This document shows, one piece after another, positions 1-50,844 of a DNA stretch of 50,844 nucleotides. Position 1 is the stretch's first letter. Each line of letters begins with the position of its first letter. Location: positions 1 to 50,844 of the forward strand of contig JAUQOW010000003.1 of assembly GCA_030550675.1 (NCBI GenBank), written 5' to 3'. The DNA comes from Chloroflexota bacterium (GTDB lineage: Bacteria; Chloroflexota; Chloroflexia; Chloroflexales; Roseiflexaceae). Position numbers and translations under genes: made by a program. The notes beneath the pieces are model-generated. The model did no database searches. It was not told the origin of the DNA and worked only from the letters and a program-made list of their open reading frames with translations.

Positions 1-23
1 CAGCGCGTAGTGTGGAGGTCTCT

Positions 24-404
24 ATGGCGACCATCCTGGTTGCTGATGATTTTCTTGAAAACCGTGACATCTTGTGCAGGATGCTGGAACTTGTCGGACA
101 TCGGGCAGTAAGCGCCGCCAATGGTCAGGAAGCCCTCGAACTCGCGCAGGTCCATCACCCCGACGTTATTCTGATGGATCTGTCAATGCCGGTATTGGAT
201 GGATGGGAGGCAACAGCCCGAATCAAGGCGCACGATGGACTGCGCCGTATTCCGGTGCTCGCCATTACAGGACACGTGACGCCGCACGAACTGCAACGCG
301 CCTTCGAAGCAGGATGCGTTGATTACATTGCAAAGCCAATCGATTTCGAGCGCCTGATTGGAAAATTGACCACTCTCCTGAACGATGGGCGGGATGGTCA
401 GTAG
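24..404 (+). CDS. Stand-alone response regulator receiver domain (CheY-like)
   Basis: MATILVADDFLENRD...DVILMDLSMPVLDGWEA...PVLAITGH...DYIAKPID: acidic pocket, phospho-Asp and K of the KP motif; no output domain; GGAGGT upstream of ATG at 24. Confidence 0.93.
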   Translation: MATILVADDFLENRDILCRMLELVGHRAVSAANGQEALELAQVHHPDVILMDLSMPVLDGWEATARIKAHDGLRRIPVLAITGHVTPHELQRAFEAGCVDYIAKPIDFERLIGKLTTLLNDGRDGQ

Positions 405-406
405 GG

Positions 407-423
407 GCAGGTCGCAGACCTGC
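407..423. terminator. Stem-loop GCAGGTC-GCA-GACCTGC between convergent genes, possibly part of a palindromic repeat
   Basis: Perfect 7-bp arms with 3-nt loop directly after the TAG at 402-404; convergent gene ends at 453. Confidence 0.5.
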
Positions 424-452
424 CTGGCCCCCAGCCACCGAATCAGTCGCCC

Positions 453-1820
453 TCAGCGCTGCATTAGAACAACCGACGCCTCATCTACCGCATTTGCCGC
501 GATCACCCGTTGCATGAACAGCGCCGAGTCCTTCGGAATGCGGCGCTGGGTTGCATAATCCACGTAAACGATCCCGAATCGTCGGCTATAGCCAAAAGCC
601 CACTCGAAGTTGTCCATCAACGACCAGACAAAGTAGCCGCGCAGCGGAACGCCAGTTGCGATAGCGTCGTGGCACGCCGAAAGATGACGTGCAATGTAGC
701 GCACCCGATTCGGGTCGTGAACGCCGCCATCGGGCGAGACTTCGTCCGGGTAGGCAGCGCCGTTTTCGGTGATGTACAGCGTCGCTGGCGCGTAGTCCTG
801 GTGCAATCGCTCCAGCAATCGGCGTAACGAGTCAGGGTGGACTTCCCAGTCCATCTGGGTGTACTCGCCATCCGGTCGTTCGTGCGCATATCTGAGACCG
901 CCAGCCTGCGGGTCGTCACGAATGACGGCGCGCGAGTAGTAGTTCACCCCCAGAAAATCAAGCGGCGCAGCGATGATGCGCATGTCATCGTTCTGCACTG
1001 GCGGCGACTGCCCCATCTGCGCGTAGAGTTCGAGCATATCGGCGGGATAGGCGCCACGGTAGAGCGGGTCGAGAAACCAGCGATTGAAAAAGCCATCGTA
1101 GCGCCGCGCGGCTGCGCGATCCGCGTTGCTGTCGCTCGCCGGATCGGCGGGCGAGAAGTTGAGAGTGATGCCTGCCTGCACATCGGAGCGGGCGGCGCGA
1201 ATAGCGGCAATCGCCAGCCCATGACCGAGGAGCAGGTGGTGCGCTGCCGCAAGCGCCGGTCCTTTCTTCCGCCCCGGCGCGTGGTCGCCAGTCCAGTAAC
1301 CGAGGAACGCCGAACACCACGGTTCGTTGAGCGTGATCCAGCGCTTCACGCGATCCCCCAGGCGGCGCACCACTACATCGGTGTAGTCAGCAAACGCATA
1401 CGCGGTGGCGCGCGCGGGCCATCCGCCAGCGTCTTCGAGCGCCTGCGGCAGATCCCAGTGATAGAGCGTTACGAAGGGTTGAATGTCAGCTTCCAGCAAG
1501 CCATCCACAAGGCGGTCGTAGAAATCGAGACCGGCGAGATTGATCGCTCCTGCGCCCTGTGGAAGAACGCGGGGCCAGGCGATGGAAAACCGGTATGCCT
1601 GAAAGCCGAGCGATTTCATCAGTGCGATGTCGTCGCGCCAGCGATGGTAGTGATCACATGCCGGGTCGCCAGTGTCGCCATTGAGCACGTTTCCCGGCGT
1701 GGCGCAGAACCGGTCCCAGATCGACTCGCCGCGTCCGTCTTCACGGGTCGCTCCTTCGATTTGAAAGGCGGCTGTCGCCGCGCCCCAAAGAAAACCATCG
1801 GGAAAGCGTCGTACTGCCAT
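453..1820 (-). CDS. Glycoside hydrolase family 1 beta-glucosidase
   Basis: FPDGFLWGAATAAFQIEGA N-terminus, TLNEP acid/base motif, YITENG nucleophile motif; ATG at 1820 preferred over the ORF-track start. Confidence 0.95.
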   Translation of the reverse strand: MAVRRFPDGFLWGAATAAFQIEGATREDGRGESIWDRFCATPGNVLNGDTGDPACDHYHRWRDDIALMKSLGFQAYRFSIAWPRVLPQGAGAINLAGLDFYDRLVDGLLEADIQPFVTLYHWDLPQALEDAGGWPARATAYAFADYTDVVVRRLGDRVKRWITLNEPWCSAFLGYWTGDHAPGRKKGPALAAAHHLLLGHGLAIAAIRAARSDVQAGITLNFSPADPASDSNADRAAARRYDGFFNRWFLDPLYRGAYPADMLELYAQMGQSPPVQNDDMRIIAAPLDFLGVNYYSRAVIRDDPQAGGLRYAHERPDGEYTQMDWEVHPDSLRRLLERLHQDYAPATLYITENGAAYPDEVSPDGGVHDPNRVRYIARHLSACHDAIATGVPLRGYFVWSLMDNFEWAFGYSRRFGIVYVDYATQRRIPKDSALFMQRVIAANAVDEASVVLMQR

Positions 1821-1866
1821 AATGAGGCATCCTTTGCAAGCCTGAACGTCATCCAGACCCGCGCTG

Positions 1867-3117
1867 TCAGAGAAGCCCGTAATATTCATCGATGTCGCGC
1901 TGATAGGCGTCCACGGCGCCATCGAGCACTTCCTGCTGCGTCACAGTGCGTCCCAGCGCCGAGGACTCCAGAATGGCGAAGGCGCACGCCAGGTCGCGCA
2001 ACCCTTCCTCGCCGCTGGTCTCCGGATCGGCGCCGCGCTCAATCGCGCGCAGCCAGTCGAGGTTCTGAATGGCGCAGGGATCCGTCAGTCCGAGCGGGAA
2101 GAACTGCTCACGCTCAGCGGGCGTCATGCCCTGCTCGAAGGTCTCGTCCAGCGGCAGGCGTTCGCCGTCCGCCGTCACAATCCATCCGCCGCGAATGACC
2201 CCTTTGCTGCCAATGACGGCTGGCGCGCCGTCGATTGTCAGTTCCTCCGGCGAACCAGCCCAGCTCCACCACAACTGCCCAATGGCGCCGCGTTCGAACT
2301 GAAGGGTCGCCATATAGGTGTCATCGACATCCGCCTGCACCTGATCAATGACGTTGCCCTGCGGGTCGCGCAGATACCGCACTGGCGCAAAGGTGCGCGC
2401 AACGGCGCTCACTGCGGCGATTTCACCGACCACATAGCGCTGGAAGTGCATCTGATGCACCCCAATATCAATACTTCCGCCGCCGCCGCCGAGCAGTTTC
2501 GTGTGACGCCACGGCGTTTCTGCAACAACTCGATCCGGCGACCAGAGTCCGCCGAGGAACCCCATCACCGAGATCTGCGGCTCGCCGATTAATCCCTGGC
2601 GCACTGCCCACGCCATCGCGCGCACACTACGCGCCTGACGCACATTCTCGAACACGCCAAACGTGACCCCGCGCGCCTTTGCCGCTGCAACCATCTTTTT
2701 CGCAGCGCGCACCGAAATCGCCAGCGGCTTCTGCGACAGCAGATGCAACCCGGCGTCGATGGCGGCAAGCCCCACCTGATGGTGCAGCGCCAGCGTCGTC
2801 AGATCATTGATCGCATCCACCTTGCCTGATGCGATCAGGTCGCGGTAGTCGGTATAGACGGCGACCTCCACATCGTCGTGGATATCGGAGACATACGTAT
2901 GCGGCGCCGCCAGCGGATCGCCGGTCGCCGGGTCGAGCACCGGCGGACGGGGAGGCGGTCCTTCGCCGCGTTTACGGAACATGAGCGCATCTTCGACCCG
3001 GCGCGCACACAGGGCGGTAATGCGAAACGTGTCGATCCCCAACCGGCGGAGTTGCAGATATCCCTGGAGATGGGCGTTCAGGATTCGCCCGCAGCCAACG
3101 ATGCCAATCCGTATCAT
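1867..3117 (-). CDS. Gfo/Idh/MocA family oxidoreductase
   Basis: MIRIGIVGCGRI nucleotide-binding motif, SQKPLA (EKP-like), GGGGSIDIGVHQ. Confidence 0.9.
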   Translation of the reverse strand: MIRIGIVGCGRILNAHLQGYLQLRRLGIDTFRITALCARRVEDALMFRKRGEGPPPRPPVLDPATGDPLAAPHTYVSDIHDDVEVAVYTDYRDLIASGKVDAINDLTTLALHHQVGLAAIDAGLHLLSQKPLAISVRAAKKMVAAAKARGVTFGVFENVRQARSVRAMAWAVRQGLIGEPQISVMGFLGGLWSPDRVVAETPWRHTKLLGGGGGSIDIGVHQMHFQRYVVGEIAAVSAVARTFAPVRYLRDPQGNVIDQVQADVDDTYMATLQFERGAIGQLWWSWAGSPEELTIDGAPAVIGSKGVIRGGWIVTADGERLPLDETFEQGMTPAEREQFFPLGLTDPCAIQNLDWLRAIERGADPETSGEEGLRDLACAFAILESSALGRTVTQQEVLDGAVDAYQRDIDEYYGLL

Positions 3118-4976
3118 GGCGTCTGCTCCTGAGCGGTATAGCGGGCGCGCAGGCGCTCCAGCCGCGCCACGCTGTCGGACAACCCGCCAAGGCGGTTGCG
3201 CGCCAGCCAGAGACGTTCGTATTCGCGGATGATTTCGCGCATGTCATCATTCAGCAACCGACGCCGCGGCAAAGCGCCAGCGCCATCGGGCTGGGTCAAC
3301 AACTGCCCCAGGCGACAGGCATGCCGCAACAGGCGCACGGTATTGTCGAACTCCTGGAGAATAAGCGAAGCGTCGGGGCGGGTCATGCGCTCAGCGGCGA
3401 TCGGCTGGATCGCTGCGTCGATCGCATCGAGCGCGCGGTCGAAATCGAGCGGCGGCAGGGCGGACGGACTGGCGACCGACGGCGATTGCAATACCCAGAA
3501 CAGCACCGACGAGTTCGGCGGTTCATATCCGACCGCGCGGTACACATTCCCCAGGTCATATGCCACCTTTCCCATCGCGCCAGTCGGGTCAGTGAACGCA
3601 TGGCGACTGACCGCCGCCTGAACGTCCATATCGCGGTTAGCGGCGTATGCCCAGGCGAATGCCGCGCCGACAGCAAACCCCAGAAAACTCACGGGCAACA
3701 CCTGCCAGTGCCCCATGTCACCCCAGTCGGTGATCAGGTAGCCGATGGCGCCGTGCTTCAATCCATTCTCGGCTGCATTGCGCAGATTCCCCAGCGCATT
3801 GTCGGTGCGTCCGGCAATGCTCTGCCACGACGACGTGCCGGGGCAGACATAGAACGGAATGCCTGCTGCGGCATAACGGGCGCAGTTGCGGTCGAAAGGA
3901 TGATCGGCTTCATACCCCCATTCGAGCGCAATGACATCACGCGGCAATTCGCCGATCAGTTCCGGGTGATTGTTAACGATGTCGCCCCAGAACATCATCG
4001 TGCGCCCGTGCTGTTTCACCGCATCGTAGAGTTTGAGCAGAAAATCGAGGTAGACCCGCCCGATGCCGCGCTGTGCGCAGGCGTCCTTGCTGCGCCCCTG
4101 ACCAAGATCGAAGGTTTCATCGCAGCCGACATTGAACAGGCGGCTGGAGAAATGCGGCAGCAGTTCATCGTACAGGCTGCGGATCAATTCAATGCTGCCC
4201 GGATCTTCCGGCGCCAGGCTGAACGGTCCCTGCATCACCCCCCACGGCGCCTGAAACTCGCCGTGGACTTCGGCGAGCGCCGCGTAGCGTGGGTGGATGA
4301 GCCAGCGGTGCATATGCCCGAACGAGTTCTGGTTGGGCACGAGATCAATGAACCGCTCTTTGCAATATGCATCGAGTGTCAGCGCCTCTTCGCCGGTCAG
4401 CGGTGACGCGCGCGCCCATACATCGGGATGGTTGCGGTAGGCGAAGGTATGCTCGGTGTAGAGCTGCACCTGATTGATCTTCCATCCCGCCAGCATATCG
4501 ATCAGCATGAACAGGGTTTCCATCTTTGGAACCTTGTCGCGGCTGATATCGATCATCACCCCACGCGCGGCAAAATCAGGGTAGTCGTTGATATGCAGGC
4601 AGGGAAAAGTGCGTCCGGTTTGCTCCACGATCTGGATCAGGGTGCAGACGCCGTAGAAGATGCCAGCCGTGGTTGGCGCTTCGATCAGGATGCCGCCGTC
4701 CTTGATGGTCAAAATATATCCCTGCGGATGGCTGGCGCTGTCGCCGGTCACCCGCAGCGTGGCGCCGATCTCTCCCGGAGGACCTTCTGGCGTCGCGGTC
4801 AGTTCCCACTCGACGCCAGCGTGGGCGCGCAGCGCACGTTGCAGGCGGCGCGCCGCAAACAGCAGGTCTCCCGGCGCAGCGCCCTGCAGCAGAATGCGCT
4901 GCGCCGATGTCGCCACATACGCCCCTGGCAGGAAGGTCAACGACTGCGGCATCGGAAGGAGCGAAAGATGGTCCAT
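3114..4976 (-). CDS. Glycoside hydrolase family 20-like beta-N-acetylhexosaminidase
   Basis: GVMIDISRDKVPKMETL, FNVGCDETFDLG with D-E pair, TMMFWGDIV; ATG at 4976; 4-bp overlap with downstream gene. Confidence 0.85.
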   Translation of the reverse strand: MDHLSLLPMPQSLTFLPGAYVATSAQRILLQGAAPGDLLFAARRLQRALRAHAGVEWELTATPEGPPGEIGATLRVTGDSASHPQGYILTIKDGGILIEAPTTAGIFYGVCTLIQIVEQTGRTFPCLHINDYPDFAARGVMIDISRDKVPKMETLFMLIDMLAGWKINQVQLYTEHTFAYRNHPDVWARASPLTGEEALTLDAYCKERFIDLVPNQNSFGHMHRWLIHPRYAALAEVHGEFQAPWGVMQGPFSLAPEDPGSIELIRSLYDELLPHFSSRLFNVGCDETFDLGQGRSKDACAQRGIGRVYLDFLLKLYDAVKQHGRTMMFWGDIVNNHPELIGELPRDVIALEWGYEADHPFDRNCARYAAAGIPFYVCPGTSSWQSIAGRTDNALGNLRNAAENGLKHGAIGYLITDWGDMGHWQVLPVSFLGFAVGAAFAWAYAANRDMDVQAAVSRHAFTDPTGAMGKVAYDLGNVYRAVGYEPPNSSVLFWVLQSPSVASPSALPPLDFDRALDAIDAAIQPIAAERMTRPDASLILQEFDNTVRLLRHACRLGQLLTQPDGAGALPRRRLLNDDMREIIREYERLWLARNRLGGLSDSVARLERLRARYTAQEQTP

Positions 4977-5004
4977 ACGCCTCCTCTTGCACCATTCCTC
5001 ACAA

Positions 5005-5062
5005 AGGTTGACACAAAGACGCAAAGCTTCACGATCAATATGACGCACCTTTGCGTCTTTGC
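5005..5062. repeat. Dispersed repeat AAGGTTGACACAAAGACGCAAAG followed by an inverted copy of its core
   Basis: CAAAGACGCAAAG at 5015-5027 and CTTTGCGTCTTTG at 5050-5062 are perfect reverse complements; 23-nt unit recurs at 19458-19480 with 2 mismatches. Confidence 0.75.
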
Positions 5063-5091
5063 GCCTTTGCGTCAGCTTTGCTGAAAACTCT

Positions 5092-6132
5092 CTACGTCAA
5101 CAATGTCATTGGCAGCGGCAGCGACACGGCGCGCCCTTCGGCAGCAGAAATGATGCCCGCCTCCAGCACCTCCTGCGCCATCAAGCCGACGTCGGCGCTG
5201 CACAGACCGGTGATCGGCTTGCCGGACCGGATATGACCCAGGAAGTACTCCGCGCTGTTGCGCATACCGACCGGCGGTTCCGGCACGTCGAGGCGAACGC
5301 CGTTGCGATGCTCGCGGTCCGCCAGCCATAGTTCTTTACCGTGCTCACGGATATGAATGGTTCCCTCACTGCCATAGATCATCGGCTCGTAGCTGGTCAT
5401 ATCGCCGACCTGCGTCCACGATGCAGTCGCCGTGCTGATGGCGCGCGCGTGCTGCATGACAATGACTGCATTATCTTCCGCTGGCAGATCGGGCTTCCAC
5501 AGGCGTCCCGTCATCGCCGTGACGCGCGACGGCAACCCGAGCAGCGCGCAGGTCAGCGCCGCGCCGTAGCAGCAGTAATCCATCAGCGCGCCAGCGCCAT
5601 TGCGTCGCGGGTCGTAGAGCCACTCACAGAAAAAGGGCGAGCAGCCAAGTTCACGCGGTCCAATGTGGGCAGCGCGATAGTTGACCTGCCAGACCTGACC
5701 GATGCGCCCTTCGGCGATCAGGTTCAACGCGTGCTGCACCGCGGGCCACCACATAATGGGCCAGTTGACCATCAACTGAACGCCAGCCGCCGCAGCAGCG
5801 CCGCGCATGCGCGCCGCATCGGCATACGTCGCCGCCATTGGCTTCTCAACCATAACGTGCAGCCCACGCTCCGCCGCCATTTCGGTCAACTCTGCGCCGC
5901 GCAGATTGTCGCTGAAGACATACACTGCGTCGAGTTTGACCGCATCAAGCATGTTGCTGTAGTCGTCGAACACCTGCTCACACCCCAATGATCTGATATG
6001 CTCGCGCAGCGCCGGGTTGGGGTCTGCTGCCGCCACCAGCACGCCGTCGTCGCAATTTGCCAGGTCCCGGAGGTTCCCCCATACGTGGTCGTGGGTTAGC
6101 CCCAGCACACCGACCCGTAGTTTGTCCGCCAT
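5092..6132 (-). CDS. Gfo/Idh/MocA family oxidoreductase
   Basis: MADKLRVGVLGLTHDHVWGN, VMVEKPMA. Confidence 0.88.
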   Translation of the reverse strand: MADKLRVGVLGLTHDHVWGNLRDLANCDDGVLVAAADPNPALREHIRSLGCEQVFDDYSNMLDAVKLDAVYVFSDNLRGAELTEMAAERGLHVMVEKPMAATYADAARMRGAAAAAGVQLMVNWPIMWWPAVQHALNLIAEGRIGQVWQVNYRAAHIGPRELGCSPFFCEWLYDPRRNGAGALMDYCCYGAALTCALLGLPSRVTAMTGRLWKPDLPAEDNAVIVMQHARAISTATASWTQVGDMTSYEPMIYGSEGTIHIREHGKELWLADREHRNGVRLDVPEPPVGMRNSAEYFLGHIRSGKPITGLCSADVGLMAQEVLEAGIISAAEGRAVSLPLPMTLLT

Positions 6133-6267
6133 GGTTTGCTCCTTCTACCGCAGTACTCAAGCAGAGTTGACGAAAAGATGTCAGAACGCAACGTTGCGCA
6201 ATCAAACTCAGCGCCTTCGCGCCTTTGCATGAGCCTTTCAGAGAAATCCGCCCGTCATCGCGTTTGT

Positions 6268-8775
6268 TTAGCGCCCTGCATCGCGCGCTGCGGCGCGCGC
6301 ATACGGTTCGAGCGCCGCCAGAATGCGCTCACGATCCATTGCCGGAATGAAAAAGGCGCGGTCATCACGCACAATGCGCCCCTCTGCTGCAAATGCCGCC
6401 ACTTCGTCCTCGTGCATGATCAGGTCCGCCGCCAGCAACCGCCCATCGCCGAGGTCCGCACCCGCCGCCGACTGCTTCAAGCGCGCGTCGAGCGCCAGAA
6501 TCTGATCGCGCGTCAGGGAGTATGGCGTGGCGACGAGGAAGCTATGCGTGGCGCCAGTGTACCAGAGCGTCGTGTGGGGGAAAACGCGCTGGAACGTGTG
6601 GATAATGTCGCGGTAGTCGCGTTCCGAAAGGTCGTGGAACGGCAGCCACTGGATGAAGACGCCATCATGAGCAAGACGGTCTTTCACCATCGTGTAGAAC
6701 TCAAAGGTAAACAGCGCCCAGCTGCTGCTGTTAATCGGATGGGTGGCGTCGGCTGTGATGATGTCGTAGCGTTCGGCGCTGCGCAGGAGGTAATTTCGCC
6801 CATCCTCAATCGTGATCTGGAAGCCGGGACGATGAAGGATGCCCCGATTTTCGGCTTCGTAGAAACGCGCTGCTTCGACCTGTTCGGCAACCAGTTCGAC
6901 GGCGTGGATGCGCGGAATCGGATGAGTCGCCATCGCGCCTGAAGCGATGCCATTGCCGAAGCTGATCATCAGCGCATTCTGCGCATTGGGGCGCAAAAGC
7001 GCTGGCAGATGACCGAGGAGATGGAAGGCGCGCATACTATGTTTGTCGGTAGGGACCTCATTCCGTCCGTTGACAAACGACATCTTGAGCGGGGGATACT
7101 TAACCTCGAACACCGCAACGGTCGCGTCCACCCCTTCACGGTAGTACACCAGTTCCGGGATGACCCCTTCGCGGAACCCCAGGTAGACGCCCGGCGGCAG
7201 CAGCGCCGCTGCCAGCGCCGTCGCTCCCAACGCCCCTGCCAGACGCACCCGCGCGCCCCATACCGGTGACGCCATCAGCACGGCAGCGCCGCCGATCGCC
7301 AGATTGAGCGCCGCAAGCAGCAGAGAGGAGCGTTGCAGCCCAATCAGCGGAATGAAGACAAAACCTGCCATAAATGCGCCCAACGTCGCGCCAATGGTGT
7401 TGAGCGCATAGAGCCGTCCAATCCGCGACCCCACCGCCTCATCGGGGGCAACGGCGACATCTGCGGCGAAGGAAGCGGCGTACAAGCGCGCTGCGACCGG
7501 AAAGACCGCCCCCATAAGCAGCGTCGGGATGATCATAATCACGGCGGCGGCGAAGAACTCCGCCCACAGCGTGCCGAGAAAAGTGGTTCTGGCAGTGAAC
7601 ATGTCGAGCAGAGTCGGCATGCGCGCAAAAGCGTAAAGCGCAATCACCGCTCCCATTCCGATCCCAATCTGCAACCAGCCAAAAAGCGCCAGCGGCTGCA
7701 TATGCCGGTCGATCCGCCGTCCTATCCAGGCGCTGCCCGCCGCCAGCCCGATCAGAAACGTCACCAGCATGATGGTGAACGAATAAACGGCATTCAGACT
7801 GAAGATCGCCAGCGTGCGCGTCCACCCCACCTGATAGCCCAGCGCCGTAAACCCGGACAACGCATACCCGATCAGCGCCAGTCGCGCCGGGGTAAGCAGG
7901 GACGCTGCAGGTACGGCAGCAGAAAGCGCTGGCGTGGTCGCAACGGCGCCGTTATGCATGATGCGCCCGCCAGTCGCTGTTTCACTGGTCGTCTGGAGCG
8001 CCATCACAACGCGCCCGCCCGACGCGCGCTGCGCCGGTTTGCGCGCCGTGCGTTTCGGTTGGGGCGCTGCTGAGGGGACAGGCTGCGTTGACGCTGACGC
8101 AACGACGGGCGGCGCTTCCCGCCAGCGACGCGCCAGCCAGAATGCCGCGCCAGCCGCCGCCAGGTCCAACCCGCCGCCGAAGGAGAGCGACCCGTTAACG
8201 CCGAGCGCTGGGATCAGGATCAGCCCGGCAGCCAGCGCCCCCAGCACGCCGCCAAACGTGTTGACGGCATACAGCGCGCCGATCCTCCATCCGCGCTCCT
8301 GGCTGCGCGCCGCCAGCAACTGCGCCAGCGCTGGCAGCGTGCCTCCCATCAGAAACGTCGGCGGCGCGAGCGCCAGGGTGGCGAGCGCAGTGCGCACAGC
8401 GTTGTACGCGAAGAGATCCGGCTGGAGATGGCGCGCAATCCAGACATAGAGCTCGGTCAGTCCGGCAAACAGCGGCGGCGTGGCGAAGGCGAACAGCGCA
8501 ACGCCAATCTGTAACAGAGCGAAGAGGCGCAGGAGCGCTGCCGCTGGCGCTTCGGAGTTCTCACACCGCTTCAGGCGCGCCGTGATGTTGCCGAACACCC
8601 AACTGCCCAGCGCCAGCCCGCCCATAAAAGCGGTCAACACCGCGCTGGCAGCATACACACTGACGCCGAAACTGAGGCTGAGCAGGCGAAACCAGACGAC
8701 CTCGTAGATCAAGCCGCTCGCACCGCTCACAAAGAAGATCGCCAAGACCAGCCCGGTATGCTGCGCCTGCTTCAC
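6268..8775 (-). CDS. Multi-TM protein fused to a spermidine synthase-like methyltransferase-fold domain
   Basis: Two blocks of TM helices (FFVSGASGLIYEVVWFRLL...) and C-terminal ISFGNGIASGA / HAVELVAEQVEAARFY / IEDGRNYLL / DATHP. Confidence 0.88.
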   Translation of the reverse strand: MKQAQHTGLVLAIFFVSGASGLIYEVVWFRLLSLSFGVSVYAASAVLTAFMGGLALGSWVFGNITARLKRCENSEAPAAALLRLFALLQIGVALFAFATPPLFAGLTELYVWIARHLQPDLFAYNAVRTALATLALAPPTFLMGGTLPALAQLLAARSQERGWRIGALYAVNTFGGVLGALAAGLILIPALGVNGSLSFGGGLDLAAAGAAFWLARRWREAPPVVASASTQPVPSAAPQPKRTARKPAQRASGGRVVMALQTTSETATGGRIMHNGAVATTPALSAAVPAASLLTPARLALIGYALSGFTALGYQVGWTRTLAIFSLNAVYSFTIMLVTFLIGLAAGSAWIGRRIDRHMQPLALFGWLQIGIGMGAVIALYAFARMPTLLDMFTARTTFLGTLWAEFFAAAVIMIIPTLLMGAVFPVAARLYAASFAADVAVAPDEAVGSRIGRLYALNTIGATLGAFMAGFVFIPLIGLQRSSLLLAALNLAIGGAAVLMASPVWGARVRLAGALGATALAAALLPPGVYLGFREGVIPELVYYREGVDATVAVFEVKYPPLKMSFVNGRNEVPTDKHSMRAFHLLGHLPALLRPNAQNALMISFGNGIASGAMATHPIPRIHAVELVAEQVEAARFYEAENRGILHRPGFQITIEDGRNYLLRSAERYDIITADATHPINSSSWALFTFEFYTMVKDRLAHDGVFIQWLPFHDLSERDYRDIIHTFQRVFPHTTLWYTGATHSFLVATPYSLTRDQILALDARLKQSAAGADLGDGRLLAADLIMHEDEVAAFAAEGRIVRDDRAFFIPAMDRERILAALEPYARAAARDAGR

Positions 8776-8909
8776 GGATCACTCCCGCTTATTTGTAACA
8801 AAGGCGCTTCGCGCAACGCGCAGGCGTCACACAAAGCGCCCTGTTCGACACGTCAGCGCTCCGAACAGTTGCCCGCAGTGACGGGCATCTCTGCGGGCGA
8901 CGTCATGAC

Positions 8910-10376
8910 CTACCGTCCCGCCTCTTTACGGATGCGCTCCAGCGCGGCATTGACGTCTGCTTCGAGGATCGGCATCAGGTCCGAGGCTTTCGCGTTGGGA
9001 TCGTTCCAGAACGGACTCAAGAGATTGTCCCAGGTCTGGCTGAGTTCGTCGAACTTGACCAGCAGGTGGTTCGATGACTCCCGCCCGTGACTGAAGGCGC
9101 CCTGGAACGACTCTTTGGTCTTTTCTGCCGGAACGCACTTCTCGTATTGCTTGTAGTATTCATCGAGCAGGCTCTGACGCACCGGCGGGGTGCCAGTCGC
9201 TAGCGTATAGGCGCGCTGCTGCTCCGCCGACGCCAGGAACTTCACAAAGTCCCATGCCAGATCGGTGTTCTCAGCGTCCATTCCGGCAGTAATCACCCAG
9301 GGATCGGTAAAAATAGTCGCGCGGATATTGGCGTCGGGCGTGCCCCAGGGGAGCGGCGCAGCGCCCCAGCAGAAGCCATTCGGATCGTCGATGATATCCT
9401 TATAGTTCCAGTGGCCCCAGCCGCCAGTCATAAACATGGCGACACGCCCGGAGAGGAAGGCGCCGCCCAGTTGATCGAGCGCCTGTGACGCCGCCTGGTC
9501 TGGAGCGACCTTGTGGACGTATACCAGATCGTGGATTGCCTGGAACGCCGCAGCCGTCTGTTCATCCAGCTTGATAGGATCAGAGAAGCCGCTTTCAAGC
9601 GCTTCCGGGGTGAACGGATCCCTGCCCCAGATCATCGGGATGCTGTCGAAGGGGGGCCACAAGCCGTTGACGCCGCCATACACCGCCTTGCTTGGGTCCT
9701 CCGGGTTCTTCGTCAGCTTCTTGGCAGTCTCAAGGAATGCTTCCCACGTCCACGACTTATCATTCCAGTCGCTCGGCGGGTAGGGCACGCCAGCCTCATC
9801 GAACAGCTTCATGTTGTAGTACACGTAGCTGCCGGTGGTGAGGAACGGAATGCCGTACTGTTTGCCCTCGACATTGTAGATAGCGAACACTTCGGGAATG
9901 AAGTCGCTCGTGTCCCACTTATCGCGTTCGATCAGCGGCGTCAGATCTGCCAGCAAGCCACGGAAGCGGTCGCTGGCGAAGCCGTCGCCGCCCCAGTTGG
10001 ACGACCAGACGTGCAGCGGTTCTTTGGCGGCGATCATCGCTTCACGCTTGACGGCAATGTCGTCCTGGTTGATGTTAAGCACCTTCACGAACACATCCGG
10101 CGCGACCTTCTGATATGCGGGCAGCACGACATCGCGCTCCCAGCGGTTTTCAACTGTGCTGATGCGCACCATCCACACCAGCACCTTCTGACCAGGTTGC
10201 GGCTGCTGCGCGAATTCAATCACCGGCGTCGGTGTCGGCAGGTCGGCTGCAGGCGCAGTCGTTGGCGCTTCACCCGGAGCTGCGGTTGGCGTCGTCGCCT
10301 GTTGCCCGCCACATGCCGCCAGCACCAACATGAGCGCGCCAAGCAGTAGAATCCAGGGATACTGTTTCAGCCTCAT
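8910..10376 (-). CDS. ABC transporter sugar-binding lipoprotein (family 1)
   Basis: Lipobox LMLVLAACGG, T/P-rich linker, typical extracellular solute-binding fold sequence. Confidence 0.93.
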   Translation of the reverse strand: MRLKQYPWILLLGALMLVLAACGGQQATTPTAAPGEAPTTAPAADLPTPTPVIEFAQQPQPGQKVLVWMVRISTVENRWERDVVLPAYQKVAPDVFVKVLNINQDDIAVKREAMIAAKEPLHVWSSNWGGDGFASDRFRGLLADLTPLIERDKWDTSDFIPEVFAIYNVEGKQYGIPFLTTGSYVYYNMKLFDEAGVPYPPSDWNDKSWTWEAFLETAKKLTKNPEDPSKAVYGGVNGLWPPFDSIPMIWGRDPFTPEALESGFSDPIKLDEQTAAAFQAIHDLVYVHKVAPDQAASQALDQLGGAFLSGRVAMFMTGGWGHWNYKDIIDDPNGFCWGAAPLPWGTPDANIRATIFTDPWVITAGMDAENTDLAWDFVKFLASAEQQRAYTLATGTPPVRQSLLDEYYKQYEKCVPAEKTKESFQGAFSHGRESSNHLLVKFDELSQTWDNLLSPFWNDPNAKASDLMPILEADVNAALERIRKEAGR

Positions 10377-10690
10377 AATTGTGTGTCTCCTTCATCGTCG
10401 CAAGGCTACACCGTGTGAATGAGTCTCTGTCCCGATTCCACCTCCTCTCCAGTTTCTTCACCCGACGGAAGCGGCATCCTGCGTCGCGCGCTAACGTATG
10501 GCTGACAGCGAATGCACGGCGTGGTGCATTGCGCGGAACAGGTGCATCCGGAGTGCGCACGGACTCCGCCCTTCCGGCTGTCGGAAACGCACAATGCCGC
10601 AGTCTCCCGCCTGATAACCTCCCATACAGCGCCGTCGGCATTCCGGGACGACAGCGCAGGCGCAAGCAATGGAAGCAGCGAGCTGCTGAT

Positions 10691-11599
10691 CTACCCTTTG
10701 ACGCCAGTCACCACGATGCCCTGGATGAAATAGCGTTGCGCCAGGAAGAACAGCGCCATTGGCGGAATCAGCGTGACCAGCGACGCCGCCATCAGCAGGT
10801 GGAACGCAGTGCCGCCGAATGGCGCACGGAACTGTTGCAACCCCAGCGATATCGGATAGTTGTACTGCGAATTGATATAAAGCAGCGGACCCATGAAGTC
10901 CTGATAGTGGAACATGAAGCTCATAATGGCGACGGCGCCGATGGCTGGCAGCGACAGCGGCACAATGATGCGCCACCAGATGCCGAAATAGCCAGCGCCA
11001 TCAATCAGCGCCGCCTCCTCATAATCCTTGGGCAGCGTCTTATAGAACTGACGGAGGAGGAAGATGAGATAGGCGCTGCCGAAGAACTTCGGTACAAGAA
11101 GCGGAAGATACGTGTCAATCCATCCAAGACGGGCGAAGATGATATATTGCGGAATGAGCGTCACCCAGAACGGCAGCATCATGGTTGCGAGCACTAGCAC
11201 GAACAGCGCATTCTTCCCCGGCGCACGCAACCGCGCAAAGCCATAGGCGACAAGGGCACACGACAGAGTCTCGCCCAACGTGGCGCCGCCCGCGTAGATC
11301 AACGTGTTCCGGAAATAGATGTCGAAGCGGTTTTCTCCGGTCAGCGCTACGCGATAATTGTCCCACTGCGGCGCCGCCGGAATCCAGACCGGCGGAAACT
11401 TTGCCACTTCTGCGCGGGTTTTCAGTGATGTGGAAAACATCCACACCAGCGGGAACAGAATGATGATCAAGCCAAGAGAGACAATAACTGTTGAAAGAAT
11501 GGTGATGATCTGCTCACGTCGCCGCTTGCTCGCCCAGAGACCGCGCCGCACCAGCGGAGTCGCCGAACGCACGCTCGAAGATGTGGTTTGGGTTGCCAT
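10691..11599 (-). CDS. Carbohydrate ABC transporter permease (MalG type)
   Basis: Six-TM pattern, EAALIDGAGYFGIWWRIIVPLSLPAI EAA motif. Confidence 0.94.
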   Translation of the reverse strand: MATQTTSSSVRSATPLVRRGLWASKRRREQIITILSTVIVSLGLIIILFPLVWMFSTSLKTRAEVAKFPPVWIPAAPQWDNYRVALTGENRFDIYFRNTLIYAGGATLGETLSCALVAYGFARLRAPGKNALFVLVLATMMLPFWVTLIPQYIIFARLGWIDTYLPLLVPKFFGSAYLIFLLRQFYKTLPKDYEEAALIDGAGYFGIWWRIIVPLSLPAIGAVAIMSFMFHYQDFMGPLLYINSQYNYPISLGLQQFRAPFGGTAFHLLMAASLVTLIPPMALFFLAQRYFIQGIVVTGVKG

Positions 11600-11637
11600 T
11601 GCTCTTCCTCCTGATCATGCACGACCGCGCAGTCCGG

Positions 11638-12645
11638 TCAGATCGCGCCTTCTTCGTCCGACTCATAGTGCACATAGCGGCGTGACACCCAAAACATCGC
11701 CAGTGTCAGCAGCAGAATGACCACCAGCAAAATCCACGCCTGCGCCGATGCCAGCCCCATGCGGTAGCGACGGAACGCATTTAAAAAGAGATACAGGTTG
11801 TAAAACATCGACGAATAGGCGGGAGCGCCGAGGTTGTTGCCGCCGGAAATGACGTATGCCGCCGTAAACTGCTGCATAGCGCCGATAACGCCGGTAATGA
11901 AGGTGAACAGAATGACCGGCGAAATCATCGGGACGGTAACGTTGAAGAATTGCTGGATGCGGTTGGCGCCATCGATTTCAGCGGCTTCGTAGAGCGCGGT
12001 AGGAACGCCTTGAAGCGCTGAGAGGTAGATCAGCATCGTACCGCCGAACCCCCAGAGCGACATCAGCGTGTACGACGGGATGACCCAGTTCGGATCCTGA
12101 AGCCAGCGCGGCCCGGTGATGCCGAGCGGGATCAGACCACTGGGACCGACCAGATTGCGGATGATCAGATTGATCGCGCCAAACTGCGGATTGAGCAGCC
12201 AGGAGAAGAGCAGCGCAACCGCGACGCTGCCGCCGAGCAGAGATGGCAGATAGTAGAGCGTGCGAAAGACGCCAAGCGCCGGAACGCGCTGATTGAGCAG
12301 CACCGCCAGCATCAAACCAAAAGCGATGCCCAGCGGAACGCTCAACAATGTGTAATAGCCGGTGACCTGGAGCGACTTCCAGTACACCCGATCATTGAAA
12401 AGATTGGCATAGTTCTCGAAGCCAACCCAGACCGGCGGACTCGCCACATTGAACACCGTCATGCTGTAGTAGGCGGACATGACGATCGGGTAGAGGGTAA
12501 ACGCGAGAAACCCGATGACCCATGGCGAAATGAAGATCCAGAACCAGAGCGCCTCGCGTCGCTCAATCTTCCCAGCCGGGATCAAGCCGAAGAGTGCTGG
12601 CTTGCGTTTTTGCCGGGCTGGAGCCTGCGCCGTTTGCACCGCCAT
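11638..12645 (-). CDS. Carbohydrate ABC transporter permease (MalF type)
   Basis: FISPWVIGFLAFTLYPI, YEAAEIDGANRIQQFFNVTVPMISP EAA motif; ATG at 12645. Confidence 0.94.
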   Translation of the reverse strand: MAVQTAQAPARQKRKPALFGLIPAGKIERREALWFWIFISPWVIGFLAFTLYPIVMSAYYSMTVFNVASPPVWVGFENYANLFNDRVYWKSLQVTGYYTLLSVPLGIAFGLMLAVLLNQRVPALGVFRTLYYLPSLLGGSVAVALLFSWLLNPQFGAINLIIRNLVGPSGLIPLGITGPRWLQDPNWVIPSYTLMSLWGFGGTMLIYLSALQGVPTALYEAAEIDGANRIQQFFNVTVPMISPVILFTFITGVIGAMQQFTAAYVISGGNNLGAPAYSSMFYNLYLFLNAFRRYRMGLASAQAWILLVVILLLTLAMFWVSRRYVHYESDEEGAI

Positions 12646-12710
12646 GCTGCACCCCCTGTTTCCGTGTTGCGCCGTTGCACTTCTGCGTTTCAGGCGATCT
12701 GAAACCAATC

Positions 12711-13979
12711 TCAACTCAGCAGTTCGATGACTCTGCCATCGGTTGTACGCACGTAGATCGCGCGACCGGCGATAATCGGCGCGGTGGTCGCCAAGCGCGG
12801 CACTGTCTGCGACCAAACGGCGGCGCCGGTTGTCATATCGAGCGCCGCCACCGATGCGCCCGCCCCCATCCCATTCACAATAAAGACATATTCCTGCGTC
12901 AGCGCGGGAAGCGAGACATAGTTGACATCCCGGAACGACCACAACTCTCGCCCGTCGCTGCGATTGAGCGCAAACAGTTCATTCGTCGTCTTGACAAAGA
13001 CGATATCGCCCTGCGCTCCGGCAGGAATGAGCGACTTGCCGGGAACGCTCTTCTCCCAGCGTCTGGCGCCGTTGCTTATGTCGAGCGCGATCATGTTTTG
13101 CCCACTGCTGATCAGCACCAGATCACCAGTCGCCACCGATGAGAAGTAGACGGCGGAATGCGCCGGATACGACCAGATGAGCCTCCCTGTCGCCTGATCA
13201 ATCGCGTAGAAGTAGGAAAAGTCGGAAACGAACACCCGTCCATCGGCAACTGCTGCAGACGAAGTGATGAAATCCTGCGCGCTGAATTCCCAGCGAAGCT
13301 TCCCGCTGATGGCATCCAGCGCGTAGAGTTCTTTGCCAGCGCCGACGTACACCGTCCCATCGACAACCACCGGCGAGGTCAGATGCCCGCCGAAGTAGTT
13401 GTTGGCAGCGGCGCTGAGTCGCCTGGGGGTAAATGTCCAGCGTTGCCGTCCGCTGCTCAGTTCCAGCGCTACCAGTTGCCCCTGATTCGCCCGTTCCGCG
13501 CGGAAATAGACCGTATCGCCAGCGATGGCGGGCGAGATGTAGGCGCCTTTCTGACGGTATGCCCAGCGTTGCCGACCGGTGCGCATATCGATGGCGCTCA
13601 ACGCATCTCTGGTCTCCACCAGCATGAGACCGCGAGCGACGACTGGCGGCGACACGCCTTCTTCAAACGACGCAGTGACAATCACGCGCTGCTGGTTGAG
13701 CGGGGGGGCTATTGGCGTTTCGACCGCGCGTGTGCGAGCAGGGTTCAATCCTTCCATCGCCCAATCGCCCGAAAGGTCGCGTTCCGCCGGCACGGATGCG
13801 GATTGGGTGAAAGGATTTGCGGGAGCGACCGGCGCCGCAGCAAGCGGTGCAGCCGTCGGCGCCGACGGCGCAGGAGCGGCGGGAGGCTGTGACGGCGGAC
13901 GCAAAGCGACGTAGCCAATCGCGCCAAGAAAAGCGAGAACGGCGATCATCCACAAGCCGCGTTGCCCGGTGGCATGCAT
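12711..13979 (-). CDS. Membrane-anchored PQQ-like beta-propeller repeat protein
   Basis: N-terminal TM helix, repeated ALDxxTGxxxW blades (DAISGKLRWEF, DQATGRLIWSY, NRSDGRELWSF). Confidence 0.9.
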   Translation of the reverse strand: MHATGQRGLWMIAVLAFLGAIGYVALRPPSQPPAAPAPSAPTAAPLAAAPVAPANPFTQSASVPAERDLSGDWAMEGLNPARTRAVETPIAPPLNQQRVIVTASFEEGVSPPVVARGLMLVETRDALSAIDMRTGRQRWAYRQKGAYISPAIAGDTVYFRAERANQGQLVALELSSGRQRWTFTPRRLSAAANNYFGGHLTSPVVVDGTVYVGAGKELYALDAISGKLRWEFSAQDFITSSAAVADGRVFVSDFSYFYAIDQATGRLIWSYPAHSAVYFSSVATGDLVLISSGQNMIALDISNGARRWEKSVPGKSLIPAGAQGDIVFVKTTNELFALNRSDGRELWSFRDVNYVSLPALTQEYVFIVNGMGAGASVAALDMTTGAAVWSQTVPRLATTAPIIAGRAIYVRTTDGRVIELLS

Positions 13980-14128
13980 ACCGTGCTCCCTCAGGATCGC
14001 AGAGCGGCAATCATCTGGTGTGCGGAGAAAATCTGAGAGATGCCCACGCAGAGATGACGTACCGCGCTGTACTGTCCTCTTTCTCGTGGCGCAGGTTCCA
14101 GGATTATAGGACCTACAACGTCTCCCTG

Positions 14129-15136
14129 TCAATCAATCGGACAGCGCCCCGTCGACGAACGAACGATCAATTCGGTCTCGACGGTATACCGCATCTGTTC
14201 CGGCGTTTCACCGTCGATCAGGCGGCAAACCAGATCGGCAGCCATCTCGCCCATAGCGCGCAACGGCTGACGCATCGTCGTCAGCGGCGGATACACCAGC
14301 GCCGCCTCCGGCGTGTCATCGAATCCCATGATCGAGAGATCGTGCGGGATGCGCAGCCCCTGGCGCGTGGCGACATGCAACGTTCCAATCGCCATCAAAT
14401 CGTTGCAGGCGAAGATCGCCGTCGGGCGCGGATCGAGCGCCAGCAGGCGTTCAGCCCCCGTCACGCCGCTGGCAAAGGTGAAATCGCCTGATGCAACCAG
14501 CGCCGGATCGAACGGTATGCCATGATCACGGAGCGCTGCCCTGTACCCGTCGAGCCGCAATTGACCGACGGGAATATCGCCTCGTCCGGTAATAATTCCA
14601 ATCCGGCGATGTCCAAGCCCGATCAGGTGTTCGGTTGCCACGTAGGCGCCGCGATAGTTATTGACTGTGATGCCGTACACGTCCATGTCGTACTGCAAGT
14701 CGATATGCACGATCGGCACACGCCCCGGCGCCAGGCGGCTCAGGCTCAGGCTATTCGCCAGCGGCAACACGATCACCAGACCATCGATCCGGCGACTGCG
14801 CTGCAAGGTGTCGATGACGTCAAACTGCGTGGCATCTTCAACCGTCGCTAGCAGCATGAATCGCCCGCGGCGACGCAACGCCTGCGCGACGCCGTCGATG
14901 GTTTGCGCGAAGAAGGTGGACGTAACGGTATCGACAATAATGCCGACGATGTCGGTGCGGTTGCGTGAGAGGCTGACGGCTTGAGCGTTGGGGTGGTAGT
15001 CGAGCTCAGCGATGACGCGCAGCACGTGCTCGCGTGTCGCTTCCGCCACATCGGGGCTGTTGTTGATCACGCGCGAGACGGTCTGATACGACACGCCAGC
15101 GCGGAGCGCCACTTCGCGGATCGTGCTGCGTCGCAT
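14129..15136 (-). CDS. LacI-family transcriptional regulator
   Basis: STIREVALRAGVSYQTVSRVINNSPDVAEATREHVLRVI HTH, periplasmic-binding-like effector domain. Confidence 0.96.
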   Translation of the reverse strand: MRRSTIREVALRAGVSYQTVSRVINNSPDVAEATREHVLRVIAELDYHPNAQAVSLSRNRTDIVGIIVDTVTSTFFAQTIDGVAQALRRRGRFMLLATVEDATQFDVIDTLQRSRRIDGLVIVLPLANSLSLSRLAPGRVPIVHIDLQYDMDVYGITVNNYRGAYVATEHLIGLGHRRIGIITGRGDIPVGQLRLDGYRAALRDHGIPFDPALVASGDFTFASGVTGAERLLALDPRPTAIFACNDLMAIGTLHVATRQGLRIPHDLSIMGFDDTPEAALVYPPLTTMRQPLRAMGEMAADLVCRLIDGETPEQMRYTVETELIVRSSTGRCPID

Positions 15137-15150
15137 GACTCCGCCCCTGT

Positions 15151-15166
15151 GTTCAATCGAGTGAAC
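15151..15166. promoter_or_regulatory. Candidate LacI-type operator GTTCAATCGAGTGAAC
   Basis: 14 of 16 positions symmetric, central CG, centre 21 bp from the other palindrome. Confidence 0.5.
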
Positions 15167-15172
15167 GAATAC

Positions 15173-15186
15173 TGTGATCGGTCACA
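15173..15186. promoter_or_regulatory. Candidate LacI-type operator TGTGATCGGTCACA
   Basis: Near-perfect palindrome with central CG, directly downstream of -10. Confidence 0.55.
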
Positions 15187-15191
15187 CTATA
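15186..15191 (-). promoter_or_regulatory. -10 box TATAGT of the lacI promoter
   Basis: 16 nt after TTGACA; ATG at 15136. Confidence 0.7.
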
Positions 15192-15207
15192 ACACATGGA
15201 ATGATTT

Positions 15208-15213
15208 TGTCAA
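15208..15213 (-). promoter_or_regulatory. -35 box TTGACA of the lacI promoter
   Basis: Minus strand reads TTGACA-N16-TATAGT. Confidence 0.7.
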
Positions 15214-15524
15214 GACGGATTTCCGTTCCACAGGTACGTATTCAGATCGACATAGCCGCGCTCGTCGAAGACGACCCCTTCAGCCTCCAGGAGCGCCCGC
15301 TGCAATTCGGCGTGGTACTCGTTGCTGATGCGCCCGGCGGCGTTGATCACGCGCCACCAGGGAACGTCGCGCGCCTGCGCCGGACCAAGCGCGTACAACG
15401 CCCATCCGACGCCGCGCGCTCCGCGCGGAACCGGCGTCATCGCCGCGATCCGCCCATACGTCGAGACCCGCCCGCGCGGGATGCGGCGGACGATTTCGTA
15501 GACGTCGTCGTAGTAACTCGTCAT
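15210..15524 (-). CDS. Alkyltransferase-like protein (ATL; MGMT fold without catalytic Cys)
   Basis: VYEIVRRIPRGRVSTYGRIA, PWWRVINAAGRIS where MGMT has PCHRV. Confidence 0.9.
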   Translation of the reverse strand: MTSYYDDVYEIVRRIPRGRVSTYGRIAAMTPVPRGARGVGWALYALGPAQARDVPWWRVINAAGRISNEYHAELQRALLEAEGVVFDERGYVDLNTYLWNGNPS

Positions 15525-17512
15525 GGCGCAAACGTATCATCGTACCGCTCGAACGTCCCATCGGCGTACAGCACATAGATTGTTTTCCCCCGACCCAACC
15601 CTTCGCGGCTGTAGATCATCGCGCCGCCGGTGAACGGCTGATACGCGCCCTCGATCTGGTCGCTCTGCGGGCGCAACGCAAAGCCAAGATTCTGGCGCAC
15701 TCCCGGATTGGCTGCCCAGATGACGCCAAAGGTGTCGGTCGGCGTCTGCAAACCGGCTGGCGGCGTCGGCGTGGCGGGAGTGTCGGGCGGCAACGGCGAC
15801 GGGTAGGGGAAACGCTGCCACTCGCCGCGGGCGAAACCGACCAGGACGTAGACATCGCCAATCGGCAGGAATGAAATCATGCTGCCGCCCTCGAAGCGCT
15901 GCTCGATGAGTGCGCGGTCGCCGCCGCGCTCAATATCAGTCGGGCATCCAAGACGCCGCGCTACAGGTGCGTTTTTATTCCAGACCTCACCAAAACCGCG
16001 AATGGGCGCAATCGCGCAGGGAGTCGGCGTCGGCGTCGCGCTCGGCGTGAACGTCGCCGTCGCGGTCGGCGTCGCCGAGGGCGTGGGCGTGATCGACGGC
16101 GTTGGCGTGTCTGTTGGCGCGGCGGTCGGCGTCTCAGTCGGCGTCTCAGTCGGCGTCGCGGTCGGGCGCGGCGTCGGCGTCGGCGGAACTGGCGTATCGG
16201 TCGGCGCAGGAGTGACTGTCGGCGTGTCGGTCGGCATGACAGTCGGTTCCGGGGTCGAGGTCGGAAGAGGCGTTTCAGTCGGCGTTGGCGTGAATGTATG
16301 AGTTGGCGTCGCTGTGTCAATGACCGGCGGCAGGGTAGGCGTAGGAGTCGGTGTCGGCGGAAGCAGCAGCCTGCCCGCCAGCACAGCTCCGCCGCCGCCG
16401 AGAATCAGAGCGCCAAGCGCCAGCAACGCTACCAGCGCCGGATGCAATGGACGGCGCGGCGGCGCTGCTGCACCGCTTGCTGGCGGCATCGGCGGCGCCG
16501 CATCTTCCCGCACAACAGGCGGACGTACATCGCCGATACCCGTCGGCGCATCGGGAGCGACGCGCACCACGTCGGGCGCCGGTCGCGGCGCAGCCGCCAT
16601 CGGTCGGGGCAGCGGCGCCTCCATGTGCGCTGCTGATCGCAGGGCGCGGGCAAATTCCCCGGCAGTGCGGCAGCGGTCGTCTGGTCGGCGCGCCAGCGCC
16701 AGGCGGATCGCAGCGCCAATCAGCTGCGGAATGGACGGGACGAGCGTCGATGGATCGACAATGGCGCCTTCGAGATGCCCCAGCAGCACCTCCTGCGTCG
16801 TTCCCTCGAACGGGCTGCGCCCCGTAAGACAGCGAAACGCCACAACTCCCAGCGCATAGACATCAGCGCGCCCATCGATGCGCGCATCGCCGCGAATCTG
16901 TTCCGGCGCCATATACTCCGGCGTGCCGACCAGAAAGCCGGTCGTGGTGGTTCCAGGCGCATCGAGCGCCTTGGCAATGCCGAAATCGGTCAGGATAGCG
17001 CGCATACCTGGCGCCGTCAGGCGCACCCGTTCCAGCGTCGAAAGATCGCGCCTGTCCCACAGGGCGCCTACCCCTTCCAGAATGATATTCGCGGGCTTAA
17101 TATCGCGGTGAATGACACCGCGTGCATGCGCATAATCGAGCGCATCAGCCAGTTGATCGATCAATGCAACGGTTTCTTCGACCGTCAGGCGCGGACGCAC
17201 CCGCAATACATCCGCAAGCGAGGGTCCGTCGAGCAGGCGCATAGCGATGAACGCCAGCCCATCGAACTCGCCGATATCGTAGATTGGCACAATGCCAGGG
17301 TGATCGAGACGGGCGGCGAGCACCGCCTCGCGCCGAAAGCGTTCGACGAGCGAGGCGTCGCTGAGGAATTGCGGGTAGAGCACTTTCAGCGCCACGTCGC
17401 GCTGCAGCGCCGTATCGCGCGCACGATAGACCGCCGCCATACCTCCGCGACCCAGCAGGGCGATCACTTCGTACCGATCTATCCGGCGACCAACCAGGTC
17501 TTCGAGCCGCAT
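15521..17512 (-). CDS. Transmembrane Ser/Thr protein kinase with Pro/Thr stalk and tandem C-terminal extracellular repeats
   Basis: [42 protein letters not shown], single TM, TPTPTPT stalk. Confidence 0.94.
16020..16360. repeat. Low-complexity GTCGGCGT-type tandem tract encoding the TPTPTPT stalk
   Basis: Repeated gtcggcgt(c/g) units on the plus strand. Confidence 0.8.
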
Positions 17513-17522
17513 AAATTTCCCG

Positions 17523-19433
17523 CTACCCGACAAAAAAGCCATTGACGAACAAGGCAGTCGCCCATGTCAGCAGGATGAGCGCTGCCGGCGTCGCCAGCGC
17601 CAGCGTCATCGGGCGACGCTCGATCAGCACCGCCGCAGCAACGAATGCTGGCAGCGCCAGCAGAACATAGCGCGGCAGCGAATGCGACACATTCGTCAGA
17701 TACGCAGGCGCAAGCATCATGACCGCCGTCAGACTATAGACCAGCGGCATGCGACGCAGCGCCAGCGCCGATAAGCCAGCGAACATCAGCCAGACGAGCA
17801 ATTGAAACACGCGCGTGATCCAGCGACCGCTCCAGTGATCTGCACCGGTGATAATCGTCTCAATCATCATCGAGAGTTGCACCCACGGCGGACTGAGCTG
17901 TTGATCCCAGATGTCGCGTTGGGTCTGCATAAAAATCAATGGCGACCCAAAACGCCACCACTGATACGCCATAAACAAACCCAGACCCAACGCTGGCAAG
18001 AGCGGCGCCAGATAAGCGCTGCTTAACGGCGGGCGCCGCCAGCCAGCGCGCTCCAGCAACGCCAGCGCAATGACGGGCGCCATCAGCGCGCCTGGCAAAC
18101 GGGTCAGGCTCAGAAAAAATCCGGCGACGCCTGCAAGCATCCAGCGTTGCCGACGCAATCCCCACAAGGTCAGCGCCAGCAGCGCCAGCGCAACCGCCTC
18201 TGCATACACAGCGCCTAAGAAGAAGGACGTAGGAAAACACAACAACGTTGCAATTGCGCGATAGGCGATCGACGCGTCAAAGTCGCGCCTGATGACGTCG
18301 GCGAATATCAGCGCCGCAGCCAGCAGGGCGACGTGGGTGACGATCAATCCGGCGGCGACTGCATCGCCCCCTGTGAGGGGCAGGACTATCCTGATGAGGA
18401 GCGGATAGAGCGGCAGAAAAGCCATGTTTGCATGCTCTTCCGGCGGATGCTGGTACCCCATGATCACGATGCTCAGGTACAACCGCGAGTCCCACTGCGA
18501 CCAGGCGGCGCCGATCGCCTGATCGAACGGCACGTGCCACGGGATGGACCATGCAGACAACGCTTTGCGATCGCTGACGATCAACTGCGCCAGCGGGGAA
18601 AGCCAGGCGCCGGTTTGCAATGCCGCCCACGCAACCGCCCAGAGCGCCACGCGCCATGCAGCCAGAAGCAAGGCGACTGCGAGCAGCGTCCGCTGAACGA
18701 GCCACAATGGCGGACGCGCAGCCAGGGCGCCAAACATAGCGACGACCGCCGCCGCGACGCTCCAGAGAACCGGCGAGGCGTGCTGACCGCGCAACACCCA
18801 GACGACCCAGAGCGCTCCCATCGCCGCCAGCGCCAGCAGCGCCAGCGCCGCTCGTCGGTCATCAACCAGCAGGGTGATGGCGATCCAGGCGCCGCCCATC
18901 AGAATCAGCGCGATGCCCAGCGTTTGCAGCGAAGGAAGCGCCCATCCTTTCGAGCGTATCTCCAGATAATCGAGCAGCACGCCCAGCCGCCGGGGTTCGC
19001 CTGGCGGTTGAAGCGTGGCGCTTGTCAGGCGCACCGCCAGTACGCCGCGACCATCGGCGTGCGCCAGGAAACGGAAGAGCCGCATCGAACCAACGTTGCC
19101 GAGATCAACGCTGCGTCCGCCAATCTCAATGGACGTCGGCAGAGGATCGCGTCCGCCAGGACCGCCCATCCGCACCAGAACTTCATACGCGCCCGCACCA
19201 GCCATCGGCGCCAGGATGAGCGATTGCCCCTGCGAGTAGGCGTAGGACATGGTTGCATTGTACTCTGGAGCGTACAGTCTGGAAATCGGGGCTGGCTGAG
19301 CGCCGACGTCATACGCAGCGCGCAGGGGCAGCGCATGCAGCGCAACAATGGCAGCGAGCATCGTTACCCCTACGAACAGGGATCCCCAAATAAAGAGCGC
19401 GTTTCGCCGAAGGAACTGTTGCTTAATGAGCAT
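17523..19433 (-). CDS. PIG-V-like / GT-C membrane glycosyltransferase
   Basis: Many TM helices; WDSRLYLSIVIMGYQHPPEEHANMAFLPLYPLLIR; ATG at 19433. Confidence 0.75.
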   Translation of the reverse strand: MLIKQQFLRRNALFIWGSLFVGVTMLAAIVALHALPLRAAYDVGAQPAPISRLYAPEYNATMSYAYSQGQSLILAPMAGAGAYEVLVRMGGPGGRDPLPTSIEIGGRSVDLGNVGSMRLFRFLAHADGRGVLAVRLTSATLQPPGEPRRLGVLLDYLEIRSKGWALPSLQTLGIALILMGGAWIAITLLVDDRRAALALLALAAMGALWVVWVLRGQHASPVLWSVAAAVVAMFGALAARPPLWLVQRTLLAVALLLAAWRVALWAVAWAALQTGAWLSPLAQLIVSDRKALSAWSIPWHVPFDQAIGAAWSQWDSRLYLSIVIMGYQHPPEEHANMAFLPLYPLLIRIVLPLTGGDAVAAGLIVTHVALLAAALIFADVIRRDFDASIAYRAIATLLCFPTSFFLGAVYAEAVALALLALTLWGLRRQRWMLAGVAGFFLSLTRLPGALMAPVIALALLERAGWRRPPLSSAYLAPLLPALGLGLFMAYQWWRFGSPLIFMQTQRDIWDQQLSPPWVQLSMMIETIITGADHWSGRWITRVFQLLVWLMFAGLSALALRRMPLVYSLTAVMMLAPAYLTNVSHSLPRYVLLALPAFVAAAVLIERRPMTLALATPAALILLTWATALFVNGFFVG

Positions 19434-19457
19434 CAATCTTCCGGGATTTCTCGCTGT

Positions 19458-19480
19458 AAGGTTGACGCGAAGACGCAAAG
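19458..19480. repeat. Second copy of dispersed repeat AAGGTTGACGCGAAGACGCAAAG
   Basis: 21/23 identical to 5005-5027, same orientation, also just upstream of a minus-strand start codon. Confidence 0.75.
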
Positions 19481-19647
19481 GCGCAGGGCCGTGCAATGAA
19501 TACGACACATCTTGCTGCATTTTGCAGTACTATGCCCATCTTTCCAGGAAACCCTTCTCCAGCGCTGCTTAATAAAGCCCGGCTTCCAGTCCATGACGGC
19601 GATTATAGCATCTGCAATCGGATGTGCAATGTGTTACAATCGGAGGT

Positions 19648-22431
19648 ATGGACAGCACACACCGAAACCGTCGTTTCCGACTGCGGGGGCGCGCGCCGCT
19701 GCCTCCCGGCATGCTGCGGCGCGGACGTTCCGTTGAACCGGAGATGCGAATTGGCGGCATGCTGGCGCGCCTGCTCCTGGCGTTTCTGGCGCTGGGGGTC
19801 GTCATAGCGCTGGGAGTCGTCGGAGTGGCGTACAGCGCCTACAGCGATCTCGCGGCGTCGCTCAAACCGCGCCTGGCAGCCATTGAGAACCGCGAGAGCT
19901 TTGAAACGACGCGGTTGTACGACCGCAACGGGCAGTTGCTCTACGAATTCTTCGGCGCGGGAAAACGCACTCGCGTCTCTCTCGATCAGATTTCGACCTA
20001 TCTGATCAGCGCCACCGTCGCCATCGAGGATCGCACCTTCTTTGAGAATCGCGGCGTTGATTATCTGGGCATTCTGCGCACGCTGCTGACCAGCCTCCAG
20101 GCGGGTGAGGAGACCGGCGGCGCTTCGACCATCACGCAGCAGTTAATCAAAAACGTTGTGCTGAGCGAGGAGGAGCGCCGATACGAAAACCGCTACCAGC
20201 GCAAAATTATCGAGATCATCCTGGCGCAGGAACTTTCGGAGCAGTACTCGAAGAAGGACATTCTCGAGTTGTATCTCAATGAGATCTATTACGGCAACCT
20301 GGCGTATGGCATCGAAGCCGCCTCCAATGTCTACTTCGGCATCCCGGCGAAAGACCTGAACCTGCCGCAGGCGGCGCTGCTGGCGGGGCTGCCGCAGTTG
20401 CCCAGCGTGTATGATCCGTTCAATTACCTGGATGGCGGCGTGCTCAAGGGGGTGCGCCTGGAGGATGGCTGGCTCAGCCCGGCGTACCGCCTGCCGACCG
20501 GCACGCCGCCGCCGAAGTGGCGGCAGGTCGCCGTGCTGCGGCAGATGGTGGAAGAAGGGATTATTTCAGACCAGGTTGCGCGCCGCGCAGCCGCCGTCGA
20601 TCTCACCTTCGCCAGCCAGATCGTGCCGCTCAATGCGCCGCACTTCGTCTTCTATGTGCGTCGTCTGCTGGAAGAAGAGTATGGTCCGCAGTTCGCCAAT
20701 ATGGGGCTGTCGGTGTACACAACGATAGACCTCGATCTCCAGCGGATGGCGCAGGAGAAGGCTGCTGAACGCATTCAAGAACTGGAAGAGCGCAACATTC
20801 ACAACGCAGCAGTTGTCATCCTTCAGCCGAATACCGGGCAGATTCTGGCGATGGTCGGCAGTATCGATTACAACAAAACGATCCCGACCAAAACTCCCGG
20901 CGAAACCGGCAACGTGCTCGATGGGCAGGTCAACGTCGCTGTGCGCGAGCGCCAACCCGGATCGGCGCTCAAGCCCTTCACCTATCTGGCGGCGATGGAG
21001 CGCGGCATGACGCCGGAGACGGTGATCTGGGACGTGCCGACGAAGTTTCCGCTGATCGCGGGTGAATGGTACGAACCGCAGAACTACAACGGACGCTGGA
21101 ACGGACCGGTGCGGATGCGCGCGGCGCTCGCCAACTCGCTGAACATGCCAGCGGTCAAGGCGCTGAAGTACGCTGGCATCGACGAAACCATCGGGCTGCT
21201 GCGTCGCGCTGGCATCACGACCTTGCAGCGCGGCAGCGGGTTCTACGGGCTGGCGCTGACCCTGGGGGGCGGTGAAGTCACGCCGCTGGAGCTGACTGCC
21301 GCCTACAACACGCTGGCGAGCGGCGGACGCTACTATCCGCCCGTCGCCATTCTGAAAGTTGTCGACTCTGCCGGACGGACGCTGCAAGAGTTTCGCCCAA
21401 CGCTCCGTCCGCAAACGCTCAATCCGGACCACGTGGCGATCATTACCGATATGCTGAGCGACGACCGGGCGCGCGCCCCCATCTGGGGGTTGAACAGCAA
21501 ACTGAAGCTGTCCCGCCCGGCTGCGGTCAAAACCGGCACCTCGAACGACTGGCGCGACGCCTGGGCTGTCGGGTACACGCCGTATGTGACGGTCGGCGTG
21601 TGGACCGGCAACAACAACAATGAACCGACGAAGAAAGTCGAGAGTCTGACCGGCGGCGGCGTCATCTGGCACAACATCATGGAAGAGTTGTTCGCCAATC
21701 CAAAGTTTCAGCGCCTGCTCGCCGAGCCGTATCCTGAGGGTCGTTTGCCCCTCGATTTCAAAAAACCGTCATGGCTGGTGCGCAAACCGATCTGCCCGCT
21801 GCCAGGACCTTACCACGTCTCCAATGAGGAACTGTTTGCGCCGGATATGCTGCCTGCCAGTTCTGCGGCGGTTTCCAACACGGCTCAACTCTGCCGCGAC
21901 ATTTTTACCGAGGTGCGGGTGGTGCGGCTGAGCGACGCTCCTATCGAAACGACCAGCCTCATCACCGACACCGCTGTTGCCGGGCAGTGGTACTGCTCTC
22001 CCGGCGAAGATCAGAATATCGCACCAGAGCGGGTGACGACCATTCTGACGTGGAATGTGCCGCCGCCGGACCCGGACGAGCAGATTGTGTATCGGTGGGA
22101 AGGGATGAGCGCTTCGATTGGCGACCGAACTGTAGCGCCAATCGTCGCCGCCGCCATTCCGGCGTGTACGGCGGAAATGCTCATCCCCTACGCGCCGCCG
22201 CCTCCGGGTGCGGTGCGCATGCCGGATCTGCGGCGCTTTGGCGAGAACCAGGCGAAGGAACAACTGGCAGCGCTCGGCATCTTCAACGTCTACGTTGATT
22301 ATCAGACGCGCGACCGCATTCCTGACGTATTCGACGAATACCCGCCGTATGCCGTCGTCAGCACGCTGCCTGCGCCCGGTGAGTGGATCGATCCGAACGT
22401 GACCGTTGTGCTTGGCGTGCGCGCGCCATAG
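19648..22431 (+). CDS. Bifunctional penicillin-binding protein 1A (transglycosylase/transpeptidase) with C-terminal PASTA domain
   Basis: ATVAIEDRTFFENRGVDYLGI, GGASTITQQLIKN, KTGTSNDWRDAW, C-terminal VRMPDLRRFGENQAKEQLAALG... Confidence 0.94.
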   Translation: MDSTHRNRRFRLRGRAPLPPGMLRRGRSVEPEMRIGGMLARLLLAFLALGVVIALGVVGVAYSAYSDLAASLKPRLAAIENRESFETTRLYDRNGQLLYEFFGAGKRTRVSLDQISTYLISATVAIEDRTFFENRGVDYLGILRTLLTSLQAGEETGGASTITQQLIKNVVLSEEERRYENRYQRKIIEIILAQELSEQYSKKDILELYLNEIYYGNLAYGIEAASNVYFGIPAKDLNLPQAALLAGLPQLPSVYDPFNYLDGGVLKGVRLEDGWLSPAYRLPTGTPPPKWRQVAVLRQMVEEGIISDQVARRAAAVDLTFASQIVPLNAPHFVFYVRRLLEEEYGPQFANMGLSVYTTIDLDLQRMAQEKAAERIQELEERNIHNAAVVILQPNTGQILAMVGSIDYNKTIPTKTPGETGNVLDGQVNVAVRERQPGSALKPFTYLAAMERGMTPETVIWDVPTKFPLIAGEWYEPQNYNGRWNGPVRMRAALANSLNMPAVKALKYAGIDETIGLLRRAGITTLQRGSGFYGLALTLGGGEVTPLELTAAYNTLASGGRYYPPVAILKVVDSAGRTLQEFRPTLRPQTLNPDHVAIITDMLSDDRARAPIWGLNSKLKLSRPAAVKTGTSNDWRDAWAVGYTPYVTVGVWTGNNNNEPTKKVESLTGGGVIWHNIMEELFANPKFQRLLAEPYPEGRLPLDFKKPSWLVRKPICPLPGPYHVSNEELFAPDMLPASSAAVSNTAQLCRDIFTEVRVVRLSDAPIETTSLITDTAVAGQWYCSPGEDQNIAPERVTTILTWNVPPPDPDEQIVYRWEGMSASIGDRTVAPIVAAAIPACTAEMLIPYAPPPPGAVRMPDLRRFGENQAKEQLAALGIFNVYVDYQTRDRIPDVFDEYPPYAVVSTLPAPGEWIDPNVTVVLGVRAP

Positions 22432-23049
22432 TTATGCGCCGGTAACGATGCGTGCGGCAATGGCTGCGATCTTTGCGCCATAATCGATGCCAGGGCTGGC
22501 CCATCCCTGCCCTGTTGGGTTGTGCGCTTTGCCAAGTCGCTTAAGGATTGGCGCCGAACCGCGCATACGCGCCGGCAGCGCCCGATAGCGCAGCGCGCGC
22601 TCGATAGCGGCGCGCTGCACCGGGTTCTCGGCGCCGATGGGAAGCGCATACGCCAGCAACCGCCCGACATGCGCTGGAATGGCGTCGTGTTCCCACGTTG
22701 CGAAACTGACCCCCGCTTCCCATTGCCACCGCTGAGTGTTGAACGCCCAACCGTCCGTATTCGGCGGTCGGGTCGCCTGCCTTTGACCGGTGACGCCGAT
22801 TCCCGCCGGGTTGCGTTGCGGGCGCGCTGCCCAGAAGCTGGTCAGATTGCCAGTTTCGTGGATCATCTGCGCCACCGCCAGCGTCGGGTCAATGCCGACC
22901 TCGGCGCACAGTCGCCAGTATGTCGGCACGATGATCGCCTCAATATCGTGCACGGTGTACTCGCCGTGCGGACGCGCCAGGATGAAGGCTGCCAACTGCG
23001 CGACGCTGGCGGTTGGTTTGCCAAGAATCGGCGTCAGGTCGGTGAACAT
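22432..23049 (-). CDS. Glucosaminidase-domain protein (peptidoglycan hydrolase-like)
   Basis: LAVAQMIHETGNLTSFWAARPQRNPAGIGVTG; ATG at 23049. Confidence 0.75.
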   Translation of the reverse strand: MFTDLTPILGKPTASVAQLAAFILARPHGEYTVHDIEAIIVPTYWRLCAEVGIDPTLAVAQMIHETGNLTSFWAARPQRNPAGIGVTGQRQATRPPNTDGWAFNTQRWQWEAGVSFATWEHDAIPAHVGRLLAYALPIGAENPVQRAAIERALRYRALPARMRGSAPILKRLGKAHNPTGQGWASPGIDYGAKIAAIAARIVTGA

Positions 23050-23060
23050 ATCGGCGTCCT

Positions 23061-25883
23061 TTACCGAACAATCATCGGTATCATCACTCGATACGGCGGC
23101 GATGTCGCCTGTACCCGCGCCATCGCTGGACCGTACCGGTTGACCCGTCCGGTTGTTTCGATCTCCTCCAGCCAGTAGGCGTATGCTACGTCTGGTTGCG
23201 CTGTGACATCGCGCCATTCGTAGGCGGCGCCGCTGCCCGGACTGCCGCGCGCACGGATGAGGACGGGAGTCGCAATCACCGCGTCTTCGATGCGCCCCGT
23301 AGCGCTGCGGAGCAGTCGGAATCCGGCAGTATCGCGTTCCATGACCGTCGCCCAGCGAACGACCAGCGCGCCATCTTCCCGGCTGGCGGCGAAGTATTCG
23401 AGCACAATCGCGGTTGGCGCACCCTCGAAGAACCCGAAGTCGTAGGTGTGATTGTTCGTCCCGGCAGCCGCATGATTACCGTAGGGAATGACGAATACTG
23501 CATTATTCCCGACGGTCACGCCGTCGGAGTCGCGGCTATCACCGTTCGGGCTGTCATCGTTGTTGGCAAGCGTCAGAGTCAGGTTGGTCAACGCCGGTTG
23601 TTGATTTGGACCGGTAATGTTCGGGATGCGGATCTCATACTCCGATGCGCCGCCTGGCGTGCCGGTGCGGGTGCGAATGCCGATCCCGCCATCATGGATG
23701 ATGTTGTCGTTCAGGTCGGCATCGACCTGGTCTCTGCCGCTGCGGAAGTAGTACGTCCCTTCGGCGTCGGTGACGGCCACGCCAATTCGCGTACCGTTGC
23801 GCCACAACTCAACCGTCACGCCAGGGATTGGTCGTTCGCCGGGGTCCTGCACGCCATTGCGGTTGGCATCGAGCCAGACGCGGTTGCCAATCTCGATCGG
23901 CGCCTGATCACAAAACGTCTCCAGGTCGCCAAGCCCGGCTGATTTGCCGAACGTTGCGCGCCGCACCCGCGTGCCGGGCGGTGAACCGATCGGTTGATCC
24001 GTCCCGAAGATCGTATAGGCATTGGTAAGAGCGCCATTGGCGGCATTGAACCAGCGCAGACCGCCGGAGCGGACCTGACCTCCCGAATCCGCTGGCAGCG
24101 CATCGTAAGCCGTAGTGATGACCCGGCGCAACCCGTAGTGCACCGCCATGCCGCCGATGGTCACTTCATCGTGGGCTGTGCCGTACTCGTCGCGATGGTA
24201 GAACTCGCCATTGCCCGGACCCTGCCGATTGTTCGTTGATCCGCCGACAAGACCGCCAGGGCACGCGCCCGCATTTTCCAGGCTATAGCCGGAGGGCGAT
24301 GCGGGATCAACACACACGCGCAGCAGATCACCGGCGGCGACGCCTTCGTACTCGCTGGTATCCGTGGCAATCGTGCTGTAGTTGCGGTTGCCCAGTTGCA
24401 TGCCAGCGCGATCATTGAACGCAACCAGGATCGCGCCGTCAACATCGAAATCGATTGAGGTCAACATGGGCTGCGGGTAGATCGTCTGGTTGTACGGACC
24501 CTGACCGGGCAGCGCCATTGGGGGACCAATATCACTCCACTCGTTGATCCAGGGCAGCCAGGCGGCGGATGCGCGACGGGCGGGGCTTTCATTCGACGCC
24601 CGCCCGCGCGGATAGTTGAGCGGGAACGAGAAGACCTCGGTGAAGTTCCCCGTGGCGCCAGCGGGATCGTGGCGGTAGATATGCGCCGTCAGATCGGTCG
24701 TATCGGTGTTCTTCCCCACATAAGGAAGTTCTCCCGAACAAACGCCGCCGACATACACCTGCCCGGCATACGCCTTCACCGCCCATGGGCGGAACACGCC
24801 ATCGCTACATGCAGGCGTCGGCAATGGATGCACGGTAATGTCAGCCGCTGTTGGTGTCACAGGCGGAACGCCAATACGGATTTCAAGCAGGGTTCGGGCG
24901 GTCAGGTTGACCACCCACAAGGTCTCTTCATCTTCCGACAGCGAAATGCCGCCAATGCCGATCTTGCCGATTGCATCGAACGCTGCCGGGTCGCGACTCG
25001 GATCAGCCTCGTTAATGCCCAGGTCGCCGGGGCTGCGCGGATCAGGACCGACTGCAACGCCAGGAGGATATCCTGCGGCATTCAAATCGATCAATACACC
25101 GGGAGGAACGACGCGATCGCGATCAATGCGGTAGATGGCGCCAATGCCGCCGGCGCCAAAACCGACGTGGCGTTTCACCACTGCCGCCGCCAGCAGCGTC
25201 CGACTGGAACGCTGATAGGCAAGCCCCCATGTCGCGCCGACCTGCTGACCAGTTGCCAGATACACATTCTCACCAGGACCAGTGGTGGCTGGCTCGAAGG
25301 GAACCTGCACAATGGCGAACCGACCCGCTGTCGTGCCGCCGCCCTGCGGATCGCCGTTCGTGTAGCAACTGGTGACGAGGTCTGGTCCCTGCTGACAATA
25401 CTCCGCCGGATTGTGCAATGCAAAATTGATATTCGATGAATTGCCGTCCGGCACGAACTGCACGCTGGTATTGTTACTAGCGCCCTGCGCTGCCGGACGC
25501 ATATACGAGGGCCAACCGCTGAACTCGATGCGATATGGTCCTGTCCCGGCAGCATTGAGGGTATAACTTCCAATCGCTGGCATATTCAGCGCAGTGCACT
25601 CTGCTATTGGATTTCCAGGACCAAGGCACAGCGTTGCGAAACTGACCGTAATTCCCGCCACGTCGCCCGACGGGTCATAGGCGGCGACCGTAATGCCGCC
25701 GACGCCGGGTTCGTTCTCGTCGCGCACACCATCGCCGTCAAGATCACGGAACACTACGCCGCTAATGACGCCAGCCGCCTGAACCCTGGCAGCCATCGGG
25801 AGGGCGACTGCGATAAGCGCCATAATCAGCGCGCTGACCATCAGAGCCAGAGAGCGCCGTTCGAGGGACCAAAAACGTTGCAT
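23061..25883 (-). CDS. Secreted SdrB-like (prealbumin-like repeat) surface protein
   Basis: Signal peptide; two SdrB-type units GVVFRDLDGDGVRDENEPGVGGITV and NRVWLDANRNGVQDPGERPIPGVTVELW; C-terminal Fn3-like region. Confidence 0.85.
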   Translation of the reverse strand: MQRFWSLERRSLALMVSALIMALIAVALPMAARVQAAGVISGVVFRDLDGDGVRDENEPGVGGITVAAYDPSGDVAGITVSFATLCLGPGNPIAECTALNMPAIGSYTLNAAGTGPYRIEFSGWPSYMRPAAQGASNNTSVQFVPDGNSSNINFALHNPAEYCQQGPDLVTSCYTNGDPQGGGTTAGRFAIVQVPFEPATTGPGENVYLATGQQVGATWGLAYQRSSRTLLAAAVVKRHVGFGAGGIGAIYRIDRDRVVPPGVLIDLNAAGYPPGVAVGPDPRSPGDLGINEADPSRDPAAFDAIGKIGIGGISLSEDEETLWVVNLTARTLLEIRIGVPPVTPTAADITVHPLPTPACSDGVFRPWAVKAYAGQVYVGGVCSGELPYVGKNTDTTDLTAHIYRHDPAGATGNFTEVFSFPLNYPRGRASNESPARRASAAWLPWINEWSDIGPPMALPGQGPYNQTIYPQPMLTSIDFDVDGAILVAFNDRAGMQLGNRNYSTIATDTSEYEGVAAGDLLRVCVDPASPSGYSLENAGACPGGLVGGSTNNRQGPGNGEFYHRDEYGTAHDEVTIGGMAVHYGLRRVITTAYDALPADSGGQVRSGGLRWFNAANGALTNAYTIFGTDQPIGSPPGTRVRRATFGKSAGLGDLETFCDQAPIEIGNRVWLDANRNGVQDPGERPIPGVTVELWRNGTRIGVAVTDAEGTYYFRSGRDQVDADLNDNIIHDGGIGIRTRTGTPGGASEYEIRIPNITGPNQQPALTNLTLTLANNDDSPNGDSRDSDGVTVGNNAVFVIPYGNHAAAGTNNHTYDFGFFEGAPTAIVLEYFAASREDGALVVRWATVMERDTAGFRLLRSATGRIEDAVIATPVLIRARGSPGSGAAYEWRDVTAQPDVAYAYWLEEIETTGRVNRYGPAMARVQATSPPYRVMIPMIVR

Positions 25884-25902
25884 GGTTCGTCCTCCTGTGT
25901 GT

Positions 25903-27000
25903 TTACCGGGAGACCGGGCGAACGAGCGAGGTTCGCCCATCGGACAGAAACGGATCGGCGAATGCGGGGTTCCGCAGCGCCTCTTCGTCAGTCAGCGCCT
26001 CGAGAAACGCGATCAGATCGCGACGCTCATCGTCGCTCAACACAAACCCGACGATTAACGGGTGACGTGCAGCGGCGCGCTCTGGTTCAGCGCCCGCCCC
26101 CACGCGCCCGCCCGATTCGTAGAAGCGGATGACCGCTTCGAGCGTCGGCAGGCTGCCGTCGTGCATGTAGGGCGCCGTTACCGCCACATTCCGCAACGGC
26201 GGCACGCGAAACCGGTAGGCATCCTCCGGCTTCCCGGTCGCCTCCGCCAGACCGCGATCCGCACTGCGCCCGGCGCCTGTCGCCACATATGCCAGATCGG
26301 ACCAGCGCGGCGGCGCAACGCGATCCGGCGGCGCAACATCAACGTGGCAGCGGCTACACGCCAGACCCGGCGAAAAAAAGAGCGCCATGCCGCGCTTCGC
26401 ACTGTCGCTCAGCGCAGCGCTTTCGCTGCGGTAGACATATCGGTCGTATGGCGTGTTGCGCGCCGTCAACGAACGAACGAAGGCTGCCAGCGCTTCGGTG
26501 ATGCGCGGCCAGGTGAATGGGTCGGCATCTGCGGGAAAGGCGGCGGCAAAGCGACGGGTGTACTCAGGGTCAGCGCGCAATCTGGCAATGATATGCGCCT
26601 CGTGACCTGTCACTCCCATTTCAGGCGGATCGACGGCAAAGAGCGCACGCGCGACCTGTTGCTCCAGCAAGCGAACCTCAGCATTCGCCCAGGTTAACGA
26701 CGGCAGTTCGCCGCTGTTGAACAGCCCTGGCGCATTCCGGCGCAGCGGCATACCGGTGGCGCCGGTCGGAACGGATCGTCCGTCGCTGAACCCCAATTCC
26801 TGGCGATGACACGTGGCGCACGCCACCTCTCCGTTTGCCGACAAACGACGGTCGTAAAAGAGCCATCGTCCCAGTTCGATGGTCGCCTGCGGCGATCCGC
26901 CGGGCGCCAGCGATCTGGAGTCATGGGAAATCGCTCGGACTATCGTGATGAGAGTCGCAATGAACAGCGCTATACTGGAGAGCAGAGCCGCACGCTGCAT
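25903..27000 (-). CDS. Di-haem cytochrome c peroxidase / MauG family
   Basis: CATCHRQELGFSDG and CSRCHVD haem motifs; APGLFNSGELPSLTWANAEVRLLEQQ. Confidence 0.92.
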   Translation of the reverse strand: MQRAALLSSIALFIATLITIVRAISHDSRSLAPGGSPQATIELGRWLFYDRRLSANGEVACATCHRQELGFSDGRSVPTGATGMPLRRNAPGLFNSGELPSLTWANAEVRLLEQQVARALFAVDPPEMGVTGHEAHIIARLRADPEYTRRFAAAFPADADPFTWPRITEALAAFVRSLTARNTPYDRYVYRSESAALSDSAKRGMALFFSPGLACSRCHVDVAPPDRVAPPRWSDLAYVATGAGRSADRGLAEATGKPEDAYRFRVPPLRNVAVTAPYMHDGSLPTLEAVIRFYESGGRVGAGAEPERAAARHPLIVGFVLSDDERRDLIAFLEALTDEEALRNPAFADPFLSDGRTSLVRPVSR

Positions 27001-27233
27001 GGATTTCGGCAGCCTTCAGGTGTCGCTGCGCCCGGAAAGAGCACAGCCAGCTAATCGGCATCCATGAAACGCCGATGATCGAGTCAGATGTGCGCCAGCG
27101 GGGCTGCGATGCAGGTGCTTATGTATTGCTGGTCGTACTATACTAACACGCAGATCGGGTCGGATCAATGGTCAAATTTGCCGGAAATGCGGCTGCGTCC
27201 GACGGATGTGTTCATCTTTTCGTAAACATCGGG

Positions 27234-27239
27234 TATACT
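27234..27239 (+). promoter_or_regulatory. Candidate -10 TATACT upstream of VOC gene
   Basis: TATACT 36 nt upstream of ATG 27275; weak -35 TTCATC 17 nt upstream. Confidence 0.35.
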
Positions 27240-27274
27240 TTCGCCTAGCAGTTTCAGCGTGAAAGGTCAGTCCT

Positions 27275-27667
27275 ATGCGACTCGAACATGTCGCCTTGAA
27301 TGTCGCAGACCCTGATGCCATGGCGCAGTGGTATGTCGCTCATCTGGGGATGCAGATTGTGCGTCACATTCCGACGCCTAACGCGATCTATTTCCTGTGC
27401 GACTCGGCGCAACGCAGCCTGATTGAAATCTATCACAACCCCGCCGCTCCTGTACCCGATTACGCCTCTCTTTCGCCGCTGGCGCTGCACCTGGCGTTCA
27501 CCACCAGCGACATGGAAGGGGATATCGCGCGCCTGGTCGCCGCTGGCGCAACGCACGTCTCACCCATCGAAACGACGCCTGCCGGAGACCGGTTGACCTT
27601 CCTGCGCGATCCGTGGCACGTCGTGATCCAACTGGCGCAACGGAACACGCCATTGCTGGGACCATGA
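27275..27667 (+). CDS. VOC/glyoxalase-fold protein
   Basis: MRLEHVALNVADPDAMAQWYVAHLGM, HLAFTTSDMEGDIARLVAAGA. Confidence 0.9.
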   Translation: MRLEHVALNVADPDAMAQWYVAHLGMQIVRHIPTPNAIYFLCDSAQRSLIEIYHNPAAPVPDYASLSPLALHLAFTTSDMEGDIARLVAAGATHVSPIETTPAGDRLTFLRDPWHVVIQLAQRNTPLLGP

Positions 27668-27804
27668 ATGAGGACGCTCCGAGGAAATGACACGCGGTCA
27701 GGCGTCTGCACACGTGAGCAAAGTCTGGACGCTCCGACAATTGACGCGCTCACCGCTTCATCGGCGCAGTGGATGAGTGCACACGGACTTACACGGGTCG
27801 GGAC

Positions 27805-27873
27805 GGATTCGCACGGATTAATTGCCTCTATCAGACCTGAGTCCGTATGAATCCGTCGCATCCGTGTGAATCC
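27805..27873. repeat. Imperfect inverted repeat in convergent intergenic region (GGATTCGCACGGAT / ATCCGTGTGAATCC)
   Basis: 14-nt arms at 27805-27818 and 27860-27873, one mismatch. Confidence 0.6.
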
Positions 27874-27919
27874 GCGTCCTATTCGTCATGCGCTCGCGCC
27901 CGGCGCCTGCGGATTCATT

Positions 27920-28963
27920 TTACGGCGCGTGCTCGGGGAACGGAACCCATGCGTCGCGTTCAGCGTCGTAGCCATACCGCAGCATGACCTGTTGCTGCTC
28001 GGAAACGGCGCGCAGGTTGAACGCAAATGGCACGATAAAGAGGGTCATGTTCGTCTGATCGAAACTGATCCGCCGCACCCGCGGTTCAGCGAAATTCGCC
28101 AGACGCTCATCGATTTCCAGGTCGATGCGGAATTCGCCAGTGGCGTGGCCATCGGCATCCAGCGCCACCGAGCCGATCTCAGGGCTGCGCGCCAACCCGA
28201 TGTAGAGACGCTTCCCGGCGCGCCCCTGGAACACCGCCAACCCAATCGCGTCAATGCCGATCACTTCATCGCTGATCTTCCGACTCGCCAGATCAACCCG
28301 CACGATTCGCCCCTGTTCCGCCTGCCGCGTCGAACCGGCGACCGTGCTGACGTAGAGCGCATGGGTGTCGCAATCGTATGTCATCCCCAGGATGCCGAAC
28401 GGATTATCGCTCGACCCCGCCGCTCCTGGCAGAGTGACAAACGGTTGCATCTCCGCGGTCTCGCTGTCGATCCGATAGACCACGTTCAGACTGCCGGGCG
28501 GATTATCGCTGACGGCGGTGCGCGGCACGGCAGCCGTGTAGATGTGCCCGTCACGGTCGATGACGAACGGTCCCAGCGTGCCAGCGTCGTCCCACGATGG
28601 TTCCTGGTGAATATCACGTTGCGCCGGGTCGGCGGCGACCGGCGCGCGCCCATCGAAAATGACCAGCCCCTTGTACATGCGTTCGCTGGTGCTGATGCCA
28701 AGCCGGTCGGCGTACCCCAGCCGCGCTGCAAAACGCGGGATGCCCCGGCACCCGGCGACGCCGCCGATAACTGCTGCCGGACGTGTCGGCGTTGCAGGAA
28801 TGGCGTTCTCTGCGCCGCGCGTCATCCACCAGCCGACGCCTGCTACTGCCAGCAGCGCAACAACCCCCGCGACCAGCACCAGAAACCCGCGCCCGCCGGA
28901 AGGCGGCGGGGGAGCGACGGCGCGGCGCATTTTCGAAGCGGCTGTTCGTCGGCGTTTCCCCAT
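27920..28963 (-). CDS. Membrane-anchored beta-propeller-like protein of unknown function
   Basis: N-terminal TM segment GFLVLVAGVVALLAVAGVGWW; repetitive propeller-like sequence; ATG at 28963 abuts the upstream stop. Confidence 0.7.
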   Translation of the reverse strand: MGKRRRTAASKMRRAVAPPPPSGGRGFLVLVAGVVALLAVAGVGWWMTRGAENAIPATPTRPAAVIGGVAGCRGIPRFAARLGYADRLGISTSERMYKGLVIFDGRAPVAADPAQRDIHQEPSWDDAGTLGPFVIDRDGHIYTAAVPRTAVSDNPPGSLNVVYRIDSETAEMQPFVTLPGAAGSSDNPFGILGMTYDCDTHALYVSTVAGSTRQAEQGRIVRVDLASRKISDEVIGIDAIGLAVFQGRAGKRLYIGLARSPEIGSVALDADGHATGEFRIDLEIDERLANFAEPRVRRISFDQTNMTLFIVPFAFNLRAVSEQQQVMLRYGYDAERDAWVPFPEHAP

Positions 28964-30750
28964 TACCCGCCTCCCAGCGGCACAAACAGCGGACCGGCGG
29001 CGCAGGGCCAGACGCGCGGCACAAAGACGCCTCCGCTCAGCACCGAGTCCGCCCAGCAATATTCGGCGCCCGGCGCATCCGAGTTTTTCAGTTGCGGCAC
29101 GTACCAGATGACGAGCGGCGCGCGCTCCAGCGACTCCGGCGGCGTCAGAAACCGCTCAGGTCCCTGGCGCTCATCGGTGTTGCAGCAGTCGCCAAGCGTT
29201 GGCAGGTCGCTTTCGCCCTCATCGCGATCGGCGTCGCCGCGCACGGCGTAGAGATAGGCGTTGTCGCCGCGCCCGCCATCGCCGAACTGCCCGCGCCCTG
29301 GCGCAATGTACCAACCGCGCCGCGCGACATTCACAACGCGGTACTGAAACCCTTCTGGGGTATACAGCGTCGTATCGCGCTGCACCTGCCATCCCTCAGT
29401 CGTCCAGTCGCGCCAGCCGGCGCCGTCCCATTCGGAAAAGGTATACTGGTCGTCCGCCAGGGCAATGCGCATCACCGGACGATACATGCCATCAGTGCCG
29501 CAGCCGCGCCCTTCATTCACAAACACAACGCGAAAACTGCCATCCTGGTAGAACTCGTAGCGCTGACGATACGCATAGTTGCACGGCGTGGGCCAGAACT
29601 CGCTGCGGAAGCGCTGCACAAGGGCGAATCCCGCAACGCCGCTTGCTGAACGAATCTCCTCGATTTGCGGACCGTCCCATGCGACAACTGCAGCCGCCGA
29701 GAACGCCGGGCATCCCAACGCATCGCTGTAGCCAAACCTTTCCTGCTGCGAATAACTGATGTGGACGTCGACCAACTTGGCGCTACGCAATACTGGCTCG
29801 TCATTGAACCGTACATCTTCGATGCGCAGCCCGTCAGTGCCTGTCAGCAGATAGCGCAACGACCAGCCATCGCGGCGCAGTTCGGTCTTCCGGTCGCAAA
29901 AACGCGCCGTCACCACATCGTCCTGCAAACGTTGCTCGGTGACCGGACGACGACTCGACGCGCCCAGGTCGGTCCAGCGCAACCCGATAATCGTGTAATC
30001 AACCAGATCAACAATCACCCACAGCGCCCGGTCGCCCCAGACGAAAATCGGCGCAGTGCAGAGGTGGCGCGATCGTTCACAGGCGGTCGCCAGGAACTGC
30101 ACCTTCATCTGCGGTTGCTGGATCATGCTCGGATCCGGCGGCAGATCGAGCTCTTCACGCACCTCAGGGGCTGCCAGCGCAATCTGAGCCGCCAGGTCGA
30201 GCAGATGGCGCGGCACAACCGTCGGTTGCGTGTCGTCAAGCGCGGCTACGCGATGCACCTGTTGCGTCTGCGGCTCGACAATCGCAATCACCGTGCGGTT
30301 GCGCGCATAGTCGTAGAGTTCGACGCGATAACAGGCGCGGTTCTGGCACTCGTCGCCCGCCAGCGCATCATCCGCCGGACCAAGCGGGTAGATGCCAAAG
30401 ACCTCGGAGCGCACCAACCGCCCATCGGCGGTTGAGAGCGCCCGCCGCACCCGTTCGTCGGCGACGGCGAGACGCGCCGCCGCCTGTTGCGCCGCATCGA
30501 GACCGTCAAGCAGCATGAGCGGTTCCGCGCGCCGCAGCGCCTGTTCCGCCCGCGCCTGATATGCTGCAAGCAATGGCGCCGCACCAGGCGGCGGCGTGGC
30601 GCGTTGCGCCAGGCGCCCTGGATCGGCAAGCGGCGTGATCGGACGGGCGACCGGCGAACGAACAGGCGCGGGTGTGGGCGAGGGAGGCGCGGCTGGCTGA
30701 CTGCACGCCGCGAGAAGCGCCATAAGCATCGTCGCAAGAACACGTTTCAT
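28963..30750 (-). CDS. Lipoprotein with copper amine oxidase-like architecture, probably catalytically inactive
   Basis: Lipobox LMALLAACS; TPCNYAYRQRYEFYQDGSFRV (CuAO TxxNY[D/E]Y-like); GLRIEDVRFNDEPVL; PLVIWYVPQL. Confidence 0.65.
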   Translation of the reverse strand: MKRVLATMLMALLAACSQPAAPPSPTPAPVRSPVARPITPLADPGRLAQRATPPPGAAPLLAAYQARAEQALRRAEPLMLLDGLDAAQQAAARLAVADERVRRALSTADGRLVRSEVFGIYPLGPADDALAGDECQNRACYRVELYDYARNRTVIAIVEPQTQQVHRVAALDDTQPTVVPRHLLDLAAQIALAAPEVREELDLPPDPSMIQQPQMKVQFLATACERSRHLCTAPIFVWGDRALWVIVDLVDYTIIGLRWTDLGASSRRPVTEQRLQDDVVTARFCDRKTELRRDGWSLRYLLTGTDGLRIEDVRFNDEPVLRSAKLVDVHISYSQQERFGYSDALGCPAFSAAAVVAWDGPQIEEIRSASGVAGFALVQRFRSEFWPTPCNYAYRQRYEFYQDGSFRVVFVNEGRGCGTDGMYRPVMRIALADDQYTFSEWDGAGWRDWTTEGWQVQRDTTLYTPEGFQYRVVNVARRGWYIAPGRGQFGDGGRGDNAYLYAVRGDADRDEGESDLPTLGDCCNTDERQGPERFLTPPESLERAPLVIWYVPQLKNSDAPGAEYCWADSVLSGGVFVPRVWPCAAGPLFVPLGGG

Positions 30751-30857
30751 CAGCAGACCATCAGGCTGATTGTATGAATCTGGCGTTGCGTCTTCCATAG
30801 TACCACGAGTCCCGGCGGACGGGATGCGGCGGGCAAGAGGCGCAAGACAGCGAGACA

Positions 30858-30882
30858 AAGGCGTTGCGGTGCAATGCCCCTG
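30858..30882. repeat. Degenerate palindromic unit GCGTTGCGGTGCAATGC
   Basis: Arms GCGTTG / CAATGC; resembles units at 46703-46780. Confidence 0.4.
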
Positions 30883-31327
30883 GATAAGAGTGAGAGGCTC
30901 ACACACGGTGATAGCGCCAAGATGAAATAATAACCACATTTACACAATTATGATGAAAAATTACTCATATTTTCAATGTGTCAGAAGATAATAGATAACA
31001 TTTTTGCTTCTAGCCGAAAAGAAAAGAGCTTATTGTTTGACAACTTGACAATACATTCAGGGCGTAAAGCCGATCAATATCCCATATAAGTGCATTTATA
31101 GCCCGGATTGCCATCGCCATTTTGACCAGCGCTAAACCATTCGCGCGCCCGTGAATTAACAAAATGTCACGGTAGGGATGAGAGGGATTAAGTTGCTGTT
31201 CATCTTCTCCTGCTACAGTGATACGCAGACAGCTTCCTCCCCACATTCAGCACGACATCTTTCCCTCTCTCAGCAGCGCTATCGCGTACTCGCCAGACAT
31301 CCGGCGCAGGCAATCCTTCGACGGTAA

Positions 31328-31359
31328 GGCTCAAGGCAGGATCGTGCCATCCTGGAGCC
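31328..31359 (+). promoter_or_regulatory. Hairpin in the leader of the EPS cluster: GGCTC-AAGG-CAGGAT-CGTGCC-ATCCTG-GAGCC
   Basis: Two coaxial perfect stems (5 bp and 6 bp) with a 4-nt bulge. Confidence 0.45.
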
Positions 31360-31490
31360 TCCTGTCTGTCCGGTTCATGATCCAGGTCCTCGTCACCGTG
31401 CAGCACAGAGATCACGTGCGGCGCTGGCGATCATCCGTCAATGGAGGCGGGAAGCCCTGATGACGGTGTCGAGTTCAAAGGAGAGATGGG

Positions 31491-32954
31491 ATGGATACGC
31501 GATTTATACGTCGTCTGGTGCGCAGGCAGTGGCGCCCTGTCATCGCTGGCGGCGGATTCGTCGGACTGCTTGCGCTGCTTATAAGTGTGCTTCAGACGCC
31601 CGTATATCAGGCATCAACCACCCTGCTGGTCAATCAAAACCGCGGACTGGCGGCGCCGAGCTACGAATCGGTGTTGATGAGTCAGCAATTAACGCGCACC
31701 TATGCGGAACTTCTGAAGAAACGGCCACTGTACGAGACCGTCATCTCTAACCTTCAGCTCAACACGACTCCCGAGCGCCTGATGCGGAACGTGCGGGTTT
31801 CGACGATTCGTGACACCCCGCTTATTGTTGTGACTGCATATGATCAATCCCCCCAGCGCGCTGCCGACATCGCGAATGAACTGGTGCGTCTCCTGCGGGA
31901 ACAGGATCGGCAGTTGCTCACTGGCGCGTATGCGAGCGGCGAACGTGGATTGAGCATTGCGGAGCCCGCCCGACCCGATCCCATTCCGGCGCGTCCGAAG
32001 GTATTGCGCAACACGCTGCTGGGGCTGCTCTTCGGCTTGCTCGCAATGTTCGGCGTCGCGCTGGTGCGCGAATATGTCGATGAGTCGATTAAGGATGGCA
32101 ATGACGCCGCGCAGACGGTTGGCGCGCCTGTTCTGGCGGTCATTGGCGCCCGCACGCTGACCGACGATATGCAACGTCGATCAGTTGATGGCGGAGATAA
32201 TGCTACCGCGGAAGCCTACCGGATGCTGGCGGTGCGCCTGCGCAGCACGCTCGCCGATAGCCCGGCGCGTTCGCTCATGGTGAGCAGTGCGGAATCGCTG
32301 GCGGATACTCAGGCAATTGCCGTGAATCTGGCAGTCGTCTACGCCCGGCTCGGTCAGCGCATTGTTCTGGTCGATGGCAACCTGCGTCAACCGATGCTGC
32401 ACTCCTGGTTCAACGTGCCAGGCGATGCGGGTTTGCACGATCTGCTTGCATCCACCCATCCCTTGCCAGTATATCGCTACCTGCTGCCGACATCGGTTGC
32501 CAATCTGATGTTGCTCCCTGGCGGCAAAACGGCGGCGAATCCCTTCATCCTGTTCAACTCGCCCCGGCTGGATGCCAGCATCAGCGAACTTTATCAGCAC
32601 GCCGATCTGTGCATTTTTGTCGCTCCTGCGCTGCTGGACGCCGCTGAAACCCTGATCCTGGCGCAGCGAGCCGACGCCGCCCTTCTCGTGCTGCGCGCTG
32701 AGACGACCACGAGCGCCGCTGCTGTAGCAGCGCGCACGCTGCTGGATCAGTTGCACGTTCGCCTGCCGGGCATCGTGCTGACCGGCGTGGCGGACAACGA
32801 GAAGGGCTTCTTCGCCAGCGCCCCGTTGCCGATGGTGATGTCGCAGCCAATCTCCAGGAAACGCCCGCTCTTACCGCTGACCAAAGACGGAGAGCGCCGC
32901 GACGCGCCAGTGTCGTCAGTGTCCACTGTTTCGTCCCATCCTTTAGAGCAGTAA
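31491..32954 (+). CDS. Wzz-type chain-length determinant fused to BY-kinase-like domain with degraded Walker motifs
   Basis: Wzz N-terminus and second TM (LRNTLLGLLFGLLAMFGVALVREYVDES), EAYRMLAVRLRSTL...AVNLAVVYARLGQRIVLVDGNLRQP. Confidence 0.9.
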   Translation: MDTRFIRRLVRRQWRPVIAGGGFVGLLALLISVLQTPVYQASTTLLVNQNRGLAAPSYESVLMSQQLTRTYAELLKKRPLYETVISNLQLNTTPERLMRNVRVSTIRDTPLIVVTAYDQSPQRAADIANELVRLLREQDRQLLTGAYASGERGLSIAEPARPDPIPARPKVLRNTLLGLLFGLLAMFGVALVREYVDESIKDGNDAAQTVGAPVLAVIGARTLTDDMQRRSVDGGDNATAEAYRMLAVRLRSTLADSPARSLMVSSAESLADTQAIAVNLAVVYARLGQRIVLVDGNLRQPMLHSWFNVPGDAGLHDLLASTHPLPVYRYLLPTSVANLMLLPGGKTAANPFILFNSPRLDASISELYQHADLCIFVAPALLDAAETLILAQRADAALLVLRAETTTSAAAVAARTLLDQLHVRLPGIVLTGVADNEKGFFASAPLPMVMSQPISRKRPLLPLTKDGERRDAPVSSVSTVSSHPLEQ

Positions 32955-33041
32955 CCCGTTGCAGGCGTTGTCCGCCTGGTTGAATAGTGACATTGATGTC
33001 GATTGAACATATGTCTCTGGCCCATGAGAGGGAGGTGGAGC

Positions 33042-34559
33042 ATGCTGTCGCCCATACCCAGAATTGCCGCCGGAGCGCTGGCAGTCGTCCTCCTGATAGG
33101 CGGCGCACTGATTGCATACAGTCGCACGGCAACGCCATTGACGGCAGAGGCGTCGACCGAGAGCGCAGCGCCGCCAGTTGCCGCCTCGGCGACGCAACTA
33201 ATCGTTGCAAACGGCATCGTGGCGCCTGCCAGCTATGTTGATCTGCGTTTTGATACAGGCGGAAGGGTGCGTGAGGTGTTGGTGCGCGAAGGCGATGCGG
33301 TCAACGCTGGCGATCCACTGGCGCGCCTGGATACGCGCGAACTGGAACTGCGCATCGCTCAGGCGCGCGCTCACCTGGCGGCGGCGCAGGCGAATTATGA
33401 ACTGCTCATGAGCGCCGCTGCGCCTGCCGACATTCAGCGCGCGCAGGCGAACGTGGCGCGCGCACAGGCGCGATTGCGAGAAGTAAGCGGCGCCGTGACC
33501 CCCCACGCCAGAGCAGCGGCGCAGGCGCGGCTCGATGCAGCGCGCGCCGCGCTCGCGCGTCTGGAAGCAGGACCGAATCCAGCGGAAGTGAGTGCGCTGC
33601 GCGCCGAACTGCGCCAGGCGGAAGCTGATCTCCAGGCGACCCGTGATCGCCTGTCGCTCGAAAAGACGACCCTGCGATTGCAGATGGAACAGGCAGCCAA
33701 CCTGCTGCGAGACCGCCAGACCGAATACGCCCGCATTCGCGACGAAAATCAGGCGCGCTCTGAACCGCTGACCGCCGAACAACGCACCCGAGAAATCAGC
33801 GCGCGACTGGCAATGGACAATGCTGAGAAAGCGCTCGAGCAGGCGCGGGTCGCGTATGAAGCCGCGCTCCAGGCGGAAAAAAGCGGCATCGCTGCCGCCG
33901 AAGCTCGCGTGGCGGCAGTCAGGGCGCGTCTTGAGCGCATACTGGCGGGTCCTGACCCGGATCAACTCGCTGCGGCGCGCGCCGCTGTCGCGCAAGCGGA
34001 GGATGACCTGGCGCGACTCCAGGGTGCGCAGCGCATTGGCGCAATTGAGGCAGCCCGCGCAGATGTTGCGGTTGCTGAAGCTGAACTGGAGCGATTGCTG
34101 GCAGGCGTACGACCGGCAGAAGCTGCCGCGGCGCGTGCGCGGGTTGAGGAAGCGCAGGCGGCGCTGGAACAGGCGGAACTGGCGCTCGAACGCGCGGTTC
34201 TGCGCGCGCCGATCGCAGGCGTCATCGCATCGCTCAATATCAAAGTCGGTGAAGTGGCCGATCCGCAACTGGTTGCGGTACGCCTGGCGGATACGCGCAC
34301 CTGGCGCATTGAAACCACCAACCTGAGCGAACTGAGCGTCGCGCGCCTGCAAGAAGGCGATCCTGCGATCATTCGCCTGAATTCACTGCCAGACCTCGCC
34401 ATTCCTGGCAAGGTGACCGGCATCAGACCGCTGGGAACCAGTCAGGATGGAGACGTGACGCTGTACACCGTCTTCATTACCCCGGATCGTGTGGATGAAC
34501 GTTTGCGCTGGAATATGACGGCGCAGGTGCAGATCACGCCGCAGCTGGTCAATCAATGA
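33042..34559 (+). CDS. HlyD-family membrane fusion protein
   Basis: N-terminal TM, biotinyl-lipoyl-like V REVLVREGDAVNAGDPLARLD, long coiled coil, LRAPIAGVIASLNIKVGE. Confidence 0.9.
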   Translation: MLSPIPRIAAGALAVVLLIGGALIAYSRTATPLTAEASTESAAPPVAASATQLIVANGIVAPASYVDLRFDTGGRVREVLVREGDAVNAGDPLARLDTRELELRIAQARAHLAAAQANYELLMSAAAPADIQRAQANVARAQARLREVSGAVTPHARAAAQARLDAARAALARLEAGPNPAEVSALRAELRQAEADLQATRDRLSLEKTTLRLQMEQAANLLRDRQTEYARIRDENQARSEPLTAEQRTREISARLAMDNAEKALEQARVAYEAALQAEKSGIAAAEARVAAVRARLERILAGPDPDQLAAARAAVAQAEDDLARLQGAQRIGAIEAARADVAVAEAELERLLAGVRPAEAAAARARVEEAQAALEQAELALERAVLRAPIAGVIASLNIKVGEVADPQLVAVRLADTRTWRIETTNLSELSVARLQEGDPAIIRLNSLPDLAIPGKVTGIRPLGTSQDGDVTLYTVFITPDRVDERLRWNMTAQVQITPQLVNQ

Positions 34560-34569
34560 AGGTAAGCAA

Positions 34570-37221
34570 ATGAACGCGATCCCAGGAATTAGAGGACGCT
34601 TCGTCAGCATCGTGCTGCTGATCGCGGCAATGACCGCGTGCGGAGCGGAAAGCGCCACCGCGCCATCGGTCAGGTTGCAGACGACCGGCGTCTCAACCAT
34701 TGCGCCATCAACGCCGGTTGCCGCATCGCCGGTCGCAACGCCGACCGCTAACCAGGCAACGTCGACTGAGACGTCCACTGATGCGGCGACCGGAATGACA
34801 TCCCTGCGCACAAGGGATGGGCTGGCGCTCCTGTTCGACAGTCGGGAGAACAGGTTCGTGCGCATCGATATTCAGCAGCAAACGTTTCCGCTGAAGCCGG
34901 GCGAGAGCATTGCGGTGCATCTCTTCGATCCGCAGGGGAACACGATGCTCGATCCCCGCAATGCATCGGTCATACGCTCGGAGCAGGTCGCTGATGCTCT
35001 CGTGATCACGCGCGAAAGTCGCTCCTCCGCTCTTCAGGTCGTTGAGACATGGACGGAACGTCCGAATCGCATCGATCTGGCGACCACCATTACGAATACC
35101 GATCCATCGACGCCTTCTCGCGCTATCGAAGCATGCCTGCAAATACCCATCAATCTTATCGGCAAATATTGGCACCACCACCTTGATGATCGCGAAATGA
35201 TCGTAGAACGACGAGAACCGTACAAGACGGTCCTTCAAAGATTGATAGATATCGGATCGTTTGGTGACGGCACATTTCATAAAAAAACAGATCTTGATAT
35301 CAATTTGAATGGCATCAATCTTATTAGCGATGATAATATCGGTCTGGCGCTTGCAATCAACCCGGATCAGCCAGCGGCATACTATGTTCGTTACGATACG
35401 CAACGTCGTTCGTATGACGCCTGTTTCCACCTCGGCATCTACAACGAGCATATTCGCTTCAAGAACACGGTGTCCTTTGCGCTTTCGCTCTTTGTTCCGG
35501 ATGAACCGTCCTGGGGATTGCGTTCCGCGTATGCGAAATACGTTGACATATATCCACAGGCGCATACCGGTAAGTTGCCGCGCAAAACCACTATGGTCGT
35601 GCTGGAGGAGTATAGCTACCACGTCTTTCCCAACCCGCTCGACTACCGGATTGGCGCTGTATGGGGGCGGTACAAGGCGCAGAACCGGCGGTTCGGCGTT
35701 GACGACCTGGTCTACATCTGGCCCCACGGCTACTACGACCGGGGGATGCGGTTGAAAGTCTCTCCTGCACCTGGAGGAAGCGACCCGACCTGGGAAACAG
35801 ATATTGCCGCATGTCTCGCTCTGTACAGGGACGTCGACCAGGGGCGACAGCCGTTTGCTGAAACATGCACCGGATCGTATCCATTTGCGACCTGCATCCG
35901 ACAACGAAACCGCGGGCAGATCTATGGACCAGTGCTCGAACGTGAACGGGGCAGCGGCTGGCGGAGCGTTGAGGCGTATCAGATGACTGTCAGCAATGGT
36001 CCCAACTTCCTGATGGGCAAATTTCGCCTGCCCGCTCCATTTGAAGCGTCGCTGTTGCAAGACGCCAACGGACGCTGGCGCGACTCTATCAGTTACGCCT
36101 CGATGATCACCGAGGTGTTCTGGGAGCCGGGAGTTCGCCGCTGCATTTTCGATGGCATCAATCCCGATCCCGGCATTGATGTGATGCCATCGAACGAACC
36201 GCAGGCTATTGCTCCCACGATTGTGCGTAATTTTGGCGAATTGAACCTGGAGGTGGTCAAACGCGCCAATGGACTCTACGGATCGGACTACCTCGATACG
36301 CATCCCGAAGAAGGCATAAACCTCTACCACGGCGTCGCTGTTGATACTGTCGGGGTTTATTTGCGCCCGGATTTCAACCCGCGCGCGCTGCGCACAGCCT
36401 CGCTGCCGCTCAGTTACGACCGCGCAACCGGACGGGTGGTGGCGCTCGAACATCTGACGACGCTGGGATTTCTACGCGCATTGCGCGCCTCGTTGCCCGA
36501 CGATGCGCCGATTGCGACGAGCGGCCCGCCGATCAGCGGGATTTTATACCAGGAATCGGATTACATTGTGGAAGAATTCGTCAAAATCGAACGCGATGGG
36601 CGATTGGTCGATGAGTTTTATGACGAAACACTGGCGAACAAGGTGCGTTTGATCAACCGGATACGGATGGGGGCCAATCAACGATCTGTCACTTTTACGA
36701 TTCCTTTCGAGCGCGCAACGAATGAAAACGAGTTTTTAGATCAAATTAATCGCTATCTTCCGCTTTATACCGCAAAAGGCATCTACATCAATATTGACAG
36801 GTATGGTCCAAAGCAGGATCGTTATTTATGGAGTGATCCACCCGGTTCACGTGCAATGCAGGCGTACCAGCATCATCTTCACATTGTTCATGCATTGAAC
36901 AGCGCTGGCTGGCGACCTGTTCCATACGCATCAGCTGTGAATGGCGTCCTTATCGAGCGCTTCGGCAGAGATTATCTAACGATGTACAACACGGCTGAGA
37001 ATAAAATAACGACGACGCTGACCATTAACTGGCGCGCGATTGGATTTAGCGCCGCACCGCATCAAATCACAGACGCAGAAACCGGCGCTGAACTTCCATT
37101 CAGCGTTTCAGGCGATTATCTCGTCCTTGATCCTCTTTCAATCGGCGGTCATAAGGCTCGCATCGTCAGAATAGAGCCGCCCCGCCGGACGGTGCTGCTG
37201 CCAATGGTTGTTGCAATGTAG
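34570..37221 (+). CDS. Large secreted lipoprotein of unknown family, possibly glycosidase-like
   Basis: Signal sequence with lipobox-like MTAC; T/P/A-rich linker; C-terminal beta-sandwich-like region. Confidence 0.65.
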   Translation: MNAIPGIRGRFVSIVLLIAAMTACGAESATAPSVRLQTTGVSTIAPSTPVAASPVATPTANQATSTETSTDAATGMTSLRTRDGLALLFDSRENRFVRIDIQQQTFPLKPGESIAVHLFDPQGNTMLDPRNASVIRSEQVADALVITRESRSSALQVVETWTERPNRIDLATTITNTDPSTPSRAIEACLQIPINLIGKYWHHHLDDREMIVERREPYKTVLQRLIDIGSFGDGTFHKKTDLDINLNGINLISDDNIGLALAINPDQPAAYYVRYDTQRRSYDACFHLGIYNEHIRFKNTVSFALSLFVPDEPSWGLRSAYAKYVDIYPQAHTGKLPRKTTMVVLEEYSYHVFPNPLDYRIGAVWGRYKAQNRRFGVDDLVYIWPHGYYDRGMRLKVSPAPGGSDPTWETDIAACLALYRDVDQGRQPFAETCTGSYPFATCIRQRNRGQIYGPVLERERGSGWRSVEAYQMTVSNGPNFLMGKFRLPAPFEASLLQDANGRWRDSISYASMITEVFWEPGVRRCIFDGINPDPGIDVMPSNEPQAIAPTIVRNFGELNLEVVKRANGLYGSDYLDTHPEEGINLYHGVAVDTVGVYLRPDFNPRALRTASLPLSYDRATGRVVALEHLTTLGFLRALRASLPDDAPIATSGPPISGILYQESDYIVEEFVKIERDGRLVDEFYDETLANKVRLINRIRMGANQRSVTFTIPFERATNENEFLDQINRYLPLYTAKGIYINIDRYGPKQDRYLWSDPPGSRAMQAYQHHLHIVHALNSAGWRPVPYASAVNGVLIERFGRDYLTMYNTAENKITTTLTINWRAIGFSAAPHQITDAETGAELPFSVSGDYLVLDPLSIGGHKARIVRIEPPRRTVLLPMVVAM

Positions 37222-37250
37222 GCGCATTGTGTACAGCAGAGCGGACCTGT

Positions 37251-38585
37251 ATGGCGTTGAAAGATCACAACCAGCCGTTCGTGCGTCTCTCGTTGCGCGC
37301 CAACTTTTCCTGGACGTTCGTCGGGAATGTGGTGTATGCCGCGTGTCAGTGGGGCATGCTCATGGCGCTGGCGAAACTCAGTTCGCCGGGAATGGTTGGC
37401 ATATTCGCACTGGGTCTGGCGATTACCGGACCAATGTTCATGTTCGCAAACCTGCACCTGCGCACCATCCAGGCGACCGATGCGCGGCAGGAGTATCAGT
37501 TTCGCGATTACCTCGGCGTTCGCCTGGCGACGACGATGCTGGCGCTGCTGGCAATTGCGGGAATCACGCGGGCTGTCGGGTATCCATGGGAAACGGGCGC
37601 GGTCATTATTGCGGTCGGATGCGCCAAGGCGTTTGAGTCGATCAGCGACATTTTTTACGGTCTGCTCCAACGTCTTGAGCGGATGGACCGAATCGCCGTA
37701 GGGATGATGCTGAAAGGCATGGCGTCGTTGCTCGCGCTCGCGGCTGGCGTCTATCTCAGCGGGTCGGTGTTTTGGGGCGTCGTCGGGATGGCTGGCGCGT
37801 GGGCAGCAGTGCTGGCGCTGTACGACATCCCTCAAGGTTTGTACGCATTGCGACATTCTCCGGCATCGCAGGCGCCGGCAGCGCTCTACGCACGCGTGGC
37901 GGTCGCGGCGCGACTGGCGTGGATGGCGCTGCCGCTGGGAATCGGGATCCTGCTGGTCTCGCTCAGCACGGCGATACCGCGCTACTTCGTCGAGCGCATA
38001 TTGGGCGCCGAGAGCCTGGGCATTTTCGCCGCCATCGCGTATATCCAGGCGGCTGGCACAACGGTGATCAGCGCGCTCGCCGCCGCTGCCAATCCGCGTC
38101 TGGCGCAACACTATGCCCGCAACGACGCCCACGCTTTCCGCGCACTGCTGTACCGACTCATCGCCATCGCCCTGGCGCTGGGCAGCGCTGGCGCGCTGGT
38201 CGCCTGGCTGATCGGGAGCTGGATCCTGACTCTGATCTATCGACCGGAGTACGGTGCGTACAACCACATCTTCGTGCTGGTTATGGTTGCGGCTGGCATC
38301 GGCTATGTCGGCTGGTTCGTCGGCGATGCCATGACGGCGGTGCGACGCTTACGCGCGCAAGCGCTGCTCTTCCTGACGATGACCATCGCCACCATCGGCG
38401 CGTGCGCCTGGCTGATCCCGCCCTTCGGGCTGACCGGCGCAGCGCTGGCGACGATGGTTACCTCGGTGATCCAGGCGGCTGGCGGATTGCTGATCGTCGA
38501 GCACGCACTGCGCAAGCCGCTGCCAGTCCCGTCAACGATGGAGTCAGGAGAAACGGCGCTGACCAGGAGTGTTCTGTCCAACTGA
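37251..38585 (+). CDS. Polysaccharide flippase (Wzx/MATE-like)
   Basis: Multiple TM helices; LRANFSWTFVGNVVYAACQWGMLMALAKLSSPGMVGIFALGLAI. Confidence 0.9.
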   Translation: MALKDHNQPFVRLSLRANFSWTFVGNVVYAACQWGMLMALAKLSSPGMVGIFALGLAITGPMFMFANLHLRTIQATDARQEYQFRDYLGVRLATTMLALLAIAGITRAVGYPWETGAVIIAVGCAKAFESISDIFYGLLQRLERMDRIAVGMMLKGMASLLALAAGVYLSGSVFWGVVGMAGAWAAVLALYDIPQGLYALRHSPASQAPAALYARVAVAARLAWMALPLGIGILLVSLSTAIPRYFVERILGAESLGIFAAIAYIQAAGTTVISALAAAANPRLAQHYARNDAHAFRALLYRLIAIALALGSAGALVAWLIGSWILTLIYRPEYGAYNHIFVLVMVAAGIGYVGWFVGDAMTAVRRLRAQALLFLTMTIATIGACAWLIPPFGLTGAALATMVTSVIQAAGGLLIVEHALRKPLPVPSTMESGETALTRSVLSN

Positions 38586-38598
38586 TGAGATGGTGAGA

Positions 38599-40116
38599 AT
38601 GCCCATGGCTGTGACAATGCACAACCCGGTATCGCAGCGATACGCTGCGAGAGCGTCAGGACGATCAATCGAGAGCCTGGTCATTTCCGTGTACGTTTGT
38701 GCGCTGACGCTGACCATTTTTGTAGCGCTGTCGGATCAGTTTTTGCATTGGTTCATCGCGCCCGTGGCGTTGTCGGGCATCCTCATCGGCATCGATGCTG
38801 TGGATTGGGTGCGAGGACGGGTTAACCTGTTCGATCCAATCGGTCTTTCCGGCGCATTCGGCTGGTTTTTCTTCTTCCTTGCGCCGCTGTTGACCGTCGC
38901 AACCGGATACTGGCTGATCTATGTCGAGCCGCCTGTTGAACGGCGAGAATGGCTGGGCTGGATGGCGATCCTGAATCTTCTGGGGTTAATGATTTATCGC
39001 GGTGTGCGACTGATCTACTTCCAGCGCGAACGTCGGATCACTACGCTCTGGATGATTGATTATAAACGATTTTTCGTCCTGGGCGCCGTGGCGCTCGTGG
39101 TGACCGCTATTCTCCACACCTACGTCTATCTCAGCATGGGAGGGATTCGAGGGTTTATTGAAGAAGCGACTGATCAAAGCGCAATTCTTCTCAGTCTCCG
39201 TGGTTATGGTCAGATTTTTATGATTTCGGAGAGTTTCCCGATCATCGCGCTAATGATGTTCATCTTGTACGTACAGCGCCAGAAGTCGCCAGTCTATCGT
39301 TCATGGCTGGTTCTTGGAATTGTGCTGTTGATTTTCTTCGCATTGAAACTCTACTTCGGCGGATTGCGCGGCAGCCGAAATAACACTATCTGGGGATTAT
39401 TCTGGGCGGTTGGGCTGATCCATTTCTGGATTCGTCCAATTACACGCAAGATTGTGCTGATCGGATTGAGTTTTCTGATCGCATTTATGTATATCTACGG
39501 ATTTTACAAGGATGCCGGTCTTGAAGTCTTGCGGCTGATCGAGGACCCGGCTGCGCGTGTCGAACTGGAGCGCGAAACTCGTCGCGATCTTCCGACGCTC
39601 CTGCTCGGTGATTTGGGACGGAGCGATGTGCAGGCATTCCTGCTCTATCGCCTGGCGCGTCCAGACAGCGATTATGAGTATGCCCTGGGGCGCACCTATG
39701 TTGCCGCATTTGCAGTACTCATCCCACGCTCAATCATCGAGCGCATGCCGAGCAAGACATTCGAAGGCACTGAAGCGTTGTACGGCAAAGGTTCGTACAT
39801 TCCGGTCGATTTTGAGGCATCGCAGCTCTACGGTCTTGCCGGTGAAGCAATGCTCAATTTTGGCTTTCTTGCTGCGCCGGTGTCGTTCATCATCTTTGGG
39901 CTGGCTAATTGCTCGGTGCGACGCTGGCTTTCCGGGCTGACGCCGGGCGATGCGCGGTTGCTGTTCTACCCCTTCCTTTCGCTCTTCTGCTTCTACATGC
40001 TCGCGTGCGATCTGGAGAACATCGTGTTTGACGTGATCAAGAACATCGCTGTGCCGCTTGGGATTGCCGGACTGTCGTTATCGTCAATCTCGCGCCTGCC
40101 CGCTTCCGATCAGTAG
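38599..40116 (+). CDS. O-antigen/EPS polymerase-like membrane protein (Wzy)
   Basis: Multi-TM; position between flippase and GTs; GGLRGSRNNTIWGLFW. Confidence 0.7.
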   Translation: MPMAVTMHNPVSQRYAARASGRSIESLVISVYVCALTLTIFVALSDQFLHWFIAPVALSGILIGIDAVDWVRGRVNLFDPIGLSGAFGWFFFFLAPLLTVATGYWLIYVEPPVERREWLGWMAILNLLGLMIYRGVRLIYFQRERRITTLWMIDYKRFFVLGAVALVVTAILHTYVYLSMGGIRGFIEEATDQSAILLSLRGYGQIFMISESFPIIALMMFILYVQRQKSPVYRSWLVLGIVLLIFFALKLYFGGLRGSRNNTIWGLFWAVGLIHFWIRPITRKIVLIGLSFLIAFMYIYGFYKDAGLEVLRLIEDPAARVELERETRRDLPTLLLGDLGRSDVQAFLLYRLARPDSDYEYALGRTYVAAFAVLIPRSIIERMPSKTFEGTEALYGKGSYIPVDFEASQLYGLAGEAMLNFGFLAAPVSFIIFGLANCSVRRWLSGLTPGDARLLFYPFLSLFCFYMLACDLENIVFDVIKNIAVPLGIAGLSLSSISRLPASDQ

Positions 40117-40136
40117 TTTGAGATCAGGGGGAATGT

Positions 40137-41366
40137 ATGCGTGTTGTCGTGTCGCTCGAACATCACTTTGATCGCACTCCGGACGGCGTGGTGTGGACGC
40201 AGACGCAGTTCCCATACCGCTTCTGGCAGCGCTATCTGGAGGTTTTCGATCAGGTGCGCGTTGTGGCGCGGGTGCGCAACGCGCCACGCGCGGCGCCCGA
40301 CTGGCAGCGCGCTGATGGTCGGCGCGTCTCCTTTGCTGCAATTCCGGAGTATGTGGGTCCGCGTCAGTATCTGATGAGGTTGCCGCAGATTCTGGCTGTG
40401 ACGCGCGGCGTAATCGCCGCAGAGGACGCGGTCATTCTGCGCGTCAGTTCGCAAATCGCCAGTCTGCTCTATCCTTCCCTCCGACGCGAAAGGCGCCCAT
40501 ATGGCGTTGAGGTGGTCACCGATCCATACGGCGTTTTTGCGCCCGGCGCAGTCCGGCATCCGCTGCGCCCATTCTTTCGCTGGCTCTTCCCGCTCCAGTT
40601 GCGGCGACAGTGCGCTGATGCCGCAGCCGCATGCTACGTCACCGAACATGCCTTGCAGCAAAGGTATCCGTGCCCGTCTTTTTCGGTGGCGGCGTCAGAT
40701 GTCGAGTTGCCCGATGAGGCGATCGTTGCGGCGCCGCGTCCGCTGCGCACCCCGACGCCTCCTCTTCGCCTTGCCTTTGTTGGCTCACTGGGACAGTGGT
40801 ACAAAGCGCCGGATGTCTTGCTCGACGCGGTTGCGCTGTGTGTGCGCGACGGCATGGATCTGACGCTGACGATGCTCGGCGATGGCAAACATCGCCCGGA
40901 ACTGGAAGAGCGCGCCCGCACCCTGGGCATCGCCGACCGGGTTATCTTCCGCGGGCAGGTGACGGCTGGCGCGGCGGTGCGCGACGAACTTGACGCGGCG
41001 GATCTTTTCGTCCTGCCATCGCGTCAGGAAGGCATGCCGCGCGCCATGATCGAGGCGATGGCGCGCGCGCTCCCGTGTATTGGCTCGACGGTCGGCGGCA
41101 TTCCCGAACTGCTGCCGCCGGAAGACCTCGTGCCTCCAGGCGATGCAGCAGCGCTGGCGAAGGCTATCCGCGAGATGGTCTCCAGCCCGGAGCGGATGGC
41201 GCGCGCCTCGGCGCGCAACCTCGAACGCGCGCAGGCGTTCGCCGAATCCCGGCTGCGTGAACGACGCCTGGCGTTCTTCCAGCATGTGCGTGAGCAGACC
41301 GAAGCATGGGTCGCTTCCCGCCGCGCATCAACCGGCTGGCAGGCGCGGCGTCGCACCTTGCCGTGA
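40137..41366 (+). CDS. Glycosyltransferase family 4
   Basis: LAFVGSLGQWYKAPDVLLDA, LFVLPSRQEGMPRAMIEAMARALPCIGSTVGGIPELL. Confidence 0.93.
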   Translation: MRVVVSLEHHFDRTPDGVVWTQTQFPYRFWQRYLEVFDQVRVVARVRNAPRAAPDWQRADGRRVSFAAIPEYVGPRQYLMRLPQILAVTRGVIAAEDAVILRVSSQIASLLYPSLRRERRPYGVEVVTDPYGVFAPGAVRHPLRPFFRWLFPLQLRRQCADAAAACYVTEHALQQRYPCPSFSVAASDVELPDEAIVAAPRPLRTPTPPLRLAFVGSLGQWYKAPDVLLDAVALCVRDGMDLTLTMLGDGKHRPELEERARTLGIADRVIFRGQVTAGAAVRDELDAADLFVLPSRQEGMPRAMIEAMARALPCIGSTVGGIPELLPPEDLVPPGDAAALAKAIREMVSSPERMARASARNLERAQAFAESRLRERRLAFFQHVREQTEAWVASRRASTGWQARRRTLP

Positions 41367-41401
41367 TGAGAGGGTTCAGATTCATAGTATCAGGTGACCT
41401 T

Positions 41402-42568
41402 ATGCCACGTTTGTTAATTGTCACAACGGTGCCAGCGACAATCTCGGCGTTTCTGCTGCCGTTTGCGCGGCACTACCGCGCCTGCGGCTGGCGGGTCGAC
41501 GCCATGACGCGCGATGAGGCAATCGATCCCGAAACCCGCGCTGCGTTTGATCATATCTGGACCCTGCCCTGGTCCCGCCAGCCGTTCAGCCCGGTGAATC
41601 TGATCGGCGCGCCGCAGCGCATCCGGCGCATCGTCGAGGGTGAGCGGTACGACATCGTGCACGTGCATACTGCGGTCGCAGCGTTTGTCACGCGCTACGC
41701 GCTGCGCGATATTCGGCGGCGCACCGGGGTTCGGGTGATCTACACGGCGCACGGCTTCAACTTCGACAAGGGCATGCCGTGGCATAAGAATCTCGTCTTC
41801 CTGACGCTGGAAAAAGTTGCCAGCGCCTGGATGGACTACCAGGTGGTGATCAACCGCACCGACGAACAGACAGCCATTCGCTATCGTCTCGCACCGCCAG
41901 AGCGCGTCTGGTATATGCCTGGCATTGGCGTCGATCTGAGCCATTACTCCCCTGATAACGTCGCGGCGACTGAGGTGGCGGCGCTGCGCCAGAGCATGGG
42001 CGTTGCGCCCGACGAGGCGCTCTTCCTGATGATTGCTGAGTTCATCCCGCGCAAGCGCCACGCTGATGCGTTAAGAGCATTTGCGCGCCTGGAACGGAAT
42101 GATGCGCACCTGGCGCTGGCAGGAGACGGACCGCTCTTGGAACCGATGCGTCGCCTCGCGTCTGACCTCGGCATCGCGGAACGAACCCACTTCCTTGGCT
42201 ACCGACGCGACATTCCGGCGTTGCTGCGAGCGGCGACGGCCCTCATCCTGCCGTCGCAGCAGGAGGGGTTGCCGCGCAGCATTCTGGAAGCGCTGGCGCT
42301 TGGCGTGCCAGTGATCGGCGCCGATATTCGCGGCGTGCGCGATCTCCTGGAAGAAGGCGCCGGTCTGCTTGTGCCGGTTGGCGATGTGGCGGGTCTCACG
42401 CGCGCAATGCGCCGGATGATCGATGACCGGGAGGCGGCGCGCGCAATGGCAGCGCGCGGATTGGAGCAGGCGAAGCGGTACGACTTGCAGCGCATTATTG
42501 CGCTGCACGATCAGTTGTATGCGGCGGCGTTGAGCGAGCGACATGCCCTGGCGCCAACAACAATCTAG
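41402..42568 (+). CDS. Glycosyltransferase family 4
   Basis: VHVHTAVAAFVTRYAL, LILPSQQEGLPRSILEALALGVPVIGADIRGVRDLLE. Confidence 0.94.
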   Translation: MPRLLIVTTVPATISAFLLPFARHYRACGWRVDAMTRDEAIDPETRAAFDHIWTLPWSRQPFSPVNLIGAPQRIRRIVEGERYDIVHVHTAVAAFVTRYALRDIRRRTGVRVIYTAHGFNFDKGMPWHKNLVFLTLEKVASAWMDYQVVINRTDEQTAIRYRLAPPERVWYMPGIGVDLSHYSPDNVAATEVAALRQSMGVAPDEALFLMIAEFIPRKRHADALRAFARLERNDAHLALAGDGPLLEPMRRLASDLGIAERTHFLGYRRDIPALLRAATALILPSQQEGLPRSILEALALGVPVIGADIRGVRDLLEEGAGLLVPVGDVAGLTRAMRRMIDDREAARAMAARGLEQAKRYDLQRIIALHDQLYAAALSERHALAPTTI

Positions 42569-42581
42569 AGGAGGACCGCTC

Positions 42582-43244
42582 ATGTATCGCAGATACGGCA
42601 AACGCGCATTTGACCTGATTCTGGTTGTTCCGGCGCTTATCCTGCTGGCGCCGTTCATGGCGATCCTCGCATTGTTGATCCGGATCAAAATGGGATCGCC
42701 AGTATTGTTCACCCAGGAACGCGCTGGAAAGGATGGGAAACCGTTTCGACTCTATAAGTTCCGCAGCATGACCGACGCGCGCGATGCGCAGGGCAACCTG
42801 CTGCCCGATGAGCAGCGCCTCACGCCCTTCGGCAAATTCCTGCGCAGCACGAGCCTGGACGAATTGCCGCAGTTGTTCAACGTCCTGCGCGGCGATCTCA
42901 GCCTGGTCGGACCACGACCGCTGCTGATGCGATACATCGACCGGTATACGCCGGAGCAGCGTCGCCGTCTCGATGTGCTGCCCGGCATCACATGCGAAGC
43001 GGTGCTCCACGGGCGCAGCAATCAGACGTGGGACGAAATCCTGGCGCACGATGTCTGGTATGTCGATCACATCAGTCTCTGGACCGATCTGCGCATCCTG
43101 TTCGGCACAGTGCGCGTGGTGCTGACGCGCGAAGGGGTCGAGCGCAGCGCTAACGGTCAGGTTCCCGAATTCCTTGGCGTGCTGGCTCAAACACACAGGA
43201 ATGCATCTGAAGCGCACCCTGTCGGTCAGCCGGAAGGATGGTGA
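42582..43244 (+). CDS. Initiating sugar transferase (polyprenyl-phosphate sugar-phosphotransferase)
   Basis: KRAFDLILVVPALILLAPFMAILALLIRIKMGSPVLFTQERAGKDGKPFRLYKFRSM, SLVGPRPLL. Confidence 0.95.
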   Translation: MYRRYGKRAFDLILVVPALILLAPFMAILALLIRIKMGSPVLFTQERAGKDGKPFRLYKFRSMTDARDAQGNLLPDEQRLTPFGKFLRSTSLDELPQLFNVLRGDLSLVGPRPLLMRYIDRYTPEQRRRLDVLPGITCEAVLHGRSNQTWDEILAHDVWYVDHISLWTDLRILFGTVRVVLTREGVERSANGQVPEFLGVLAQTHRNASEAHPVGQPEGW

Positions 43245-43247
43245 GGT

Positions 43248-44111
43248 ATGCGTATCACGCTCATCCGAACCGCCCGTGAAGCGGAGTCTGTATTCGAAGC
43301 GGTTGAACGCCTGTTTCACGACACGTTCGGCTATCGACCGGGCAAGATGGCATGGTCGCAATTCTATTTCGTCAACCCGTATGGCGATGCCATCGTGGCT
43401 CTGGGCTGGAATAACGATCGCCTGGTCGGGCATCACGCGCTTGTGCCGCATGTGCTGACGGATAGCAGCGGAAAGGTCTATCGCTACTACCTGGCAATGA
43501 GTCTCATGCTGCACCCGGATTATCGAGGGTTTCCCGCTTTTTATCAACTGGTAGCGACAACAACCGAGGCGGCGCGGGCTGAGGGCGCGCCATTCATCCT
43601 GGGATTTCCAAACAAGAACTCATATGCGCTGTTTCAGCGCGTCTTCGGGTGGAGAACGCTGATTGAAACTGAACTGTATAACTGGCATCCGGCGGCGTCA
43701 GCCGATCCGCCGCAAGAAATCGCGGCGCTGCCGCATCTGCGCCTGACTGATGAGGCGGGACCGCCATGCGATGAGACGTACCGGCGGTGGCGCAGTCTGT
43801 CATGTCCGTACCACGCTGAACTGGTGAATGGACGGCTCGCCGTCATCTACAAAATCGAGCGCGACGATATGCTCACTGTGCTCGATGCCCTGACTGACCG
43901 CCCAGAGGAAACGGCGAACGATCTGGGGGCATTGGCGACGCACGCCGGCGCACGGCGGGTGCGCATGACTGGCGTGCACGCCCGGATGATCGGTCTCGAT
44001 CCGGCGACGATGGAGCGCCATACTGATTACCGCCTGCGCATGTGCTACGCGCCGCTGACGGGTCACCCGCCGTCGATGCGCTTCAGTTTGCTCTTGAGCG
44101 ATGTGTTTTGA
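43248..44111 (+). CDS. GNAT-family N-acetyltransferase
   Basis: LHPDYRGFPAFYQLVATTTEAARAEGAPFILGFPNKNSYALFQRVFGW. Confidence 0.8.
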   Translation: MRITLIRTAREAESVFEAVERLFHDTFGYRPGKMAWSQFYFVNPYGDAIVALGWNNDRLVGHHALVPHVLTDSSGKVYRYYLAMSLMLHPDYRGFPAFYQLVATTTEAARAEGAPFILGFPNKNSYALFQRVFGWRTLIETELYNWHPAASADPPQEIAALPHLRLTDEAGPPCDETYRRWRSLSCPYHAELVNGRLAVIYKIERDDMLTVLDALTDRPEETANDLGALATHAGARRVRMTGVHARMIGLDPATMERHTDYRLRMCYAPLTGHPPSMRFSLLLSDVF

Positions 44112-44131
44112 ACGCCGGAAGGAGTCCTGGC

Positions 44132-44797
44132 ATGAACGTACTGATTGTAGCCGCGCATCCTGATGACGAAGTGCTGGGGTGCGGCGGGGTCACGGCGCGT
44201 CATGTCGCGCAGGGCGACGCAGTCTACGCGCTGGTGGTCACGCGCGGCGCTCCGGAGATCTTTTCGCCGGAACAGGATGAAGAAGATCGACACGACTCGC
44301 GCACAGCGCATCAGACGCTCGGCGGTGCGGGGATCTTCTTCCTCGACTTCCCCGCGCCGAGGTTGGATGTAGTGCCAGGGCACGAACTGGCGGATGCGAT
44401 CCGCGAGGCGATCTTCTCCGTGCGCGCCGATGTGGTCTATACCCCTTTTGGCGGCGATCTGCACGTGGATCACAAAGCTGTCTACCTGGCAACGCTGGTG
44501 GCGGCGCGCCCGATCAACCGCTGCCCCGTGCGGCGGCTGCTCTGTTACGAAACCCTCTCGGAGACCGATTGGGCGTCGCCGATTGAGGAGGGCGCCTTTA
44601 AACCAACCGTGTTCGTGGACATCGGTGATGTTCTGGAACGCAAACTCCGGGCGCTTTCCTGCTTTCGCAACGAACTCAAACAGCCGCCCCACCCCCGCTC
44701 ACTGCGCGCCGTAGAAGCGCTGGCGCGGGTGCGCGGCGCCACCGCCGGTCTGATGGCGGCAGAAGCGTTCATGCTGGTTCGCGAAATTCTCAACTGA
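44132..44797 (+). CDS. PIG-L/LmbE-family de-N-acetylase
   Basis: VLIVAAHPDDEVLGCGG, DLHVDHKAVYLA. Confidence 0.94.
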   Translation: MNVLIVAAHPDDEVLGCGGVTARHVAQGDAVYALVVTRGAPEIFSPEQDEEDRHDSRTAHQTLGGAGIFFLDFPAPRLDVVPGHELADAIREAIFSVRADVVYTPFGGDLHVDHKAVYLATLVAARPINRCPVRRLLCYETLSETDWASPIEEGAFKPTVFVDIGDVLERKLRALSCFRNELKQPPHPRSLRAVEALARVRGATAGLMAAEAFMLVREILN

Positions 44798-44812
44798 AGG
44801 AGGATAACGGGT

Positions 44813-45148
44813 ATGCAGATTACCACATCAGACATTGCATCCCAGATTCGCGGCTACATCACGCACAACCTCCTGTTTGGCGACGAGGGCTTCGTTTACA
44901 GCGACGACGACTCGTTCCTCGAGCGGGGAATTGTGGACTCGCTCGGCGTCATCGAACTGGTCTCGTTCATTGAGACGCAATTTGGCATCAGCGTCGCCGA
45001 TCACGAACTGACGCCCGAACACTTCGATTCGGTGAAGAAATTATCGGAGTACGTGGTGCGCAAACTTGCGAACGGCGCGCAGGAAGCCGTCGCTGGCGGC
45101 GCTCCGCTCTCCTCAATCGCCCTGGGAGAAACCTATGCTCGTGCATGA
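44813..45148 (+). CDS. Acyl carrier protein
   Basis: FLERGIVDSLGVIELVSFIETQFGISV with DSL phosphopantetheine site. Confidence 0.92.
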   Translation: MQITTSDIASQIRGYITHNLLFGDEGFVYSDDDSFLERGIVDSLGVIELVSFIETQFGISVADHELTPEHFDSVKKLSEYVVRKLANGAQEAVAGGAPLSSIALGETYARA

Positions 45149-46682
45149 TTTTCTGATCAACAGCGCCGCGCGCCTGCCAGATAAAGTGGCGCTCGTCTGC
45201 GACGGCAAACGGCTGACCTATCGCGATCTCGATCAGATGACGAATCGCCTGGCGCATGCGCTCGTCGAGCACGGCATTCGGCGCGGCGACCGGGTGGCGA
45301 TCTTTGCGCCCAACTCGGTCGAGGCGGTCGTCGGGATTTTCGCCGTGCTCAAGGCGGGGGGCGTTTTCGTGGTTATCAACCATACGACCAAGCAGGACAA
45401 ACTGACCGCTATTCTGAACAACTGCCGCGCCTCAGCAATCATTGCCGATGCGCAGATCAGGGACGTGCAACTGTCGGCGCTGTTGCACGACGTTCCTTCG
45501 CTGCGGATTGGCGTGCTGTCCAATCAGCGCGCCGAAACCCGTCTGGCGCATCCCCGCTTCATCGACTTTGATGAGGCGCAGGCGCAGTACGACCCGACGC
45601 CTCTGCCGCGCGTCAATATCGATCTCGATCTGGCGTGCCTGATCTACACCTCGGGCAGCACCGGCGAGCCGAAGGGCGTCATGAGTGATCACAGCAACGT
45701 CGTCTTCGTCAGCGGCTCGATCATTGAATACCTGCAAAATGTCGAAGATGACGTCGTGATCAACATGCTGCCGCTCTCCTTCGATTACGGTCTCTATCAG
45801 TTGCTGATGACGATGCGTTTCGGCGGCAGGCTGGCGCTTGAGCGCTCGTTTGCGTATCCGGCGGCAATCCTCAAGCACGTTGAAGAAGAGCGGGTCACCG
45901 GTTTTCCTGGCGTGCCGACGATCTATGCGATGCTCCTGCAAATGGACCTGAGCCAGTACGATCTGTCGAGCATCCGGTATCTGACGAACACCGCCGCTGC
46001 GCTGCCGCCAAGCCACGTACTGGAACTGCGCCGGAAGTTCCCGTGGGCGCGCCTCTACTCGATGTATGGTCTGACCGAAACCAAGCGCACCCTGTATCTG
46101 CCGCCGGAAGAGCTGGAACGGCGCCCCGGATCGGTGGGCATTGCCATTCCCGGCACCGAAGTCTGGCTGGAAGACGAACATGGCAACCGGCTGGGACCCG
46201 GCGAGGTCGGCGAGTTGGTGGTGCGCGGACGGCACGTGATGCGCGGATACTGGGAGGCGCCAGAAGCGACGGCGCAGCGGTACCGTCCTGGTCCACTGCC
46301 GGGAGAGCGCGTCTGCTACACCGGCGACCTGTTCCGTATGGACGAGGAAGGGTTCCTGTACTTCGTCGGGCGCAAGGACGACATTATCAAGAGTCGCGGC
46401 GAGAAAGTCGCTCCCAAAGAAGTCGAGAACGTGATCTACGAGCTGCCGGGGGTTGCAGCGGTGGCGGTGGTCGGCGTGCCCGACCCGATCCTGGGGCAGG
46501 CGATCAAGGCGTTTGTGGTCACGAAGAATCCTGATCTGACCGAAAAGCAGATTCTGGCGCACTGCCGCGCGCGGTTGGAAGATTTCATGGTCCCGCGGTA
46601 TGTAGAGTTCCGCGACGAATTGCCGGTGAACGCATCAGGCAAAATCGCCCGACGGGAACTGGCAGGAAAGGCGGAGAGGTGA
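45135..46682 (+). CDS. AMP-dependent acyl/aminoacyl ligase
   Basis: LIYTSGSTGEPKGVM, YGLTETKRT, YFVGRKDDIIKSRGEKVAPKEVE, NASGKIARREL. Confidence 0.94.
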   Translation: MLVHDFLINSAARLPDKVALVCDGKRLTYRDLDQMTNRLAHALVEHGIRRGDRVAIFAPNSVEAVVGIFAVLKAGGVFVVINHTTKQDKLTAILNNCRASAIIADAQIRDVQLSALLHDVPSLRIGVLSNQRAETRLAHPRFIDFDEAQAQYDPTPLPRVNIDLDLACLIYTSGSTGEPKGVMSDHSNVVFVSGSIIEYLQNVEDDVVINMLPLSFDYGLYQLLMTMRFGGRLALERSFAYPAAILKHVEEERVTGFPGVPTIYAMLLQMDLSQYDLSSIRYLTNTAAALPPSHVLELRRKFPWARLYSMYGLTETKRTLYLPPEELERRPGSVGIAIPGTEVWLEDEHGNRLGPGEVGELVVRGRHVMRGYWEAPEATAQRYRPGPLPGERVCYTGDLFRMDEEGFLYFVGRKDDIIKSRGEKVAPKEVENVIYELPGVAAVAVVGVPDPILGQAIKAFVVTKNPDLTEKQILAHCRARLEDFMVPRYVEFRDELPVNASGKIARRELAGKAER

Positions 46683-46702
46683 AGACGGCGGCATGGCAAA
46701 AT

Positions 46703-46780
46703 AGGGACGTCGCAATGCACCGTCCTTACCTGTGGCGCCCCTGCCCCGCCGCAGAGACATTGCAGTGTAATGTCCTTACC
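46703..46780. repeat. Pair of degenerate palindromic units about 50 bp apart
   Basis: GGACGTCGCAATGCACCGTCCTTACC and GAGACATTGCAGTGTAATGTCCTTACC. Confidence 0.55.
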
Positions 46781-46853
46781 CATAGCGACGGTTCCACCCA
46801 CGGCAACGGCTCTGCCAGACCACGCGAATCGTTGCAAGATCAGGAGTCTTTCA

Positions 46854-48854
46854 ATGTGCGGAATTGTGGGCATTGTCAATATCCAGGGCGATTACCCGAT
46901 CACTAAAGACGCGCTGCGCCAGATGCTGGCGCTGATCCGCCATCGCGGTCCCGATCAGTTCGGCATCTATCTCGACGACCGGGCCGGGCTGGGGAACGCA
47001 CGACTTAGAATTATCGACCTGAGCGGCGGTCAGCAACCGATTGCCAGCGAAGACGAGCGATACTGGATCGTTTTCAACGGCGAGATTTTCAACTATGTCG
47101 AACTGCGCCCCGACCTCGAGGCGCGCGGGCATCGCTTCACAACCAATACTGATACTGAGGTGATCCTGCACCTGTTCGAGGAATACGGTCCGGGGTGCCT
47201 GTCGCACCTCAACGGACAATTTGCGATTGCTATCTGGGACGCGCACGAACAGACGCTGTTCCTGGCGCGCGACCGGGTTGGGATTCTTCCGCTATTCTAC
47301 ACGCTTGCCGATGGAACGCTGATCTTCGCGTCGGAGATCAAGGCGATCCTGGCTGATCCGCGCGTGCGCCGTGCAATCGACCCGGTGGCGCTGGAGCAGA
47401 TCTTCACCTTCTGGGGAACCCTCTCGCCGCGGACCGTGTTTCGCGACATTGTTGAACTGCCGCCGGGTCATTACTTGATCGCACGAGACGGAACGATTGA
47501 TATTCAGCCGTACTGGCGGTTGGAGTTTGGTGCGCCGGAGCAGGAACGCAGCGAGGAGGAGTATGTTGAGGAGTTGCGTGATCTGCTGATCGACGCGACC
47601 ACAATCCGTCTGCGCGCGGATGTGCCGGTTGGCGCGTATCTCAGCGGCGGGCTGGACTCCTCAACGGTTGCTGCAATTGTGCGCCGGTACGCCAGTAACC
47701 ACCTCGACACCTTTTCAATCGCCTTTAGCGATCCAGAATTTGATGAGAGTCCGTTCCAGCGCCAGATGGCGCAATATCTCGGCACTAGCCATCAGGTGGC
47801 GTATGTGACGCACGCCGATATTGGGCGCGTCTTCCCCGACGTGATCTGGCATACGGAAATGCCAATCCTGCGCACATCGCCCGCGCCGCTCTTCATTCTC
47901 TCACAACTGGTGCACGATCATTCCTATCGCGTGGTGTTGACCGGCGAAGGCGCTGATGAGTTTCTGGCGGGTTACGATATTTTCAAGGAAGCGAAGGTGC
48001 GACGGTTCTGGGCGCGTCAACCGTCGTCGCGCCTGCGACCGCTGCTCTTCCGCCGTCTCTACCCCTGGATCGTCGGATTTGGAGGCAGCAATATCGCGTA
48101 TCTGGCAGCGTTCTTCGGCGAAGGACTTATGGATACCGCCGCACCGGATTACTCGCACCGTCCGCGCTGGCGCACCACCAGCCGCACCCGTCGTTTCTTC
48201 AGCGATGAGGTGCGCCAGGCTGCCGACGCGCTGGCGCAGCCGACCGATCGAGCGCCGCACTACCCGGAAGCCTTCAGTTCGTGGGACCCGCTCCACCAGG
48301 CGCAGTACCTGGAAATCATCACCTTCCTCTCGCCGTACCTCCTCTCGGCGCAGGGGGACCGGATGATCATGGCGCACGCGGTCGAGGGGCGCTTTCCCTT
48401 CCTCGACCATCGCGTGATCGAGTTTGCCAATCGCCTGCCGCCGCGCCTGAAGCTACGCGGTCTAACGGAGAAATACATCCTGCGCCAGGTCAGTCGCGTC
48501 TGGCTGCCAGACGCCATCTGGCAGCGCCCCAAGCAACCGTATCGCGCGCCGATTCATCGGAGTTTCTTCAATGACGCACGACTGGACTACGTTCAGCATT
48601 TCCTGTCGCCAGACCGCATCCAGGCGAACGGCTTGTTCAAGCCGACGGCAGTGGCGCACCTGAAGGAAAAAGCGCAATCCGGCGCGCGTCTGAGCGAAAC
48701 CGAAGATATGGCGCTGGTGGGCATTCTCTCGACCCAACTGCTGGTCGAGCGGTTTATTCGCGATTTTCGTCTGCCGCCGCCGCTCTCCGACGCAGATAAT
48801 GTCAAAGTCTGCATCAGAGGCGGCATTGCTGTGGGAGGGGGCTATGGGGTTTGA
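46854..48854 (+). CDS. asnB: Glutamine-hydrolysing asparagine synthase-like amidotransferase
   Basis: MCGIVGIVN with Cys2 nucleophile; AYLSGGLDSSTVAAIV. Confidence 0.95.
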   Translation: MCGIVGIVNIQGDYPITKDALRQMLALIRHRGPDQFGIYLDDRAGLGNARLRIIDLSGGQQPIASEDERYWIVFNGEIFNYVELRPDLEARGHRFTTNTDTEVILHLFEEYGPGCLSHLNGQFAIAIWDAHEQTLFLARDRVGILPLFYTLADGTLIFASEIKAILADPRVRRAIDPVALEQIFTFWGTLSPRTVFRDIVELPPGHYLIARDGTIDIQPYWRLEFGAPEQERSEEEYVEELRDLLIDATTIRLRADVPVGAYLSGGLDSSTVAAIVRRYASNHLDTFSIAFSDPEFDESPFQRQMAQYLGTSHQVAYVTHADIGRVFPDVIWHTEMPILRTSPAPLFILSQLVHDHSYRVVLTGEGADEFLAGYDIFKEAKVRRFWARQPSSRLRPLLFRRLYPWIVGFGGSNIAYLAAFFGEGLMDTAAPDYSHRPRWRTTSRTRRFFSDEVRQAADALAQPTDRAPHYPEAFSSWDPLHQAQYLEIITFLSPYLLSAQGDRMIMAHAVEGRFPFLDHRVIEFANRLPPRLKLRGLTEKYILRQVSRVWLPDAIWQRPKQPYRAPIHRSFFNDARLDYVQHFLSPDRIQANGLFKPTAVAHLKEKAQSGARLSETEDMALVGILSTQLLVERFIRDFRLPPPLSDADNVKVCIRGGIAVGGGYGV

Positions 48855-49848
48855 CACGCGCATCTTGCAGATCGATGTTGCTGCCGAAACAGAACGGATT
48901 GTCAACTGGTTGCAATATCACGTTATCAGAACCCTGCATCGTCAAGGCGTGGCGCTGGGGATCAGCGGCGGCATCGACTCATCAGTGGCGCTGGCGCTCT
49001 GCGTTCGCGCCTTCGGACCGCAGCGCGTCGTGGCGCTGATGATGCCGGAGCGCGACTCCGACCCGCAGACGGTGCATCTGTCGGAGATGGTCGCCCGGCA
49101 CTACGGCGTCGAGCCGATCCTGGAAGACATCACGCCGGTGCTCGAAGGGTTCGGCTGCTACCGCCGCCGTGACGAAGCCGTGCGACGAATCTTTCCAGAG
49201 TACGACGCCGCGCTGGGCTACAAGATGCGCATTGTGCTTCCGCAGAACCTGCTCGATGCAGATACGCTGAATGTCTTCTCGCTGGAAATCGTCACGCCAG
49301 ATGGCGAGGTGAAGAGCAAACGCCTGCCGCCGCGCGAATACGCCCAAATCGTCGCCGCCTCGAATTTCAAGCAGCGGACGCGCATGGCAATGGTGTACTA
49401 CCACGCCGAACTGCGCAACTACGCGGTTGTCGGCACGCCGAACAAGAACGAACATGACCAGGGATTCTTTGTGAAGTACGGCGACGGCGGGGCTGATCTG
49501 CGCCCGATTGTGCATCTGTACAAAACGCAGATCTACCAACTGGCGCGCTATCTCGACGTACCAGAGGTCATCCAGCGTCGTCCGCCCACATCTGACACCT
49601 ACAGCGCACCGACAACCCAGCAGGAGTTCTTCTTCCGGCTGCCCTTTGAAACGATGGATCTGCTCTGGTACGCACAAGAGCATAATGTACCTGTAGCGGA
49701 TGTGGCGGAGGCGCTGAATCTGACGCCAGTCCAGGTGCAGCGCGCCTTCAACGATTTTGCCCGCAAACGACGCACCACGGCGTATCTGCGCGTGCCGCCG
49801 CTGGAACTCCGCGCCGAGGAGCACGCCGCGATTACGGTGACCCGGTAG
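48844..49848 (+). CDS. NAD synthase-like PP-loop ATPase/amidotransferase (no glutaminase domain)
   Basis: LGISGGIDSSVALAL, VVGTPNKNEHDQGFFVKYGDGGADLRPIVHLYKTQIYQLARYL. Confidence 0.85.
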   Translation: MGFDTRILQIDVAAETERIVNWLQYHVIRTLHRQGVALGISGGIDSSVALALCVRAFGPQRVVALMMPERDSDPQTVHLSEMVARHYGVEPILEDITPVLEGFGCYRRRDEAVRRIFPEYDAALGYKMRIVLPQNLLDADTLNVFSLEIVTPDGEVKSKRLPPREYAQIVAASNFKQRTRMAMVYYHAELRNYAVVGTPNKNEHDQGFFVKYGDGGADLRPIVHLYKTQIYQLARYLDVPEVIQRRPPTSDTYSAPTTQQEFFFRLPFETMDLLWYAQEHNVPVADVAEALNLTPVQVQRAFNDFARKRRTTAYLRVPPLELRAEEHAAITVTR

Positions 49849-49883
49849 CGCTGCGCAATGCGGCAGAAACGGAGGAGCACAGA

Positions 49884-50844
49884 ATGTACACAACGGTATA
49901 TACCGCCGATGACCGGGAAGCATGGGAGGAGGCTCTGCCAGCGCGCGTCAGCGTCTTCGGCAGCGTCGGATACGCCCGGATCGTCCAGCGTCATACCGGC
50001 TACCTGGCGCGATTGTTCGTGGCGGCGTCGGATGAAGGGCGAATCGTCTATCCGTTTTTTCTTCGTCCAGTAAGCAACCTGCCCTTCGCCAGACAATATG
50101 AGGCGTGCTGGGATACGCTCACCCCGGAGTACACCGGTCCGATAGGACTCGGAAACGTGACGCCCGACCTGCAGCACACCTTTATCGAAGGCTGGCGCCA
50201 GTTCTGCAGCGAACAGCGAGTCGTGGCGGAGTTTATGCATCTCCATCCCTCTGACCGCTGCAACGGAATGCTGCGCCTCGATAACGTGCGCTATGATCGG
50301 GATATTGTGGTGATTGACCTGACGCTTTCGGAAGAGGATCTCTGGCGCCGATCCCTTGGAGACCAGACCCGTTACAGTATTCGTCGGGCGCAGCGAGAGG
50401 GAGTTCGGGTGTTTACAGCGCAAAACGCCGACGATGTGCGCGAATTTCACCGCATCTATACGAAGACGATGAATCGGCATCGCGCCCATGCACGTTACTT
50501 TTTTTCGTTTGAGTATTTCTGGTCATTCTGCGAGGAGTTGCCAGAGCATGCGACCTTCCTGCTCGCTGAATATTCCGGTCATATCGTGGCCGCAGCGCTC
50601 TACCTCCATGATGACCTGGAGATGTACGATTTTCTGGCAGGCTTAGACATCGACTATCAGCGCAGTCGGGCCGCGCATGCCGTTGTTTATGCGGCGATCC
50701 AGTGGGGTCAGCGTCACGGAAAGCGCCGTCTCATTCTGGGCGGCGGCTATCGACCGAACGACGGTGTCTTCCGATTCAAAGCGAGCTTTTCACCGCTGCG
50801 TTTGCGGTTCTCAACCTATCGACACATACGCAATCCGACGTTGT
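49884..50844 (+). CDS. FemAB/GNAT-like aminoacyl/acyltransferase, truncated at window edge
   Basis: Open frame from ATG 49884 to the end (absent from the ORF track because it has no stop): SLGDQTRYSIRRAQREGVRVF, ATFLLAEYSGHIVAAALYLHDDLEMYDFLAG, LGGGYRPNDGVFRFKASFSP. Confidence 0.85.
   Translation, partial: MYTTVYTADDREAWEEALPARVSVFGSVGYARIVQRHTGYLARLFVAASDEGRIVYPFFLRPVSNLPFARQYEACWDTLTPEYTGPIGLGNVTPDLQHTFIEGWRQFCSEQRVVAEFMHLHPSDRCNGMLRLDNVRYDRDIVVIDLTLSEEDLWRRSLGDQTRYSIRRAQREGVRVFTAQNADDVREFHRIYTKTMNRHRAHARYFFSFEYFWSFCEELPEHATFLLAEYSGHIVAAALYLHDDLEMYDFLAGLDIDYQRSRAAHAVVYAAIQWGQRHGKRRLILGGGYRPNDGVFRFKASFSPLRLRFSTYRHIRNPTL

Follow-up and report, generated by a model that had tools for sequence, protein, structure and literature searches.

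A conserved ACP, ligase, AsnB-type and NadE-like gene quartet beside a Roseiflexaceae polysaccharide cluster: a possible amide-donor unit

The question raised by this locus is why a carrier protein, an AMP-forming ligase, an asparagine synthetase-like amidotransferase and a relative of NAD synthetase should stand together within the genes for a sugar polymer in a hot-spring bacterium. The DNA analysed (the window) has 50,844 nucleotides and is an entire contig of a member of the Roseiflexaceae. A preliminary description read eight consecutive genes at its end as a modular system, free of exosortase, that modifies an extracellular polysaccharide (EPS).

The gene row and its conserved core

All eight genes were found at window 42582-50844, and profile matches and coordinates confirmed their order, their + strand, the overlaps of 14 bp between ACP and ligase genes (45135-45148) and 11 bp between AsnB and NadE genes (48844-48854), and the intact DSL site of the ACP, all as first described (Table 1). 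The FemAB gene is truncated because the contig ends at 50844. In close Roseiflexus relatives the full-length protein has 362-366 aa, its gene lying directly after that of the NadE-like enzyme (NADE) in loci L043, L053 and L054 and being followed by genes for a DegT aminotransferase, a DUF218 protein and a CapD/WbpM-like dehydratase. The polysaccharide cluster, which also encodes an 883-aa protein with no Pfam match, is syntenic in G163 (loci L051 and L043).

Table 1. Features of the window at and beside the quartet
Feature	Position	Strand	Profile match or content
Host polysaccharide cluster	31491-42568	+	Wzz/BY-kinase-like, HlyD-like, flippase, polymerase-like, two GT4 glycosyltransferases
Initiating sugar-phosphate transferase (short PGT, Bac_transf)	42582-43244	+	PF02397, 2.9e-62
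GNAT, Roseiflexus-specific accessory	43248-44111	+	PF13527, 5e-7
LmbE/PIG-L de-N-acetylase, Roseiflexus-specific accessory	44132-44797	+	PF02585, 8e-23
ACP (core), standalone, 111 aa	44813-45148	+	PF00550, 26.1 bits, cut-off 20.8
LIG, AMP-forming amino-acid-type ligase (core)	45135-46682	+	PF00501, 1.4e-95; PF13193
ASN, glutamine-hydrolysing AsnB-type amidotransferase (core)	46854-48854	+	PF13537 and PF00733
NADE, NadE-like PP-loop enzyme (core)	48844-49848	+	PF02540; NF002048 above cut-off
FemAB/GNAT-type transferase, accessory	49884->50844, incomplete at contig end	+	PF02388, 5e-18

Comparison of neighbourhoods divided the row. The complete quartet of ACP, ligase, AsnB and NADE was present in 48 of the 53 relatives with enough flanking DNA, from more than 10 phyla, with a related ACP in 52 and AsnB in 51 of them; these core-gene counts come from direct profile matches, which closed some apparent gaps in the quartet caused by ORF calling and clustering. 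An AsnB gene flanks 75/85 module NadE genes, as against 0/21 ordinary NadE loci taken as a control, and with the spread across phyla this argues that the linkage is not due to chance. Cultured carriers include Geothrix, Nostoc, Bellilinea, Mesorhizobium and Sinorhizobium meliloti, a model symbiont of plants, and the quartet also occurs outside EPS clusters, as on S. meliloti pSymB. Among more than 80 loci, relatives of the window LmbE and GNAT were confined to L043, L053 and L054, all Roseiflexus, and FemAB almost exclusively to Roseiflexus. The co-occurrence proposed in the preliminary description thus held for four genes and failed for LmbE and, nearly everywhere outside Roseiflexus, for FemAB, and the whole eight-gene cassette was ruled out as a unit.

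What did stand was the modular character of the system, the core being combined with differing neighbours from locus to locus: Acyltransferase_3 proteins, exported SGNH proteins, NRPS C-PCP-TE proteins and HemK-family methyltransferases. The last were found at 12 loci at a distance of up to 7 kb, and also close to rhizobial quartets; four that were tested scored 132-159 bits against TIGR00536 (cut-off 115.5) and all fell below the cut-off of the PrmC-specific TIGR03534. About one third of loci had none of seven partner types within 7 kb, many of these loci being on short contigs. Freedom from exosortase was also borne out. Exosortase (PF09721) was matched in none of nine module-bearing genomes, including that of the window (99.8% complete), with one control genome positive, and an exosortase link is rejected for the nine genomes searched. 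The PEP-CTERM model (PF07589) had no match, but it matched no control genome either.

The loading pair and the amidating enzymes

The phosphopantetheine site of the ACP is intact (Ser43 in IVDSLG). Over the substrate pocket the best PDB match of the ligase is VinN (3wv4/3wvn), the 3-methylaspartate:ACP ligase of vicenistatin synthesis; FlvN, a related ligase, loads Asp (PMC11284099), and the substrate class of the two is 3-methylaspartate or aspartate. The alignment is ungapped, VinN D230, F231, S299, K330 and R331 corresponding to D217, Y218, T286, K317 and R318, so that all five specificity residues, whose roles in VinN have been described (PMC11253843), are matched; the beta13-beta14 loop is likewise shortened. 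As with VinN-type ligases there is a cognate standalone ACP, its gene overlapping by 14 bp and its relatives found at 52/53 loci. This pocket is kept in 50/50 ligases of the same type (D-type), allowing Ser for Thr and Tyr for Phe. S-type ligases have lost the equivalents of D230 and S299 and retain the Arg and the short loop, for which reason a free carboxylate is taken as the shared feature; in C-type ligases the pocket differs and the loop is longer. On a NADE tree the ligase type switches at least eight times (a quick tree with many weak branches), and ligases have therefore been exchanged between modules.

A second line of evidence comes from S. meliloti, where a pSymB operon holds the same four genes as a tight set in the order ASN-ACP-LIG-NADE, with a D-type ligase pocket. 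Judging from motif and neighbourhood, it very probably includes SMb20650 (ligase) and SMb20651 (ACP). The former acylates the latter in vivo but cannot stand in for FadD (PMC7232532); the function of this ACP was still called unknown in a 2025 paper. The pocket and the reported acylation uphold the reading of ligase and ACP as a loading pair. The load, previously left as acyl or aminoacyl, can be narrowed for D-type ligases to an aspartate-like amino-dicarboxylate, which is what the pocket of the window ligase would predict, at the level of substrate class only. Two things speak against a fatty acyl-CoA ligase: the pocket, and the report that fadD is not complemented by the S. meliloti ligase.

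The AsnB protein begins MCGI and hence has the glutaminase Cys (Cys2), its SGGLDSS PP-loop is intact and it scores 529 bits against TIGR01536 (cut-off 267); it thus has both the N-terminal Cys glutaminase and the SGGxDS synthetase site of an AsnB amidotransferase. NADE scores 510 bits against NF002048 (cut-off 313), has no glutaminase domain and retains core NadE residues, so that it may still be a true NAD synthetase in activity. Its AlphaFold model (pLDDT 92) has the NadE fold, with TM 0.84 to 2e18, and the alignment places about 56 additional residues ahead of the NFKQRTRM motif and reveals an altered P2 loop. Family searches, by which genome-level questions were answered, found in 9/9 module genomes a NadE-family gene apart from that of NADE, with a product of 277-291 aa or 580-707 aa, which rules out NADE as the only NAD synthetase of its genome.

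Proposed function and its rivals

The explanation favoured here, held with middling confidence, is that the ACP-ligase-AsnB-NADE core is a portable donor-making unit from which an exchangeable transferase delivers the group. The ligase would activate an amino-dicarboxylic acid resembling aspartate and load it on the ACP through the carboxyl with respect to which it is a beta-amino acid; this step is based on the loading reported for the S. meliloti pair and, for the substrate, on the pocket. AsnB together with NADE would then use ammonia from glutamine to amidate the carboxylate that is still free, so that the carrier would bear an isoasparaginyl-type group. That these enzymes amidate uronic acids, as earlier proposed, is not indicated; the conserved carboxylate-binding Arg of the ligase pockets and the HemK-type neighbours favour the carrier-bound acyl group as the target. 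A locus-specific transferase would finally hand the group to an acceptor, as the exchange of neighbours suggests. In Roseiflexus the acceptor is probably an amino-sugar polymer and FemAB a candidate aminoacyl transferase; most likely FemAB/GNAT would transfer the group to an amine in the EPS repeat, either that of a 4-amino-dideoxy sugar or one freed on a sugar by LmbE deacetylation. Other lineages may use Acyltransferase_3 with SGNH proteins, or NRPS C-PCP-TE proteins, and at some loci a HemK-family enzyme may add N-methylation of the amide. The pairing of two amidating enzymes with one free carboxylate counts against the donor-unit explanation; one of them may act on another carboxylate or form an amide with an amine. 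Also on the opposing side are the core NadE residues that NADE keeps, the roughly one third of loci with none of the seven partner types and the differing pocket of C-type ligases.

Several other readings have to be weighed against the donor unit. That the core produces a small soluble molecule (an NRPS-like product, signal or osmolyte) and decorates no polymer, its EPS location being incidental in some lineages, is rather unlikely. It would suit the C-PCP-TE NRPS proteins beside the module in 8 loci, five of them cyanobacterial, and the metabolic and min genes that adjoin the S. meliloti operon; the neighbours at most loci, however, are polysaccharide, acyltransferase or exported SGNH genes, and a flippase and a HemK-like gene lie near the Sinorhizobium operon. 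Less probable again is that AsnB or NADE makes a lactam, a nitrile or an amide linkage to an amine in place of a primary amide. The presence of two ATP-dependent PP-loop enzymes where a single carboxylate is apparent invites this reading, and there are precedents in lactam- or hydroxamate-making AsnB homologues (1jgt and 7ylz are among the matches) and in QueC, a PP-loop enzyme that dehydrates an amide to a nitrile. The glutaminase Cys2 is intact, however, in 71/77 AsnB proteins, and HemK-type neighbours suggest an amide N-H.

The single EPS tailoring cassette of eight genes, with LmbE exposing an amine, ACP and ligase loading an acyl group and AsnB and NADE amidating uronic acids, is distinctly unlikely: the order and overlaps of the genes and their synteny in Roseiflexus speak for it, but LmbE and the window GNAT are not carried along with the core, whereas AsnB and NADE are, even at loci that are not EPS clusters. 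Highly improbable is the housekeeping role that database annotation implies, in which a fatty acyl-CoA ligase would adjoin additional copies of asparagine synthetase and NAD synthetase; NCBI names and the conserved core NadE residues agree with it, whereas the separate NAD synthetase in every module genome, the S. meliloti ligase's failure to replace fadD (PMC7232532) and the tight linkage of the quartet across phyla do not.

More tentatively, the donor unit may be general and horizontally spread, with interchangeable transferases that place an amidated, sometimes N-methylated, aspartyl group on glycans, lipids or peptides in different lineages; this would be a hitherto undescribed envelope decoration. 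Literature searches on the gene combination, on aspart-4-yl glycans with such genes and on Roseiflexus EPS returned nothing on point. Four genes labelled asparagine synthase, NAD synthase, acyl-CoA ligase and ACP would become one predicted pathway, and the rhizobial ACP of reportedly unknown function would gain a specific proposal, aspartate-like loading followed by amidation. The proposed pathway also suggests that many nadE annotations in the module family are wrong.

Comparison with known systems

The module shares pocket residues, a short beta13-beta14 loop and a standalone ACP with VinN/VinL (vicenistatin) and FlvN (fluvirucin). It differs from VinN and FlvN in having AsnB and the NadE-like enzyme, in having neither a VinO-type PLP decarboxylase nor a polyketide synthase, and in its setting at surface polysaccharide or other loci. 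No PLP decarboxylase was found among the window proteins scanned or the neighbour clusters examined, and TIGR03099 (PLP decarboxylase) had no match above cut-off in the window genome (best 205 bits, cut-off 478). Exosortase A (XrtA/PEP-CTERM) EPS loci also place homologues of the ligase, AsnB and FemAB close to EPS genes, but the window proteins fall under all three family cut-offs (ligase 484/592 bits for TIGR03098, AsnB 459/817 for TIGR03108 and FemAB, a truncated query, 33/260 for TIGR03019) and the NadE-like enzyme is present.

In its working the module resembles DltA/DltC D-alanylation, where an amino-acid ligase and a carrier also feed an envelope transferase. Unlike that system it adds AsnB and the NadE-like enzyme and has a beta-amino-acid pocket, and its ACP is not a DltC-type carrier, scoring 26.5 and 19.7 bits against DltC models with cut-offs of 68 and 52. 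An AsnB homologue of the OxyD type has been proposed to amidate carrier-bound malonate, a dicarboxylate; the module differs in its predicted aspartate-like substrate and in the additional NadE-like partner. The S. meliloti operon figures in the literature consulted as ACP and ligase only, and no link was found there to the cross-phylum module or the aspartate-type pocket to which it is joined here.

The locus in the window and the conserved quartet

The window comprises the entire contig C203 of a draft genome of 5.06 Mb that is 99.8% complete. A preliminary description had treated eight plus-strand genes at the end of its polysaccharide (EPS) cluster, encoding a sugar transferase, a GNAT, LmbE, an acyl carrier protein (ACP), an AMP-forming ligase, AsnB, a NadE-like enzyme (NADE) and FemAB, as a single tailoring cassette, and re-reading of the window bore out the presence and order of all eight, along with the serine site of the ACP and both gene overlaps. 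The start of AsnB at 46854 gives MCGI, so that the glutaminase cysteine is present; the FemAB gene is truncated by the contig end. Roseiflexus MAGs carry a locus syntenic with the window, and in close relatives the operon continues into a DegT aminotransferase, a DUF218 protein and a CapD/WbpM-like dehydratase, a combination that, judging from what is known of these families, would provide a 4-amino-4,6-dideoxy sugar. The EPS cluster of the window also encodes an 883-aa protein without a Pfam match that is conserved in the same-genus genome G163.

A search in which each prokaryotic species was represented by a single genome yielded 437 relatives of NADE, and the best 80 of these 437 loci were read. 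Among 53 loci with enough flanking sequence an ACP was found in 52, AsnB in 51 and the ligase in 50, and the quartet of ACP, ligase, AsnB and NADE was complete in 48. AsnB adjoined NadE in 75 of 85 module loci, compared with none of 21 ordinary NadE loci from the same phylum that served as a control. The proposed co-occurrence of the whole cassette therefore held for the quartet, but not for the remaining genes: among the more than 80 loci compared, relatives of LmbE and of the window GNAT occurred in the three Roseiflexus loci only and those of FemAB in these three plus two other relatives' loci, L068 and L106. Independence from exosortase, the enzyme of the PEP-CTERM EPS systems with which the locus had been compared, stood in the genomes searched. 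Module loci span Chloroflexota, Acidobacteriota, Verrucomicrobiota, Cyanobacteriota, Elusimicrobiota, Calditrichota, Bacteroidota and others, a spread that includes some possibly misassigned MAG bins, with cultured Geothrix, Nostoc and Bellilinea also among the hosts. Within the Chloroflexota only 9 of 301 genomes were above the cut-off for the NadE-like family, a patchy occurrence that fits horizontal spread of the module.

The ligase pocket and the NadE-like enzyme

Over the substrate pocket, the closest solved structure to the window ligase is VinN (3wv4, 3wvn), which loads 3-methylaspartate onto the ACP VinL and whose R331, as read from the structure, we take to be the binder of the free carboxylate. 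Features that a review describes for VinN are D230, which contacts the amine, F231, S299, K330, R331 and a shortened loop (PMC11253843). In an ungapped alignment these five residues correspond to D217, Y218, T286, K317 and R318 of the window ligase, which thus has a VinN-like pocket, and the equivalent residues were kept in all 50 relatives of the same pocket class (D-type). Aspartate is the substrate of FlvN, which belongs to the same class as VinN (PMC11284099). In the S-type ligases (n = 8, plus one G variant) the amine-binding Asp and the Ser/Thr are lost and the Arg is kept, while about 13 C-type ligases diverge further. A free carboxylate may thus be common to the substrates of D- and S-type ligases, and could be amidated by AsnB or NADE. 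Two ligases of unlike pocket type accompany a single ACP-AsnB-NadE set at L044/L091 and at L127.

The NadE fold of NADE is evident from its model (pLDDT 92; TM 0.84 to 2e18), and the alignment shows a retained PP-loop, an altered P2 loop and ~56 extra residues separating one conserved half from the other. Since a further NAD synthetase gene was present in 9 of 9 module genomes, these changes make it likely that NADE acts on a carboxylate substrate other than that of NAD synthetase.

Partner genes around the module

The genes found near the quartet vary among the loci (see table). The SGNH-like proteins are exported or membrane-anchored and have HxSxG...N...H motifs; searches of Pfam and NCBIfam gave zero matches to this family, and the top folds for an AlphaFold model (pLDDT 86) include the peptidoglycan O-acetyltransferase PatB and sialate O-acetylesterases. 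The gene order in Geothrix is ACP-ligase-AsnB-NadE-SGNH-HemK. HemK/PrmC enzymes methylate glutamine amide nitrogens, and HemK-family neighbours would therefore fit a carboxamide product.

Standalone NRPS proteins of C-PCP-TE architecture, without an adenylation domain, adjoin the quartet in cyanobacteria and others and could use its ligase. In some Anaerolineae an ATP sulfurylase/APS kinase fusion and sulfotransferases adjoin the module, which suggests sulfated products from the same clusters. Paired exported BNR-propeller proteins adjoin it in thermophilic Anaerolineae.

Partner families within 7 kb of NADE (85 loci) and coordinates of individual features; L-numbers are relatives' loci
Feature	Loci	Coordinates
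Hexapeptide transferases	28 of 85	
Exported SGNH-like proteins	23 of 85	L103:11181-12053, L064:11000-11944, +21 loci
Acyltransferase_3	13 of 85	
HemK-family methyltransferases	12 of 85	
NRPS C-PCP-TE proteins	8 of 85	L103:1978-4554, L092:3413-6100, L126:3507-6116
ATP sulfurylase/APS kinase fusion, sulfotransferases		L113:11066-12820, L117:12093-12941
Paired BNR-propeller proteins		L113:13913-18092, L132, L102
883-aa protein		window 34570-37221

The module and its Sinorhizobium counterpart

We infer that the ligase substrate is aspartate-like, that the carrier-bound group would be amidated and that exchangeable enzymes would then transfer it; in Roseiflexus the module would serve EPS decoration.

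Relatives of NADE were found on 116 plasmid records, the majority from Sinorhizobium, and on pSymB of S. meliloti the gene order is asnB-ACP-ligase-nadE. The ACP of this locus has a DST motif; two further ACP-like genes were found on this plasmid, and neither has the motif or, within the 3 kb read, an adjoining ligase. The ACP of the locus is therefore very probably SMb20651, co-transcribed with the ligase SMb20650. SMb20651 was described as being of unknown function in PMC12391972. PMC7232532 reports that SMb20650 cannot replace the long-chain ligase FadD and that holo-SMb20651 is acylated by SMb20650 in vivo, so that loading of the carrier by its ligase has been reported experimentally for the S. 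meliloti counterpart.
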